A DNA stretch of 64,000 nucleotides, taken from positions 434,001 to 498,000 of the forward strand of contig NZ_CP139960.1 in the NCBI RefSeq assembly GCF_034424215.1, given 5' to 3'. The notes beneath the pieces are model-generated. The model was not told the DNA's origin and did no database searches. It saw only the letters and a program-made list of their open reading frames with translations. This DNA is from Niabella yanshanensis. Lineage in GTDB: Bacteria; Bacteroidota; Bacteroidia; Chitinophagales; Chitinophagaceae. Positions 1-64,000 of this stretch are shown piece by piece (within the stretch, counting starts at the first letter, position 1; the number at the start of each line of letters is the position of its first letter). A program made the translations under genes and the position numbers.

Positions 1-684
1 TTGTAAGGTAAAGTCCGCATCCAGGCCGGTTATTTTAATAATGCGATCTGACCTGAAATTTCGATGTTCTCTCCTTAAATGGCAATAGGCCACCAGGTAC
101 CAGTACTCTTTGTCGTGATATAAACCGATAGGTTCAATATTTCTTTCTGATGGCTGACTTGCATCAAAGGATTGGTACCTGATATACACCTGTTTCTTAT
201 TAACAATACCATTCATCAGTATTTCTAATGCATTCGGTACCTCTTTATTAAACAGGTTTTTTTTGGGAGATACATGAATATTGGCATTAAGCTCATTTAT
301 ACGGTCTTTATCGGTCCAGCGTAAAACCGATTTCACCTTGAACATAGCCGACTGGAAAGCGTTGCCCAAAGAGCGATCGGTAAAATGCTCCATCAGTTTT
401 TCTGCTGCTACAAAACTTACAGCTTCTTCCCGGGTAAACATGACAGGGGGGAGTTTATACCCTTCCACAATAGAGTAACCAACACCAGCTTCCGAACTGA
501 TGGGAACACCAGAGTTCTCCAATGTTTTAATATCCCTGTAAATAGTGCGGAGGCTCACTCCAAAACGATCAGCCAGTTCCTGTGCTTTTACAATGCGTTT
601 GGACTGCAGCTGGGTTAATATAGCCACTACACGGTCAAATTTCTTCGGACTATCATCGTGTATTTCATCATCTATTGCGGCCAT
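1..684 (-). CDS. WYL-domain HTH transcriptional regulator (YafY-like), C-terminus cut by window edge
   Basis: Reading the minus strand from the ATG at 684 gives an open frame of 228 codons running off the left edge. The N-terminus (about residues 8-60) is a DeoR/HTH_11-type helix-turn-helix with the strings AQELADRFGVSLRTIYRDI and SEAGVGYSI. A WYL effector-binding region follows, with EYWYLVAYC near residue 195. Such proteins are DNA-binding regulators that sense small or nucleic-acid ligands through the WYL fold. About 90-100 residues are missing outside the window. The gene is convergent to nothing visible and is separated by a terminator from the lipoprotein gene to its right. Its target is unknown. 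Confidence 0.85.
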   Translation of the reverse strand, partial: MAAIDDEIHDDSPKKFDRVVAILTQLQSKRIVKAQELADRFGVSLRTIYRDIKTLENSGVPISSEAGVGYSIVEGYKLPPVMFTREEAVSFVAAEKLMEHFTDRSLGNAFQSAMFKVKSVLRWTDKDRINELNANIHVSPKKNLFNKEVPNALEILMNGIVNKKQVYIRYQSFDASQPSERNIEPIGLYHDKEYWYLVAYCHLRREHRNFRSDRIIKITGLDADFTLQ

Positions 685-759
685 CTTTTTTAATTGTGCT
701 GCAATTTAGAAAGCTAAGTTGAGGATTGCAAATCTTTATAGACACAGGGACATTGCCGT

Positions 760-799
760 AAAAAGAACAACCGCAGCACCCAAGGGCCCCGCGGTTGTT
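760..799 (-). terminator. Rho-independent terminator of the choice-of-anchor I gene
   Basis: Inverted arms AACAACCGC (766-774) and GCGGTTGTT (791-799) form a perfect 9-bp stem. Read on the minus strand, the stem is followed by CTTTTT (complement of 760-765). It lies just past the stop codon at 823. Confidence 0.8.
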
Positions 800-822
800 A
801 TAGTTGGGTAGATGTAAGGCTG

Positions 823-2388
823 TTAAATGGTTTTTGGCGTATATATAGTTACCATGCCATCGCCTTCGCTGCTAACAATCAGTAAGGACTTTTTGGTGGG
901 GCTCATTCTTGCAGGAACAAACAATACGCCTTCAGGAGCATCGCCGGTTTTTACTAATTGTAAAAACCTGGGGTTTTGAGGGTTGGTAATATCATACATA
1001 GCCACAGCATCCACTCTTTCCATACCTACAAATGCCACATTTGTTTTACCTACTTTCCCGATCGTAATGCCTTCGGGTTCTACTGATTTATCATCGCTTC
1101 TGCCATCATCATAAGTGCCGAATTCATTTACCTTAACGTCCAGTTCATTTTTACTGTCAAAAACCTGTGCACCGGTCAGGCCATTCCATACGCTGAAAGA
1201 ACGTGCGCCAAAAGAGTATAATTCATCAAAATCGCCATCGCCGTCTTTATCTCCCAATGTAGTGGTAATGTTTAAGCGTCCCAGGGCCGTTTCTTTCTTC
1301 AAATCTGCTGCATTCGGGAATACGGTAGGATCAAGAATTACGTTTTTACTACCAATTCTTTTCGCCTCAACAAATATTTCTTTTTCAGTTGCATCTATAT
1401 ATTCCCGTGCATCTCCTTCATTAGCCGTAAACAGGTAAGGGATATTGTTCTGTTCTAAAACCGCAATAGCATCTGGCATATAAATACCTTTTACATTCCA
1501 GGTAGTCGCTTTATAGCCATTGTCTTTATCGCTGGGATCTATTTCATTTCCTGCCAAAGAATAATCTTTAAAACCAAGCGGAAAAATGTCTGTAATCGCT
1601 TTGCCGGTGATGTTTACTTTAGCTATCGCGTTATTTTCCTGTAAAGTAACCCAGGCGGTTTTTGAATCGGCAGATATCGTAATATATTCCGGTTCGATAT
1701 TCGAAGCAAAATCGGGATTGATTTGAGGACCAAAGATCCGGAAGCCTTTTGCCTTCAAAGCTGTTGCCTGGCTGGCAAATCCATCAAAATATAAGGTGGT
1801 TACAGCGTAATTATTTTCTGCTTCTATAATTGAGATGCTTCCTTTAGGATCTATTGAGTAATCAGCATTAGGCTCGCCTTCATTAGCGGTCATAATGAAT
1901 TTCCCGTCAGGAGAAATGGTAACCATGTCCGGAAGGGCGCCCACTGTCACAGATTTGATCTCGCTATAATCGGTTGTTTTAAGCAGAGCAACTTTCCCGT
2001 TATCTGTTTTGTTGGTAGATTGTATAGCCGCTGCTAATATACTGTTATGAACACTTAGGCTATTTACAGCGCCGCCATAGGGTGCCATGCTGATGGACCG
2101 GATAAACGCAGGATTAGCTGGATTTTTAAGATCCACTACGTCGATCCGGTTCACTGCTCCGTCGGTTCCTTCGTTGTTTACAACAAATAGGCGCTGCGTA
2201 ATACTATCATAGGCTGAAATCTCGGCTGCTGCTGCGCCGCCGACCTTTAATTTACCAATTTCAGCAAATGTTGCCGGATCTTCATTTACAAAGAATTCGG
2301 GCTCAGGAGTTAGAGAATTGTTGTCATTCTTTTTACAGGATGCCACAGCTATAATTGCGGCAATAAGCAGCTTGCTACTATGCTTCAT
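823..2388 (-). CDS. Choice-of-anchor I family lipoprotein (beta-propeller)
   Basis: The 521-residue protein is taken from the ATG at 2388, because MKHSSKLL..IAVASCKK is a clean lipoprotein signal with Cys in the VASC lipobox. An in-frame upstream ATG at 2460 would add 24 residues before that signal and is unlikely. The body carries repeated propeller-like strings such as VTISPDGKFIMTANEGEPN, YITISADSKTAWVTLQENNA and PYLFTANEGDAREY, typical of the choice-of-anchor I family often found with secreted phosphatases. It is probably an exported, membrane-anchored protein whose enzymatic role, if any, is not established. It is a monocistronic minus-strand gene with its own terminator. Confidence 0.8.
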   Translation of the reverse strand: MKHSSKLLIAAIIAVASCKKNDNNSLTPEPEFFVNEDPATFAEIGKLKVGGAAAAEISAYDSITQRLFVVNNEGTDGAVNRIDVVDLKNPANPAFIRSISMAPYGGAVNSLSVHNSILAAAIQSTNKTDNGKVALLKTTDYSEIKSVTVGALPDMVTISPDGKFIMTANEGEPNADYSIDPKGSISIIEAENNYAVTTLYFDGFASQATALKAKGFRIFGPQINPDFASNIEPEYITISADSKTAWVTLQENNAIAKVNITGKAITDIFPLGFKDYSLAGNEIDPSDKDNGYKATTWNVKGIYMPDAIAVLEQNNIPYLFTANEGDAREYIDATEKEIFVEAKRIGSKNVILDPTVFPNAADLKKETALGRLNITTTLGDKDGDGDFDELYSFGARSFSVWNGLTGAQVFDSKNELDVKVNEFGTYDDGRSDDKSVEPEGITIGKVGKTNVAFVGMERVDAVAMYDITNPQNPRFLQLVKTGDAPEGVLFVPARMSPTKKSLLIVSSEGDGMVTIYTPKTI

Positions 2389-2544
2389 GATCTGGTTTTT
2401 AGGATGAAGCGCGAAAGTATTGGTGCAATGTAAAGAAATTGTGAACTTAGTTTTAAGCAATTGTTAGCATCTGTTGACTATCCGGGTCTTATTCAACAAT
2501 TGCATAAGGATGCTACTATTACCTAAAATTTGTACATTGCTGTT

Positions 2545-3741
2545 ATGGAGCAACAATTTCCTTTTATGCTGGAGTCGATCCTGGATAATGATTTTTATAA
2601 GATTACCATGCAATGCGCTGTGATCAGGTTGTTTCCTGATGTAAAAGCTGGCTATAACTTCATTAACAGGGGTGTCCATTTGTTCCCCGAAGGATTTGGA
2701 GAAGAACTGCAATATCATGTAAATGCGATGGCAGGGTTGTCGCTGACAAGAGAAGAAAAACAGTTTCTTGCTTTGCGTTGCCCTTATCTGAACCCGGCCT
2801 ATCTCGATTTCCTGCAAGGCTACCGCTATGATCCGGCCGAGGTGACTATTGTACAAAGAGGGGCAGAGCTGGAAGTAAAGGTACAGGGCTATTGGTATCG
2901 TACCATTTTATGGGAAGTTCCGCTGCTGGCTTTGATCAGCGAGCTTTTCTACAAAATGCAAAAGATGGAGCGTATCAGTGACCAGGCACTGGTGCAACGT
3001 ACAGAAAGCAAAATGGATGTCTTTAAAGAATTGAGGGTTACCGTTGCCGAATTTGGTACACGCCGGCGTCATTCTTACGAAGTGCAAAAGAATGTAATAA
3101 ATGCGATGATGGGCTATTCCGATGGAGCCTTCGTAGGGACGAGCAATGTACACCTGGCGATGGTGTATGATACAAAGATCATTGGCACTCATGCTCATGA
3201 ATGGTTTATGTTTCACGGAGCCCGTTACGGCTACAAAATTGCCAATGCCTTTGCCTTAAAAAGCTGGGTGAAGGTATTTAAAGGCGACCTGGGTATCGCA
3301 TTAACCGATACCTATACCACCGGGGTCTTTTTTACACAGTTTAATAAACAATTTGCCAAATTATTTGATGGCGTAAGGCATGATAGTGGTGATCCTGTAC
3401 TGTTTGCCGAAAATACAATAGGGCATTACCAGCGTTTAGGCATCAACCCGCTTTATAAAAGTATTATATTCTCCGATGGCTTAAACCCGGAAAAAGTAGC
3501 TACTATTGCCCGCGCCTGCAAAGACAGGATCGGCATTTCATTTGGTATCGGCACCAATCTCACCAATGATGTAGGACTACAACCCATGAATATCGTTATG
3601 AAGCTGGTGGAAATTGCGGCACCGGATATGCATTGGACACCCACGGTGAAGTTATCTGACGAGCCAGGTAAACAAACCGGCGATCCTCGGATGGTTCGAT
3701 TGGCCCGGGAGTTGCTGGGCATTTCCGTTGATGAGATATAA
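2545..3741 (+). CDS. pncB: Nicotinate phosphoribosyltransferase
   Basis: The enzyme converts nicotinate and PRPP to nicotinate mononucleotide in the Preiss-Handler NAD salvage route, in the cytosol. The 398-residue product is full length for the family. Seen are the N-terminal MLESILDNDFYKITMQ, the GTRRRHSYEVQ segment carrying the phospho-accepting His region, GTHAHEWFM, and the phosphate-binding VRHDSGDP with FSDGLNPEKV. The ATG at 2545 is preferred over a TTG five codons upstream, because the family N-terminus begins close to this Met. The MFS gene starts 12 bp after the stop, so the two may be co-transcribed. Confidence 0.93.
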   Translation: MEQQFPFMLESILDNDFYKITMQCAVIRLFPDVKAGYNFINRGVHLFPEGFGEELQYHVNAMAGLSLTREEKQFLALRCPYLNPAYLDFLQGYRYDPAEVTIVQRGAELEVKVQGYWYRTILWEVPLLALISELFYKMQKMERISDQALVQRTESKMDVFKELRVTVAEFGTRRRHSYEVQKNVINAMMGYSDGAFVGTSNVHLAMVYDTKIIGTHAHEWFMFHGARYGYKIANAFALKSWVKVFKGDLGIALTDTYTTGVFFTQFNKQFAKLFDGVRHDSGDPVLFAENTIGHYQRLGINPLYKSIIFSDGLNPEKVATIARACKDRIGISFGIGTNLTNDVGLQPMNIVMKLVEIAAPDMHWTPTVKLSDEPGKQTGDPRMVRLARELLGISVDEI

Positions 3742-3753
3742 ATAAACAGGATA

Positions 3754-5157
3754 TTGGAAACAACAGTTACTGCTACAAACAATATTAAGAAGGTATTACC
3801 GGCCATTCTGGCAACGGCTATTTTTATGCAGATGCTGGATTCTACGATATTGAATACATCGCTGCCATCGATAGCTAAAGACTTAAATGAGTCTCCGCTG
3901 GATATGCAGAATGCCATTATAGGCTATGTGTTAACCCTGGCATTGTTGATGCCTGTAAGTGGTTTTCTGGCAGATAAATTCGGTACTAAAAAGGTTTTCA
4001 TTTTTTCTTTGGCCATGTTCAGCATAGGATCTTTGTTTTGTTCGCTCTCACAAAATCTTACCCAGTTGGTGATCTCAAGGGTGGTACAGGGAATCGGAGG
4101 CAGCCTGATGACACCGGTAGGTAAGCTGGCGTTGATCAAAACCTTTCAGAAAAAGGAACTGCTGAAAGCAATGAACTATGCCATTATTCCTGCGTTAATT
4201 GGCCCGGTGCTAGGCCCATTGGTGGGGGGATATATGGTAGATTATTTGTCCTGGCATTGGATCTTTTTAATTAATATACCCATTGGTCTTATTGGTATTC
4301 TACTCAGCCTGAAGTTCATGCCGGTTTATAAATCGCCTATCATCGATTTTGACCTGAAAGGATTTCTGATATTCGGGGCAGCCTCATTATTATTATCTAT
4401 CGCACTGGAATTATTTGGCAATACGGTAACCAATACACCCGTGCTGCTGATTACAGTAATGGGTTTTTTGATGGTTTATTTTTACTACAGGCATGCCAAA
4501 AAAGATAATAATCCCATTTTCCCTTTAAACTTATTTAAGGTAAGAACCTTTAGAGTAGGGATACTGGGTAACCTGGCTACACGTCTGGGTATAAGTTCTA
4601 TTCCGTTGCTGCTACCCATGATGATACAGATCGCCTACGGGCGATCGGCCGTAACATCCGGCTGGATCATAGCGCCCATGGCCCTGACAGCAATGTTTGG
4701 CAAGTCAACCGTGATCCGTATACTGAACCGGTTTGGCTACCGTACTACATTAATGACCAACACTTTTGTGATCGGTATATTAATCTGCAGCCTGGCCATC
4801 CCGGATGTACATAATTCTATCTATTGGTATATACCCATCATCGCCGTTTTAGGATTTTTCAACTCGGTACAATTTACTTCTATGAACACTATTTCCATTG
4901 CAGACCTACGGGCTTATCATACCAGCAGTGGTAATTCTCTTATATCCGTTAATCAGCAGCTGGCGATAGGCTTTGGCGTAGCGTTTGGTTTAATAGTATT
5001 GAAGATATTCCAGGGAGATACCAGTCTGATTAAAAATGAGATCCATAATGCTTTCCGGTACACTTTTGTAGCAGTAGGGGCTTTAACCATTTTGTCGGGT
5101 TTGGTATTCAGAAGATTGCATCCAAAAGATGGATTAAATATGCGTACAGAAGAATAA
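3754..5157 (+). CDS. MFS transporter, DHA2 (14-TM, EmrB-like) drug efflux family
   Basis: The 467-residue protein is a very hydrophobic polytopic membrane protein. It shows the DHA2 signature LDSTILNTSLPSIAKDL at residues 27-43, a motif-A-like loop LADKFGTKKVF, and RVVQGIGGSLMTP in TM4 with LGPLVGGY in motif C. It is likely a proton-driven exporter in the inner membrane. The start is TTG at 3754, because no ATG precedes the first membrane segment in frame. It follows pncB by 12 bp. The substrate cannot be told. Confidence 0.88.
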   Translation: METTVTATNNIKKVLPAILATAIFMQMLDSTILNTSLPSIAKDLNESPLDMQNAIIGYVLTLALLMPVSGFLADKFGTKKVFIFSLAMFSIGSLFCSLSQNLTQLVISRVVQGIGGSLMTPVGKLALIKTFQKKELLKAMNYAIIPALIGPVLGPLVGGYMVDYLSWHWIFLINIPIGLIGILLSLKFMPVYKSPIIDFDLKGFLIFGAASLLLSIALELFGNTVTNTPVLLITVMGFLMVYFYYRHAKKDNNPIFPLNLFKVRTFRVGILGNLATRLGISSIPLLLPMMIQIAYGRSAVTSGWIIAPMALTAMFGKSTVIRILNRFGYRTTLMTNTFVIGILICSLAIPDVHNSIYWYIPIIAVLGFFNSVQFTSMNTISIADLRAYHTSSGNSLISVNQQLAIGFGVAFGLIVLKIFQGDTSLIKNEIHNAFRYTFVAVGALTILSGLVFRRLHPKDGLNMRTEE

Positions 5158-5236
5158 CAACAGTTGGTAAAGCCAGTCGTTGGGTTAAGACATCTTAGGT
5201 GTATGGCATTGACCTAATAATTATTTTTGCCGGGTA

Positions 5237-7243
5237 ATGGGAAGTCAATTAAAAAAACTCCTTGCAGGTGAACATGGTGGCGACGCTTTGCGGAATACGC
5301 TGGCAACGATCATACCTGGTGTAGTAGTAGCCTGTTTTTGGAAGCTTGACGTAGCCATTGTGGTAAGTATTGGTGCGTTGCTGGCTTCGCTAACCGACAT
5401 GCCGGGCAGCCGTGCTGATAAATGGCTCTCCGCGAAATGGTGCATCCCGTCCTTTTTTATAGTTTCGGTTACAACGGCTGCCGGTTTACATCATTCCTGG
5501 ACTTTGGTACCCTGGTTAATGGTAGTTGCTTTTGCGGGAGGCCTGTTGTTTGCGCTTGGCCCGCGGGTATCCTTGGTAGGTATACTCAGTTTAATTGTTG
5601 CCTGTTTTACGATTGGCTTGTGGCCGGTTCATGCACTCTTTTATGGTTTGGGGATTACATCTGGTGCAGGATGGCATTTTTTGATCAGCCTGCTTTTAGC
5701 CTATTATGCTCCCTACCGGTCTTTGAAACATGCTTTACAAAGAAGTATGGATGGTGTTGCCGCTTTGCTAAAGACCAAGGCTTTGTTTTATGATGCCCAT
5801 ACATCGGTAGAAAAGGCTTATGAAGAATTAAGCGCAATTCATATTTTAGTAAGCGAGCAGCAAGATCAGGTAAGGCTCTTGTTACTGAGAGAATCGGATC
5901 TCCTGCGTAATGAAAATAAGCAAGGACAGCAATGGTTGCAACAGCTCTACTGTATGATTGATTTATATGAAGTTTTAACGGCTATTGATCATGACTATGA
6001 TACCATAAGAACTTCGCTAACTGAAAACGAAGCCCTGGAACCTGTTCAAAAGATCATATTACTACTTGCGGATCGGGTTCAGATGATTTCGGAAGGGAGA
6101 GTGGCCGTTGCAGCCGCAGCTAATCAACAGGAATTGAAAAAATGTCTCAACCGGCTTAATGGTTTATTAAACAACACACACACAGCTGCTGGCGAAGTTT
6201 TATCGGCTACCATGGCTAATATTCACCAGATATTAGATAAGATTGATCAGATTGGGTTCGTCGCTAATAGGGGTGATAAAAATATTTTATCGACAGAGAC
6301 TGTTGATTATACCCACTTTATACCGGCTGGTTCCGTTAGCTGGAAAGTCTTAAGCAGCCATTTCACAAGGAAGTCGGATGTTTTTCGCTTTGCCCTGAGA
6401 TGGGCCTTGCTATTTGGTGCGGGAGGGGTGGCCGGCTTCCTGCTTCCTGATTTCAGGTATACGTACTGGGTATTGCTAACCATTGCTATTGTTGCCAGGC
6501 CTACGTTTGCTGTTACACAGCGTAGAAACTTGCAAAGGATAAAAGGGACTATTATTGGGCTTATGATCTGCCTCCCGCTTATTTACTTTATCGATAGTAC
6601 TTGGTTTCTCCTGGCAATTGCGTGGCTGGCGTTGTATGGTTTCTTTTTGTTTAATCAGCCCAACTATACCATTAGTGTGGTGTTTATTACCATTACTGCA
6701 ATCGTTTTATTAAATATACACCAGGGTGCGTTTCAGGAGCTACTGGGAAGCAGAGCGGCTTTTACTTTATTAGGCGCGGCGCTGGCAATCCTGGGCTGGT
6801 TCCTGCTTCCCGTAAAGCAAAGCCACCAGTTTAGCAAATTGAAAAAGGCCGTAATACAAACCAACCAGGATTACCTGGATATAATTGTCAGCTGCGTGAA
6901 CGATCAATACGTCAATAACCAGGACATACGCCTGGCCCGTAAAAAGGCCCATGCTGCATTGGCTTCTTTCTCAGAAGCGTTATACCAGTTACGCAGGGAA
7001 CCCGGTAGCAGTAAAAATGACTGGTCACGGGAATTACAATTTCAGTCTATAAGCTACAGGGCTAATTCTCTTGTAGTAGGAATCGCTCTTTCTTTAACAG
7101 GCAGTCGTTCAGGTACCAATGCATTGTCACAAATTCGGCCACGCATTGACTATTTGAAGTCGCTTTTTAGGGAGCTGGAATCTATGCAGCAGAATAGTAG
7201 GAATATTATTGAAAACCAAACATACTTAACAAATGAAGGATAA
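5237..7243 (+). CDS. FUSC family inner-membrane protein (YccS/aromatic-acid-exporter type)
   Basis: The 668-residue protein has the two-block topology of FUSC proteins. A first hydrophobic block spans about residues 15-150, a long soluble helical region about 160-370, and a second membrane block about 385-525. The second block contains FRYTYWVLLTIAIVARP and the RIKGTIIGL turn typical of the fusaric-acid-resistance-like domain. A helical C-terminal tail follows. Members export aromatic acids or are of unknown function. A TATTTTTG box lies at 5222-5229, immediately before the start, but its spacing argues against a normal promoter there. The gene is convergent with the CPBP gene. Confidence 0.82.
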   Translation: MGSQLKKLLAGEHGGDALRNTLATIIPGVVVACFWKLDVAIVVSIGALLASLTDMPGSRADKWLSAKWCIPSFFIVSVTTAAGLHHSWTLVPWLMVVAFAGGLLFALGPRVSLVGILSLIVACFTIGLWPVHALFYGLGITSGAGWHFLISLLLAYYAPYRSLKHALQRSMDGVAALLKTKALFYDAHTSVEKAYEELSAIHILVSEQQDQVRLLLLRESDLLRNENKQGQQWLQQLYCMIDLYEVLTAIDHDYDTIRTSLTENEALEPVQKIILLLADRVQMISEGRVAVAAAANQQELKKCLNRLNGLLNNTHTAAGEVLSATMANIHQILDKIDQIGFVANRGDKNILSTETVDYTHFIPAGSVSWKVLSSHFTRKSDVFRFALRWALLFGAGGVAGFLLPDFRYTYWVLLTIAIVARPTFAVTQRRNLQRIKGTIIGLMICLPLIYFIDSTWFLLAIAWLALYGFFLFNQPNYTISVVFITITAIVLLNIHQGAFQELLGSRAAFTLLGAALAILGWFLLPVKQSHQFSKLKKAVIQTNQDYLDIIVSCVNDQYVNNQDIRLARKKAHAALASFSEALYQLRREPGSSKNDWSRELQFQSISYRANSLVVGIALSLTGSRSGTNALSQIRPRIDYLKSLFRELESMQQNSRNIIENQTYLTNEG

Positions 7244-7318
7244 TCAAGGCTTACTTCCCTTAATTTCTTAATGTTTTACTCCTAAATATAGTTCCTATTA
7301 TATATATATTGATACTGA

Positions 7319-8101
7319 TTACTTTCTGACTCTTATATCCTTTGTTTTTTTAACGAAAAACCGTAGATAGACCATTGATAAAGCTGGCAGTGCCAAAGTC
7401 TGGAATAAAAAGACCGCCAGGGAGGGAAGGCCTTGCAGCTGAAGATCATTTACCCGTACCAGTATTTGATGGCCTAAGGGGCCGTTGGAGAAAAGGATGA
7501 TATTAGCCAGGTTCCATCCCAGGTGAAGCCCAATGGGTAAATAGAGTGAACCTGTTTTGGCAAAAGCCAGGGCGATCACATAGCCGAAAATACCAGTCAT
7601 CAGGAAGATGATAGCCATTTGATCCGGATTGCTGAAAGCGTTGTAGGAAAACCAATGGTATATACCAAATGCAACAGCCGAAAGCAGGCAGGCCTTTTGA
7701 ACACCCAGTTTTCTGATAGCGATGAAGAGCAGGGCGCCCCGGAAAATAAGTTCTTCAAACAATACCGATTTCAAAACCCACCAGCTATTAAACAGGAATC
7801 CCTTAAAGGTATAACTTCGGTTGTAGTACCAGCTATTATCAATAAAAAGTGTTCGCAGTATATGATAGACGAAACAACAACCGATTGACAATAATACAGC
7901 CCAACCAAGCTGCTTCATTCTCTTATCAGTTGGCACCATGCCGAGGGCGGTAAAATGTTTTTTTCTGCGAGCCAGAGCAGGCACCAGGAAATAAATAAAG
8001 CAATTATAATTCCGGTCATTATTTAGTTTAATCTTTCTTTTGTTTTTTAAATATCCCAACCGCCTGTAGCTGTTACTTACTAATAGCACTTTTCCATTCA
8101 T
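7319..8101 (-). CDS. CPBP family intramembrane glutamic endopeptidase
   Basis: The 260-residue membrane protein carries the CPBP (Rce1-like) catalytic motifs in order: EELIFRG (Glu116, Glu117, Arg121), FGIYHW (His149) and the later PIGLHLGWN. Members are inner-membrane proteases or protease-like scaffolds. The first Met at 8101 overlaps the end of the upstream DUF2071 gene by 29 bp, so the two are probably translationally linked. Downstream Met codons at residues 55 and 62 are possible starts that would lose the first hydrophobic segment. Confidence 0.82.
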   Translation of the reverse strand: MNGKVLLVSNSYRRLGYLKNKRKIKLNNDRNYNCFIYFLVPALARRKKHFTALGMVPTDKRMKQLGWAVLLSIGCCFVYHILRTLFIDNSWYYNRSYTFKGFLFNSWWVLKSVLFEELIFRGALLFIAIRKLGVQKACLLSAVAFGIYHWFSYNAFSNPDQMAIIFLMTGIFGYVIALAFAKTGSLYLPIGLHLGWNLANIILFSNGPLGHQILVRVNDLQLQGLPSLAVFLFQTLALPALSMVYLRFFVKKTKDIRVRK

Positions 8102-8780
8102 GCTCCACCTGAGTCATCAATAAGGCATTGTCAAAAGCTATCGAGCCATCAGGAAAAATATCTTTATTTTCAAAAAAGCTTGATTTTACATTAGAAACCT
8201 CCAAAGGTTGGACCTCCCATTTGTAAGCTTTGAGCTGTAATCCATCAAAGTTACTCCCGTTGGGGGAATAGCCCAGATCACCTTTCTCAAAAAACAGGGA
8301 AGCATTTTCAAGGGTTTCGAATATAGATTGCTGATTAAACCGGGTTGTTTTCCTGGCATCAATTGAAATTTCAGTGGCATCAGAACTCTTGAAACTTACG
8401 TGATAGTTTTCATCTTTTTCTTCTACATTAAATTTAGCCAGGTAATGCTTTCCCGGGAAGAATCGCCCTCCGGCAATGGAATTGAGTTTAAGCGAAGTGT
8501 CTCTCCGTGGAATATAGACGCCGGATTTAATTGCTCCGTCCTCATCCCATTCCACTGCAATTCTATGCGCCCCGTTCTCCGAATTCACCCCAACCAGGTC
8601 GGGTAGTCCTTTAGGTTTGATATGTTTCAGCCTGATTAGGCAAATTCCTACAATAGCTTTGCCCCTGTAAATCTTTGGTCTGAATGGAGAAGGAACAATT
8701 CTCTCTACGACATCAGGTTCGGCAACAAAGTTGATCAGGATTCTTCTGTCAATGTATCCATGTATCGTTGGTATCCTCAT
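8073..8780 (-). CDS. DUF2071 (YqjF-like) protein
   Basis: The 235-residue cytosolic protein resembles the DUF2071/YqjF family, which shares an acetoacetate-decarboxylase-like fold. Visible are the N-terminal IPTIHGYIDRRILINF and VPSPFRPKIYRGKAIVGICLIRL, and GVYIPRRDTS in the middle. No catalytic role is assigned for these proteins. It is first in a two-gene minus-strand unit with the CPBP protease, whose start lies inside its 3' end. Confidence 0.72.
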   Translation of the reverse strand: MRIPTIHGYIDRRILINFVAEPDVVERIVPSPFRPKIYRGKAIVGICLIRLKHIKPKGLPDLVGVNSENGAHRIAVEWDEDGAIKSGVYIPRRDTSLKLNSIAGGRFFPGKHYLAKFNVEEKDENYHVSFKSSDATEISIDARKTTRFNQQSIFETLENASLFFEKGDLGYSPNGSNFDGLQLKAYKWEVQPLEVSNVKSSFFENKDIFPDGSIAFDNALLMTQVEHEWKSAISK

Positions 8781-9050
8781 CGTTGGAAGGTTTTGTTAAT
8801 ACTATAACTATTGCATCGGTCCTGCTTTCTAATTATTGGGGATATAAATATAACAAACAAAGGGTTTGAGCCCTGCTGAAAAAGATGTCGACTCCGTTAA
8901 AAGCGTATTTGCTCAAATCATCCTGTAATTACCATACTCCATCATCAACCAGGCGGCAATCTTTAATAGGAAAAAAATCCATCATATCAACCAAAACCAC
9001 CATGACGTTGAAAAAGCCCTTTGGTAAATTTACGGTTTCTAATAATTGAT

Positions 9051-11573
9051 ATGCATCTGCCAGTGAAACGATTGTATAAATTCGCTTTTCTTTTAATATT
9101 GACAACGGCAACTGCTGTGGCAGGAGCACAGGTATATGTTTCACCAAATGGCAGTGACGCCAATGCCGGTACCAAAGAACAGCCTAAGTCGAGCCTGCAA
9201 TCAGCATTGCGCCAGGTAAGGGAATTCAGGCGTTTAAATGAAGCCGTAACCCAAAAACCGGTACACATTATTTTGCAGGAAGGTATTTATGTGCTGTCTG
9301 AACCGGTTGTGATCAGGGCTGAAGACGCAGGTACCCTTCAAAGTTCTACTTATATTGAGGCTGCGCCAGGTGCGAAGGTGACTTTGAGCGGTGGCGCAAC
9401 TATTAGCGGATGGAAAAAAACGACCGGACCAACTGCGAATTTGCCTTCTACCGCACAATCCAATGTATGGGAAGCCCCTTTACCCGAAACTTTTGAGGAT
9501 CTTCCGGGTTTCCGGCAGCTTTGGATAAATAATATAAAGGCTACGCGTGCCAAATGGCCCAACGGTGGGGCAATGGAGCGTATCATCAGCTGGAATAAAA
9601 AAGATGAGTCCTGCCAGATACCTAAACCACCCGTTGCTATAAAAGATATCAGCGGGATCGAAATGTTTATTCACCAGTGGTGGGAAATAGCCACGCTACG
9701 GGTAAGACAAATGGATATAGCCGGCGATAGCGCGAAATTACTCTTCAAACAGCCTGAAAGCCGGATCCAATCCGAACATCCCTGGCCAGCGCCCTGGATT
9801 TCCAGGGAGACGGGTAATTCAGCCTTCTATCTTTCCAATGCAATTGAATTTTTGGACGAACCGGGCGAATGGTACTTAGATAGAACCAGTAAAAAAATAT
9901 ACTACTGGCCCCGGAATGGTGAAGACCTGACCACTGCGCGCGTAACAGCACCTTTACTGGAAAATCTCGTTAGTATTCAGGGAACTATTGACCAGCCCGT
10001 AAGCCATATACATTTTAAAAATATTGCCTTTGAGTATGTGGGGTGGAACCGCCCTTCTTTACAGGGACATGTACCGCACCAGGCCGGCATGCCCATGACA
10101 GAAGCGTACAAATTAAGACCATCCGGCACTCCTGAAAAAGCCTCCCTAGATAACCAGGCCTGGATCACCCGCCCAGGCGCTGCGGTTACGGCTTCTTTTG
10201 CACGTAATATATCTTTTGATGGCTGTCGTTTTGAACATATCGCATCCACAGGCTTAGACTATCATATGGGCATAAAGAGCAGTAAAGTGATGGGAAGTGT
10301 TTTTAAAGATATTGGCGGTACCGCGATACTGGCTGGTTCTTTTGCAGACGAGGGCATGGAGATTCACTTGCCTTATAATCCAAAGGATGAAAGAGTGGTG
10401 GTAGATTCAATCACGCTAACCAACAACCTGGTTACCGATGCCACTAACGAGGATTGGGGCAGTGTAGGTATAGGTTTAGGGTATACCCGTAATTCAACCA
10501 TTGCGCATAACGATATCGAGAACGTCAATTATTCAGGCATTAGCATGGGATGGGGTTGGAGCCCTAAACCTAATGTGATGCGTAATAATAAAGTGTTTGC
10601 TAACAAGATCCATCATTTCGGCAAACAGAATTACGATTGTGCTGGTATTTATACATTAAGCGCGCAGCCTGGTTCGCTCATCAGCGAAAACTATATTGAC
10701 AGTATTTATAAAGCGCCTTATGCACATCTGCCTTCTCATTGGTTCTACCTGTATACTGATGAAGGATCTTCGCATATCACTATTAAAGATAACTGGACGG
10801 CAACGCAAAAGTATTTACAGAACAATAACGGTCAGGGTAATCAATGGATCAATAATGGCCCGCAAGTCAACGAGGCGATCCGTTTAAAAGCCGGTTTGCA
10901 GGATAGCTATAAGCACCTGTTAAAAGAAAGTACTTATAAGAGCATTGGCCTGCCGGTTAATTCAGAGCATGAAGAGCTGGTAGAACTGGTAGTGGACAAG
11001 GGAAAGTTGAACCTGGTTCAATTACGTAATTTCTTAAAAGAAAATAAGGTAGATCCGAACAGCATCTATCAATGGAAAAACCGATATGTGATCTTTGACA
11101 AAGTACAGGACCTGTCTGTATTCCAGGGTAAATTAAAAAAGGCTTTCCCTGATGTAGTGGTAAGACCTTATTACGACATGTATTACCAGTTTGACAGGAG
11201 CCGGTGTGATAATAAGCAAACCGCCGGGGAATGGGAGCATATCCTGCTGACCGCGAACCTGGTGGCTGATACTAAAAAACAAAAGGAGTATTTGAATTAT
11301 CACGCAACTCAGTTTGAGCAATGGCCTGAAATAGCCAAAGGCTTCTGCAATGCCAGTTTCCAGCGATTGGTAATGTTCCGTAACGGCCGGCAGTTAATGT
11401 TGGTGATCAGTATTCCAAAAGGCAAAACCCTGGATGAGCTGAATCCGAAGACAACAGAGAATAATCCGCGGGTAGATGAGTGGAACAAGCTGATGGCGCA
11501 ATACCAGGAGGGGATTGAAGGGACTAAGAGGGGTGAGGTTTGGGTGTTTTTGAAGAAGGCGAGTGGTAAGTAG
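9051..11573 (+). CDS. Secreted right-handed beta-helix enzyme with C-terminal L-rhamnose-mutarotase-like domain
   Basis: From the ATG at 9051 the product has 840 residues and a signal peptide ending AVAGAQ. An alternative start at 9021 would add 10 residues ahead of it. The N-terminal part (YVSPNGSDANAGTKEQP, then beta-helix turns to about residue 600, with EWYLDRTSKKIYYWP and NNLVTDATNEDWGS) resembles GH141-type and related polysaccharide-active beta-helix proteins. The last roughly 110 residues look like a dimeric alpha/beta-barrel rhamnose mutarotase, with YHATQFEQWPE, a long insertion and NPRVDEWNKLM. I infer a pectin-type side-chain enzyme. It opens the co-oriented catabolic cluster, and IS copy 1 lies 56 bp after the stop. 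The GH141 assignment is tentative, the beta-helix is clear. Confidence 0.72.
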   Translation: MHLPVKRLYKFAFLLILTTATAVAGAQVYVSPNGSDANAGTKEQPKSSLQSALRQVREFRRLNEAVTQKPVHIILQEGIYVLSEPVVIRAEDAGTLQSSTYIEAAPGAKVTLSGGATISGWKKTTGPTANLPSTAQSNVWEAPLPETFEDLPGFRQLWINNIKATRAKWPNGGAMERIISWNKKDESCQIPKPPVAIKDISGIEMFIHQWWEIATLRVRQMDIAGDSAKLLFKQPESRIQSEHPWPAPWISRETGNSAFYLSNAIEFLDEPGEWYLDRTSKKIYYWPRNGEDLTTARVTAPLLENLVSIQGTIDQPVSHIHFKNIAFEYVGWNRPSLQGHVPHQAGMPMTEAYKLRPSGTPEKASLDNQAWITRPGAAVTASFARNISFDGCRFEHIASTGLDYHMGIKSSKVMGSVFKDIGGTAILAGSFADEGMEIHLPYNPKDERVVVDSITLTNNLVTDATNEDWGSVGIGLGYTRNSTIAHNDIENVNYSGISMGWGWSPKPNVMRNNKVFANKIHHFGKQNYDCAGIYTLSAQPGSLISENYIDSIYKAPYAHLPSHWFYLYTDEGSSHITIKDNWTATQKYLQNNNGQGNQWINNGPQVNEAIRLKAGLQDSYKHLLKESTYKSIGLPVNSEHEELVELVVDKGKLNLVQLRNFLKENKVDPNSIYQWKNRYVIFDKVQDLSVFQGKLKKAFPDVVVRPYYDMYYQFDRSRCDNKQTAGEWEHILLTANLVADTKKQKEYLNYHATQFEQWPEIAKGFCNASFQRLVMFRNGRQLMLVISIPKGKTLDELNPKTTENNPRVDEWNKLMAQYQEGIEGTKRGEVWVFLKKASGK

Positions 11574-11629
11574 TGAGTAGTTAATAGGGAGTAGTTAATA
11601 GTTAATGGTGAATAGGGAGGGAGAGAATG
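11571..11629. repeat. Short tandem TAGT(T/G)AATAG-type intergenic repeat
   Basis: The element begins at the stop codon of the beta-helix gene. It consists of degenerate 6-7-base units (agtgag, tagttaatag, gggagtagttaatag, ttaatggtgaatag). Similar strings lie at 18082-18116 and 22742-22780. The IS copy inserted at its right edge. Confidence 0.6.
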
Positions 11630-11678
11630 TGTCTTGTCCTGGTATAGGTTGACAGTTTTTATATTAAAAAACTGACAG

Positions 11679-12071
11679 ATGACGAAGATATCCATTAGAG
11701 AACAGGTTCGGTATAGTATTAGCTTTAAGCAAAAAGTTGTCAGAGAAGTGGAGAAAGGGTTATCAGTAGAGTCTGTTCGCAGGCGGTATAATATCGGCGG
11801 GGGCAGTACTATTCAAAATTGGATCAGACAATTTGGTAAACATCATTTATTAAGTAAAGTGTTAAGAGTGGAGACGCTTGAAGAAAAAGACCGTTTAAAA
11901 GAATTGGAAGCTGAAGTAAAAAAGCTGAAGCTGGCCTTGGCAGACAGCATGTTGGAGAAGCAAGCTTTGGAGACACTAATCGACATAGTGGATGAGCATT
12001 ATGATACAGATGTAAAAAAAAATTTCGCACAGCAGTCATCCGCATGTGTGGGGAGAAAGGGCAAAAAGTAA
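11679..12071 (+). CDS. IS3-family transposase OrfA, copy 1
   Basis: The 130-residue product has an N-terminal helix-turn-helix (SFKQKVVREVEKGLSVESV, then RRRYNIGGGSTIQNWIRQFG) that binds the IS ends. A coiled-coil leucine-zipper region follows (EEKDRLKELEAEVKKLKLAL). It overlaps orfB by 28 bp, and orfB is in the -1 frame. Confidence 0.92.
   Translation: MTKISIREQVRYSISFKQKVVREVEKGLSVESVRRRYNIGGGSTIQNWIRQFGKHHLLSKVLRVETLEEKDRLKELEAEVKKLKLALADSMLEKQALETLIDIVDEHYDTDVKKNFAQQSSACVGRKGKK
12014..12022 (+). other. Probable -1 programmed frameshift site in IS copy 1
   Basis: A run of nine A residues lies in orfA just before the orfB start. The -1 frame is open from this run through the orfB ATG at 12044, reading KKKFRTAVIRMCGEK across the junction. 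Slippage here would make the OrfAB fusion transposase usual for IS3-family elements. Confidence 0.65.
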
Positions 12072-12880
12072 ATCGGCTGTGTTTGTACTTTGGTTACAGC
12101 CGTTCGGGTTATTATAAATCGCTGAGAACAATTATTCAATCGGATTTAACAGAGGCTGTAGTGGTAGATTTAGTAGGTTCGGTTCGGCGTTATCAGCCGA
12201 TGATAGGAGGTAAAAAACTGTATTCGTTATTAAAAGCTGATTTGGCAAAACCGGGCAGTAGAGTTGGTCGCGATAAGTTCTTTGATATACTACGCAAGCA
12301 GAAGTTGCTGATAAAAAGAAGAAGGAGGTATGTTACTACAACGGATTCTTATCATCGCTTTCGCAAGTATAACAATAAGGTTAAAGATCAATTACTTACA
12401 GGACCCGGCCAGGTAATTGTAAGTGATATTACTTATTTGAGGACGTCGAGCGGGTTTGTATACCTGTTTTTGCAAACAGATGCCTGGTCTCGAAAGATCA
12501 CCGGCTGGCATTTGAGTGAGAGTTTGGGTATTGCTGGAGCACTAAAAGCTCTTGAGATGAGTATCAGGCAGTATCCTTCGACGCTGGGAACGATCCACCA
12601 TTCCGATCGGGGCATCCAGTATTGTTGTGATGCTTATGTGTCAGCACTACAGGAGGCCGGAATGGAAATTAGCATGACTGAAGAAAATCATTGTTACGAG
12701 AATGCACAGGCAGAAAGGGTAAATGGGATATTGAAACAGGAATTTCTTTTAGATAGTGTATTTGCCGATAAGCAGGAAGCATTTAAAGCAGTGAAAGAGG
12801 CCATATATACTTATAATTACCGCCGTCCCCATTGGTCTTTAAATTTAAGAATACCTATACAGTTACACAATGCAGCATAG
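12044..12880 (+). CDS. IS3-family transposase OrfB (rve/DDE integrase domain), copy 1
   Basis: The 278-residue product carries an HTH_21-like region (residues 15-95) and an rve core. The catalytic triad is visible as Asp128 (VSDITY), Asp188 (HHSDRG) and Glu224 (ENAQAERVNG). The D-to-E spacing of 35 residues is that of IS3 transposases. It is probably produced mainly as an OrfAB fusion by frameshifting. Confidence 0.93.
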   Translation: MCGEKGQKVNRLCLYFGYSRSGYYKSLRTIIQSDLTEAVVVDLVGSVRRYQPMIGGKKLYSLLKADLAKPGSRVGRDKFFDILRKQKLLIKRRRRYVTTTDSYHRFRKYNNKVKDQLLTGPGQVIVSDITYLRTSSGFVYLFLQTDAWSRKITGWHLSESLGIAGALKALEMSIRQYPSTLGTIHHSDRGIQYCCDAYVSALQEAGMEISMTEENHCYENAQAERVNGILKQEFLLDSVFADKQEAFKAVKEAIYTYNYRRPHWSLNLRIPIQLHNAA

Positions 12881-13107
12881 TATGTCAAACCAGGAAGATG
12901 CGCTCGCCGCGCGGGCGGTGTAATTCTAAGGTTAACTTTTATTAAATAATGAAATTTGAAACAATATTATTAACAAGAAAAATGTCCACTTTTTTCAGGA
13001 CATGACAATGGGGGAAGAGTATTTTATTGGTTCCGTCATTTCGAATGTAGGAAAATGAGACATCTATGAAGGAGGACAAACGGGTTGAAAAAATTTAGAA
13101 TATAACA

Positions 13108-14211
13108 ATGAGATTTAACGATACAAGCAAAAAAGAAAATATTCTGGTGTTAGGCATACTGGGCCTTGGTGAAGGACGTAGCCTCATCAGTGGTGCTTTG
13201 GAAAGCAAAAAGCTCGCGTTAAAAACGCTTTGCGATATCAGTGAAGCTGCCTGTAAACAACGTAGTAAAGAGTTCGGCTTTGATCATTATACCACAAGGT
13301 ATGAGGATATGCTGAACGATCCTGATATTAATATTATCGCCATTTACACCCCCGATCACCTGCATGCGCAGCATGTAACGCAGGCTTTGCAGCATGGCAA
13401 GCATGTGGTATGCACCAAGCCTTTTATTGATAATTTGGGAGATGCAAAGGCACTGCTGGATCTGCAGGCACAGACCGGTAAAAAAGTATTGGTAGGCCAA
13501 AGCTCCCGTTTCTTCGAGCCGGCTAAACGTCAGCGTAAGGATTTTGAAGCCGGAGAGATCGGAGAGCTGATCACTATTGAAAGTAGCTATCATGCCGATC
13601 ACCGCTGGTTTTTGGAAAAGAAATGGGCATTGGAAGATGCATTTAAATGGCTATACGGAGGGTTAAGTCACCCCGTTGATTTTATAAGATGGTATCTGCC
13701 CGATGTAGAAGAAGTAATGGGATATGGAATGATCAGCGCAAACGGCAAAAAAGCGGGTTTAAGGAATGAAGATACCATGCACTTTATATTTAAAGCCACT
13801 GACGGAAGAATAGCGAGGGTGAGTGGCGTATATACTTCGCCAATCCAGCCCGCATATCGTGAGAGCGGTATGACAACTGTGTTACGCGGTACGGAAGGCG
13901 CCAGCCAGGCTGATTATCATGAGCTGCGTTACGCCATTACTGACAAAACAGGCGAGGAGAAAACCATCACCTGGGGCGATAGTACGTTGAAATATTATTT
14001 CCGTTTTGAAGGCCAAAGCCATCATGCGGGGGAGTACCAGAATTACCTGGAATATTTTGTGGATTCCATTGAACAGGGCTTTACAGCTTATCCTGATATG
14101 AAAGAGGGTATTGGAACGGTGGCTTTATTGCAAGCCATGGACGAAAGTTTGAAAACCGGTAAGCCCGTATCTGTAAAAGAATTGCTGAAGCGTTACGACC
14201 TGGATCTGTAG
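13108..14211 (+). CDS. Gfo/Idh/MocA family sugar oxidoreductase (cytosolic)
   Basis: The 367-residue NAD(P)-dependent dehydrogenase has no signal peptide. The Rossmann segment is VLGILGLGEGRSL (residues 14-26). It is followed by YTPDHLHAQHV and CTKPF with the conserved Lys104 of the EKP-type motif (Glu replaced by Thr), then the C-terminal substrate domain. It lies in the same direction as the symporter, GH78, GH127, RLP and kinase genes. Members include D-apiose dehydrogenase (ApsD) of the apiose pathway, so oxidation of a sugar feeding the RLP route is an inference from context. The substrate is not shown by the sequence. Confidence 0.85.
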   Translation: MRFNDTSKKENILVLGILGLGEGRSLISGALESKKLALKTLCDISEAACKQRSKEFGFDHYTTRYEDMLNDPDINIIAIYTPDHLHAQHVTQALQHGKHVVCTKPFIDNLGDAKALLDLQAQTGKKVLVGQSSRFFEPAKRQRKDFEAGEIGELITIESSYHADHRWFLEKKWALEDAFKWLYGGLSHPVDFIRWYLPDVEEVMGYGMISANGKKAGLRNEDTMHFIFKATDGRIARVSGVYTSPIQPAYRESGMTTVLRGTEGASQADYHELRYAITDKTGEEKTITWGDSTLKYYFRFEGQSHHAGEYQNYLEYFVDSIEQGFTAYPDMKEGIGTVALLQAMDESLKTGKPVSVKELLKRYDLDL

Positions 14212-14293
14212 ATGATAGTTAACAACCATACTACGATGTCACTCTGAGCCTGACAGCATCATTAAGAACACATCACTCATTATTTAAAAGAAA

Positions 14294-15865
14294 GTGAACA
14301 AAATATACGATAAAATAACAGGGATTGATCTGGCAATAGTAGCAGTATACTTGATTGCCTTACTGGTAATTGGATACCTGGCCAGTTTTAGCGCCCGCAA
14401 AAAAAACGAGACGCTGTTCCTGGCTAATAAATCCCTCAACTGGTATAATATCGGTTTTAACATGTGGGGCACCAATGTAGGGCCGTCATCCCTGCTCACT
14501 TTTGCCATGATCGGTTTCACCACCGGTATTACCGGGGCCAACGTAGAGCTCTATGCCTTCCTGTTCCTTTTGTTATTAACCATGGTATTTGCACCCCGGT
14601 ATATTGCCAGCAAAGTAGCCACCATGCCGGAGTATATGGGTAAACTTTTTGGCGACAGTACGCAGAACATCCTGGCCTGGTATGCATTGGTAAAAATACT
14701 GGTAAGCTGGTTATCATTAGGATTGTTTAGTGGCGGTGTTTTGGTAAGGCAGATCCTGGGAATCCCGATGTGGCAGTCGGCGATTGTGCTGGTTGCATTT
14801 TCCGGATTGTTCACCTTCGCCGGAGGTTTGAAAGCTATTGCAAGGGTGAACGTGTTCCAGATGTTATTGTTGATCACGGTGTCTATTATTATATCAGTAG
14901 TAGGATTGCAGCATGTAGGTGGATTTTCAGAACTGATGGCTAAAACTCCTGCAGGATATTGGGAGCTCATCAAACCCGCTTCGGATCCCGACTTCCCCTG
15001 GCCTGCTGTATTATTAGGATACCCGGTGGCAGCTGTTGCTTTCTTTTGTACCGATCAGGCGATGGTGCAAAGTGTATTGGGTGCAAAAAACCTGCAACAG
15101 GGTCAGTTGGGTGTTAACCTCATTGGCTGGCTGAAAGTATTGGCTTTACCTTTATTTATACTGCCGGGCATATTGTGTTTTGTTTTGTTTCCGGCGGCTC
15201 AACCCGATGAAGCGTACATGACGATGGTTACCCAGCTACTGCCCACCGGTGTTATCGGGTTGGTGATATGCGTATTAATAGCAGTATTGGTAGCTACTAT
15301 AGGTTCTTCTTTAAATGCCTTAAGTACGGTTTTCACTAATGATATTTATGTAAAGAAGATGAATCCCGAAGCATCTGTAAAAAAACAAATACAGGTAGGA
15401 AGAATAATAGTAGTAGCAGGTTGTGTTATTGCAGTATTAATGGCCATCGCTCTTGATAATGTAAAAGGGCAAAGCCTTTTCTATATTTTCCAGTCTATAC
15501 TTGGATTTTTGGCGCCCTCTTTATCGGTGGTATTTTTATTAGCTGTTTTCTGGAAAAGATTAACCCGTTTAGCGGTAAATTTTACATTAAGTTGGGGATC
15601 GGTTTTCAGCCTTACAGTAGGATTGATCTATTTATGGATATTACCTAAAGACGGGAATCCATATTTTACCTGGCCGCATCCTTTTATGATTTCCTTCTAC
15701 ATTTTTGCCATCTTGTTCGTGCTGGCTATTATCATATCATTATTGGGTAAAGCACCTGAGCCGAAAACGATAGAAGCAGAAGCGATTCCACCTACCAGCA
15801 GCAAAGTGAAGTGGTTATTTGGCTTATTAGGGGTGGTTATAATTATTATTTACATTTTATTCTAA
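14294..15865 (+). CDS. Sodium:solute symporter (SSS) family transporter
   Basis: The 523-residue polytopic inner-membrane protein has about 13-14 hydrophobic segments. SSS hallmarks are the N-terminal FNMWGTNVGPSSLLTFAMIGFT-like sodium-site region and GGLKAIARVNVFQMLLL in the middle. GTG at 14294 is the first start before TM1 (IDLAIVAVYLIALLVIGYLA). It follows the oxidoreductase by 82 bp and precedes GH78 by 20 bp. It probably imports the sugar or sugar acid released by the neighbouring hydrolases. The catabolic region has no SusC/SusD pair. Confidence 0.88.
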   Translation: MNKIYDKITGIDLAIVAVYLIALLVIGYLASFSARKKNETLFLANKSLNWYNIGFNMWGTNVGPSSLLTFAMIGFTTGITGANVELYAFLFLLLLTMVFAPRYIASKVATMPEYMGKLFGDSTQNILAWYALVKILVSWLSLGLFSGGVLVRQILGIPMWQSAIVLVAFSGLFTFAGGLKAIARVNVFQMLLLITVSIIISVVGLQHVGGFSELMAKTPAGYWELIKPASDPDFPWPAVLLGYPVAAVAFFCTDQAMVQSVLGAKNLQQGQLGVNLIGWLKVLALPLFILPGILCFVLFPAAQPDEAYMTMVTQLLPTGVIGLVICVLIAVLVATIGSSLNALSTVFTNDIYVKKMNPEASVKKQIQVGRIIVVAGCVIAVLMAIALDNVKGQSLFYIFQSILGFLAPSLSVVFLLAVFWKRLTRLAVNFTLSWGSVFSLTVGLIYLWILPKDGNPYFTWPHPFMISFYIFAILFVLAIIISLLGKAPEPKTIEAEAIPPTSSKVKWLFGLLGVVIIIIYILF

Positions 15866-15885
15866 AAATATAACGGTTACTTTTT

Positions 15886-18084
15886 ATGAATACAGGGTTA
15901 CAGAATTTAAAATTCAAAATTCAAAATTTAAAATGGGCAATCTCGTTTATTGCTTTCTTGTCTTTGTGTCAAACAGCACTGGCCCAAAAAGCCGAGTGGG
16001 TCTGGTATCCGGGCGACTATGAAATATGGTTGTCTAACCAGATGCAAAACCGTCGCACCGAAAGAGGCGTATTTTTCCCGGTATTCTGGAAGATCGATAA
16101 CCATTATCCGTTAATTGATTTTCATAAAGTATTTGAGCTGACTGAACCTGAAGAAGTGGAGATCTATGTACAGGGGCAATATAATGTAAAGCTGGATGGA
16201 AAGGCTTTTGAAGGATATCCGAGAAAGATAACCGTTCCGGCCGGCAAACACAAGATCAATATTAAAGTGTTCAACCAGGCACAGGTTCCGGCCATATTTG
16301 TAAGAGGTAAGAAAATAGTAAGTGACAGTACCTGGCTGGTGACTTTTGAAGATAAGGAGTGGATTGATGAAACCGGTAAAACCTCTGATGTTTCTACTAC
16401 CAAGTGGATGAATGCCGGTATGTGGAATTTTTACGATCCTAAGCAATTGCCTTCTGATTTTAAACTCCCGGTAAAACCTGCGGAAGCGGCAACCAGTACT
16501 AAAGAATCAGGTGGTACATTAATCGATTTTGGAAAAGAAACCTTCGGCTATATTAAGCTCCATAATTTAAAGGGAAGAGGTAAACTGGCTATTTATTATG
16601 GCGAAAGCCGTGAAGAGGCACTTGATACCGCACATACAGAAACTTATGATAAATTAAATATTGATCAAACCGGCGGAGATTATACAGTTGATTTATCCAA
16701 GGCGTTCCGTTTTGTAAATATTATTGCAGATGCAGGGATTAGTTTTGATAAAGCTTCGATGTTATACGAATACGCTGACCTGCAGGATAAAGGAGGTTTT
16801 AAATGTAATGATGAAGAGATCAACAAAATCTATGATGTAGCCAAATACACTTTCCATTTAAGCACCAAAGAATTTTTTATAGATGGCATTAAAAGAGACC
16901 GTTGGGTATGGAGCGGAGATGCTTACCAAAGCTATCTGATGAACTATTATCTTACTAATGATAATGGTACCGTAAAAAGAACGACTTTATCCTTAAGAGG
17001 GAAAGATCCTGTAACCAGTCATATCAATACCATTATGGATTATACCCTGTACTGGTTCCTGGGTGTGTACGACTATTATCTCTACAGTGGGGATGCTGCA
17101 TTTGTGAAGGATAATTACGATCGCATGAAATCGCTAATGGCTTATGTATTGGGACGCCGCAATAAAGATGGTCTACTGGAGGGCTTGCCCGGCGACTGGG
17201 TATTTATAGACTGGGCTGAAGGACTGAGCAAGCAGGGAGCCGTTAGTTTTGAGCAATTACTATTTGCTCGCAGCCTGGAGACGATGGCGCTGGTGGCAGA
17301 TCTGGTTCAGGAAAAAGAAGATGCCGGTATGTATGCGGGCCTGGCTAAAGATGTTAAGAAGAAATTGTTTGACTTATACTGGAACGAACAAAAACAGGCT
17401 ATTGTACACAGTTATGTAAATGGCAAGCCAACAGATCATGTAACGCGTTACGCTAATATGTTTGCTATCTTCTTCGATTACCTAAGCGATGCGCAGAAGA
17501 AAAATATTAAGAATACAGTTCTGTTAAATAATAGTGTGCCGCCTATCACAACACCCTACATGCGGTTTTATGAAATGGAGGCTTTATGTGCTTTAGGTGA
17601 ACAGAACTATGTGACGAAAGAAATGAAATCTTACTGGGGTGGTATGTTAAAGCTGGGAGCTACTTCTTTCTGGGAAGAGTACAATCCTAAAAAATCAGGC
17701 GCCGAACATTATGCGATGTACGGCCGTAAATATGGTAAAAGCCTTTGCCACGCATGGGGCGCCAGTCCGCTGTACCTGTTGGGTAAATACTATCTAGGCG
17801 TAAAGCCAACCGGAGCCGGCTATAGCACGTACACGATTGAACCGGCATTAGGTGGCTTGAAATGGATGGAAGGAAAAGTGCCGACACCGGCCGGTAATAT
17901 TGAGCTGTATTGCAGTACTAATAACATAAAAGTTAGTTCACCGGTTGGCACGGGCAAGCTGGTGCTGAAAAGTAAAAAAGCGCCGTCTTCAAAAGAAGGC
18001 AGCTTCGTCAATAAAGGTAATAACGTCTATGAGCTGACTTTAGAGAAGGATAAGAAGTATGAGATAAAGTATCAGGCGTTGTAG
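15886..18084 (+). CDS. Secreted alpha-L-rhamnosidase, GH78-like
   Basis: The 732-residue exported enzyme has a signal peptide ending QTALAQ. An N-terminal beta-sandwich precedes the (alpha/alpha)6 domain, which opens with the GH78 motif DGIKRDRWVWSGD (Asp333, Asp338, Asp345). A C-terminal beta-domain follows YSTYTIEPALGGLKW. GH78 enzymes cleave terminal alpha-L-rhamnose, as in rhamnogalacturonan and glycosides. It is 20 bp after the symporter and 51 bp before GH127. The n-region of the signal peptide is encoded by a repetitive AATTCAAAATT tract (15904-15934), which is odd. Confidence 0.82.
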   Translation: MNTGLQNLKFKIQNLKWAISFIAFLSLCQTALAQKAEWVWYPGDYEIWLSNQMQNRRTERGVFFPVFWKIDNHYPLIDFHKVFELTEPEEVEIYVQGQYNVKLDGKAFEGYPRKITVPAGKHKINIKVFNQAQVPAIFVRGKKIVSDSTWLVTFEDKEWIDETGKTSDVSTTKWMNAGMWNFYDPKQLPSDFKLPVKPAEAATSTKESGGTLIDFGKETFGYIKLHNLKGRGKLAIYYGESREEALDTAHTETYDKLNIDQTGGDYTVDLSKAFRFVNIIADAGISFDKASMLYEYADLQDKGGFKCNDEEINKIYDVAKYTFHLSTKEFFIDGIKRDRWVWSGDAYQSYLMNYYLTNDNGTVKRTTLSLRGKDPVTSHINTIMDYTLYWFLGVYDYYLYSGDAAFVKDNYDRMKSLMAYVLGRRNKDGLLEGLPGDWVFIDWAEGLSKQGAVSFEQLLFARSLETMALVADLVQEKEDAGMYAGLAKDVKKKLFDLYWNEQKQAIVHSYVNGKPTDHVTRYANMFAIFFDYLSDAQKKNIKNTVLLNNSVPPITTPYMRFYEMEALCALGEQNYVTKEMKSYWGGMLKLGATSFWEEYNPKKSGAEHYAMYGRKYGKSLCHAWGASPLYLLGKYYLGVKPTGAGYSTYTIEPALGGLKWMEGKVPTPAGNIELYCSTNNIKVSSPVGTGKLVLKSKKAPSSKEGSFVNKGNNVYELTLEKDKKYEIKYQAL
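15904..15934. repeat. AATTYAAAATTCAAAATTCAAAA-type repeat inside the GH78 signal peptide
   Basis: The tract is built of repeated 8-9-base units of AATT(C/T)AAA. It encodes NLKFKIQNLK at residues 7-18 of the GH78 precursor. Such tracts usually sit between genes. Here one is translated in frame. Confidence 0.6.
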
Positions 18085-18116
18085 TGGATGAAGAGTGAGT
18101 AATCAATAGTGAATGG
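18082..18116. repeat. Short TAGTGAATGG-type intergenic repeat
   Basis: It begins at the GH78 stop codon and runs gtagtggatg, agagtgagtaatc, aatagtgaatgg. It is the same family as 11571-11629 and 22742-22780. It lies between GH78 and the GH127 start. Confidence 0.5.
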
Positions 18117-18135
18117 ATTTGAAAAAAATATACGC

Positions 18136-20151
18136 ATGAAAAAAGGATTTAAATTATTAGTAGCAGGTATAGTTTGTAGTGCGTCGGTAAAGGCACAGAG
18201 TGCACTGGTAAACACTTCTCAAAGTAAATATGCTAAGCTGTCTGGCGTTGGGTTAAGCGATGTGCAATGGACCAAGGGCTTTTGGGCCGAACGTTTTGAT
18301 GTATTGAAAAATTCTATGGTGCCTGCATTATGGCGCACTTATACCAGCGACACCATTTGTTATTCGTTCCAGAATTTCAAAGTAGCAGCTGGTTTACAGG
18401 AAGGACGGTTTAGAGGGCCTTCTTTCCACGACGGAGATTTTTATAAAACCCTGGAGGCTGTGGCATCCTTGTATGCATCTACCAAAGACCCTAAATTAAA
18501 TGGTTGGATGGAAGAAGCCATTGCGGTGATTGGCAAAGCTCAAAGGGCTGATGGTTATATTTATACCAAAAACATTATTGAGCAAAACAAAACCGGCGAG
18601 CAGAAAATGTTCGACGATAAGCTGAGCTTTGAAGCCTATAATTTTGGTCACCTGATGACCGCCGGTTGTGTCCATTACCGGGCTACAGGAAAAACCAATT
18701 TATTGGATATTGCCAAAAAAGCATCAGACTTCCTGATCGTTTTTTATACCAAAGCAACGCCCGAACAGGCCCGCAATGCCATCTGCCCCTCACACTACAT
18801 GGGACTGGCCGAAATGTATCGCACCACCAAAGAAAAGAAATACCTCGATCTCCTAAATAAGCTGATTGATGTAAGGGGAACGGTAGAAGGTACCGATGAT
18901 AACAGTGATCGTGCTCCTTTCAGGGATATGAAAAGAATTGTTGGGCACGCAGTAAGAGCCAATTACCTGATGGCGGGTGTAGCAGACCTGTATGCAGAAG
19001 AGGGAGATAAAACTTTACTGGCCACCCTGGATACTTTATGGAATAATGTGATCAATACCAAAATGTATGTAACCGGTGCCTGTGGCGCTTTGTACGACGG
19101 CGTTTCAGTTGACGGCACTTCTTATATTCCTGATACGGTTCAGAAGGTACACCAGTCTTATGGCCGGGATTACCAGCTGCCTAATTTTAGTGCGCATAAT
19201 GAAACCTGCGCCAATATCGGTAATGTGCTGTGGAACTATCGCATGTTCCTATTAACCGGAGAAGAGAAATATTTTGATATTGTTGAGTTAGCATTATATA
19301 ATAGTGTGTTGAGTGGCATCAGCATGGATGGTACTAAATTCTTTTATACCAATCCACTCGCGCATACCGTTGACTACCCCTATCATTTGCGTTGGGAAGG
19401 TGGCCGGGTTCCTTATATCAGCAAGTCGAATTGTTGCCCACCTAACGTAGTGCGCACGATTGCACAGGTTAGCAATTACATGTACAGCACCGGTAAAGAT
19501 GGTTTGTATATTAATATGTATGGTGGTAATAAGCTGCAAACCGTATTAAATGATGGCAGTAAACTGGCACTGCAGCAGGTGAGTAACTACCCCTGGGATG
19601 GTGCCGTATCTCTTTCGATAACGGAAGCGCCTGCAAAAACCTTACCCGTTCATCTGCGCATTCCAGGCTGGTGTAATAAAGCATCGGTAAAAGTAAACGG
19701 CAAGCTGGTAAATGGCGCTATCAATGGTGGTCAATATTTTACTTTAGATCAAAAATGGAAAAAGGGGGATAAAATAGAATTGGTGCTGGATATGCCGGCT
19801 GCTTTGATCGAATCCAATCCAATGGTGGAGGAAACCCGTAACCAGGTAGCAGTAAAAAGAGGCCCTGTCGTTTATTGCATTGAATCACCTGATATGCCGG
19901 CTCAAAAAGTATTCAATATTGCGATCCCCTCTAACATACAATTAAAGCCAGTACCTGCAACTATTGCCAATGGTAATATGATGGCGCTTACCGGTGAAGC
20001 CAGGCTTCTAAGCAATGGTGACTGGACCAGAACCCTGTATAAAGAAATCAGCAAAAAACAAACGCCGGTAAACATTAAATTAATTCCTTACTATGCATGG
20101 GCCAACCGAGGAGAAACCGATATGAGTGTATGGATGCCATTAGTAAGATAG
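18136..20151 (+). CDS. Secreted beta-L-arabinofuranosidase-like glycoside hydrolase, GH127
   Basis: The 671-residue product has a signal peptide (MKKGFKLLVAGIVCSASVKAQ). The start is ATG 18136 rather than an in-frame GTG at 18109 inside the preceding repeat. The DUF1680/GH127 zinc-cysteine centre is intact: NETC gives Glu356 and Cys358, and SNCCPPN gives Cys433 and Cys434. These match Glu338, Cys340, Cys417 and Cys418 of the characterised enzyme HypBA1, where Cys417 is the nucleophile. GH127 members act on beta-L-arabinofuranose and, in rhamnogalacturonan-II loci, on aceric acid. Context with GH78, GH106 and GH2 points to pectin side chains. Confidence 0.88.
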   Translation: MKKGFKLLVAGIVCSASVKAQSALVNTSQSKYAKLSGVGLSDVQWTKGFWAERFDVLKNSMVPALWRTYTSDTICYSFQNFKVAAGLQEGRFRGPSFHDGDFYKTLEAVASLYASTKDPKLNGWMEEAIAVIGKAQRADGYIYTKNIIEQNKTGEQKMFDDKLSFEAYNFGHLMTAGCVHYRATGKTNLLDIAKKASDFLIVFYTKATPEQARNAICPSHYMGLAEMYRTTKEKKYLDLLNKLIDVRGTVEGTDDNSDRAPFRDMKRIVGHAVRANYLMAGVADLYAEEGDKTLLATLDTLWNNVINTKMYVTGACGALYDGVSVDGTSYIPDTVQKVHQSYGRDYQLPNFSAHNETCANIGNVLWNYRMFLLTGEEKYFDIVELALYNSVLSGISMDGTKFFYTNPLAHTVDYPYHLRWEGGRVPYISKSNCCPPNVVRTIAQVSNYMYSTGKDGLYINMYGGNKLQTVLNDGSKLALQQVSNYPWDGAVSLSITEAPAKTLPVHLRIPGWCNKASVKVNGKLVNGAINGGQYFTLDQKWKKGDKIELVLDMPAALIESNPMVEETRNQVAVKRGPVVYCIESPDMPAQKVFNIAIPSNIQLKPVPATIANGNMMALTGEARLLSNGDWTRTLYKEISKKQTPVNIKLIPYYAWANRGETDMSVWMPLVR

Positions 20152-20196
20152 CCCATGAAAAGTTGGAAGCTTCAGTATTAGCAATAAATAAACAAG

Positions 20197-21441
20197 ATGG
20201 AGAGAATTATCGGAACCTACTATATAGAAACGCCTTATGATCCGGAGAAAGCTGCCGCAGTATTGGCAGGAGAGCAGTCCTCAGGAACCTTTGTAGCAGT
20301 ACCTGGTGAAACAGAGGAACTGAAGCAACGGTTTGCCGCCAGGGTGGAGGACGTGGCTTTGTTAGAGACCGTTGATCTGTCGGCCATTCCCGGTGCGGTT
20401 AGCAGTACAGGTAAATATCATAGAGCCAGGGTGAAGGTTTCCTGGAGCATTGAAAATTTTGGCTATAACTTACCCGTAATGGTGTCTAGCTTGCAGGGCA
20501 ACCTGTATGAGATTACTCAATTTACCGGCTTAAAGTTAATGGACATCGAATTGCCATCTTCCTTCGGCCAGCAATTTAAGGGCCCTGAATTTGGCATTGC
20601 AGGCTGCAGGCAATTAACCGGGATAGCAGAAAGGCCGTTAATCGGCACCATCATCAAGCCTTCTATAGGCCTGACCGTGGTGGATACTGCGGCTATGGTG
20701 CAAACACTGGCTGATGCCGGTATTGATTTCATAAAAGATGATGAGCTATTATCTTCTTCCGCAAATTCGCGTTTCGAAGACAGGGTAGCCGGTATTATGA
20801 AGGTGATCAACACACATGCAGATAAAACAGGCAAAAAAGTGATGTACGCTTTTAACCTGAGCGGGGAAATGGATGAAATGTTGTCGCGCTACGAAACAAT
20901 TGTAAAGCATGGTGGTACCTGTGCCATGATCAGCATTAACAGTGTCGGACTAAGCGCTGTTAAAAAGATATGTGATCAGCGCCAGCTGGCCATACACGCG
21001 CATCGTAACGGATGGGGTATGTTGACAAGACATCCGTTATTGGGTATTGATTTCAGGGCTTATCAAAAAATATGGAGATTGGCGGGTGTGGACCAATTAC
21101 ATGTAAATGGTATAAAAAACAAATTCTGGGAAACGGATGATAGTGTGGTGAATTCTATTGAAGCCTGTTTAACTCCATTATTCGATCAAAAAAATGTGAT
21201 CCCGGTTGTCTCCTCAGGCCAATGGGGGGGGCAGGCTTTTGAAACCTGGAGACGCACGCAAACACAGGATCTTTTATATATGGCAGGTGGAGGTATTATG
21301 GCCCATCCCATGGGGGTTGCTGCAGGAGTTGCTGCTTTGCAGCAGGCATGGTCTTCGGCAGTGGAGGGATTGACATTGGAAGAAGCGGCAGCCACCTACC
21401 CCGAATTTGCAAAGAGTGTAGAGAAATTTGGTGATAAATAA
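20197..21441 (+). CDS. RuBisCO-like protein (form IV, RLP), probable sugar-acid decarboxylase/transcarboxylase
   Basis: The 414-residue protein has the RuBisCO large-subunit fold but is not a carboxylating RuBisCO. Seen are KPSIGL (Lys154, equivalent to Lys175; Lys177 is replaced by Ser156) and GIDFIKDDE, with Lys180, Asp182 and Glu183 matching the carbamate/metal residues 201, 203 and 204. HAHRNG (His269, Arg270), a loop-6-like NGIKNKF and GGGIMAHP are also present. Known RLP roles are methionine-salvage enolase, D-apionate-pathway OiaX/OiaT and others. The DUF1537 kinase starts 1 bp after the stop. A substrate phosphorylated by that kinase, such as 3-oxo-isoapionate-4-phosphate, is therefore likely but inferred. 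Confidence 0.9.
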   Translation: MERIIGTYYIETPYDPEKAAAVLAGEQSSGTFVAVPGETEELKQRFAARVEDVALLETVDLSAIPGAVSSTGKYHRARVKVSWSIENFGYNLPVMVSSLQGNLYEITQFTGLKLMDIELPSSFGQQFKGPEFGIAGCRQLTGIAERPLIGTIIKPSIGLTVVDTAAMVQTLADAGIDFIKDDELLSSSANSRFEDRVAGIMKVINTHADKTGKKVMYAFNLSGEMDEMLSRYETIVKHGGTCAMISINSVGLSAVKKICDQRQLAIHAHRNGWGMLTRHPLLGIDFRAYQKIWRLAGVDQLHVNGIKNKFWETDDSVVNSIEACLTPLFDQKNVIPVVSSGQWGGQAFETWRRTQTQDLLYMAGGGIMAHPMGVAAGVAALQQAWSSAVEGLTLEEAAATYPEFAKSVEKFGDK

Positions 21442-21442
21442 T

Positions 21443-22759
21443 ATGCCGGCTCAACCTCAAATACAGTTGGCCTTCTATGGCGATGATTTCACCGGATCTA
21501 CCGATGCACTGGAGTTTGCCTGCAGGGCAGGAGCTAAGGCCATTTTATTTATTGAACCTCCCAACGTATCTGCATTAACCAGGTTCCCGGGCATTAACGT
21601 CATCGGAGTAGCAGGTAAAACAAGATCGTTGGGTCCAGATGAAATGGAGCAGGTGTTAACAGAGGCATTTAGTCAATTAAAGCAATTCGGCCCGAGGCAT
21701 ATACATTATAAAGTATGTTCTACTTTTGACTCTTCGCCTTTAGTAGGAAGCATTGGGCGCGTGATGGATGTTGGGGCTGCTGTTTTCGCGGGTAAGCTGA
21801 TACCTGTTTTAGGAGGTACTCCTTCTTTAGGCCGCTATTGTGTGTTTGGGAATTTGTTTGCGAGAATGGGAATTGGTAGCAATGGTGCGATCTATCGTTT
21901 AGACCGGCACCCTTCCATGACCAAACACCCCGTTACACCAGCCGATGAAAGCGATCTGCGTTTACATATACAAAAGCAAACCAGCAAACGGCTGGCATTG
22001 ATCGATATCGTTCAAATGCAAAAACCAATAACCGAATGGGATCAGGCGATACAAGATGAAGATGCCGTATTAGTGGATACTTCCGAAGAACAACAGTTGG
22101 GAAAAATAGGCGATTGGCTGGACGCGAAGGCCAACGAAAATGAACCCTTGTTTTCAATAGGGTCTTCAGCCGTGGAAGTGGCTTTGGGCACTGTATGGAA
22201 TAAAACGGGCGATGGAAAAGTCTTACCCGAATGGATTGAACCAGGTAAGGCAGAACCGTTATTGGTAGTTTCAGGAAGCTGTTCACCAGTAACTGCAGGC
22301 CAGATAAATTGGTCTAAAGAAAATGGATTTAAAGAGGTCATATTAAATGCTATTGCTGTTTGTGATGACGGAGTCACCGAGTCGATCATCGAAGCTGTAA
22401 ACAGTTTGTTAAAGAGCGGAAAGAACGTAGTGGTACATACCGGCTCTAAAGATGGAGCCAATCTATCCTCCGAAAAACTGGGGACAGCCTTAGGCAGTAT
22501 TGCAAGAAGCGCCGTAGAAACCTGTTCACTAAAACGGGTTGTAATTGCGGGCGGCGATACCAGTAGTTATGCAGCAAGAGCGATGCAAATTGAAGCAGTG
22601 GAAATGATTGCCCCATTGGTAGCAGGAGCGCCTTTGTGTAAAGCCTATTCACAAAACCGGGCCATTGATGGACTGGAAGTGAATTTTAAAGGAGGACAGG
22701 TGGGCGCGCCGGATTATTTTGGTGTGCTGAGAGAGGGGAGAATGATGAATAATGAATAG
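21443..22759 (+). CDS. Four-carbon acid sugar kinase family protein (DUF1537; OiaK/OtnK-like)
   Basis: The 438-residue kinase opens with FYGDDFTGSTDALEF, the N-terminal DUF1537 motif. It has the C-terminal nucleotide-binding VIAGGDTSSYAAR. Family members phosphorylate 3-oxo-tetronates or 3-oxo-isoapionate with ATP in the cytosol. The start is ATG 21443, one base after the RLP stop, not the TTG/GTG codons inside the RLP gene, so the pair is tightly coupled. The last codons (MMNNE, stop) run into a TGAATAG-type repeat, and IS copy 2 inserted 21 bp later. Confidence 0.88.
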   Translation: MPAQPQIQLAFYGDDFTGSTDALEFACRAGAKAILFIEPPNVSALTRFPGINVIGVAGKTRSLGPDEMEQVLTEAFSQLKQFGPRHIHYKVCSTFDSSPLVGSIGRVMDVGAAVFAGKLIPVLGGTPSLGRYCVFGNLFARMGIGSNGAIYRLDRHPSMTKHPVTPADESDLRLHIQKQTSKRLALIDIVQMQKPITEWDQAIQDEDAVLVDTSEEQQLGKIGDWLDAKANENEPLFSIGSSAVEVALGTVWNKTGDGKVLPEWIEPGKAEPLLVVSGSCSPVTAGQINWSKENGFKEVILNAIAVCDDGVTESIIEAVNSLLKSGKNVVVHTGSKDGANLSSEKLGTALGSIARSAVETCSLKRVVIAGGDTSSYAARAMQIEAVEMIAPLVAGAPLCKAYSQNRAIDGLEVNFKGGQVGAPDYFGVLREGRMMNNE

Positions 22760-22780
22760 TCAATTGTGAATGGTGAATGG
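22742..22780. repeat. TGAATAGT/TGAATGG short tandem repeat at kinase 3' end
   Basis: Units atgatgaat, aatgaatagt, caattgtgaatgg and tgaatgg span the kinase stop codon and end at the IS copy 2 border. It is the same repeat class as 11571-11629. The sequence continues as tggtgaattg past the IS, so the IS split one repeat tract. Confidence 0.6.
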
Positions 22781-22829
22781 TGTCTTGTCCTGGTATAGGT
22801 TGACAGTTTTTATATTAAAAAACTGACAG

Positions 22830-23222
22830 ATGACGAAGATATCCATTAGAGAACAGGTTCGGTATAGTATTAGCTTTAAGCAAAAAGTTGTCAGAGAAGT
22901 GGAGAAAGGGTTATCAGTAGAGTCTGTTCGCAGGCGGTATAATATCGGCGGGGGCAGTACTATTCAAAATTGGATCAGACAATTTGGTAAACATCATTTA
23001 TTAAGTAAAGTGTTAAGAGTGGAGACGCTTGAAGAAAAAGACCGTTTAAAAGAATTGGAAGCTGAAGTAAAAAAGCTGAAGCTGGCCTTGGCAGACAGCA
23101 TGTTGGAGAAGCAAGCTTTGGAGACACTAATCGACATAGTGGATGAGCATTATGATACAGATGTAAAAAAAAATTTCGCACAGCAGTCATCCGCATGTGT
23201 GGGGAGAAAGGGCAAAAAGTAA
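22830..23222 (+). CDS. IS3-family transposase OrfA, copy 2
   Basis: Identical in translation to the copy 1 OrfA. A 130-residue HTH plus coiled-coil protein overlapping orfB by 28 bp. Confidence 0.92.
   Translation: MTKISIREQVRYSISFKQKVVREVEKGLSVESVRRRYNIGGGSTIQNWIRQFGKHHLLSKVLRVETLEEKDRLKELEAEVKKLKLALADSMLEKQALETLIDIVDEHYDTDVKKNFAQQSSACVGRKGKK
23165..23173 (+). other. Probable -1 frameshift site in IS copy 2
   Basis: An A9 run in the orfA 3' part, with the -1 frame open into orfB, as in copy 1. Confidence 0.65.
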
Positions 23223-24031
23223 ATCGGCTGTGTTTGTACTTTGGTTACAGCCGTTCGGGTTATTATAAATCGCTGAGAACAATTATTCAATCGGATTTAA
23301 CAGAGGCTGTAGTGGTAGATTTAGTAGGTTCGGTTCGGCGTTATCAGCCGATGATAGGAGGTAAAAAACTGTATTCGTTATTAAAAGCTGATTTGGCAAA
23401 ACCGGGCAGTAGAGTTGGTCGCGATAAGTTCTTTGATATACTACGCAAGCAGAAGTTGCTGATAAAAAGAAGAAGGAGGTATGTTACTACAACGGATTCT
23501 TATCATCGCTTTCGCAAGTATAACAATAAGGTTAAAGATCAATTACTTACAGGACCCGGCCAGGTAATTGTAAGTGATATTACTTATTTGAGGACGTCGA
23601 GCGGGTTTGTATACCTGTTTTTGCAAACAGATGCCTGGTCTCGAAAGATCACCGGCTGGCATTTGAGTGAGAGTTTGGGTATTGCTGGAGCACTAAAAGC
23701 TCTTGAGATGAGTATCCGGCAGTATCCTTCGACGCTGGGAACGATCCACCATTCCGATCGGGGCATCCAGTATTGTTGTGATGCTTATGTGTCAGCACTA
23801 CAGGAGGCCGGAATGGAAATTAGCATGACTGAAGAAAATCATTGTTACGAGAATGCACAGGCAGAAAGGGTAAATGGGATATTGAAACAGGAATTTCTTT
23901 TAGATAGTGTATTTGCCGATAAGCAGGAAGCATTTAAAGCAGTGAAAGAGGCCATATATACTTATAATTACCGCCGTCCCCATTGGTCTTTAAATTTAAG
24001 AATACCTATACAGTTACACAATGCAGCATAG
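23195..24031 (+). CDS. IS3-family transposase OrfB, copy 2
   Basis: The protein is identical to the copy 1 OrfB, with the triad Asp128, Asp188, Glu224. The single base change (C at 23717) leaves Arg unchanged. Confidence 0.93.
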   Translation: MCGEKGQKVNRLCLYFGYSRSGYYKSLRTIIQSDLTEAVVVDLVGSVRRYQPMIGGKKLYSLLKADLAKPGSRVGRDKFFDILRKQKLLIKRRRRYVTTTDSYHRFRKYNNKVKDQLLTGPGQVIVSDITYLRTSSGFVYLFLQTDAWSRKITGWHLSESLGIAGALKALEMSIRQYPSTLGTIHHSDRGIQYCCDAYVSALQEAGMEISMTEENHCYENAQAERVNGILKQEFLLDSVFADKQEAFKAVKEAIYTYNYRRPHWSLNLRIPIQLHNAA

Positions 24032-24212
24032 TATGTCAAACCAGGAAGATGCGCTCGCCGCGCGGGCGGTGTAATTCTAAGGTTAACTTTTATTAAATAA
24101 TGAAATTTGAAACAATATTATTAACAAGAAAAATGTCCACTTTTTTCAGGACATGACATGGTGAATTGCGGTATTTGAGCCAGCTACCAGCCACTCGTCA
24201 AAAAATAAAAAT

Positions 24213-24905
24213 ATGGAAAATAATAAGAACACCTCTTCCGGGGTTGGGAGTAAAACGTTAGGATTGGTTCATACATCGGCTACATTGGTACCCGTGTTTG
24301 ATGAGCTTTGTAAAAAGCATTTACCGGGTGTAAAAGTCTTTAATATTGTTGATGATAGCCTGATCAAAAACACGATCGCCTGTGGTGAGCTGACACCACA
24401 AACGGCTAAACGTGTGGTAAACTATGCTAATTCGGCAGAAGAAGCAGGTGCTGATCTTATCATGTTTACCTGCTCATCAATTGGCGCTGCTGTTGAAACG
24501 GCCGATACTTTGACCGGTGTGCCGGTACTGCGTGTAGACCAGCCCATGGCTGATAAAGCAGTTGCATCGGGCAGTAAAATAGGAGTGGTGGCTACTTTGT
24601 CCACCACATTAGAACCCACCAGCGACCTGGTAAGGCGACGTGCCATTGTTGCAGGTAAAAATATTGAGCTGGTTTCCCGTCTTTGTGAAGGAGCCTTCGA
24701 AGCCTTAATGAGCGGCGATGCTCAAAAGCATGATGATATTGTGGGCGCTGCATTAAAACAATTATCACTGGAAGTGGATGTAATCCTGTTGGCCCAGGCT
24801 TCTATGGCCCGCGTGGTCGGGACCTTGTCCGAAGAAGATAAGAAAGTACCGATATTGGCTAGTCCGCCTTTGGCGATGGAATATTTAGCCAGAGTATTAA
24901 AATAA
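24213..24905 (+). CDS. Aspartate/glutamate racemase-fold protein, atypical active site
   Basis: The 230-residue cytosolic protein has the tandem alpha/beta fold of the Asp/Glu racemase superfamily. TLGLVHTSATLVPVF is at the N-terminus, and ADLIMFTCSSIG carries the first catalytic-type Cys87. At the place of the second catalytic Cys it reads LLAQASMARV (residues 192-201), with no Cys. That argues against a two-base racemase and for a one-Cys decarboxylase/isomerase-like enzyme. The gene lies in line with RLP and kinase, separated only by IS copy 2, and 17 bp before the BASS gene. Its step in the pathway is unknown. Confidence 0.78.
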   Translation: MENNKNTSSGVGSKTLGLVHTSATLVPVFDELCKKHLPGVKVFNIVDDSLIKNTIACGELTPQTAKRVVNYANSAEEAGADLIMFTCSSIGAAVETADTLTGVPVLRVDQPMADKAVASGSKIGVVATLSTTLEPTSDLVRRRAIVAGKNIELVSRLCEGAFEALMSGDAQKHDDIVGAALKQLSLEVDVILLAQASMARVVGTLSEEDKKVPILASPPLAMEYLARVLK

Positions 24906-24922
24906 ACGAAACGATTGCTGCC

Positions 24923-26224
24923 ATGATTAAATTATATCGGATCAGTTTATGGGTTTGTATTGTTGCTGCGGCTGGGTTATTGATGAGCTTATTGTTGCAT
25001 CAACCTGACCTGAGTAAAATACTTGCAGTTGTTACAGCTGTTTCACTGGCATTAGGTTTAGGCTCGGTGTCGGCGCTTAAAGGTTATCAATATACGGCAT
25101 GGATTATTGCCGCCGTGGTGGCCGGAATGGTGTACCCACAGGCTTTTATGAACTGGGGACCTGTGAACCTGAGGGACAAGACTTTGATACTGGTCATTAT
25201 CCAGTTGGTGATGTTTGGGATGGGTACGCATATGAGCCTGAGAGATTTTAAAGGATTGGCGAGTACGGGCAAAGGTGTTATTGTTGGTCTGCTGTGTCAT
25301 TTTTCCGTAATGCCTTTAATGGGAGTATTACTCACTAAGGTCTTTGATTTTGAGCCGGAGATCGCGGCCGGTATTATATTGATCGGCAGTTGTAGCAGTG
25401 GGCTGGCGTCTAACGTAATGGTTTACCTGGCAAGGGCCAACCTGGTGTTGTCGGTTATTGTTACAGCTATGGCTACATTGGCTGCTCCTTTTTTAACGCC
25501 CTTATTGATGAAGACCTTTGCAGGTACATTAATAGAAGTGAAGTTCATTGATATGATGATCGAGATTATTAAGATCGTTATCGTACCCATAGGTGCAGCC
25601 TTATTACATGATTACCTGAAAGGGGCCGGCAAAGCCAGGGCGAGAGGTATCATTGTAGCAGCAGTGATTTGCGCTGTTTACGCGCTATCGGTTTTATTGT
25701 GGCTGTATCCCAGTATCGCAGCAAGCGGGGCATCACATGCGGCTTTACAGTCTTTAGAATTATCGGGCTTCCTGGCGGCCGCAGTTGTGGCAGGTACCCT
25801 GTATCACCAGTTGTATAAAGTGTATCCAAAAGTAGATCAGCTGATGCCTTTTATCTCGATGTTTGGTATCATCTACTTCACTACCGTTACTACAGCAGCA
25901 GGCAGGGATAACCTCATGAAAGTTGGTTTTTTATTGTTCATCGCATCGGTGGTCCATAATGCGGCGGGTTATTTCTTTGGTTACTGGTTCAGTCGCTTTT
26001 TCGGGCTCGACAGGAATTCCAGTCGCACCGTGGCTTTTGAAGTAGGCTTACAAAACGGGGGAATGGCAAGCGGTCTTGCCGGATCGATGGGGAAGTTGGG
26101 CACGGTAGGCCTTGCGGCTGCAGTCTTTAGTCCCTGGATGAATATAAGCGGAAGTATATTGGCTAACTACTGGAGGAAGAGGCCTGTGGAGCCTTCAAAG
26201 GAAAAAGAACCCGAGGAGAAGTGA
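24923..26224 (+). CDS. Bile acid:sodium symporter (BASS) family carrier
   Basis: The 433-residue polytopic membrane protein has about 10 or more hydrophobic segments. The BASS-type strings are GMGTHMSLRDFKG, CSSGLASNVMVYLARANLVLS, the following TLAAPFLTPLLMK, and a late GLQNGGMASGLAG. BASS carriers move organic anions with sodium. Known substrates across the family include bile acids, pyruvate, pantoate and, in plants, glycolate. It starts 17 bp after the racemase-fold gene and ends in a charged tail. Import of a sugar acid or export of a pathway product are both possible. Confidence 0.85.
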   Translation: MIKLYRISLWVCIVAAAGLLMSLLLHQPDLSKILAVVTAVSLALGLGSVSALKGYQYTAWIIAAVVAGMVYPQAFMNWGPVNLRDKTLILVIIQLVMFGMGTHMSLRDFKGLASTGKGVIVGLLCHFSVMPLMGVLLTKVFDFEPEIAAGIILIGSCSSGLASNVMVYLARANLVLSVIVTAMATLAAPFLTPLLMKTFAGTLIEVKFIDMMIEIIKIVIVPIGAALLHDYLKGAGKARARGIIVAAVICAVYALSVLLWLYPSIAASGASHAALQSLELSGFLAAAVVAGTLYHQLYKVYPKVDQLMPFISMFGIIYFTTVTTAAGRDNLMKVGFLLFIASVVHNAAGYFFGYWFSRFFGLDRNSSRTVAFEVGLQNGGMASGLAGSMGKLGTVGLAAAVFSPWMNISGSILANYWRKRPVEPSKEKEPEEK

Positions 26225-26320
26225 ACCGCAGAGAAAATAAGTACGCGGAGCAATGCGCTGAGTTATAAATGAAGATAAGATCTCTCTGCGTTGCCTCTGC
26301 TTCTCTCTTTCTCCGCGGTT
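26224..26320. repeat. Imperfect inverted-repeat element (AACCGCAGAGAAA ... TTTCTCCGCGGTT)
   Basis: A roughly 97-bp element begins at the BASS stop codon. Its outer arms are complementary with one mismatch, and further internal (CGCRGAG)-like units extend the pairing. It could form a long hairpin and act as an mRNA 3' stabiliser or attenuator before GH2. It resembles widespread CGCAGAG intergenic repeats. Confidence 0.6.
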
Positions 26321-26396
26321 AATAATATACAGAGCCTCGATGCGAGTACTAATGCAAAAGGGTGTATAGAATTAAGTAAAATATTTCAGAAGTTAA

Positions 26397-29663
<3,267 letters not shown>

Positions 29664-29739
29664 AATAAGGCTATTTTTGCCTTAGGATTATAACGTGGCT
29701 ATCCGATAGAGGCGCCATGCTTGTCAAATAACATACGGA

Positions 29740-32700
29740 ATGGTTAGAATTACAAAGGTTATCGGTTTAGCGATTGTTTGGATACTTGTTGGTTTTAAAG
29801 GATTTACGCAGGTAAAAACGGACGCTTCTTTGCAGGATGTTTTTAAGAATCCGCCCGAATCGGCGCGGCCCTGGGTACTTTGGTACTGGATGCATGGCGC
29901 TGTTTCAAAAGAGGGTATCACTGCAGATCTGGAGGGAATACAGAAGAATGGAATTGGGGGTGTTTACCTGGCTTGCATTTATGATACGGTAGCGCGTATC
30001 CCTTTTGATAAAACCGCACGGCAATTAAGCCCTGAGTGGTGGGGAATGGTGAATCATGCGATGAAGGAATGTAAACGGCTGGGATTAAAAATGGCTTTTC
30101 ATGTGAGCGATGGTTTTGCATTGGCCGGCGGTCCGTGGATCAAACCGGAGCAATCAATGCAGAAACTGGTATGGACCAAAACCTATGTTAAAGCAGGCGA
30201 TGAAGCGGCTACACAATTAGAACAACCCGAAACTAAAGAAGGCTTTTACAAAGATGTGGCGGTATATGCTTATCCGGCTAATTCAGCGAATGCTTTTAGT
30301 GAGACAGTAACCATACCTTCAGTAACCACCAGCACAGGAGAAAGGGCGCCGTATCTGGCATTCCCTGGTGATGATAGTAAAACCTTCAGGAGCGATAGTT
30401 CCTGCTGGATACAATATAAGTATCCCAAACCCTTCACGCTTCGCTCTTTAACTACGCATACAGGCTCCCGCCAATACCAGGCTCAAAGATTTATTGTACA
30501 GTCCAGTGACGACGGTATTGTTTTCAATACCGTAATTAAACTAACGCCACCCCGGCATGGCTGGCAAAATGATGACGAAGACAATACCTTTTCTATCCCG
30601 CCAACAACCGCGAAATATTTCCGTTTTGTATTTGATAAAGAAGGAACCGAAGCTGGTTCGGAAGACCTCGATGCCGCTAAATGGAAGCCTACTTTAAAGG
30701 TAATGGGCATCTATCTCAGCGATGAACCGGTTATCAACCAATACCAGGCAAAAAATGCCAGTGTATGGAGAGTCGCGGAAAATACCACTGATCACATGGT
30801 ACCAACCACTGATGCGGTTCCGTTCAAAAGCATTATCAACCTGACCTCCAAAATGGACAAAGAGGGCAACCTGAAGTGGAAGCCTGCGTCTGGTGAATGG
30901 GTAATCGTTCGAATCGGCCATACTTCAACCGGTCATACCAACGCCACCGGCGGCGCGGCTAAAGGCCTGGAATGCGATAAGTTTGATCCGGCAGCAATCA
31001 AATTGCAGTTTGATAATTGGTATGCTAAAGCCTTCGAGAAAACGGATCCGGGGCTGGCCAAAGAAGTGCTGAAAATTTTTTATATTGATAGCTGGGAAGC
31101 CGGCAGTCAAAATTGGAATAAGACGTTTGCGGCCGAATTTAAAAAAAGAAGAGGCTATGACCTGATGCCATACCTGCTGGTGATGACAGGTACACCTGTC
31201 AATGATGCAGCTACGTCTGAAAAGATATTACATGACGTGCGTGAAACCCTGGCTGAGTTGGTAAATGATGTTTTTTATGTAACCCTTCGTAAGCTGGCAG
31301 ATCAAAAAAAGCTGGGCTTTACAGCCGAAAATGTTGCACCCACGATGGTAAGCGATGGATTACTGCATTTTAAAACGGTGGATTTTCCAACCGGTGAGTT
31401 TTGGCTAAAAAGTCCCACACACGATAAACCCAATGATATGTTTGATGCGATCAGCGCCGCACATATTTATGGAAAGAATATTGTGCAGGCTGAGGCTTTT
31501 ACCAACCTGCGAATGGAGTGGAATGAGCATCCGGGTAATATCAAAGTAGTGGGCGACCGCAATTTTGCAATGGGCATGAACAAACCAATTGTGCATGTAA
31601 TGACGCATAATCCCTGGATGCATCGCAAACCGGGCATGACACTGGGTAGTATCGGCTTGTTTTTTCAGAGAGATCAAACCTGGTTTAGTCAAAGCAGGGC
31701 ATGGATAGATTACATGGCAAGGGTATCTGCTTTGCTGCAACAGGGTAAGCCCGTAGCCGATATCGCTGTATTTATAGGGGAAGAAATACCCCGGCGGTCC
31801 ATATTACCTGACAGACTGGTGAATACGCTTCCCGGTATTTTTGGAAGCGAAAGGGTTGCTTCGGAAAAGTTGAGGTTAGAAAATAAAGGACAACCTCAGC
31901 GGGTAATACCTGTGGGTGTGGGGCATTCGGCTAATATGGCAGATCCTGACGACTGGACAGATGCATTGAGAGGATATAAATATGATTGCTTTAATCCTGA
32001 TGTGTTGCTAAAAGCGAAGGTGGTTGGCGGACAAGTCGTGTTCCCTTCAGGTGCGGGTTATAAAATACTGGTGTTTCCTGGCAAATTGTTAATGAATCCT
32101 AATAGCAACCTGGTGTCGGCAGCGGTTGCCAGAAAGATCCTGGAGTTAAAAGAGGCGGGTGCTACCATTATTATTGAGAAGAGAGCAGTCAACAGTATTG
32201 GCTTAAAAGAAAAGAATGCAGCGCTTCAGAAAGTATGGGCACAGCTCTTCATAAAGTCGGGCAAAGGGCGTGTGATCGAGACGCCATACATGGAGGAGAC
32301 CTTTGAAAGTTTAGGAGTAGCCAGGGACATTGATATCACTTCCGGAGACGTGCCGTTAGCCTGGGCGCACCGTAAGCTGGATCATGCAGATGTATATTTC
32401 GTATCTAACCAACAAAACAAACGCATATCTGTGCCGGTATCTTTCAGAGTAACCGATTTAACACCCGAGTTGTGGGATCCTGTATCCGGTAAAATAAAAA
32501 GAACGGAGTGGGAAGTTCGCGGTGAAAGAACACATTTGAATCTTTCTTTGGATGCTAATGAAGCTATGTTTGTCGTATTCAAAAAAACAGCAGAAAAAGT
32601 TCCGGGACCTTCAACTGCAGTAGCGGTTAAGCAACTGGCTGACATCAACACCAACTGGCTGGTTCGATTTGATATAAATTTGGGCGGTCCGGCAGAACCG

Positions 32701-33111
32701 GTTAGCTTTCCGAAACTTGTTTTATGGAATAACCATGATGAACCGGCAATAAAGTATTACTCCGGACAGGCTACTTATACCAATCGTTTTACTCTAAGCG
32801 ATGTGTCCAAAGATCGACCGGTATATCTTTCCATCGATAGCGTTTTTAACATAGCTACGGTAATTGTAAATGGTACCGATTGCGGCACTATTTGGACCGC
32901 TCCCTATCAACTGGATATTTCTAAAGCAATCAAGACTGGTGACAATACCATAGAAATTAAAGTAAGCAATACATGGGCCAATCGCCTGATAGGCGATATA
33001 AGCTTACCCCAGGAGAAACGCATTACCTGGACAACGGCACCTCTGAATTTGCTGGAAGGGAGGCCGCTGTTGAAGGCAGGATTAGAAGGTGCAGTAAAGA
33101 TTTGGCAATAA
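29740..33111 (+). CDS. Secreted alpha-L-rhamnosidase, GH106-like
   Basis: The 1123-residue exported protein has an N-terminal hydrophobic signal (VIGLAIVWILVGFKGFTQ). The GH106 start pattern RPWVLWYWMHGAVSKEGITAD is shared in part with family members, followed by GIGGVYLACIYD. Later it has AENVAPTMVSDG and VQAEAFTNLRMEW, then C-terminal beta-domains with WAHRKLDHADVYFVSN. GH106 enzymes remove alpha-L-rhamnose, notably in rhamnogalacturonan-II. It is last in the co-oriented block. A small hairpin with a TATTTTTG loop precedes it (29666-29684). Confidence 0.85.
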   Translation: MVRITKVIGLAIVWILVGFKGFTQVKTDASLQDVFKNPPESARPWVLWYWMHGAVSKEGITADLEGIQKNGIGGVYLACIYDTVARIPFDKTARQLSPEWWGMVNHAMKECKRLGLKMAFHVSDGFALAGGPWIKPEQSMQKLVWTKTYVKAGDEAATQLEQPETKEGFYKDVAVYAYPANSANAFSETVTIPSVTTSTGERAPYLAFPGDDSKTFRSDSSCWIQYKYPKPFTLRSLTTHTGSRQYQAQRFIVQSSDDGIVFNTVIKLTPPRHGWQNDDEDNTFSIPPTTAKYFRFVFDKEGTEAGSEDLDAAKWKPTLKVMGIYLSDEPVINQYQAKNASVWRVAENTTDHMVPTTDAVPFKSIINLTSKMDKEGNLKWKPASGEWVIVRIGHTSTGHTNATGGAAKGLECDKFDPAAIKLQFDNWYAKAFEKTDPGLAKEVLKIFYIDSWEAGSQNWNKTFAAEFKKRRGYDLMPYLLVMTGTPVNDAATSEKILHDVRETLAELVNDVFYVTLRKLADQKKLGFTAENVAPTMVSDGLLHFKTVDFPTGEFWLKSPTHDKPNDMFDAISAAHIYGKNIVQAEAFTNLRMEWNEHPGNIKVVGDRNFAMGMNKPIVHVMTHNPWMHRKPGMTLGSIGLFFQRDQTWFSQSRAWIDYMARVSALLQQGKPVADIAVFIGEEIPRRSILPDRLVNTLPGIFGSERVASEKLRLENKGQPQRVIPVGVGHSANMADPDDWTDALRGYKYDCFNPDVLLKAKVVGGQVVFPSGAGYKILVFPGKLLMNPNSNLVSAAVARKILELKEAGATIIIEKRAVNSIGLKEKNAALQKVWAQLFIKSGKGRVIETPYMEETFESLGVARDIDITSGDVPLAWAHRKLDHADVYFVSNQQNKRISVPVSFRVTDLTPELWDPVSGKIKRTEWEVRGERTHLNLSLDANEAMFVVFKKTAEKVPGPSTAVAVKQLADINTNWLVRFDINLGGPAEPVSFPKLVLWNNHDEPAIKYYSGQATYTNRFTLSDVSKDRPVYLSIDSVFNIATVIVNGTDCGTIWTAPYQLDISKAIKTGDNTIEIKVSNTWANRLIGDISLPQEKRITWTTAPLNLLEGRPLLKAGLEGAVKIWQ

Positions 33112-33123
33112 TGTCCAGGGCCT

Positions 33124-33141
33124 GTGCGTGAAGACACGCAC
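33124..33141 (+). terminator. Hairpin after the GH106 gene, possible terminator
   Basis: GTGCGTG (33124-33130) and CACGCAC (33135-33141) form a perfect 7-bp stem with loop AAGA, 12 bp past the stop codon. There is no T-run after it, so termination is uncertain. Confidence 0.4.
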
Positions 33142-33290
33142 AACCGCTGCAAAAATAATAGCGTCATAACCCAGTTGTCTCGGAGAGAATATGGGGTTAT
33201 AGCCATTGGGGTTAATGGCCAGCCATTATGTGCCATAGATACGCTACCGTGTACAGCATCGCGGCCTCCAATATAAGCCATTACCATTTT

Positions 33291-34464
33291 TTAAACAGGA
33301 ATAACTGTAACACAGGGAAGAGAAACAGGCGCTGCAAGCAATAAGATAAAAGGAACAATCAAGAGCAAATGCCTTGTTCCCATAAATGGGGCGAACAATA
33401 ACAGAAACGAAGATAATGCTGCAATAACCAGTATAAGAATGGCTTGTGACGATCGCGCAAAAGTGGCTATACCTGGTGTCAGGAAGCCTCTGTAGGCGAA
33501 CAGGAATATTACAAGTATGATAACGGCGCCATTCATAAAGAAGGAAATGTCCAGGGCTGTTGTTAAGTTTTTATCGCTAATACTATTGCTCCAATAATGC
33601 ACAGTAGCAATCACTAAAAACAAGACAGCAATGCTATAAACTATATAATTGGAAAGCTTTTTCTTGAAGAAGTAAGACAGCATCAGGCCTCCAAATGTAG
33701 CAATGCATCCAAGCGAAGTAAAATAAGTCCATGCCCTGTCTGCGGGCTGCTTCTCATTCCCGGCCTTCTGCTTAATAAATGACTGTTCCCAAATTCGCAA
33801 TAGTTCCATACCGTCCACAAAACCAGCAACACAACAGGTATCAATAACCAAAGAAGCTTTTTATATTCTTTCCTCAATAAAAATAACAAAGCAACCGCTC
33901 AATATGCGTAATACCGTGTATTTTATAAAAACGCCAACAGTCAGAAGTAAGACCGCGATGAAACTGCCCTTTTTGTTATGACTGGTTTGGGATATAACAA
34001 ATAGTAAACGGCACCCATCAGCAAGGCCATAACAGGTATATCCGTCATCACGTTCTGGTTTACGACAAACGCGGGGCATAAACCCAGCAAGGCTACCGGC
34101 AGGAGCGGACGCCTTACCCGTAACAGAAGGCAGGCCTGGTAAATCAATACAATGTTAAAAAAGAGCATATTGGGATAAGTACACGCATTGCTACCTCACT
34201 AAAACGAAATACGGTAGACAGTCCCGCAATCATATAGAACAAAAGAGGTGGCTGGTTAGCCTTATACATGGGCTCAGGTTCGTAGTTATGCCATCTGATC
34301 ATGCCCGACATCGGATGCAACGGATCACGGGCAATATGTTGTGCAGCTTCCAGGTGAAATCCGTCATCCATGTGGAATGCCTTCCCGATATTGATAGCAG
34401 TAAGAAAAAGCCAGATCAACGTAATAATCACGCCCGGCTTTCGAAAGTATTCCTGCAGTTTCAT
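33291..34464 (-). pseudogene. Decayed GT39/ArnT-like membrane glycosyltransferase
   Basis: Successive minus-strand fragments in changing frames read as one polytopic glycosyltransferase-39-like protein. It begins at 34464 with MKLQEYFRKPGVIITLIWL, then FHMDDGFHLEAAQHIARDPLHP (the DD motif region) and YKANQPPLLFYMIAG. The frame changes near 34160, 33975, 33880 and 33805, each time continuing hydrophobic segments such as NQNVMTDIPVMALLMGAVYYLLY and LLWLLIPVVLLVLWTVW. The last fragment ends at 33291, and faint remains may reach 33120. At least four frameshifts make it non-functional. It probably once transferred a lipid-linked sugar. Confidence 0.75.
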
Positions 34465-34497
34465 TGTTTTTTTGGTTAGAGGCTGTCGGGTGGTGTT

Positions 34498-36804
34498 TTA
34501 TTGAAGTTGTACAATAATATCTTTCTTTCTTTCTACGGGTGATACCTCAAGCGAAACCATTTTTCCATCTTTCAGGGTGGCTTCTACTGTTGTTTGCTGA
34601 GGCGCATGTAATTTAAAATGTACATCCCACTCTTTGGGCCATGCGGGAAATAAATAGATCCTGTTATCTACGGTTTGCATGAGCATCTCCTGTAAACCTA
34701 TCATACCGCTACCTCCCCAGTTATGATCGGGTACCCAGTCAAAACCAGGCCCCCAAAATGTGGGGAACCGCCGGTCGCTATTTTTTAGTTTAAGGCTGTT
34801 TAAACGTTTTGCTTCCTGTGTTAAACCCAGTCTTGCAGCAAATATATTATCCTGTTTCCATCCTACATGGCTGCGGAATTTAAGTGCGAAGCTATCATTC
34901 CAATAAGTATTTCTTGCTGTATCAAGCCCGGGCCGTCCCACTCCGTACAAGCCCCAGGGATAAACAGGATATAACTGTGAAGACTCTACATTATTCACAC
35001 GGCTCCATACCGCTGCAGGGGCAATCGTGGGTTTGCCATTAAAAGCAGTGAATGGGATAGGAGGGATACGGCTGGCTAAACCTTCAAAATATTTCCGGTC
35101 AGTTTCATTCATAACGGCTGCAGGTAATTTTAATAAAGCAGTGGTAACCGCTTTTAATGCTGCAATGGTGGAGCTCGCGTTATAAGCCATTTTAAACGTT
35201 TCAGCGCCGGACCCCGGGTAAAGTATCAGCTGACCGTTTCCGTCCAAAGCTTTATTGCTTAATTTTTTGGCCTGGTATTGATAGTGTTCATCAAAAAAGA
35301 TCAGTGCTTGTTTAATTAAAGGCAGATAAGCTGTAATGTCTTTACCCGCGTACGACTGGGATTGCAGCATCATCATGCAAAATTCCAGTACAGTGTCCCA
35401 TTCGTATTCCAGCCAGGCATTGTATTCCACGCCAGGGTCAAAACCAGCAGGGCGTTTCCATCCATATTCGGTAGGATTGGGGAAACCAAAGTTTTCTATC
35501 TGCTCATTAAAGTTGGCGCCTGCATGCCCCCAATATGTTTTCGTACGGAGTTCTGCAGTTGCCAATAAACGATTGTAAAAATCAAATTGGGGTGTCATCA
35601 TATCGATATCACCACTTCTGAGCATTGGCCAGTAAACCAGTCTTTGGTTTTGGGCAGTAAAGGTACCGCCGCCCCAATTGCGGTGATCAGGTGTGCCTTT
35701 TATCGAAGTATCAGTCAATACAGGATCTACCGTAAACAAGCCGCCGTTAAACCTGGTAGGATATTTTCCATACGCATTACAACCTAACATATAACGGAAT
35801 AACTGGTAATTGCGTCCCAACTGCCAGGACTCGCTGTTTGCTTTCGCAGGATCGATTATAATAAAACTTCTCTTCCAATAGTCGTTCCACCAGGCAATTG
35901 TTTTACCGGGATTTGCCTTATAGTTCCTGATAATAGCTTTGACTTGGCTATTCCATTCATCAATTGAATTCGCCTGGCTATTATGCAAAAAGATCTGCAG
36001 CGATTGTTTTTTTGCAGGCCGCTTACTGACAAGGCTCCAGCTTTTAAATTTCGTATTCAGGTACTGCCCTTCACCCGTAGGGCCTTTGACAAAATTGTTC
36101 CCTTTCAATAATCCTCCGCTTGTTAAATCTTCCAGGGGATTGAATAACCGGGTCTTCAACGAGTCCAAACCCTGTTGTTTTACCGTAGCATCAAATACGG
36201 TAGGAGATATATTTCGATGGAAGAACAGAATTTCATCATGGTTAAAGGTCACATGATCCGGCTTTGTAATTATCGGAACATGAGAAGCCCATTTCCAGGA
36301 ATTGGCATTGTTTTCTTTCCCTTTTTGAACCCGGTCGGCGAGCCGCCAGTTTTCATAAACAGCTTCCACCTTGATGGCTTTGTTAGCGGAAACATCAATA
36401 TGTACAACCGGATTAAATACATCTACCCATATTCGCAACGAAGCCTGTATACCTTGATGGCCGGATTGTATATCAATATAGCCGTTTTTTACAACCAGTT
36501 CCTGCCTGAACGCGTCTTTATTAAAGGGGCTGGGTGAAAGCTTCAGTCTTAATCTGCCGCTTTTTAAAAAGGCATTATTTTCATCGAAACTGCCGCTTTG
36601 CGAAAAGTATAGCAATAATTCGTTGTTCTCAACCCAAACATTACAGCCAATATCGCCACCACCGACAGGCATCGATTCCCCGGCATTTTTACTCTGGCTT
36701 AACCAGGTGATATTATAGGCTTTCGTTAGCGCATTCTGGCCCCATAGACTGGCTGTGCAGCAACACCACATCAACAATAACCAATACCTGTATCCTTTCC
36801 TCAT
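34498..36804 (-). CDS. Secreted DUF5703-domain (GH95-like) putative glycosidase
   Basis: The 768-residue exported protein has a signal peptide ending SLWGQ. The N-terminal beta-sandwich has NITWLSQSKNAGESMPVGGGDIGCNVWVEN-type sequence, which I recognise as DUF5703. An (alpha/alpha)6-like domain follows, with WWNDYWKRSF, GTPDHRNWGGGTFTAQNQ and EYEWDTVLEFC, resembling GH95/GH65-type inverting enzymes. A C-terminal beta-domain ends in VEATLKDGKMVSLEV. It starts 7 bp after the stop of the esterase gene, so the two form an operon. The substrate is unknown. Confidence 0.72.
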   Translation of the reverse strand: MRKGYRYWLLLMWCCCTASLWGQNALTKAYNITWLSQSKNAGESMPVGGGDIGCNVWVENNELLLYFSQSGSFDENNAFLKSGRLRLKLSPSPFNKDAFRQELVVKNGYIDIQSGHQGIQASLRIWVDVFNPVVHIDVSANKAIKVEAVYENWRLADRVQKGKENNANSWKWASHVPIITKPDHVTFNHDEILFFHRNISPTVFDATVKQQGLDSLKTRLFNPLEDLTSGGLLKGNNFVKGPTGEGQYLNTKFKSWSLVSKRPAKKQSLQIFLHNSQANSIDEWNSQVKAIIRNYKANPGKTIAWWNDYWKRSFIIIDPAKANSESWQLGRNYQLFRYMLGCNAYGKYPTRFNGGLFTVDPVLTDTSIKGTPDHRNWGGGTFTAQNQRLVYWPMLRSGDIDMMTPQFDFYNRLLATAELRTKTYWGHAGANFNEQIENFGFPNPTEYGWKRPAGFDPGVEYNAWLEYEWDTVLEFCMMMLQSQSYAGKDITAYLPLIKQALIFFDEHYQYQAKKLSNKALDGNGQLILYPGSGAETFKMAYNASSTIAALKAVTTALLKLPAAVMNETDRKYFEGLASRIPPIPFTAFNGKPTIAPAAVWSRVNNVESSQLYPVYPWGLYGVGRPGLDTARNTYWNDSFALKFRSHVGWKQDNIFAARLGLTQEAKRLNSLKLKNSDRRFPTFWGPGFDWVPDHNWGGSGMIGLQEMLMQTVDNRIYLFPAWPKEWDVHFKLHAPQQTTVEATLKDGKMVSLEVSPVERKKDIIVQLQ

Positions 36805-36811
36805 TAGTTAT

Positions 36812-38248
36812 TTATTTAACGTCTACCGGTATTTCCCAATCATCTGTTCTGAACGAAGATGCCGGAAATCCTGCTGTATTAAATAGCTCTCCTGTAGAAT
36901 CATCTTTAAAAGCATAGCGAACGGCCACCGGATTCTTCACCTCTTTAGAGCTTATTTCTACGGCGCCATTTACCAGTTGCGCGGTGGCTGGGTAAAACTT
37001 TTGATCTTCACCTGCTATTTCAAATTGCGTAATGGGTTTGCCATAAGAAGTAAGCCCAACCGGTGCATTTTTAAATTTCACAATGGCTTTACCCTCTTTA
37101 ATCGTCATCGATTCATATAAAGGACCTTCGCTGGCAAAGCCTTTGTATTGGTAAGTTTTAGCCAGCGCCTGCAGCGCAAGCCGCTTGCCAATTTCCTGCT
37201 TTTCGCGCGGATGTATAAAGCCGGCATCGCCAATATCCATGGTTACCGCCATACCACTATTAGGTATTTTGTCTAAGGCCTTACGCTGCGCATCTCTGAG
37301 GAATGCCGAATTCAATAAAGTATCCCCTTTTTTCTTGCTGCTGTTGTAATCAAAAGGTGCGATCTGTACATAATAAAAAGGAAGATCACCCTGGTTAAAC
37401 TGGCTTCTCAACATCTGTACAAAATTCGGAAATAGGGTTTCATACTGTTTAGGACGATCTGCATTGGACTCACCCTGGTACCATATAAACCCTTTAACGC
37501 CGTACCCAATTACCGGGTGCAGCATACCATTGTATACTACGGTGGCGATTTTATTATTTAGACGCGATTGATCGTTGGGGGCGGGTAGAGGGAAGCCGTA
37601 TTCCCTGAGGGATGCCGCGTCCATGAAAGACTCAACCGGCGTACCACCATAGCTCACATTGATCAGGCCGATTGGCACTTTTAAACGATCGTATAAAAAT
37701 TTACCAAACGTATAACCGGTAGCGCTGAAATTGGCAACATCTTCCGGATTAGAAATCTTCCAGCTGAAATTTTTGCTGGTATCCCGGGGAGCCGCCTGGG
37801 TTGACCGGGGTATATTGTATAACCGGATCTGGTCGTTGGTTGAATTAAAAACGATATCATTCGAATGATTGATAGGTTGATTCGAAAAGCCCTTTAAAGG
37901 CATTTCCATATTTGATTGTCCGCTACAGATCCATACTTCCCCAATCAGAATATTTTTGATTTTCACGATTTGCCCGTCACTGATGGTAATTTCATAAGGA
38001 CCACCGGCTTTCGGTGTCGCTACGGCTACTTTCCATTTTCCCTTGCTGTCGGGTTGAACAGTATATTTTTTGTTATTCCACGAAGTAGTAACAGTTACAG
38101 TATTCTTTTTATCGGTCCACCCCCAGATAGCCGGGGAGGCCTGCTGCTGAAGTACCATATTGTCGCTAAAAAACCAGGGTAATTTGAGTTTAGCCTGTGC
38201 TATCAAAGGTGTGATAAATAAAAGGCAGAGTGCCGTAAGAAATTTCAT
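36812..38248 (-). CDS. Sialate O-acetylesterase-type (SASA) carbohydrate esterase
   Basis: The 478-residue exported esterase has a signal peptide MKFLTALCLLFITPLIAQA. The family start pattern LPWFFSDNMVLQQQ and the SGNH-type nucleophile Ser112 in ICSGQSNMEMPLKG are clear. GFIWYQGESNADRP and a late DAGFIHPREKQEIG (catalytic Asp/His region) complete it. It probably removes acetyl groups from plant glycans, despite the family name. It is first in an operon with the DUF5703 gene and divergent from an AraC regulator, which may control it. Confidence 0.85.
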   Translation of the reverse strand: MKFLTALCLLFITPLIAQAKLKLPWFFSDNMVLQQQASPAIWGWTDKKNTVTVTTSWNNKKYTVQPDSKGKWKVAVATPKAGGPYEITISDGQIVKIKNILIGEVWICSGQSNMEMPLKGFSNQPINHSNDIVFNSTNDQIRLYNIPRSTQAAPRDTSKNFSWKISNPEDVANFSATGYTFGKFLYDRLKVPIGLINVSYGGTPVESFMDAASLREYGFPLPAPNDQSRLNNKIATVVYNGMLHPVIGYGVKGFIWYQGESNADRPKQYETLFPNFVQMLRSQFNQGDLPFYYVQIAPFDYNSSKKKGDTLLNSAFLRDAQRKALDKIPNSGMAVTMDIGDAGFIHPREKQEIGKRLALQALAKTYQYKGFASEGPLYESMTIKEGKAIVKFKNAPVGLTSYGKPITQFEIAGEDQKFYPATAQLVNGAVEISSKEVKNPVAVRYAFKDDSTGELFNTAGFPASSFRTDDWEIPVDVK

Positions 38249-38296
38249 AATCGTTTTTTAAAAGAGGCCCGAAAATAAGAAAATTAAAAGTGTAAT

Positions 38297-38321
38297 TAAC
38301 GTTTATTAGCGCTTGACGTTA
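38297..38321. promoter_or_regulatory. Candidate operator in the divergent SASA/AraC intergenic region
   Basis: The inverted repeat TAACGT (38297-38302) and ACGTTA (38316-38321) is spaced by 13 bases, with a central AGCGCT palindrome. It could bind the neighbouring AraC-type regulator. This is only a pattern match. Confidence 0.35.
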
Positions 38322-38402
38322 TATATTATGGTGTGTGTTCTCAGTTGATAAATAAATAATTAAAGTCGCGCAGCCTAAAATTTTAATGTTAATTATGATG
38401 GT

Positions 38403-38429
38403 TTTGCAAAAAACTTTAATTTAGTTTTG
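38403..38429 (+). promoter_or_regulatory. Candidate Bacteroidota promoter of the AraC gene
   Basis: TTTG (38403-38406) and TAGTTTTG (38422-38429) match the -33 TTTG / -7 TAnnTTTG pattern. The spacer of 15 bases is shorter than usual. The start codon is 48 bp downstream. Confidence 0.4.
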
Positions 38430-38476
38430 CAGGAAGCATTTAAAGGAAAACTTTTGTCTGACATATATTGCCAAAT

Positions 38477-39382
38477 ATGGATGAAATAAAACAAGGCTCT
38501 CATAAAAATATCTGGTATGGAGTGGGGAGGCAACGGATCGAAATTCCACGCCCGGTTATCAAATCTAATGTGGTGAATAACCCTTTACTCAATGCTTTGT
38601 ATATAGCAAGTCTTGGATTTTATCCAAAAGCCAAGGGACATTTTACCAAAAGAAGGCATGGATTACATGAAAATTTCCTTTTTTATTGTGTGGATGGTTA
38701 TGGCTGGTACGAAATAAATGGTGAAAAGTATGAGGTGGGACCCAATGAATTTTTCATTCTTCCCCAAAATGTAGAACACGCTTATGCCAGCGCTACGCAT
38801 GACCCCTGGAGTATTTACTGGGTACATTTTGGTGGTATCACTTTGCCCGATTTAAATAACCTGCATACCGTAAAAGAGCACTTCAAACCCCGGCATATAA
38901 AGGACAACGGTGAAGCTGTAATGGTTTTTAACAAGATGTATAAAGCTTTAGAACTGGGGTACAGCCTGGACAATTTATTATTTGCTAACTTTTGCCTGTC
39001 GCAGTTTTTATCTTTATTTATATACAATTCCCGTCATCATCCCGCTTCAAAAACAACCAAGAGCGATAGTGTTGATAACGCTATTTTATATATGCAGGAG
39101 CATATAACTGATATGCTGACACTTAAAGATATCAGTAGTTATTCTAATTATTCAGTATCGCGTTTTTCAAACCTCTTTAAGCAAAAAACAGGTTATGCTC
39201 CGATGGATTACTTCATGCAAATGAAGATTCAGCAGGCCTGCCAGCAACTGGATTTCACAGATAAATCTATAAAGGAAATTGCGTTAACCCTGGGCTTTGA
39301 TGATCCGTATTATTTTTCCAAAAGATTTAAACAGGTAACGGGCATGCCTCCCATAAAGTACAGGGCGGTGAATAAAGACTAA
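38477..39382 (+). CDS. AraC family transcriptional regulator
   Basis: The 301-residue regulator begins at ATG 38477, rather than the TTG at 38468. The N-terminal cupin ligand domain (about 50-110) has GYGWYEINGEKYEVGPNEF and LPQNVEHAY. The C-terminal double HTH (about 205-298) has LTLKDISSYSNYSVSRFSNLFKQ and IKEIALTLGFDDPYYFSKRFKQ. It is divergent from the esterase-DUF5703 operon and probably senses a sugar released by it. Confidence 0.9.
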   Translation: MDEIKQGSHKNIWYGVGRQRIEIPRPVIKSNVVNNPLLNALYIASLGFYPKAKGHFTKRRHGLHENFLFYCVDGYGWYEINGEKYEVGPNEFFILPQNVEHAYASATHDPWSIYWVHFGGITLPDLNNLHTVKEHFKPRHIKDNGEAVMVFNKMYKALELGYSLDNLLFANFCLSQFLSLFIYNSRHHPASKTTKSDSVDNAILYMQEHITDMLTLKDISSYSNYSVSRFSNLFKQKTGYAPMDYFMQMKIQQACQQLDFTDKSIKEIALTLGFDDPYYFSKRFKQVTGMPPIKYRAVNKD

Positions 39383-39461
39383 GGAAGATGACTGAAGAAA
39401 GTTGACAGATGACGGATCGGCACAAAGATTCATTGCTCACTATCCGCCATAACCCGCTTTC

Positions 39462-40226
39462 TTAAACAATGGTGACTTCAACGCCCATTTCTTCCAGTGT
39501 TTTTACGGTATGAGCCGATATATTGCTGTCTGTAATAATTTGTTCAATATCATCAAGTCCGCAAATCTTCCCGAATCCGCGTTTCCCGAACTTGCTCGAG
39601 TCGGCCAGAACAATGGTCTTTTGCGAAGCGCCGATCATTTTCTTATTTAAAAGGGCTTCCATCATATTTGAGGTAGTCAGTCCGAAATCTGTATCAATTC
39701 CATCTACACCCAAAAATAATTTGCTGCAGGAAAAGTCCTGTAAAATAGATTCAGCATATATACCTGTTACGGAAGCCGAAGTTTTACGCATTAAACCTCC
39801 GAGCTGTATGACTTCCACATTATCCCGGTTCATGAGCTCCAATGCTACGTTTAGAGCCGATGTGACTACCGTTAAACCTTCCTTGGCCAAAAGGTTACGG
39901 GCAAAAAACTGAACCGTAGTGCCCGATGCAATAAGGATACAGTCGTTGGGCTCAACCAATGAAGCAGCATAGGCGCCTACTCTTTGTTTTTCGTTGGCCT
40001 GCAAAGTAACCTTTTCATCAACATGCCGGTCGGCGATATAAGGATTAGTAAGCGTAGCGCCCCCATGAGTCCGAAACAGCAGTTTTCTGTCTTCCAGGAA
40101 CTGCAGATCTTTCCGGATGGTTACGGAAGATACATTTAGGTCGGTGCAGAGATCGGTAACTTTGATGCTTCCTTCTTTTTTGATCAGTTCAATAATATGT
40201 TGATGGCGCTCCAGTAAATTGCTCAT
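39462..40226 (-). CDS. DeoR/GlpR family transcriptional regulator
   Basis: The 254-residue regulator is taken from ATG 40226 (MSNLLERHQHIIELIKKEG); an ATG at 40259 adds 11 unlikely residues. The N-terminal DeoR HTH has VTDLCTDLNVSSVTIRKDL and LFRTHGGA. The C-terminal DeoRC sugar-phosphate-sensing domain has IASGTTVQFFARNL, VIQLGGLMRKTSASVTG, FLGVDGID and LADSSKFGKRGF. Such proteins repress sugar catabolic genes until a phosphorylated sugar binds. It is convergent with the AraC gene and divergent from the EEP gene. Confidence 0.9.
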   Translation of the reverse strand: MSNLLERHQHIIELIKKEGSIKVTDLCTDLNVSSVTIRKDLQFLEDRKLLFRTHGGATLTNPYIADRHVDEKVTLQANEKQRVGAYAASLVEPNDCILIASGTTVQFFARNLLAKEGLTVVTSALNVALELMNRDNVEVIQLGGLMRKTSASVTGIYAESILQDFSCSKLFLGVDGIDTDFGLTTSNMMEALLNKKMIGASQKTIVLADSSKFGKRGFGKICGLDDIEQIITDSNISAHTVKTLEEMGVEVTIV

Positions 40227-40329
40227 AAGTACGTTACAAATTGAATGTGAGAATGCCAAAATTAACGAAAATACAATTCTATGTTTTGAATCTTCGCTAT
40301 ACTTTTACCTGGTTTAAGTAACTTTCATT

Positions 40330-41118
40330 ATGAAAAGAAATCTCTACGCAGTTTTTATAGGTGCTATCTGTTTAATAACGGGTTCCTTGTATGCTCAACA
40401 AACTGTAAAAGTGATGAGCTATAATATACATCATTGTAATCCTCCGTCCAGGCCTGGCATTATCGACCTGGATGCCATCGCCAATGCCATCAGGAAACAA
40501 AACCCGGATATAGTAGCTTTACAGGAGGTTGATGTGAATACGGTCAGAAGCGGAAAAGTGAACCAGGCTGCGCAGCTGGCTCTTAAAACAGGATTGAAGT
40601 CATTCTATTTTGCCAAGGCGATCGATCATGAAGGAGGAGACTATGGAGTAGCCATCCTCTCGAAGTTTCCACTGGATGATATCAATACCTACCGATTGCC
40701 AATGGACACTTCTACAAAAGCTGAGCCGCGGGTTTTAGCAGTTGCTATTGCTACACTTCCGGGCGGTAAAAAAATAAGGGTGGCCAGTACACACCTGGAT
40801 GCGCAAAAAGCACCTGTTAACAGGCTGCTACAAATAAAAGCTATTGATAGCATTGCTGCGTCAGAATCATTACCTTTTATTATTGCAGGCGATTTCAATG
40901 CAGAAGAAAACTCCGAAGTAATAAAAACGTTGGATAAGGGTTTTACAAGAACCTGTAATAATTGTGCCCCCACGATACCAGTCATCAATCCTAAAAAGGC
41001 AATAGACTTTATCGCCTATAAACCCGTGAAATTGCTACAGGCTAAAAGTCACGAGGTGATCAGTGAAACCTATGCCTCAGATCATTTACCTGTAGTGGCT
41101 GCTTTTGTAATACAATAG
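40330..41118 (+). CDS. Secreted endonuclease/exonuclease/phosphatase (EEP) family protein
   Basis: The 262-residue exported hydrolase has a signal peptide MKRNLYAVFIG..GSLYAQ. The EEP metal and catalytic motifs are present in order: MSYNIHH, ALQEVD, STHLD, GDFNAEE and the C-terminal SDHLPV. The family includes phosphodiesterases and phosphatases acting on nucleic acids or lipids. The substrate is not evident. Monocistronic, with a hairpin 68 bp downstream. Confidence 0.88.
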   Translation: MKRNLYAVFIGAICLITGSLYAQQTVKVMSYNIHHCNPPSRPGIIDLDAIANAIRKQNPDIVALQEVDVNTVRSGKVNQAAQLALKTGLKSFYFAKAIDHEGGDYGVAILSKFPLDDINTYRLPMDTSTKAEPRVLAVAIATLPGGKKIRVASTHLDAQKAPVNRLLQIKAIDSIAASESLPFIIAGDFNAEENSEVIKTLDKGFTRTCNNCAPTIPVINPKKAIDFIAYKPVKLLQAKSHEVISETYASDHLPVVAAFVIQ

Positions 41119-41185
41119 TATTCAGGTTTGCTTACTTAATGGGTTGACTCCACTTATTGCATTTTTCCATGAGTCTGCGGTATTT

Positions 41186-41217
41186 AAGTACCATCTGTTT
41201 GTGAAAAGATGGTACTT
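41186..41217 (+). terminator. Long-stem hairpin between the EEP and AI-2E genes
   Basis: AAGTACCATCT (41186-41196) and AGATGGTACTT (41207-41217) are perfectly complementary over 11 bp with a 10-base loop. The T content after it is weak (atccatttct). It is a likely terminator or processing hairpin for the EEP mRNA. Confidence 0.5.
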
Positions 41218-41323
41218 ATCCATTTCTATTATTTCCGGGGCTTAGTAGAGGTTGTTTGGATTGGTACGATTTTTAATATATATCTTTATCTTAAATAACT
41301 TATAAAATCTTATCCAAATTGAT

Positions 41324-42412
41324 ATGCCTCAAAAAGTATTTAACGAGCGGATCAAGCAAATATTAATACTGGCGATTATCCTGCTGCTTATTATTACTAT
41401 AATAAAAGAACTGGTTGGTTTTTTGCCCGGTCTTTTAGGTGCTGTAACCTTGTATATTGTGAGCCGCAAAAAATACTTCCGGTTTATTTATGACAAAAAA
41501 TGGAAGAAAGGGTGGACCGCTATGGGGTTTATCCTCTTTTACCTGATAGTGGTAGGGATTCCCATCAGCCTGGCAGTAACATTAATTAGCCCTAAGATCA
41601 ATAGTGTGCTTGAGAATCCTACACAAATATTAAACTCAGCCAAGCAAACCATTGACGTGGTACAAAAGAAGGTAGGGTTTGATCTGATATCAGAAAACTC
41701 TATTTCAAATGCTGTTAACAAAATAACAGCCTTCGTACCCAAACTCCTGAACAGTACTTTGAACCTGGTTTCTAACCTGGCTATTATGCTGTTTATATTA
41801 TATTATATGCTCTATAATGGCGCCGGCATTGAAAAATACCTGAATAAGGCGGTACCACTGAAGAGACGTAACGTTAAGATTTTATCGGACGAAACCAAGA
41901 AGGTTGTTATTGCGAATGCCCTGGGTATTCCAATGATTTCTATTATTCAGGGAATTATAGCAACTATTGGATATGCATTATTTGGAGTACAGGACTGGGG
42001 CTTATATGGTTTTTTAACCGGCGTATGTGCTTTTTTCCCGGTGGTAGGCACCATGATCGTTTGGGTTCCTGTAGTCATATATATGTTTGCTACCGGCGAT
42101 ACGCTAAATGCCACTTTACTATTGCTATATCATGCTATTGTAACAGGTAATGTAGACTATATTGCGCGTATTACTTTATTGAAAAGAATAGGAGACACAC
42201 ATCCTGTTATCACTATTATGGGTGTGTTGGTAGGATTAAGCTTATTTGGTTTTGTGGGATTAGTATTCGGGCCTTTACTGATTAGTTATGTGATCGTAAT
42301 GTATGATATTTACATGAACGAATTTGTTCATAATCACCCTGACGATGATGAAGAGCCTAAACCGGAACCTTTATCGCCGCAACTGGTAGAAGATGATCCC
42401 CAAAAAGCCTGA
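41324..42412 (+). CDS. AI-2E family transporter (TqsA/YdiK-like permease)
   Basis: The 362-residue membrane protein has the AI-2E permease topology. Paired N-terminal TMs (ILILAIILLLIITIIKEL and a second near residue 65) precede a soluble middle part and a C-terminal TM cluster with YGFLTGVCAFFPVVGTMIVWVPV and GVLVGLSLFGFVGLVFGPL. Members have been linked to autoinducer-2 export or Na+/H+ antiport. The role here is not known. The tail is acidic and Pro-rich. It ends in a bidirectional terminator shared with NUDIX. Confidence 0.87.
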   Translation: MPQKVFNERIKQILILAIILLLIITIIKELVGFLPGLLGAVTLYIVSRKKYFRFIYDKKWKKGWTAMGFILFYLIVVGIPISLAVTLISPKINSVLENPTQILNSAKQTIDVVQKKVGFDLISENSISNAVNKITAFVPKLLNSTLNLVSNLAIMLFILYYMLYNGAGIEKYLNKAVPLKRRNVKILSDETKKVVIANALGIPMISIIQGIIATIGYALFGVQDWGLYGFLTGVCAFFPVVGTMIVWVPVVIYMFATGDTLNATLLLLYHAIVTGNVDYIARITLLKRIGDTHPVITIMGVLVGLSLFGFVGLVFGPLLISYVIVMYDIYMNEFVHNHPDDDEEPKPEPLSPQLVEDDPQKA

Positions 42413-42428
42413 CAGGGAAAGTCAGGCT
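42406..42428. terminator. Bidirectional terminator between AI-2E transporter and NUDIX genes
   Basis: AGCCTGAC (42406-42413) and GTCAGGCT (42421-42428) form an 8-bp perfect stem overlapping both stop codons. AATATTTTT follows on the plus strand and TTTTT on the minus strand, so it can end both convergent transcripts. Confidence 0.8.
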
Positions 42429-42873
42429 AATATTTTTCACGCAATAGTTTGGCTACTACTTTATCAATCGGAAGCGTCATAACTCCTTCGTTAAAATACT
42501 CCCAGTCTACGAACCTGAAAATTTCTGATACCTGTTCGGGGTAAATGGCATCTCCATTATTTACAGGCAGGTCTAACGCTTCGAGCGGCCTGATCAGATA
42601 ATAAACAGATACGATCTGGTGTTCGGGGTTAAAGGCAGATTGCTGAAAAAAATCGGTAGTATAGATATGGTCCACTACTTCAACGTCAATTCCTATTTCT
42701 TCTTTACATTCCCTGATAACGCAGTCGCGGGTACCTTCCCCGAGTTCTAACCCTCCGCCGGGAAACTTGGTTACTTCCAGGTTATTATAGTAAATCCGTT
42801 CGTCGCTTACCAGTACCTGCTTTTTATCATTTACCAATACGCCATATACGCGCAGGTTGATTGTATTGATCAT
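42427..42873 (-). CDS. NUDIX hydrolase
   Basis: The 148-residue cytosolic pyrophosphohydrolase has a perfect Nudix box from Gly40 to Ile62: Gly40, Glu46, then RECKEEIGI. The box binds Mg and cleaves nucleoside-diphosphate-X compounds. The exact substrate is unknown. It follows dapF by 18 bp on the same strand and is probably co-transcribed. Confidence 0.9.
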   Translation of the reverse strand: MINTINLRVYGVLVNDKKQVLVSDERIYYNNLEVTKFPGGGLELGEGTRDCVIRECKEEIGIDVEVVDHIYTTDFFQQSAFNPEHQIVSVYYLIRPLEALDLPVNNGDAIYPEQVSEIFRFVDWEYFNEGVMTLPIDKVVAKLLREKY

Positions 42874-42891
42874 CTTATTATCTTTATCCTT

Positions 42892-43665
42892 TTAAAAACC
42901 AACATTTCCCTCGAATACTTTTACTGCAGGGCCTTTTAACCAGATGTCATCATAAGAGCCATCAGCATTTCTGTTATAACTTACATTTAGTTTTCCGCCC
43001 AGCACTTCAATGTCTATTGAGTTGCGGCCTGTTTCCTGTTGGTAAAAGACCAGCGCAGCCGCTGTAACACCGGTTCCACAGGAAAAGGTTTCGTCTTCCA
43101 CACCCCGTTCATAGGTTCTTACTTTGAGAGATCCTTTGCCCAATTCTTCAACAAAATTTACGTTGATGCCTTTTTCATTAAACTCATCGTTATACCTGAT
43201 ATTTCTGCCTTCGGTATAAACATCCATCTCTGCAAGGCCTGTTACTTTTTTAACATAGTGAGGCGACCCGGTATTCAAAACCGAATGTGTATCAAATTGA
43301 CTAATGCCGGTTACATCCATCATTTTCAGGGAAACCAACCCATCAGTAATATCGGCAAGATGGTCGCCATCAACTGCCAGGAATTTAAAATTATTTCTGT
43401 CAATTCCGATGTCGTGCGCAAACTGAACAATGCAGCGCCCGCCGTTTCCACACATACTGCCTTCCCGTCCGTCTGCATTATAATACACCATTTCAAAATC
43501 GTACCCGGGTTTATTATTGAGTAGCATAAATCCATCAGCGCCAATGCCAAAACGGCGATCACAGATCTGGTGAATACGCTGCTGCGAAAGAGCGCTATGG
43601 TTTACTGCCCTGTTATCTACTATTACAAAATCATTCCCGGTTCCCTGGTATTTATAAAAGCGCAT
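42892..43665 (-). CDS. dapF: Diaminopimelate epimerase
   Basis: The 257-residue enzyme converts LL- to meso-diaminopimelate for lysine and peptidoglycan synthesis. The start is ATG 43665 (MRFYKYQGTGNDFVIVD), the family N-terminus; an ATG nine codons upstream is less likely. The two catalytic cysteines are visible: Cys72 in SMCGNGGRC and Cys196 in FSCGTGVTA. Full length. First in a two-gene unit with NUDIX. Confidence 0.95.
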   Translation of the reverse strand: MRFYKYQGTGNDFVIVDNRAVNHSALSQQRIHQICDRRFGIGADGFMLLNNKPGYDFEMVYYNADGREGSMCGNGGRCIVQFAHDIGIDRNNFKFLAVDGDHLADITDGLVSLKMMDVTGISQFDTHSVLNTGSPHYVKKVTGLAEMDVYTEGRNIRYNDEFNEKGINVNFVEELGKGSLKVRTYERGVEDETFSCGTGVTAAALVFYQQETGRNSIDIEVLGGKLNVSYNRNADGSYDDIWLKGPAVKVFEGNVGF

Positions 43666-43872
43666 TTTTTCTATTTGTTTCTTTAATATCAAAATTATTT
43701 TACCCTCCTAAATCATGGCCCACGTTAGAACAGGGTTCTTCGGGGCAGGCGCATACTTCATTCCTGATGGAACTATTATGTTCCTGATATTGCCCTAAAT
43801 AATGAAAGCTATGTTTCTATGTGTTTAAGAAAAATAAACAACCGGGTCTTTGATTGTTTAACAGCTCTATCC

Positions 43873-44742
43873 TTAAAAATGTTGTACAAATATAGAAAGG
43901 AAAGTCTTGATCAGGCTTTCTACAGCGGCTTTGCCATCCTTACTAAATTCTTTTTTCACCCGGTTCGCTACAATGGCATTCAGGGCCAGGCAGTGATGGC
44001 CTAACAATTTACCCAGGCCATAGATAGCCGAGGTTTCCATTTCAAAATTAGTAATGCGATGTTGGCCAAAACTGAAGTCGGTAAGGCGGTCTATTAAGTT
44101 GGGATTGCTGATACCTAATCGCAATACGCGGCCCTGCGGCCCATAAAACCCCGGGCAGGTTACGGTAATACCCTGGTGAAAGCCCTGAGCAAAATGCTTG
44201 AGCAGGGAAGGAGCAGCGCCGGTAACGTAGGGTTCACCTTTAACCTGAGTGTGCGTTATAAAAGACTGAAGCAACAGCGCTTCTTCGTCATTTCTTTCAT
44301 GCAGGTAAAAATTAAGCAGGTTATCAATGCCCAGGCCATGGGTTGATGCCACAAACTCATCAACACCAATATCGCCCTGTAAAGAGCCTGAAGTGCCCAC
44401 CCGGATGATATTCAGCGCAGTGAGGTTTTCCTTTACCTGGCGGGTTTCAAAGTCAATATTTACCAGTGCATCCAGCTCGTTCATTACAATATCTATATTA
44501 TCCGGCCCAATACCGGAAGAAAGTACAGTCAATCTTTTTCCTCCAATGGTTCCGGTATGGGTAACAAATTCCCGGTGCTGTTGCTGCACTTCTATATGAT
44601 CAAAATATTTGCTGAATTCTTTTACACGGTCAGGATCTCCAACGGTGATAACAGTACCCGCCAACTCTTCCGGTCTCAGGTCTAAATGGTATACCGCGCC
44701 CCGGTTATTTAATATCAATTCACTTTCGGCTATCCTGCTCAT
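43873..44742 (-). CDS. Nucleoside (uridine-type) phosphorylase
   Basis: The 289-residue cytosolic enzyme is of the PNP/UDP family. TVITVGDPDRVKEFSKYF at the N-terminus is the phosphate-binding GDP(x)R region. VLSSGIGPDNIDIVMNEL, IRVGTSGSLQGDIGV and NFEMETSAIYGLG (the ribose-binding Met-Glu-x-Ser-Ala pattern) follow. It cleaves a nucleoside with phosphate to base and ribose-1-phosphate; uridine is the best guess. It is divergent from tRNA-Cys. Confidence 0.88.
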   Translation of the reverse strand: MSRIAESELILNNRGAVYHLDLRPEELAGTVITVGDPDRVKEFSKYFDHIEVQQQHREFVTHTGTIGGKRLTVLSSGIGPDNIDIVMNELDALVNIDFETRQVKENLTALNIIRVGTSGSLQGDIGVDEFVASTHGLGIDNLLNFYLHERNDEEALLLQSFITHTQVKGEPYVTGAAPSLLKHFAQGFHQGITVTCPGFYGPQGRVLRLGISNPNLIDRLTDFSFGQHRITNFEMETSAIYGLGKLLGHHCLALNAIVANRVKKEFSKDGKAAVESLIKTFLSIFVQHF

Positions 44743-44759
44743 AATAATTTAGTGTATTG

Positions 44760-44793
44760 TTGATGAAAATTTATCAAAAATACCCTATTTTTG
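44760..44793 (+). promoter_or_regulatory. Candidate promoter of tRNA-Cys
   Basis: TTG (44760-44762) and TATTTTTG (44786-44793) match the Bacteroidota -33/-7 pattern with a 23-base spacer, at the long end of the usual range. The mature tRNA begins 55 bp after the -7 box. Confidence 0.45.
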
Positions 44794-44847
44794 CAAGCCT
44801 TCAAAGAAAAGGTCTCTATCGGCCTACTGCGGATAGACAGAAAAAAG

Positions 44848-44918
44848 GGTCTCGTGGCCGAGTGGCTAGGCAGAGCTCTGCAAAAGCTCGTACAGCGGTT
44901 CGAATCCGCTCGAGACCT
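44848..44918 (+). tRNA. tRNA-Cys (anticodon GCA)
   Basis: The cloverleaf is readable by eye. Acceptor arms are GGTCTCG and CGAGACC, the D-stem GCC/GGC, and the anticodon stem GAGCT/AGCTC with loop CTGCAAA. The T-arm AGCGG-TTCGAAT-CCGCT is followed by discriminator T. There is no encoded CCA. The anticodon in the loop is GCA, for Cys. A strong terminator follows. Confidence 0.95.
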
Positions 44919-44931
44919 CGAAAAATAAAAG

Positions 44932-44962
44932 AACCGCTTCAATAAATTGAGGCGGTTTTTTT
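44932..44962 (+). terminator. Rho-independent terminator of tRNA-Cys
   Basis: AACCGCTTCAA and TTGAGGCGGTT pair over 11 bp (one G-T) with loop TAA(A), followed by a T-run. Confidence 0.9.
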
Positions 44963-45354
44963 ATAGCTTTGAGAACGATTGTCTTGTCCGGTGTAGAACG
45001 AATTGTACATAGCCTGGTTGATATTTTCCTGCTACTTTACGGGTTGAGGGCATTGGTTGCTTATATTAAAAGAAGACGAAATTTACTTTATGACCGGCAG
45101 GTATGATGTATGGAATGTGTTTTTTAAGAATAAGTACCCTATATACCAAAATATCGCAGGAGGCAGCCTTTCCATCTTAAGCAGACAGGAATAACTATAG
45201 TTAACCCACCCTGACAGGTTTTACTATTCCAGATCGATTGCAGATAGTCGGGTTCCGGAATTTCGTACAAACTGAGAGGAAGGGATAAGGGCAAAATAAT
45301 AGCTTACAGCTTTTTTAAAAAGTTTATGAATTTGTCATTCAATAAAACCAACTG
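44963..45354. other. Intergenic region with one IS-end-like sequence, no gene seen
   Basis: The 392-bp gap has no convincing reading frame. At 44980-44995 it carries TGTCTTGTCCGGTGTA, which matches the left end of the IS3 copies over its first 10 bases and, with one gap, over most of 17. No transposase remains follow. The rest is AT-rich and presumably holds the promoter of the Gfo/Idh/MocA gene. Confidence 0.5.
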
Positions 45355-46632
45355 ATGAAAAGAAGAAAATTTATCGGCCAGACTGCCCAGGCTGCTGCCG
45401 CCCTAACTATTTTACCATCGTATGTGATGGGAGGTAAATCTCATGTGGCGCCCAGCGACCGGATCAATATCGGGTATATAGGATTGGGAAAACAATCCGA
45501 TACGTTGCTCAGGGGAATAAGTGCGTGTAAGGAAGCTTATGTTAGCGCAGTTTGTGATGTTGATACAAAGAAACTGGAGCATTTTTATCAGCGTGCTTTA
45601 AAGGTCAATGAAAATAAAGGCATAGCGGGTATTGAACGCTTTAAACATTACCGCGAGCTGCTTGCCATGAAAGGGCTTGATGCTGTAGTTATTGCAACGC
45701 CGGATCACTGGCATGCACAAATGGCCGTAGACGCTGCCGCCGCTGGCAAAGATATTTATTGTGAAAAGCCGCTGGCGCTCACCATAGCAGAAGGAAGAGC
45801 AATGGTAGACGCGACGCGTAAATATAAACGCGTTTTTCAAACGGGTAGTATGCAACGTTCATCCTACAATTTCAGGCAGGCTGCAGAACTGGTGGCTAAT
45901 CACTATATCGGGAAGATCAAAGAAATTAATGTGTCGGTTGGAGAGCCGGTGATGCAATGCGACCTGCCGTCTTTACCTGCTCCGGAATACCTGGATTGGG
46001 ATCTGTGGATAGGTCCGTCTATGTACAGGGGTTATAATCCGGTTTTGGCGCCCCCCATTGAAGATCCCAAATGGGCCTGGTGGCGGGGCTACCAGGGCTT
46101 TGGTGGCGGATACATTACGGATTGGGGCGCCCATATGTTTGATATTGTTCAATGGGCGCTGGGAATGGATCAATCAGGCCCTGTGGAATTTGTAGCCCCT
46201 GATGAACCTGCAGCAAAAACAGGTTTGTATTACGTATATGCCAATGGAATTAAAGTGCATCACAAGAAATGGGGAGAAGGTAATGCAATCCAGTTTATTG
46301 GAGAGAAGGGCACCATTGAAGTAAGCCGTTCATTCTTACGCAGCAATCCCGCAGATATTGTAAATACTAAATTCAGCACAAAAGATAAAAGACTTTACTT
46401 TAGCGACAATCATTACCAGGACTGGATTAACGCGATTAAAAAAAGATCCAGGCCCATCTGCGACGTAGAAATAGGTCATCGCACTGCTACGATTTGCAAT
46501 GCAGTAAATATTGCTTACGAATTACAACGTAGCTTAAAATGGAATCCTAAGAAAGAGATGTTTAACGACGAAAGCGCTAATATGATGAGGTCGAGACCCT
46601 ACCGGGGAAAATGGGATTTTACCAAATTTTAA
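45355..46632 (+). CDS. Tat-exported Gfo/Idh/MocA family protein
   Basis: The 425-residue protein has a twin-arginine signal (MKRRKFIGQTAQAAAALTI), which implies export in folded form with its NAD(P) cofactor. The Rossmann region INIGYIGLGKQSDTL and the conserved CEKPLALTI (EKP motif) are present, followed by WDLWIGPSMYRGYNP and GGGYITDWGAHMFDIVQW. Some exported relatives act as NAD-dependent glycosidases (GH109-type) rather than dehydrogenases, so hydrolysis is a real alternative. Standalone gene after tRNA-Cys. Confidence 0.85.
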   Translation: MKRRKFIGQTAQAAAALTILPSYVMGGKSHVAPSDRINIGYIGLGKQSDTLLRGISACKEAYVSAVCDVDTKKLEHFYQRALKVNENKGIAGIERFKHYRELLAMKGLDAVVIATPDHWHAQMAVDAAAAGKDIYCEKPLALTIAEGRAMVDATRKYKRVFQTGSMQRSSYNFRQAAELVANHYIGKIKEINVSVGEPVMQCDLPSLPAPEYLDWDLWIGPSMYRGYNPVLAPPIEDPKWAWWRGYQGFGGGYITDWGAHMFDIVQWALGMDQSGPVEFVAPDEPAAKTGLYYVYANGIKVHHKKWGEGNAIQFIGEKGTIEVSRSFLRSNPADIVNTKFSTKDKRLYFSDNHYQDWINAIKKRSRPICDVEIGHRTATICNAVNIAYELQRSLKWNPKKEMFNDESANMMRSRPYRGKWDFTKF

Positions 46633-46701
46633 AAGATGAGTACGGCTTAAGAAAGATCGCGGCAATCCCTTAGCCGCTCTTCAACAACTATCAATGACTT
46701 A

Positions 46702-47196
46702 TTACCGGTTAGTTTTTATGACTTCCATTTTCAGATAGGTTAAAGCATTTTTGCTACCCCACATAATTTGCCTGAGCGCAGCCTGAGATACGAAAGAGTA
46801 TCGGAACTGTTGGATCCCCTGCAGTGGGATGATTCTTTTGCCCGTTAATGGGTAGAAGCGGTTGGGCGCGGCTTCGGCATACCGGCTTCGAAAGTTAGGT
46901 GAAGAGCTATGGAAATTTTGCCCGAAATAAGTCTCAGCACTATCACCTGTGGTATTTGAATTTAAATTCGCCGGAGTAAATCCTATCGAATGTCTGCCCT
47001 GCGGATCAACAACCGTAATCATATTACCGGTAACCATGCCTACCGAATGGGTACCGTCTGGATTAATAGCAACAACAGTATTACCTGTTTGAATAACCGG
47101 GGAATGGGTGCCGTCTGCGTTTATTACTACCGATTGGGCACTGCTGGTTATAGCTGCTCCTAAAAGCAACAACAACACACTGATTTTTTTTTGCAT
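46702..47196 (-). CDS. Exported small protein with three DGTHS-type repeats, function unknown
   Basis: The 164-residue product starts at ATG 47196 (MQKKISVLLLLLG, signal ending SSAQ). The longer frame from 47247 adds 17 residues before the signal and is unlikely. Three tandem units of about 17-19 residues follow the signal: VINADGTHSPVIQTGNT, AINPDGTHSVGMVTGNM and VVDPQGRHSIGF. They probably form beta-hairpins. The rest (FRSRYAEAAPNRFYPLTG) has no motif I recognise. It is convergent with the Gfo/Idh/MocA gene, and the DUF6377 regulator lies 127 bp upstream. Confidence 0.65.
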   Translation of the reverse strand: MQKKISVLLLLLGAAITSSAQSVVINADGTHSPVIQTGNTVVAINPDGTHSVGMVTGNMITVVDPQGRHSIGFTPANLNSNTTGDSAETYFGQNFHSSSPNFRSRYAEAAPNRFYPLTGKRIIPLQGIQQFRYSFVSQAALRQIMWGSKNALTYLKMEVIKTNR

Positions 47197-47323
47197 AACA
47201 GGGGCTCCGTTTTGCAAAAGAAGTAACCGGCTGACAAAAGGTTGCAAAAGATCCTGGTCGATACCGCTTTAAGACAAAGTTTTTTTAAGCTCTTGGGAAG
47301 ATTTTGAAGCGCTGATAATCTTA

Positions 47324-48973
47324 CTATATAAATGCCCCGATTTTTTTAACGCTCTCTTCAAAATCTTCGCGGGCTACCTTTGATTTGTTTTTCATTTTCG
47401 TTCGATAATTATAAATGGTATTAACTGAATAACCCAGGAAGCGGGCAATTTTCGAACTGTCAGAAATACCCAGTCTGATTAATGCATAAATACGTAATTC
47501 GGTATTCAATACTTCGCCTTTTTTTACAATAATCTGTTCTTCATCATTCAATAATGCATTGAACCGGGTCAGGAAATCGGGGAACAAATTAATAAACATG
47601 GTATCGAAGTTCAAAAATAATTCTTTCGATTCTTCAGCCTTTAGCGAGTTATCCCTGGTGATATTATAAAGGCCTTCATATTGCCGCCCCTGCAGCTTTT
47701 TGTTTACCATCAGCCTGTAGTTGTCCAGCTTGATAATATACTTAGCGCATTCATCCAGGAAATAGGCAATATATTCCTGCTTGATGTGGTCGGCCTCGGC
47801 AACTTCCAGGTTTCTTTTTTTAAGCTCTTCATTCATATCAGAGAGCTTTGCATTCAGCAATTCCTGTTCCCCGTTTATTTCTTTTAACTTACGGCTAAAT
47901 GCCTGCCCCTTCTTCATTTGCTTATAAACATACACAACAGAAATCGTAAGCAGTACTGATAAAATGCACACAATAATCAATACAGCCTGCAGCTCCTTGT
48001 TCTTTTTGTCGTTCTGGCTCTGGTACTCCTTGTCTATAATAGCCTGGATATTTAATATTTCAGAGCTCCGGATACGTGTATTATAATCTTTGATGTTATC
48101 CAGGCAAAATCGTATATACTGGTAGGCACGGTTAATATCTCCCTCACGCATCAAAAGCGCAGCAAGTATAGATATAGAAGCATTATCCTTTATAGCCAGC
48201 TGAACGTCTGAAATAGCTGATAAGGCCAGGTATTTTTTTTCGTTACTGACATCGCCCATTTTTCGGTAAATTAGAGAACGATGGAAAGTAACCAATGCAT
48301 AGGGCACGGTCAGGGGCCGGGTTAATTTTAGTCTTTGATCATTTATTTTAAGTGCTTCAGTGAAATCATTCTTTACCCTCAGCGATTTTTCTATACTTCT
48401 CAGGTGCTCTTCTGAGGTATCAGGTGTTATGTTCATCATCAGGTCATCGAAATGCCGCGCCTGCTCCCAGTAGTTATGTCGCTCCCTGGCATTCTGACTA
48501 TAAGATCCCAGCCCCAGGTAAAGTTCCCTGTAAGCAAGAAAGAAGTCCAGGTGTTGCTGTAAACTCAACGTCTCCTCTTTCACTTTCTCTAAAAGTTCCC
48601 TGGCTTCAAAGTACATGCCCAACCTTACAAAAAGTGTTGCCGAAGCAATACGGGTTTCATTGATACGGCTTATATCGTTCAGGCTATCGGCAATGCTTAT
48701 GTTCTGATTTAGATAATAGATAGCCGAGTCGGACATGTAATTTTTGTACGCGTTATACAAATCCCTGTTGATCGAATAGGTTTCTAAAGCATTGTTTTTA
48801 AGTTCTCTTTTTTCAACTTTGAGCTCATTGATCTTTTGCTCTTTGAGTTCCTCGTAAACATGCTTATTCTTTATTTTATCATCCAGGATCGTTAACAGCG
48901 AATCCGGGGTCTGGGCAGATACGGCAATTTGTTTAAGCAGTAATAATCCTGATATCAATAAAACCTTTCTCAT
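47324..48973 (-). CDS. DUF6377-type membrane-bound regulator next to SusC/SusD
   Basis: The 549-residue protein is taken from ATG 48973 (MRKVLLISGLLLL, signal ending AVSAQ). A longer ORF from 49084 adds 37 residues without signal character. The N-terminal periplasmic part is helical and TPR-like (about 25-320). A single membrane helix (about 328-352, VLIIVCILSVLLTISVVYVY) and a coiled coil follow. The C-terminal cytosolic region (about 498-535) has YALIRLGISDSSKIARFLG and SVNTIYNYRTKMKNKSKV, which read as a DNA-binding helix-turn-helix. It probably senses the glycan and controls the SusC/SusD operon lying just upstream. Confidence 0.78.
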   Translation of the reverse strand: MRKVLLISGLLLLKQIAVSAQTPDSLLTILDDKIKNKHVYEELKEQKINELKVEKRELKNNALETYSINRDLYNAYKNYMSDSAIYYLNQNISIADSLNDISRINETRIASATLFVRLGMYFEARELLEKVKEETLSLQQHLDFFLAYRELYLGLGSYSQNARERHNYWEQARHFDDLMMNITPDTSEEHLRSIEKSLRVKNDFTEALKINDQRLKLTRPLTVPYALVTFHRSLIYRKMGDVSNEKKYLALSAISDVQLAIKDNASISILAALLMREGDINRAYQYIRFCLDNIKDYNTRIRSSEILNIQAIIDKEYQSQNDKKNKELQAVLIIVCILSVLLTISVVYVYKQMKKGQAFSRKLKEINGEQELLNAKLSDMNEELKKRNLEVAEADHIKQEYIAYFLDECAKYIIKLDNYRLMVNKKLQGRQYEGLYNITRDNSLKAEESKELFLNFDTMFINLFPDFLTRFNALLNDEEQIIVKKGEVLNTELRIYALIRLGISDSSKIARFLGYSVNTIYNYRTKMKNKSKVAREDFEESVKKIGAFI

Positions 48974-49067
48974 AATGTTGGTCAAACAGTATACATTCCG
49001 ACCAAATATATGAAAATCAAAACTTGGATTGATGATAAATTCAGGCTTAAAACAGGTTCTGCGCGCG

Positions 49068-49113
49068 AAAAATCCCCGCTGCAAAGAAATACTGCTTTGC
49101 CCCGGGATTTTTA
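49068..49113 (-). terminator. Terminator after susD-like gene
   Basis: AAAATCCCC with GCAAAG (49081-49086) pairs with CTTTGC (49095-49100) and GGGATTTT. On the minus strand it ends in ATTTTT. It separates susD from the DUF6377 gene. Confidence 0.8.
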
Positions 49114-49131
49114 TTGATTACCACCGAAATA

Positions 49132-51195
49132 CTATTGAGCGCCTACCACAACGGGCCACAACGGATTTTGCACCAGCAGGTTTCCCTTGCTTTTATTGAT
49201 TTCATTCTGGGGCACCGGATACCAGTAATATTCTTTTACCCACCTGCGCTCTTCCAGTTTGGTGCGTTTAAAAAATGAATCCGGATCTGAAAGCGTTTTT
49301 ACAGTGGTAGTCACGTTGCCGAAGGTCATTGCTACATTGTCGAAGCCGTTCATATTCATGCCGCTCATACGTGTAATATCACCATCCACACCACCTTTGT
49401 CAGGTTGATTTCCGGCCACCGGGTCGCAGATCATCCATCTGCGCATATCAAACCAGCGTTGGCCCTCGCCCAACAATTCTACATGGCGCTCCTGTACAAT
49501 TGCTTTAAACTGGGCATCTTTATTGCCTATTACATTAGTTTTAGTTCCATTGCCATGCATTTCAGCATAACCGGGTATCCCGGCACGTGATCTCACCCTG
49601 TCAATATACTCAACAATTTTAGGATCACCAGGGTTGATCTCATTTAAAACTTCTGCATAATAAAGATAAAAGTCAGCCAGCCTGAAAAGAATGGAAGGTC
49701 GGGACCAGGAAGTGTAAACGGTAAACGGGCTACCCGGCGCACCAGGCACAGCAATCGATGTTAGTCCCTGGGCTATGCGCCTGTGTTTGAACTTGTAGAG
49801 CAAGTAGCCTGCCCTGGGCCAGTTTTCGCCGCCGGCAATACCTGACGGCTTTCCACGACCGTACCATTGGTAATAAGTACCATTAGCATTATTATGCTCG
49901 TTAGCATGAATATGCCAGCTTTTACCGTTATATCCCACAGTGGCGTAAAAGCGGGGCTCACGGTTGGCATACATATTAAAGATGTTTTGATCGGCATGAT
50001 TGTTAACGTGGGTTGGATTATTTACCGTTGCAAACCCATTTTCCCGGTATCCGGATCCCTGGTCATAGATCGTAAGCCCGTTATCCATAAAAAAAGCATC
50101 CACTGATTCCTGTGATATACCGATATTGGCAAAGTTAGTTGGACTTGCATAAAGATCTACCGGATTAGAACGGCGTTCCTGTGCGTTGGGGTTACTGTAT
50201 TCATTATAAGCGGTCGCCCAAATGATCTCATCATTATATTTCTGAAACACCTGGTACACCGATTCATTCGGATTGATTTCTGATGTATTGGCATAATACT
50301 CCACGTGTAGCTTATGACCCAATCCGTGCGCATAGTTTAGAAAAGCTTCCAGGTGTGTTTTTGCTGTTTGTACCTTTTCAGGATTATAGTCGGGAAATAA
50401 ACGTGTACCGTCGTTGTTAGAAATGGAAAGACTTTCGGGAAAGCCGCCGTTAAATAGTTTGGAAGAAGCATATACCCATAATTTAGCTCTGAGCGCGTAG
50501 GTGGCAACAAGGGTAGGGCGCACCATTTCCCCGGTATTATAAGTAATGGTGGATCCGCTCATCTGCCTGATGGTTGCCGGCAACCTGCCTGCATCGATCA
50601 CTTCTCCCAGCAAACCATCTATATAATGAATCACTTCGTCCATAGAGGTACGGGCATAGTCCAGGTTTTGATCTTCCGGGTCAGCCAGATCAGTAATTAC
50701 CGGCACGGGGCCATACAGTTCAAGCAGTGTAAAATAAGAATAGGCGAGTAAAAACCTGGCTTCATCTTTCATTCGGTCTACTTCGCTCTGGGGAAGCCCG
50801 TTGTTGCCTGAGCCGGCAATAGGCTTGGCTCTTTGTAAGAAGATCAAAGCCTGCCTGATGTACCTGTACTGGGTAGCCCACCTGTGATAAGCAGCATTGC
50901 CGGCCGTGTAACCGGAGACCATAGTATTACGGGCAAAATTGGCCACTATTTCTCCTGATATAGCAGCCCAGGGGTTGCTCATGGCATCGGCACTTGAGGC
51001 ATTTTTTGAGTATTCAATAATACAGTTAAATATGTTGGCATGCCAGCGTTTGGTATAGGCGGCATTTTCAAATACACCGTCAATAGTGAGGTTGTCGGCA
51101 AGCTCTGAAGATACATCCAGGTATTTTTTGCAGGACGTCGTAACCAATACGCCTGTCATCAACGCGCCGAAAAGGATTTTATTAAATATTTTCAT
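49132..51195 (-). CDS. SusD/RagB family glycan-binding outer-membrane lipoprotein
   Basis: The 687-residue lipoprotein has the signal MKIFNKILFGALMTGVLVTTSCKKY with Cys in the TSC lipobox. The SusD fold is seen from AYTKRWHANIFNCIIEYS, the TPR part (RWATQYRYIRQALIFLQRAK, RFLLAYSYFTLLELYGPVPV) and the C-terminal LLGEGQRWFDMRRW with WYPVPQNEI. At 687 residues it is longer than most SusD proteins (about 500-600). It caps the SusC barrel and binds oligosaccharide at the cell surface. It follows susC by 87 bp. Confidence 0.93.
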   Translation of the reverse strand: MKIFNKILFGALMTGVLVTTSCKKYLDVSSELADNLTIDGVFENAAYTKRWHANIFNCIIEYSKNASSADAMSNPWAAISGEIVANFARNTMVSGYTAGNAAYHRWATQYRYIRQALIFLQRAKPIAGSGNNGLPQSEVDRMKDEARFLLAYSYFTLLELYGPVPVITDLADPEDQNLDYARTSMDEVIHYIDGLLGEVIDAGRLPATIRQMSGSTITYNTGEMVRPTLVATYALRAKLWVYASSKLFNGGFPESLSISNNDGTRLFPDYNPEKVQTAKTHLEAFLNYAHGLGHKLHVEYYANTSEINPNESVYQVFQKYNDEIIWATAYNEYSNPNAQERRSNPVDLYASPTNFANIGISQESVDAFFMDNGLTIYDQGSGYRENGFATVNNPTHVNNHADQNIFNMYANREPRFYATVGYNGKSWHIHANEHNNANGTYYQWYGRGKPSGIAGGENWPRAGYLLYKFKHRRIAQGLTSIAVPGAPGSPFTVYTSWSRPSILFRLADFYLYYAEVLNEINPGDPKIVEYIDRVRSRAGIPGYAEMHGNGTKTNVIGNKDAQFKAIVQERHVELLGEGQRWFDMRRWMICDPVAGNQPDKGGVDGDITRMSGMNMNGFDNVAMTFGNVTTTVKTLSDPDSFFKRTKLEERRWVKEYYWYPVPQNEINKSKGNLLVQNPLWPVVVGAQ

Positions 51196-51282
51196 CTGTG
51201 TATGTTTTAATGCTTCCGGCTAAATGAAACATTGAATAAAATAATTCAATGATATTAAGCCTGTTTTAGCTGAAGGATATGC

Positions 51283-54200
51283 TTAAAAATTTACGTTTAA
51301 TCCGAATGTCCAGGTAGAGCTGATGGGGTAGCGGGAACCTGAGCGGCCGGTTATTTCAGGATCCCAGAACTTCACTTTATCCCATGTATGCAGGTTTTCA
51401 CCCTGCAGGTAAAGCCTGATGGCCTGAAGGTGCATGCGCTTTACCCAATTCTGCTTTAGCGAATAACCCAGTTCCATATTTTTAAAACGCATATAAGACG
51501 CATCGCGGTACCACCAGGTGCTTTGACGCGTATTGTTTCCGCTGTTCACCGTGCTTAATCTTGGAAATAATACGTTCTGGTTGTAAGGGTCTTCATAGGT
51601 CCAGCGATCCATTGATTCTTCCCGCAATGCTTCATCTGTGATAGAGCGCAGGAAGGGGTAAAAGTTTTCGGCTTTATTCAGCAGGTAGGTTGAAAAGCGG
51701 CCTGCTCCCTGGAAGAAAACCGCAGCGGTAAATCCTCTCCACTCTGCTGTTAATCCAAAACCGTATACAATACCAGGCGTACTGCCTGAAAAGAAACCAT
51801 TGGCATAAGTCTGATCGTAATTATCGATTACTCCATCGCCATTCAGGTCCTTGTAACGTATATCACCAGGGGATACAGCCAGTCTCGGATCGGGCAGGCC
51901 GCTTTTTAACTGATAGCTTTGAGAGCCGTTGGGATTAGTGGTAATGGTAAAATCATCTGGTGTATAAAGCCCTTCGGCTATATAAATAAATGGCTGGCCA
52001 ATGCTTTGCCCGGTATAAGCCTGGTAGGCAAAGGGCTGCGGTATTTCGTCATATTCTACCACTTTATTTTTGGTATAAGTATAATTAACGCGTGCACTCA
52101 GGGTTAATTCATTGAACTTTTGTGTTCCGGTAATGTTCATATCCAGTCCCCGGTTATTGGTGCGTCCAAAATTTTGCATCGGGGCTACCCGCAAACCGGC
52201 AACAGTAGGCAGTGTGTTGCGACGCATTAATATATCATAACGTTCATTATAGAAGAAGTCGATTGTTGCATCAATATGGCCATTGAGCAACCCGATGTCA
52301 ATGCCGGCATTGAATTTATCTTCTTCTTCCCATTTTAACTGGGGGGTAGCGTAGTCACTTTCTACTATACCAGCTCCGGGACTTCCTGCGCCCTGGCCAT
52401 TATTCCCCACTCCGGAGCCGCCCGTCCAGCTAAAATTGTATCCCGCATCGCCTTCATTCAGCTTTTCGCGATAAGGGAAACGGCCCAGGTCTCCGGACAG
52501 TACGTCATTCCCTGTTTTACCATAAGAAAGACGGAATTTCAACTTGTTGATCGCAGTAGCAAGCGGGCTCCAGAATTTTTCATGGCTGACCCACCAGGCA
52601 GCTCCTACGGCAGGGAAAAATCCCCAACGGTTGCCGCTTGCAAAGTTTTCACTGCCCGTCATACCGGCGCTGGCTTCCAGCAGGTAACGCCCATCAAAGC
52701 CGTAGGTACCCCGGGCAACCAGGCTTTGTTTACGGTAAGGCAGCATTTCAAGGCCATTTCCCCTGTTCTGGTATTGCCTTTCTCTTTGGTTGTACAATAC
52801 AAGACCCGTTACATCATGTTTGTTAAACATTCTTTTATAGTCAAATGCCGTTTCAATATAAGTATTGCGTTCTCCCGAACTGCCCGCTGCAGTAGGATTG
52901 GATAAAGCAGCTCCCCCGCGGATCTGGTTAAAGATGAGGTTACCTTCTGCATCGCGGGAATTGGCATAGTAAGACACCGCTTCTTTGGTGCGGTTCACTC
53001 TTCCCTGCGACAGGTTATCGAATCCAACTGCACCACGCCAGGAGAGCCCCCTGGTGATAACGTTCAGTTTTTGCGATAAGGCCACTTTGGATTGTAAAGT
53101 CACTTCCTGGTTTCTGCTATACCCCATATTGTTTAGCAGGTTATACGGGTTGGCGCGTTCTGCAGTACCTACCGAACCCGCAGAATATACCGGATGCTCC
53201 GCAAATGTACCGTCTGAATAAACCATCGGAAAAAGATAGCGTGGCGCCAGGGACATAATACTCCATAGCTGATCTGCCGTAGAGATAGGCGCATTCTGTT
53301 TTACGAAAATACCCGAAAGGTCTACCGACATTTTAGTTGTTTTGGTAAGATCCATATCGATATTGGATCGTAGATTAAAACGTTCATACTTCAGGTTGGC
53401 ATTATAATTTTCAACGGTATTGCTGTTATATAATCCCTCTTCGGTATAATAGGCGCCTGATGTAAAAAAGCGGACACGTTCTCCACCGCCCCTGAAATTA
53501 ATAGTATAACGGGAAACGTTGGTGTGCGGCTTCAGCAGGTCGAGCCAGTTGGTATTAGGATATAAATCGGGATCTGCACCGGTAAGGTATTTTTCGAGTG
53601 TTATATCATCATAGGTAGGAACCCAGCCGGTTAAAGGGTTGCCTTTCTCGTTCCAGGTAGCCTCGTTATAAAGGTTCAGGGTTCTGTACGAATCCAGCGA
53701 TTGAGGAACCCTTATCGGTTTACGCACGGCATGCTGCAAATCGGCTGTAATAGATGTTTTGGATTGCGTCCCCCGTTTCGTAGTCACCAATACCACACCA
53801 TTAGCACCTTCAGCACCGTACACGGCGGTTGCCGCTGCATCTTTGAGCACTGAAAAAGTTTCGATATCCTCAACGGGTATATTGCTCATATCGCTTGCAT
53901 TACGGGGCACACCATCAATAATGATTAACGGATTGGTACCTCCGGCAAAAGAGCTTACACCCCGTATCCAGAAGTTCGAGTTATCATATCCGGGCTCACC
54001 CGAAGGCTGAATCGCAATAATGCCGGGGAGTCTGCCTGCCAAAGAATTCGATAAACTTCTCCCGGTAACCGAAAGGTCTTTAGCTGTGACGGTACTGATA
54101 GAGGATACAACGCTTTCCTTCTTTTGCTGACCGAACCCTACGACCACCACTTCTTCCATATTAGCGGTGCCTACGGTAATCCGTACGTTGATAACCTGTT

Positions 54201-54507
54201 CATCAGCTTTGATTACACGCTCTTCCGTGTTGTGGCCTACATAAGTGAATACTAAAGTGTTCCCCGTTGCTGCCTCTATTTTATATTGGCCTGATTCGTT
54301 AGTATTAGTAGTTACCGGCTGATCTTTTACCGATACGGTTACGCCGGAAACCGGGTTGCCTTCGACGTCTGTAACCAACCCGCTGACAGTTCTGTTTTGC
54401 GCAAAAAGCTCAAAAGGCATGCCGCATACCAGGAGCAGGAATAATAGTTGGAAATGCCGGGATACATGAATCCCCTGCGTATGATTGTTTCGTATTTTAA
54501 ATTTCAT
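51283..54507 (-). CDS. SusC/RagA family TonB-linked outer-membrane transporter
   Basis: The 1074-residue outer-membrane barrel has a signal ending FELFAQ. A CarbopepD-reg-like domain (VSGLVTDVEGNPVSGVTVSV) is followed by a plug with VVVGFGQQKKESVVSSISTV and GVNPLIIIDGVPR-type strings (here GTNPLIIIDGVPRN) and VLKDAAATAVYGAEGANGVV. The C-terminal barrel ends in an aromatic residue (LNVNF). It imports glycan fragments with TonB energy together with the following SusD. It lies 21 bp after the lipoprotein gene, so it is not the first gene of the operon. Confidence 0.95.
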   Translation of the reverse strand: MKFKIRNNHTQGIHVSRHFQLLFLLLVCGMPFELFAQNRTVSGLVTDVEGNPVSGVTVSVKDQPVTTNTNESGQYKIEAATGNTLVFTYVGHNTEERVIKADEQVINVRITVGTANMEEVVVVGFGQQKKESVVSSISTVTAKDLSVTGRSLSNSLAGRLPGIIAIQPSGEPGYDNSNFWIRGVSSFAGGTNPLIIIDGVPRNASDMSNIPVEDIETFSVLKDAAATAVYGAEGANGVVLVTTKRGTQSKTSITADLQHAVRKPIRVPQSLDSYRTLNLYNEATWNEKGNPLTGWVPTYDDITLEKYLTGADPDLYPNTNWLDLLKPHTNVSRYTINFRGGGERVRFFTSGAYYTEEGLYNSNTVENYNANLKYERFNLRSNIDMDLTKTTKMSVDLSGIFVKQNAPISTADQLWSIMSLAPRYLFPMVYSDGTFAEHPVYSAGSVGTAERANPYNLLNNMGYSRNQEVTLQSKVALSQKLNVITRGLSWRGAVGFDNLSQGRVNRTKEAVSYYANSRDAEGNLIFNQIRGGAALSNPTAAGSSGERNTYIETAFDYKRMFNKHDVTGLVLYNQRERQYQNRGNGLEMLPYRKQSLVARGTYGFDGRYLLEASAGMTGSENFASGNRWGFFPAVGAAWWVSHEKFWSPLATAINKLKFRLSYGKTGNDVLSGDLGRFPYREKLNEGDAGYNFSWTGGSGVGNNGQGAGSPGAGIVESDYATPQLKWEEEDKFNAGIDIGLLNGHIDATIDFFYNERYDILMRRNTLPTVAGLRVAPMQNFGRTNNRGLDMNITGTQKFNELTLSARVNYTYTKNKVVEYDEIPQPFAYQAYTGQSIGQPFIYIAEGLYTPDDFTITTNPNGSQSYQLKSGLPDPRLAVSPGDIRYKDLNGDGVIDNYDQTYANGFFSGSTPGIVYGFGLTAEWRGFTAAVFFQGAGRFSTYLLNKAENFYPFLRSITDEALREESMDRWTYEDPYNQNVLFPRLSTVNSGNNTRQSTWWYRDASYMRFKNMELGYSLKQNWVKRMHLQAIRLYLQGENLHTWDKVKFWDPEITGRSGSRYPISSTWTFGLNVNF

Positions 54508-54528
54508 GAGTGCTTTAGTTCTGGTGAT

Positions 54529-55947
54529 TTATTCTATATCGATAACTACAGATGCCGGAGTAACTTTGGTATCCAATGTAAATACATAGGTTCTTCCATT
54601 TCCAAGCGATCGGTTACTTCCCGTAGCAATGATCTGGCCGACGCTGCTGGCCGTTGCAGGTTTGAGCTCAAAGCGTGCCGAACCAGCAGAGGAACTGGGG
54701 GAACCCGGGCTTCCATAAAGTGTTTGTGTAAGTATAAGACTGAATGGACTGCTCATAGAACGACTGTTTTGGTAGAACGAGATACCGGCCGTACTACCCG
54801 ATACATTACTCAGGAATAGGGTGGTGCCTGCAACCAGTTTTACCTGGTAGATCCCGTTACCCATTGGTGCCATGGCTTTATTCCTCTCAGGATTCCAGAG
54901 TGTCGGGTTACTGGCCATTGAAGGGAAGCCGAGGCGTTCTGCCGGCGCCGAGCCAGCCTGGTCGCCCACACCTCCATTGATCCAAACGCCGCCTGTTTTG
55001 GTGGTGGTGTTGAAATCCGCCAGGACATTTCCATTCATCGGCTCAATTTTAAAGTATCTCAGGTTTTGATCGGCCCTCACACGATACTTACCGCTTGCCG
55101 CCCTGAATTTGTAAGAGCCGTCACTATTTTTATCCAGAAAAGTCGGGTCCATCCACCACTGGGAAATATCTGTAAATCCATCTATAATGATAGATTGATT
55201 TTGTACGAAGTCGTGCTCAATAACTGCGGCATTGGCTTCAAAAGCGGGGAACTCGATATTGCCGAATGCGGGTTTAAGGAATGGTTTTCCCTCAAAACTT
55301 TTTATGTCAAAAGATACCGTGAAGGGAGCGCCCGGCGCACTGGCTGTTTGAAAGGGAATAGAATCCTGATTGGTAGCATTCGCTATAATTGTTTTGCCTC
55401 CAAAATAGAAGCGGTTGCCATTTTCGCCATAAGCAGGGGCTTCTATCAAAGCGTTTAATTTATTGGAAGGAAATGCCTGCGTAACCGCATATTGATAAGG
55501 TTCTCCTGCTACAGGCTCCATGCGATAGTCTCCGTAAGCTGTTTTTAAGGTCAGGTAGGGGAATTTCGGGCGCGTAACCTGGATCGGAATGATCGCGGTG
55601 GAGTAATTGAAATTCTTGTTTTTGATCATTACCTGTATCTCGGCAGTACCGTCTGCTATACCTTTTACAAATGGTACCAATAGCCGGTTGGTATATGCAC
55701 CTCCCTCTTTTACAGGGATCAGGCTTTCCGATATTTTTTCGTCACCCCGGAAAAAGGAGACCTTAATACTGCTCAGCGGATAGGTTCCGCTTACGGTAGT
55801 GGTAAGAGGAATGCTGTCACCCATATAGGCAACCCCGGCAGTTTGATGCGATGTAATCACCGGCGTGTCAATGTCCGCTTTTTTCTTACAGGAGCAAAGC
55901 GACAAAAAAGCCCCGAGTACCAGCAGGAGATTTTTTTTCTTTCTCAT
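54529..55947 (-). CDS. SusE/F-position surface lipoprotein (DUF5121/DUF5125-like)
   Basis: The 472-residue lipoprotein has the signal MRKKKNLLLVLGAFLSLCSC with lipobox Cys20. An N-terminal Ig-like region (IPLTTTVSGTYPLSSIKVSFF) and beta-rich domains such as YGDYRMEPVAGEPYQYAVTQAF and DISQWWMDPTFLDKNSDGSYKFRA follow. The latter resemble SusE/SusF outer-membrane glycan-binding domains. I think of DUF5121/DUF5125 but cannot confirm it. It is the first gene of the operon, before susC, an unusual order. It probably binds the polysaccharide at the surface. Confidence 0.72.
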   Translation of the reverse strand: MRKKKNLLLVLGAFLSLCSCKKKADIDTPVITSHQTAGVAYMGDSIPLTTTVSGTYPLSSIKVSFFRGDEKISESLIPVKEGGAYTNRLLVPFVKGIADGTAEIQVMIKNKNFNYSTAIIPIQVTRPKFPYLTLKTAYGDYRMEPVAGEPYQYAVTQAFPSNKLNALIEAPAYGENGNRFYFGGKTIIANATNQDSIPFQTASAPGAPFTVSFDIKSFEGKPFLKPAFGNIEFPAFEANAAVIEHDFVQNQSIIIDGFTDISQWWMDPTFLDKNSDGSYKFRAASGKYRVRADQNLRYFKIEPMNGNVLADFNTTTKTGGVWINGGVGDQAGSAPAERLGFPSMASNPTLWNPERNKAMAPMGNGIYQVKLVAGTTLFLSNVSGSTAGISFYQNSRSMSSPFSLILTQTLYGSPGSPSSSAGSARFELKPATASSVGQIIATGSNRSLGNGRTYVFTLDTKVTPASVVIDIE

Positions 55948-56713
55948 ACAGCTTTTAATGAATCGTTAGATATGTAAAATTTATAATGCTAAATTTTCGG
56001 CAGTACGCCGCGATGTGTCAGGGATATATTGTGACACTACCCTTGGGTAAATTAATTTTAAGTCATGCGCTTTTGATTTTTTTTTAGTTAAGCAATTGGT
56101 CTGTTATACCTTACTTCTGTGCAGTAAGAATATTTACGATGCAGCATCGTTCATCATCTGGCATTACCGTTTCTACAAAGATTGGTTGTTAAAATGCCTG
56201 TAGAAGAGCCGGAAGGCAAAAAATGAAACTTTTAGACGAGTTAATTATATCTAATACTTTGATTATAAATAAATTAATCGTTTATGTATTGGAGAATTAA
56301 GTAGTGAATTATGAGGTTTTGCCAGGTCTTATAAAGTAAACTGCCAGCTTTAGCTGTATACAGAGCGTTGCCCTGAGGGCTCATTTTTTATTGGTTTTTA
56401 AAGACGGGTGTATCAATGTAATTAGCTTGTTTTTAATTTCTTAACTGACTCATCACAATTGGATGATCTCATTCTTTACTATATGGTGTAATAGCCACAG
56501 TTGTAAATAATATGTTTGTGCCCGATTGATTTGTTTAGCTTAATTATATCAACGATAGCTGTCATACTTATCCTGCTTTAAAACGGGTTTTAGAATTGTT
56601 CCATTCATTAACTTGTTTTTAAAAAAATAAGATATACGCAATAAGTTTAATATAATGTAGCGCCAAAAGCATCATGTCATTTCAGTACATACAAGTAAAA
56701 AGAAAACAGTATT
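55948..56713. other. Long divergent intergenic region with promoters and possible small transcript
   Basis: The 766-bp region lies between the lipoprotein-susC-susD operon and the lyase operon and has no convincing ORF. It holds a TATGTTTG box (56511-56518) without a clear -33 partner. At 56345-56389 there are two small hairpins (CAGC-TTTA-GCTG and GCCC-TGA-GGGC) followed by TTTTTT, which look like the end of a small RNA or leader. Promoters of both operons must lie here. Confidence 0.45.
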
Positions 56714-59041
56714 ATGAGAAAAATTTGCTGGGTTGTTTTATTCTTACTGGCCTCAAAAACCGGATTACAGGCTCAATGGTTATGGGACGCAAAAAAAATG
56801 CACGCCATTAAAAGCAGGTTAACATCTTTAACGTATGCGTCTGCGTATAGCGCGTTGATGGCACAGGCCGACCGGGATCTTAGCAGGAATACCTATTCTG
56901 TGGTTCAGAAAAAGGGGGTAGCTCCCAGTGGCGATAAACACGATTATGTGAGCCTGAGCCGTTACTGGTGGCCCAATCCTAATACAGCCGATGGATTACC
57001 CTATGTCTATAAAGACGGCCAGTCTAACCCTGAGTTGGAACGCTACGACCGTAATACCCTGGGAGATATGTGCGCGGCTGTCAAAAACCTTTCACTTGCT
57101 TTTTTCTATAGTGGCGAGGAGAAGTATGCGCAGAAAGCCGTAAAACTCCTGCGGGCCTGGTTCCTGGATAAAGCGACACTCATGAACCCCAATCTTGAAT
57201 ATTCTCAGTTTATCCCTGGTAAAGACAATTCAAAAGGAAGGCCCGAAGGGTTAATTGACAGCTATTCTTTTGTTGAGCTGCTGAACAGCATCCAGTTATT
57301 AAAGACCTCCAAAAGTTATACAACAAATGATGAAGAAGGATTGAAACGATGGTTTGGCAGGTTTGCAAAGTGGCTGCAGGAAAGCCAGCAGGGCAAGAAG
57401 GAGAAAGCAGCTAAAAATAACCACGCCACAGCGTATGATTCGCAGCTGATTTACTATTTGCTGTTTTCTGGAAATGAGCCTGCGGCCAGGGATATTATCA
57501 ATGATTTTGCATCAAAAAGAATATTCGCGCAAATAGAACCTGATGGTAAGCAGCCTAATGAATTATGGCGTACGCTTGCTTATCATTATTCACAATACAA
57601 CCTCAGCCATATGCTTGATGTTTGTGCAGTAGCCAGCAAGCTGGGTGTTAACCTGCTGGACAAAAAATCGGCCGACGGAAGATCCATCTACACCGCTATG
57701 GACTATTTGGTTAGCTTTTTAGGTAAGGAAGTGGGCAGCTGGCCTTATAAACAAATTAGTGGTTGGGAGGCTAAACAACAGGATATTTGTAAGGACCTGG
57801 TTCGCATCCTCGATATGAACCCTTCCCTGCAGGTATACCAGGCCCTTTTTCAGAAATATGCCCGTCAGGATATTGCTGACCAGTGGAGATTACTCTACGG
57901 AGCCGATGACTTAGTAAGCCGGTTCTTTACATTTGCTTCCGCCCAATTTGATTATGCCATGAACCGCGTGGAGGCGGTTTATAACGAGTCGGCTAATAAA
58001 AAGGCGGTGCTGCCAAGGTCTGTAGATAAAGAAGGGAAGCTGGCACTGGTAGCACCCCGTGACTGGTGTTCCGGTTTTTTCCCCGGATCGTTGTGGATGA
58101 TGTATGGTTACACCGGGGCGGATAAATGGCGAACAGCCGCCGACCGGTATACCCGTTTGGTTGAACCGGAAAAAAATGACCGTAGCTCGCATGACGTAGG
58201 GTTTAAGATCAACTGTTCTTACGGGAACGGGTACCATTTAACAAAAAATGCAGGCTATAAAAGCGTAATCGTACAGGCGGCCGCCACATTGTCTAAGAGA
58301 TTCAATCCAGGTGTGGGAGCCATACGGTCCTGGGATTTCAATCGTGAGGTTTGGCAGTACCCGGTGATCATTGATAATATGATGAACCTGGAGCTGTTAT
58401 TTGAAGCGGCCCGGCTTACAGGAAATCAGGATTATTACAGGATTGCAGACACACATGCCGCCACTACCTTAAAAAATCATTTCCGTCCCGACTACTCATC
58501 CTACCATGTTGTGGATTATGATACTGCTACATCAAAGGTGAGGAAAAAGAATACACATCAGGGCTATGCAGATGGTTCGGCATGGGCAAGAGGACAGGCC
58601 TGGGCTTTGTATGGTTATACGATGAGCTACCGTTATACCCGTAATCCTTCTTATTTAAAACAGGCGCAGGGTGTTGCGCAATTTATTCTTAAGAACAGGC
58701 ATTTACCTGCTGATCTTATTCCTTATTGGGATTACAATGACCCCGCTATTCCAAAAGCGCCGAGAGATGCATCAGCCGCTTGCATTACTGCTTCCGCTTT
58801 GTATGAGCTGGCCAGGTATAGCCCAAACGACAGCAGCTTTTACAGCCAAACCGGAGATGCCATTGTCGGCAATTTGCTTCAGTATTACCAGGCCAAAGAA
58901 AAGGCTGACGAAGGTTTTTTGCTATTGCATTCAACAGGTCACTATCCCCACCACAGTGAAGTAGATGTACCCATCAGCTATGCCGATTACTATTTTCTGG
59001 AAGCGCTTACACGCAGAAAAGGCCTGGAAGCCGGGTTATAA
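56714..59041 (+). CDS. Two-domain secreted enzyme: alginate-lyase-fold lyase plus GH88 unsaturated uronyl hydrolase
   Basis: The 775-residue exported protein has the signal MRKICWVVLFLLASKTGLQAQ. Residues about 25-370 read as an alginate_lyase-superfamily (PL38/PL5-like) domain: HDYVSLSRYWWPNPNTADGLPY, YSQFIPGKDNSKGRPEGLID, NNHATAYDSQLIYYLL and HYSQYNLSHM. Residues about 400-775 read as GH88 unsaturated glucuronyl hydrolase. Asp494 in SHDVGFK and Asp554 in IIDNMMNLELL, 60 residues apart, match the catalytic Asp pair of UGL (88 and 149). Cleavage by the lyase would create the unsaturated ends that the GH88 half removes. First in the plus-strand operon. Confidence 0.82.
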   Translation: MRKICWVVLFLLASKTGLQAQWLWDAKKMHAIKSRLTSLTYASAYSALMAQADRDLSRNTYSVVQKKGVAPSGDKHDYVSLSRYWWPNPNTADGLPYVYKDGQSNPELERYDRNTLGDMCAAVKNLSLAFFYSGEEKYAQKAVKLLRAWFLDKATLMNPNLEYSQFIPGKDNSKGRPEGLIDSYSFVELLNSIQLLKTSKSYTTNDEEGLKRWFGRFAKWLQESQQGKKEKAAKNNHATAYDSQLIYYLLFSGNEPAARDIINDFASKRIFAQIEPDGKQPNELWRTLAYHYSQYNLSHMLDVCAVASKLGVNLLDKKSADGRSIYTAMDYLVSFLGKEVGSWPYKQISGWEAKQQDICKDLVRILDMNPSLQVYQALFQKYARQDIADQWRLLYGADDLVSRFFTFASAQFDYAMNRVEAVYNESANKKAVLPRSVDKEGKLALVAPRDWCSGFFPGSLWMMYGYTGADKWRTAADRYTRLVEPEKNDRSSHDVGFKINCSYGNGYHLTKNAGYKSVIVQAAATLSKRFNPGVGAIRSWDFNREVWQYPVIIDNMMNLELLFEAARLTGNQDYYRIADTHAATTLKNHFRPDYSSYHVVDYDTATSKVRKKNTHQGYADGSAWARGQAWALYGYTMSYRYTRNPSYLKQAQGVAQFILKNRHLPADLIPYWDYNDPAIPKAPRDASAACITASALYELARYSPNDSSFYSQTGDAIVGNLLQYYQAKEKADEGFLLLHSTGHYPHHSEVDVPISYADYYFLEALTRRKGLEAGL

Positions 59042-59112
59042 TGCCGCCAAACATTTTTTGGAACCTAGTTATTCAGCAGCAAAAGGAAATGAGCAAACAA
59101 AACCGTAAAACT

Positions 59113-59979
59113 ATGATCAGGAGTATAAAAATAACATTATTACTAATCTGCTTATTTGCATCCCTATATTTTACGGGATGTGGAAAGCGCAACAATGGCG
59201 ATAGTTTTATTCCGGACCAGGAGATAAAAAAGCCTTCGCCCGGAAATAATGATCCCGACAGCAAAACAATCAATTTTAACCGCACCGACGGTACCTATAC
59301 CAAAGCTATGGCGGCTGGCGACTTTGGAGTACCTATAGAAATGACCTGGCAAAATACAGATATTATCAGTAACCAGGCCCGGGTACGCATACCGGCCAAC
59401 ACGCTTTCGCAGGGAAATATCGTCAATATTGACGTAGCTGACGGCACAGAATATGAACTATCGTTCAAAGTCAAATTTGGAAATGGTTTTGACTGGAGCC
59501 GGGGTGGAAAGCTTGGTTTCGGTTTTCATATCGGAAACGGCTATACCGGCTGTAATAAGGCAGATAACGGATTAGGCGGCTCAGCACGCCTGATGTGGTA
59601 TAATGCTACAGGCAGTAAAACCAATAAGGTTACATCCGGAAGCTATTTTCGTCCTTATGTTTATTACAAAGATATGCCTGAAACCTGTGGTAACAGTTTT
59701 GGAAAACAAAGTAAAGAGCTGACTATCGACACCTGGTACACCATTAAGATAAAGGTAAAAAGTAATACCGGTTCTAATACCGATGGTCTGGTGGTTTACG
59801 AAGTAGATGGAGAAAACCTGCTGACACAAGCGATCAGATGGACCACCAATGATGCCTACCGGAAAATAAAATATATTACCTTCCACACTTTCAGAGGTGG
59901 CAGCCAGGAATATTGGCAGGCGACAACCGATGGTAATATTTTTTATGATGATGTTGTTATTAAAAGAATTGCCGGTTAA
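59113..59979 (+). CDS. PL14/PL20-like polysaccharide lyase lipoprotein (glucuronan-lyase-like)
   Basis: The 288-residue lipoprotein starts at ATG 59113 (MIRSIKITLLLICLFASLYFTGC, lipobox Cys). Upstream in-frame ATGs at 59041 and 59089 are possible but give a poorer signal. The jelly-roll domain has WSRGGKLGFGFHIGNG, GGSARLMWYN, WYTIKIKVKSN, DGLVVYEVDGENLL and YITFHTFRGG, a pattern I associate with PL14/PL20 lyases, the latter including fungal glucuronan lyase. It begins just after the fusion enzyme and probably cuts polyglucuronate at the surface. Confidence 0.72.
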   Translation: MIRSIKITLLLICLFASLYFTGCGKRNNGDSFIPDQEIKKPSPGNNDPDSKTINFNRTDGTYTKAMAAGDFGVPIEMTWQNTDIISNQARVRIPANTLSQGNIVNIDVADGTEYELSFKVKFGNGFDWSRGGKLGFGFHIGNGYTGCNKADNGLGGSARLMWYNATGSKTNKVTSGSYFRPYVYYKDMPETCGNSFGKQSKELTIDTWYTIKIKVKSNTGSNTDGLVVYEVDGENLLTQAIRWTTNDAYRKIKYITFHTFRGGSQEYWQATTDGNIFYDDVVIKRIAG

Positions 59980-60323
59980 TAAGCCCGGTATTTTTTAATA
60001 GCCCGCCAGGGAGATCAAAAGCGCAATGAATCATTGGAAAAGATTCCCTGAATAATTTCATTTCTATTCAATAAATTGATAATCATTGTTTTTTATTTTT
60101 CCTGACGCGTTTTTGACGTATCCTTTTTTTTGGAAATCATACCTTTGGTACTGCATATTTGTAAGCTGATACGCAAATGAGAATTGCTTGCTATTTGCAG
60201 CGTTGAGGCATGGGTTACTTCGAAAATCAAACAGGACTCCTGTACACTGCGCTATCATTACTGTGATCTGCTCATGGTTCAGGTCGTACAGAAATATTTT
60301 TATTAACCTTTTATAAACTAACG
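59980..60323. other. Intergenic region, no supported gene
   Basis: The 344 bp between the lipoprotein and GH18 genes hold only a low-quality minus-strand frame (60064-60354) overlapping the GH18 start. A weak CCGG-based hairpin with a T-run follows the lipoprotein stop (about 59972-60000). A GH18 promoter is likely but not identified. Confidence 0.45.
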
Positions 60324-61358
60324 ATGATAAGAACGGCTGGCTTGTTTTTAGCAATGATATTATTGGGCGCGTCTCTCTGGGCCACGCCCTCCTTCAATGA
60401 AAAACCACAAAAAGTGGTAGTTGCCTATGTAACTTCCTGGACCCAGGCACTGCCCGATACAAGATATGTGACCCATATCAATTATGCTTTTGGACATGTT
60501 ACAGAAACATTTGACGGGGTGAGAATTGACAATCCGCAGCGGTTAAAAACCGTGGCTGCCTTAAAAACGGCAAGTAAAGAACTAAAAGTACTGCTTTCCA
60601 TTGGGGGCTGGGGCAGCGGGCGCTTCAGCGAAATGGCCGCTGACAATAATAACCGTAAAAAGTTTGCGGACGATTGCGCCCGCGTGGTTAAAGAATATGA
60701 CTTGGATGGTATTGATATTGATTGGGAGTATCCCACCAGCAAAGCGGGAGGCATTTCCGCTTCTGATGATGATACAAAGAATTTTACATTGCTGATGGAA
60801 GACATACGGGAAGCCATCGGGAAGAGAAAATTGCTGACATTGGCAACAGTGATGAGCGGAAAGTACATCGACTTTGCGGCCATTAAGGACCTGGTAGACT
60901 TTGTAAATATTATGGCCTATGATTCTGGAAATCCTCCCAAACACCATGCTGCCTTACACCGTTCAGAAATGACTGGTTCCGGGTCAGGAGAAGAAGGTGT
61001 GAACGCCCATCATGCAGCCGGTATGCCTGTTGATAAGCTGGTTTTGGGTATACCTTTTTACGGAAGGGGCAATAATAAAGACATCAAGGGGTTTGTACAT
61101 TATAGAGACCTCATTAAACTAACCGGTTTTGAAAGTAAATGGGACGCCATTGCCAAAGTACCTTACCTCGTCAACGCTGCCGGGGAAATGGTGTGCACTT
61201 ACGAAACGCCCGAGTCAATAAAAATAAAAGCTGCCTTTATTAATGCGAATAATTTACGGGGCGCTATGTACTGGGAGTATGCGGGCGATACAGATGACGG
61301 TCTTCTAAGCAGGACCGTTTTCGAAGAGGTAATGAAAGCTGCATCGGGCAAAAAATAA
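60324..61358 (+). CDS. Secreted GH18 chitinase-fold glycosidase
   Basis: The 344-residue exported enzyme has the signal MIRTAGLFLAMILLGASLWA. The GH18 barrel motifs are intact: LLSIGGWGSG (residues 91-99) and the catalytic DGIDIDWEYP with Asp128, Asp131, Asp133 and Glu135. FVNIMAYD, the later GIPFYGRG and MYWEYAGD complete the barrel. It can hydrolyse chitin or GlcNAc-containing glycans by substrate-assisted catalysis. It lies between the glucuronate lyases and GH3, so a mixed fungal-type wall substrate is an inference. Full length, single domain. Confidence 0.92.
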   Translation: MIRTAGLFLAMILLGASLWATPSFNEKPQKVVVAYVTSWTQALPDTRYVTHINYAFGHVTETFDGVRIDNPQRLKTVAALKTASKELKVLLSIGGWGSGRFSEMAADNNNRKKFADDCARVVKEYDLDGIDIDWEYPTSKAGGISASDDDTKNFTLLMEDIREAIGKRKLLTLATVMSGKYIDFAAIKDLVDFVNIMAYDSGNPPKHHAALHRSEMTGSGSGEEGVNAHHAAGMPVDKLVLGIPFYGRGNNKDIKGFVHYRDLIKLTGFESKWDAIAKVPYLVNAAGEMVCTYETPESIKIKAAFINANNLRGAMYWEYAGDTDDGLLSRTVFEEVMKAASGKK

Positions 61359-61411
61359 AAGTTCAATTAATATAACAGATCGCTTATCGCAAGGAATCCG
61401 GGGCGAAAGAA

Positions 61412-61432
61412 GCGCAGTAATTCTTATTGCGC
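61412..61432 (+). terminator. Hairpin downstream of GH18
   Basis: GCGCAGTAA (61412-61420) and TTATTGCGC (61424-61432) pair over 9 bp with one G-T and loop TTC. There is no strong T-run, so it is a possible terminator or stabiliser. The rest of the 298-bp gap to GH3 shows nothing I can assign. Confidence 0.4.
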
Positions 61433-61656
61433 AGCTATTGCTATTTATTAATGAACTTGTTTAAAATTTCCGGTATCCCATCCCTACAGGACAATAACGA
61501 ACTCGTTCGATAGTGTTGTTACCAATCTAAGGTCTCTTCGGGACTAGATATTGGTATAAAAAAATCCATTTACGAACCATTAAGCCTCGCAGAAGCGACA
61601 TATTATCATTTAGTCTAAGTGTTTAAACAATTTCAATAAATCAATTAGTATATTCA

Positions 61657-63918
61657 ATGAACCGGGGAAAACTCAGGATGTTTTTAGTGGTCTTTTTAGC
61701 CTTCTCAATGCACATGTCGTTATATAGCCAAAATAAAAGTATTTATAAAGACAGGACCCGATCTGAATCAGATCGGGTAGGAGACCTGATCAGGCAAATG
61801 ACTTTAGCGGAAAAGATCGGGCAGATGAACCAGCTGAATTTTGAAAAAATAACTACGGGTATTGAGGAAAAGGTCAAAACAGGGGAGGTGGGTTCTTTAT
61901 TAAATGTAACCAACCCGGTGGAAGTAAATAAGCTCCAGGAAATAGCGCTGAAACAAAGCCGGCTGGGCATTCCGTTAATTATCGGGCGCGATGTAATTCA
62001 TGGCTTGCATACCATCTTTCCTATTCCATTAGGCCAGGCAGCTTCCTTTGACGATGAGCTGGTAAAAAACGCCGCCCATATAGCGGCCGTAGAGTCCCGT
62101 GAAAAGGGTATTAACTGGACTTTTGCGCCGATGCTGGACATCAGCCGCGATCCAAGATGGGGAAGGATCGCTGAAAGTTTGGGTGAAGATCCCTACCTGG
62201 CGGGGCGTTTAGGAGCAGCTATGGTGAGGGGATTCCAGGGTAATACATTATCGGATCCTACTTCTATTGCTGCTTGTTTAAAACATTTTGTTGGCTATGG
62301 CGCGGCCGAAGGCGGCAGGGATTATAATAGCACTAATATACCCATTCACCTGTTACGTAATGTTTACCTGGAGCCTTTCAGGAAATCAGTGGAAGCGGGC
62401 GCTGCTACCGTAATGACTTCTTTCAACGACAACGATGGTGTACCTGCTTCGGGAAACAGCTTTCTCCTGAAACAGGTGCTGCGGAAAGAATGGAAGTTTG
62501 ATGGATTTGTGGTTTCAGACTGGGCATCTATGTCGGAGATGATCCCGCATGGTTTTGCTGCGGATAGAAAGGAAGTAGCTTCGCTTTCAGCCAATGCGGG
62601 GCTGGATATGGAGATGGTAAGCCAAACCTATATCCAGAACTTATCCCAATTGGTCAAAGAAGGAAAAGTACCCATTCAAACCATTGATGAACTGGTTAAA
62701 AATATTCTTCGCATCAAATTTCGCATGGGATTGTTTGAGAATCCTTTTGCGCCCATCGGTGACCCAGGCAAAACCTACTCGCAGGCGCATTTAGCCGCAG
62801 CAAGAGAAGCAGCTATTAAATCGGCGGTTTTATTAAAAAATAATAACCAGCTATTACCGCTTGACAAGGGTAAAAAGATTGCAGTGATTGGCCCTATGGC
62901 CGACGCACCGCATGACCAGATGGGCACCTGGGTTTTTGATGGACAGAAAGAACATACCATAACACCTGTCAAAGCTCTACAAACCGAATACACGCATATT
63001 AACTATGTATATGAACCCGCACTGGCATTCAGCAGGGATAAAAATAAAGCCCGTTTCGAAAAAGCGGTGGAGGCTGCAAAACAAGCCGATGTTGCGGTTG
63101 TTTTCCTGGGAGAGGAATCTATTCTCTCGGGCGAAGCGCATTCTTTATCCAATATTAATTTGATAGGCGTGCAATCAGATTTGCTGGCAGCGCTGCAGGC
63201 TGCTCATAAGCCGGTTGTACTGGTAGTGATGGCAGGCCGTCCATTAACGATTGAGCGGGATCTGCCCAATGCCGATGCGGTCTTATATAATTTTCATCCC
63301 GGTACCATGGGCGGGCCTGCTATTTTAGACCTGCTTTACGGGAAAGCTAATCCGGGTGGCAAATTACCCGTTACGTTTGTGCGCGAAGTAGGTCAGATCC
63401 CGATGTACTATAATCATAATAATACCGGCAGGCCAGGCCCTAAAAACCCAATGAAACTGGATGATATTCCACTGGAAGCCAAACAGAGCTCCCTGGGCAA
63501 TAGTTCTTTCTACCTAGACTCGGGAAGAGACCCTCTTTTCCCGTTTGGCTATGGTCTTTCTTACACCAGCTTTGTGTATACAGACCTGAAACTTTCGGCG
63601 GATAAGATACAACCGGGGCAAAAACTGGCAGTGTCGGTAACATTAACCAATTCCGGTAAATATGAAGGCACTGAAATAGCACAATTATACGTCCAGGATA
63701 TTGTTGGATCGATAGCCCGCCCGGTTAAAGAATTAAAAGGGTATCAAAAGATCAGTTTACAACCAGGGGAGTCAAAAAAAGTGATATTTGAATTGAGCGC
63801 CGGGGATTTGGCTTTCTACGGTTTAGATCTTATAAAGAAATCTGAAAAAGGATTGTTTAATGTATGGGTAGGAGGTAATAGCGACTCAGGGCTGAAATCT
63901 TCATTTTCTTTGCAATAA
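61657..63918 (+). CDS. Secreted beta-glucosidase-type glycoside hydrolase, GH3 (BglX-like)
   Basis: The 753-residue exported enzyme has a hydrophobic signal (MFLVVFLAFSMHMSLYSQ). The N-terminal barrel has DVIHGLHTIFPIPLGQAASF and INWTFAPMLDISRDPRWGRI, with the nucleophile Asp288 in DGFVVSDWASM. The C-terminal domain (about 390-600) has KIAVIGPMADAPHDQMG, and a fibronectin-III-like end has PGQKLAVSVTLTNSGKYEGTE. Full length. It releases terminal beta-linked glucose or related sugars. It is the last gene seen in this locus. Confidence 0.93.
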   Translation: MNRGKLRMFLVVFLAFSMHMSLYSQNKSIYKDRTRSESDRVGDLIRQMTLAEKIGQMNQLNFEKITTGIEEKVKTGEVGSLLNVTNPVEVNKLQEIALKQSRLGIPLIIGRDVIHGLHTIFPIPLGQAASFDDELVKNAAHIAAVESREKGINWTFAPMLDISRDPRWGRIAESLGEDPYLAGRLGAAMVRGFQGNTLSDPTSIAACLKHFVGYGAAEGGRDYNSTNIPIHLLRNVYLEPFRKSVEAGAATVMTSFNDNDGVPASGNSFLLKQVLRKEWKFDGFVVSDWASMSEMIPHGFAADRKEVASLSANAGLDMEMVSQTYIQNLSQLVKEGKVPIQTIDELVKNILRIKFRMGLFENPFAPIGDPGKTYSQAHLAAAREAAIKSAVLLKNNNQLLPLDKGKKIAVIGPMADAPHDQMGTWVFDGQKEHTITPVKALQTEYTHINYVYEPALAFSRDKNKARFEKAVEAAKQADVAVVFLGEESILSGEAHSLSNINLIGVQSDLLAALQAAHKPVVLVVMAGRPLTIERDLPNADAVLYNFHPGTMGGPAILDLLYGKANPGGKLPVTFVREVGQIPMYYNHNNTGRPGPKNPMKLDDIPLEAKQSSLGNSSFYLDSGRDPLFPFGYGLSYTSFVYTDLKLSADKIQPGQKLAVSVTLTNSGKYEGTEIAQLYVQDIVGSIARPVKELKGYQKISLQPGESKKVIFELSAGDLAFYGLDLIKKSEKGLFNVWVGGNSDSGLKSSFSLQ

Positions 63919-64000
63919 TAGTACTTAACCCGGCATTGTATAGAAAATGTCCAATGACAAACGGAATCTACCATAATTTATAAGTGCATACGAAACGGGT

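Follow-up and report, generated by a model that had tools for sequence, protein, structure and literature searches.

Bacteria are known to strip rhamnogalacturonan-II (RG-II), one of whose sugars, L-aceric acid, is 3-C-carboxy-5-deoxy-L-xylose. To our knowledge, aceric acid is the only RG-II sugar in which a tertiary carbinol bears a carboxyl from the outset. In Bacteroides, RG-II loci of the BT1001–BT1003 type presumably run in the order GH78, GH141, GH127 aceric acid hydrolase (AceH), and we know of no Bacteroides that carries the catabolic cassette described below. For D-apionate, Carter et al. (2018) reportedly described routes in which the kinase OiaK works with one of two RuBisCO-like proteins (RLPs), OiaX or OiaT. 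A section of PMC6302742 names the two RLP reactions of these routes, and an excerpt of PMC13001218 names ApsI, AplK and AptA/AptB for a transketolase route of D-apiose. Passages of three further papers report the structure of aceric acid (PMC8218411), BT1003 as an aceric acid hydrolase (PMC10850190) and the presence of RG-II in all plants (PMC12168206). In the literature that we searched, we found neither a catabolic pathway for aceric acid nor any description of its fate.

Here we analysed a stretch of 64,000 nucleotides from Niabella yanshanensis (the window), in which a four-gene cassette behind AceH probably lets soil bacteria use aceric acid, a rare plant cell-wall sugar. The cassette encodes an RLP, a DUF1537 kinase (KIN), an Asp/Glu-racemase-fold protein (RAC) and a BASS symporter (Table 1), and it is likely to constitute a predicted L-aceric acid pathway coupled to RG-II breakdown. 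The locus resembles the BT1001–BT1003 type in its hydrolase set but adds uptake and a catabolic cassette for the released sugar. With the D-apionate routes it shares the tandem of RLP and DUF1537 kinase; it differs from them in that its RLP belongs to a clade of its own below the OiaX cut-off, in the lack of an ApnO-type match, in the presence of RAC and BASS, and in its linkage to AceH. Annotated relatives have instead sugar-phosphate isomerases, together with an importer of the ABC type (L126) or importers of the TRAP type (L127–L129, L133, L137). All genes named in the original prediction (Gfo/Idh/MocA, SSS, GH78, GH127, RLP, DUF1537 kinase, racemase-fold and BASS) were found on the + strand, and the predicted 1-bp spacing is real, with the KIN ATG at 21443 lying 1 bp past the RLP stop; AceH and RLP are 45 bp apart. 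The pectin-type cluster of that prediction holds as one of RG-II type. The structure matched by the GH139-like protein is one of two reported in part of PMC12282258, a GH139 paper.

Table 1. Genes and insertion elements of the locus, with positions in the window.
Feature	Position	Strand	Basis
GH141-type protein fused to L-rhamnose mutarotase domain	9021..11573	+	domain match
IS element, first copy, flanked by GH141 and Gfo/Idh/MocA	11630..13007	+	sequence comparison of copies
Gfo/Idh/MocA oxidoreductase, associated, not core	13108..14211	+	domain match
SSS symporter, associated, not core	14294..15865	+	domain match
GH78 alpha-L-rhamnosidase-like, associated	15886..18084	+	domain match
AceH, GH127 aceric acid hydrolase	18109..20151	+	NCBIfam NF049879, PDB match, motifs
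RLP, RuBisCO-like protein	20197..21441	+	PF00016/PF02788
KIN, DUF1537 kinase (four-carbon acid sugar kinase type)	21443..22759	+	PF07005/PF17042
IS element copy 2, between kinase and RAC	22781..24158	+	outside both reading frames
RAC, Asp/Glu-racemase-fold protein	24213..24905	+	PF01177, 83 bits
BASS, sodium/bile-acid-type anion symporter	24923..26224	+	PF01758
GH2 beta-galactosidase-like, 3' of BASS	26403..29663	+	domain / NCBIfam match
GH106 alpha-L-rhamnosidase-like	29740..33111	+	–
GH139-like (2-O-methyl-fucosidase family, RG-II chain B)	34498..36804	-	879 bits to PDB 9hyq

AceH reached 1156.4 bits against NF049879, the NCBIfam aceric acid hydrolase model of BT1003 type (cut-off 950), and its best PDB match was 5mqo (804 bits). 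The motifs ETCANIG and CCPPN, which we take to be catalytic, are present, and the N-terminus looks signal-peptide-like by eye. From these features we infer that AceH releases L-aceric acid from side chain B of RG-II. Outside Bacteroidota, AceH identity falls to 44–50%, near that of other GH127 proteins (up to 45%); of three verrucomicrobial AceH proteins, one scored above the model cut-off (958 bits) and two just below it (906 and 883).

All four cassette genes occur in 74 of 80 related loci, including 59 of the 61 with full flanks, across Bacteroidota, Balneolota, Verrucomicrobiota and Planctomycetota, and because it recurs so often the order RLP–kinase–RAC–BASS is not due to chance. Some neighbour counts took in the window as a locus and were later repeated without it. 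KIN lies directly 3' of RLP in 74 of the 78 loci with an RLP ORF; no kinase was found within 10 kb in L044 and L048. The racemase-fold protein and the BASS carrier, for which the original prediction had no place in the route, are both core members. The Gfo/Idh/MocA, SSS and GH78 genes, by comparison, form a unit separate from the cassette. The Gfo/Idh/MocA oxidoreductase had been put forward as an ApsD-type first enzyme; it was rejected as such and given no core part, being present in only 12 of the 80 loci (SSS, 15) and retained, together with SSS, in L113, a same-genus relative lacking the cassette. The two IS copies, each 1378 bp and differing by a single mismatch, bracket the Gfo-to-kinase stretch, the second one splitting the kinase from RAC. 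A composite transposon was considered and rejected: relatives (e.g., L031, L035 and L039) share the gene order with kinase and RAC adjacent, and the IS pair is therefore probably a later arrival.

AceH was detected for all 80 RLP loci, at the locus in 44 (identity at least 44%; in L033 just an end of 62 residues, where the contig stops) and elsewhere in the genome in 36 (at least 47%). It is the commonest immediate upstream neighbour of the RLP (26/78), and in 24 of the 40 loci with both called as ORFs the two lie on the same strand with a gap of at most 125 bp. AceH lies within 10 kb of the RLP in only 31 of the 61 full-flank loci; in L056, L065, L078, L087 and L088, the four-gene cassette stands apart from the recurrent neighbour genes and AceH is encoded elsewhere in the genome. 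Orthologs were called at 50% identity in a phylum sample and at 46% in the verrucomicrobial class, thresholds chosen after score gaps were visible (from 665 down to 553 bits in the former and from 653 down to 553 in the latter). By these calls, AceH is present in 8/8 RLP genomes versus 21/395 overall in the phylum sample (hypergeometric 1.5e-11, ignoring shared ancestry), and in 12/13 RLP genomes versus 13/286 overall in the class (3e-19, with the same proviso); the 13 AceH genomes exclude G618, whose 50% match is shorter (492 residues) and which has neither RLP nor RAC. Conversely, AceH occurs without the cassette in 13 of the 21 and 1 of the 13 AceH genomes. RAC was found in exactly the 20 genomes with both RLP and AceH (8/21 and 12/18 tested) and was absent from the 19 others tested; a BASS ortholog (at least 57% identity) was present in all 20. 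G557 has RLP and kinase but lacks AceH and an adjacent RAC and BASS. Two same-genus pairs (the window and L113, L082 and L115) differ in cassette presence at the same site. GH140 apiosidase also occurs in 21/21 AceH genomes of the phylum sample. Shared presence in a genome is therefore not enough to tell aceric acid from the other sugars of RG-II, and in this sample GH140 was dropped as a genome-level discriminator.

The RLP scored 518 bits against the OiaX model (NF042437), below the cut-off of 700, compared with 786 for an annotated oiaX control. It fell well short of the models for true RuBisCO (form III/large-subunit; 252 versus 497 and 233 versus 438) and for MtnW (137 versus 514). Identity with MtnW, the methionine-salvage enolase with which it has the RuBisCO fold in common, was rejected; the RLP is of the predicted type, kinase-coupled and OiaX/OiaT-like. 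In the tree, the window clade (98/94; 100/98) and two OiaX rows (100/100) form separate branches, and the RLP lies outside the OiaX branch. Judged from its sequence, the RLP is related to OiaX but is not OiaX. With residue numbers that presumably correspond to those of RuBisCO, K175, K201, D203, E204, H294 and K334 (catalytic Lys, carbamate-type Lys and acidic metal ligands) are present in 78/78 relatives, and the K177 position is Ser. E60, N123, H327 and S379 occur in 78/78 window-clade rows; at these positions the two OiaX controls carry D, G, Q and G.

Among NCBIfam models, OiaX and OiaK are nearest to RLP and KIN; neither an OiaT model nor an annotated OiaT turned up in the analysis. KIN scored 386 bits against the OiaK model (NF042436; cut-off 700), and the kinase beside the annotated oiaX is also below it (469), which leaves this cut-off uninformative. 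BASS scored 209 bits against the PanS model (cut-off 400). RAC, predicted to adopt the Asp/Glu-racemase fold, matched no NCBIfam model. Of the two cysteines that mark Asp/Glu/hydantoin racemases, it keeps C87; the second, as aligned with two hydantoin-racemase chains, is Q195, and both residues are invariant in 73/73 rows. We know of no aldose–ketose isomerase activity in this fold.

The substrate of the cassette is probably L-aceric acid. The full mechanism that we propose is more tentative. AceH would release aceric acid in the periplasm, and BASS would import the acerate anion with Na+. RAC may then isomerise the aldose to the ketose HOCH2-CO-C(OH)(COOH)-CHOH-CH3, a one-group homologue of 3-oxo-isoapionate with CHOH-CH3 in place of CH2OH. 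This ketose would be a beta-keto acid whose carboxyl sits on a tertiary carbinol, as in RuBisCO's six-carbon intermediate. By analogy with OiaK, the kinase would phosphorylate the CH2OH beside the ketone. In the preferred final step, the RLP would shift the carboxyl and hydrolyse the product as OiaT does; otherwise it would only decarboxylate, in the manner of OiaX, and leave a 5-deoxypentulose 1-phosphate to an aldolase. It is possible, if somewhat short of probable, that the RLP performs the cleavage half-reaction of RuBisCO on aceric acid isomerised by a one-Cys RAC and phosphorylated, giving 3-phosphoglycerate and L-lactate. Such a route would be redox-neutral, so that no dehydrogenase would be needed. 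Pyruvate kinase lies beside related RLPs in L127 and L128, with enolase as well in L127, which hints at 3-phosphoglycerate as a product; we give this little weight because pyruvate kinase is absent beside the RLPs of L129, L133 and L137 and L136 shows an aldolase instead. If the proposal is correct, it would be the first aceric acid pathway, the Asp/Glu racemase fold would have acquired an additional activity, a family without an NCBIfam model would gain a testable role, and the RuBisCO superfamily would gain a natural substrate resembling RuBisCO's own intermediate. A dedicated cassette in four phyla would also close the gap on what becomes of aceric acid after RG-II is stripped.

Alternatively, the RLP may be a plain OiaX-like decarboxylase of the same substrate, yielding a 5-deoxypentulose 1-phosphate for a fucose/rhamnose-type aldolase; RAC would act later as an epimerase or isomerase of that product, and the first isomerase would be encoded elsewhere. 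In line with this, OiaX is the nearest named model, the annotated oiaX cluster (L126) has two isomerases after RLP and kinase, c16, a TIM-barrel protein resembling xylose isomerase, is encoded nearby in 9/80 loci, and in Natronococcus (L136) a related RLP has a class II aldolase on hand as well as an FGGY kinase, neighbours that would suit decarboxylation. However, the four clade-specific residues differ from those of the OiaX controls, a Pfam scan of 20 representatives of the commoner neighbour clusters contained no aldolase, and RAC is a constant partner where c16 is not. We regard this variant as unlikely.

It is quite improbable that the cassette serves an oligosaccharide fragment or a different RG-II acid such as Dha or Kdo, its link to AceH reflecting only a shared RG-II gene pool. 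RG-II loci are mixed, and 8/61 full-flank loci have c17, a BT_1020-like gene, within 10 kb, but no neighbour directly upstream is commoner than AceH, and the RLP/kinase chemistry needs the tertiary carbinol carboxyl that aceric acid brings with it.

Very improbable is the degradation of D-apiose or D-apionate, in which apiose would first be oxidised and the kinase and RLP would then take the parts of OiaK and OiaX/OiaT: despite the nearest models, the GH140 in every AceH genome of the phylum sample and its position nearer to RLP than AceH in 4/8 RLP genomes (G033, G202, G021 and G343), the cassette has no dehydrogenase, and GH140 lies within 10 kb in 3/61 full-flank loci versus 31 for AceH. 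The apiose substrate of the original prediction is not supported, since the genome has a separate transketolase-type apiose locus about 0.5 Mb away, with GH140, a transketolase split into halves, a protein of the fucose-isomerase fold, an FGGY kinase and an ABC import set for sugars, enzymes whose identity and chemistry differ from those of the cassette. Once, in the verrucomicrobial L140, an apiose-type set stands in one row and on one strand with AceH, RLP, kinase, RAC and BASS. A genome search recovered GH140, but no full-length ApnO-type match in the 8 phylum-sample RLP genomes (best E 0.004, 83/275 residues); the query was a gene of L126 that we took for ApnO. A second apiosidase-family protein is encoded at 3.48 Mb in the same genome, in a neighbourhood (L112) matching none of the neighbour clusters. 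GH140 matches in 14 verrucomicrobial genomes are weaker, at 51–241 bits, the strongest being in G557, which has the RLP without AceH.

Gene and family scans bore out the gene list predicted for this cluster. The GH127 protein encoded 45 bp upstream of the RuBisCO-like protein (RLP) scored 1156 bits against the NCBI equivalog model for aceric acid hydrolase (cut-off, 950), and is thus of the AceH type; BT1003 is named aceric acid hydrolase in PMC10850190. The remaining region is rhamnogalacturonan-II (RG-II)-like, with GH141, GH78, GH2, GH106 and a GH139-like protein (9HYQ is a structure from the GH139 paper PMC12282258). The genome is a single contig of 5.54 Mb. Among the matches listed, the RLPs closest to that of the window (83%) come from two Chitinophagaceae MAGs, one of them a Niabella; the host is thus probably of this family as well. 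Two IS copies bracket the stretch from the Gfo/Idh/MocA gene to the kinase gene; the pair is probably a recent arrival that now parts the genes for the Asp/Glu-racemase-fold protein (RAC) and the BASS carrier from the remaining genes, and it might mobilise the bracketed stretch. Relatives of the GH141-type protein are of similar length at L113 and L120 (842 and 833 aa), and of 624–695 aa at several other loci.

Coordinates of features in the window, elsewhere in its genome and at related loci (L-numbers)
Feature	Location	Remarks
IS element, first copy	window 11630-13007	1378 bp; same orientation as second copy, one mismatch between copies
IS element, second copy	window 22781-24158	1378 bp
GH141-type protein	window 9021-11573	L-rhamnose mutarotase (rhaM) domain at C-terminus
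Long protein	window 56714-59041	by eye, resembles polysaccharide lyase joined to GH88-type domain
GH140 protein	C1:968230	own genome, L111
Locus of second apiosidase-family protein	C1:3470501-3490500	own genome, L112; protein scores 307 bits
Pyruvate kinase and enolase	L127 9734-12783	adjoin RLP–kinase pair
Pyruvate kinase	L128 10044-11459	adjoins RLP–kinase pair
Class II aldolase	L136 3360-4358	

At the loci of the best 80 of at least 523 relatives, tblastn detected the RLP in 80/80, the DUF1537 kinase in 76/80, and RAC and BASS each in 75/80. All four genes were present at 74/80 loci and at 59/61 of those longer than 20 kb; the incomplete ones comprise two long loci (L044, L048) and four short contigs (L038, L043, L054, L104). 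No kinase was found within 10 kb in L044 and L048, where a BT_1020-like and a GH43-like gene follow the RLP at the kinase's usual place. Gfo/Idh/MocA, SSS and GH78 clusters occurred at 12, 15 and 15 of these best 80 loci, respectively. The four-gene cassette looks self-contained, because five loci (L056, L065, L078, L087, L088) carry it apart from recurrent neighbour clusters, the exception being cluster c40, 1.7 kb beyond BASS in L078. A Rufibacter tibetensis plasmid typed as mobilizable has the cassette and, elsewhere on the plasmid, AceH (57.6% identity).

AceH (at least 44% identity) lay within 44 of the best 80 loci, in L033 as no more than 62 terminal residues where the contig stops. All 36 loci lacking it had an AceH match of at least 47% elsewhere in the genome (38 genomes searched; the one miss is the genome of L033). 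In 26 of the 78 loci with a called RLP ORF (that is, excluding L050 and L104), the gene directly preceding the RLP was AceH on the same strand. Forty loci had both genes called as ORFs with an AceH longer than 300 aa, and 24 of these showed a gap of at most 125 bp.

This linkage extends to whole genomes. The sample of the window's phylum comprised 395 genomes. Some RLP match occurred in 125 of them, and it was close (at least 69%) in 8 and at most 35% in the others; all 8 were among the 21 with AceH (50% threshold). In a verrucomicrobial class (n = 286), 13 genomes had the RLP (E 1e-120 or better), 13 had AceH and 12 had both. The resulting association figures, 1.5e-11 and 3e-19, respectively, ignore shared ancestry. 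The verrucomicrobial mismatches are G557, which has RLP and kinase without BASS alongside, lacks RAC and AceH altogether, and whose RLP branches outside the AceH-linked clade, and G569, with AceH beside apiose-type genes and no cassette within the 19 kb read. RAC occurred in 8/21 AceH genomes of the phylum sample, exactly the RLP carriers, and in 12/18 verrucomicrobial genomes tested, exactly those with RLP and AceH; G696 and G649 have an additional distant homologue (33–35%). BASS orthologs (at least 57%) were found in 20/20 RLP+AceH genomes, split across two contigs in G649, and of the other 15 tested only G190 (47–53%, partial) and G557 (42%) gave any match, weaker or partial in each case. 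A same-genus relative (G269, L113) retains GH141-Gfo-SSS-GH78-AceH-GH106 without the cassette and without the GH2 between AceH and GH106. A second pair of loci, L115 (G138) and L082 (probably of G080, assigned to the same genus as G138), is distinguished by the presence or absence of the cassette directly after AceH, ahead of the following gene.

We propose that the cassette degrades L-aceric acid, 3-C-carboxy-5-deoxy-L-xylose (PMC8218411). Its 2-ketone isomer would be HOCH2-CO-C(OH)(COOH)-CHOH-CH3, in which CHOH-CH3 replaces one CH2OH of 3-oxo-isoapionate. In D-apionate catabolism, OiaK phosphorylates the CH2OH next to the ketone, and OiaX or OiaT takes on the product. RLPs acting on 3-oxo-isoapionate-4-phosphate perform decarboxylation or transcarboxylation/hydrolysis (PMC6302742). 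With aceric acid, an OiaT-type reaction would yield 3-phosphoglycerate and, given L configuration at C4, L-lactate; an OiaX-type reaction would yield 5-deoxypentulose 1-phosphate. The route would be redox-neutral, which fits a cassette without a dehydrogenase. In alignments, RAC retains a single cysteine (C87) of the racemase pair, and Q195 stands where the other would be; this argues against racemisation by two bases and suits a 1,2-proton shift by one base. RLP with DUF1537 kinase is a known kind of pair; the novelty would lie in the substrate, the isomerase and the carrier. In searches covering few subscription journals, none of the titles listed for papers since 2017 mentioning 'aceric acid' concerned its catabolism, and the term was absent from the best-ranked papers when it was combined with RuBisCO, isomerase, kinase and decarboxylase. 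On aceric acid, catabolism and RG-II, the accessible parts of PMC6353982 and PMC11739564 give only a sugar list and galactosidase specificity, respectively.

In trees of 42 rows (every third clade row plus chosen ones) and 31 rows (hand-picked), the window RLP fell in an AceH-linked clade (support 98/94 and 100/98) beside OiaX, not inside it. In RuBisCO numbering, E60, T65, N123, K175, K201, D203, E204, H294, R295, H327, K334, S379, G403 and G404 are kept in 78/78 relatives; window-type RLPs have Ser for K177, Phe for W66 and Trp for H298. Unlike these, two annotated OiaX, the OiaX side of a comparison set without annotated OiaT, have D60, G123, Q327 and G379. Because RuBisCO letters are held where these controls differ, we prefer an OiaT-like outcome for the window RLP over OiaX-like decarboxylation; the aldolase adjoining the related Natronococcus RLP (L136) would suit decarboxylation instead. 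Four further kinase-linked RLPs (L127, L128, L129, L133) have RuBisCO letters at 60, 123, 327 and 379; L127 and L128 come from Haloterrigena and Azospirillum plasmids. Do related RLPs yield differing products, given pyruvate kinase or enolase neighbours in some and an aldolase in another?

The original prediction held that the cluster acts on a sugar such as apiose, and GH140, the apiosidase family, is indeed present in 21/21 AceH genomes of the phylum sample, lies closer to the RLP than AceH does in G033, G202, G021 and G343, and has a second family member in the window's own genome, whose surrounding genes match none of the neighbour clusters. Against this, the locus of the own-genome GH140 also encodes a transketolase split in two, a protein with the fucose-isomerase fold and the components of an ABC sugar importer, with an FGGY kinase (cluster c20) just beyond (L143), resembling the ApsI/AplK/AptAB route described in PMC13001218. 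L140 encodes consecutively on one strand an isomerase, transketolase halves, FGGY kinase, MFS carrier, GH78, AceH, RLP, kinase, RAC and BASS. Hence different enzymes most likely handle apiose and the RLP substrate. The RLP–kinase locus of G557 (L138), of a related but RAC-less kind, lies near weakly Gfo/Idh-like and sugar-binding-like proteins and may be an apionate route; this genome, without AceH, has the strongest apiosidase-family matches of its group.
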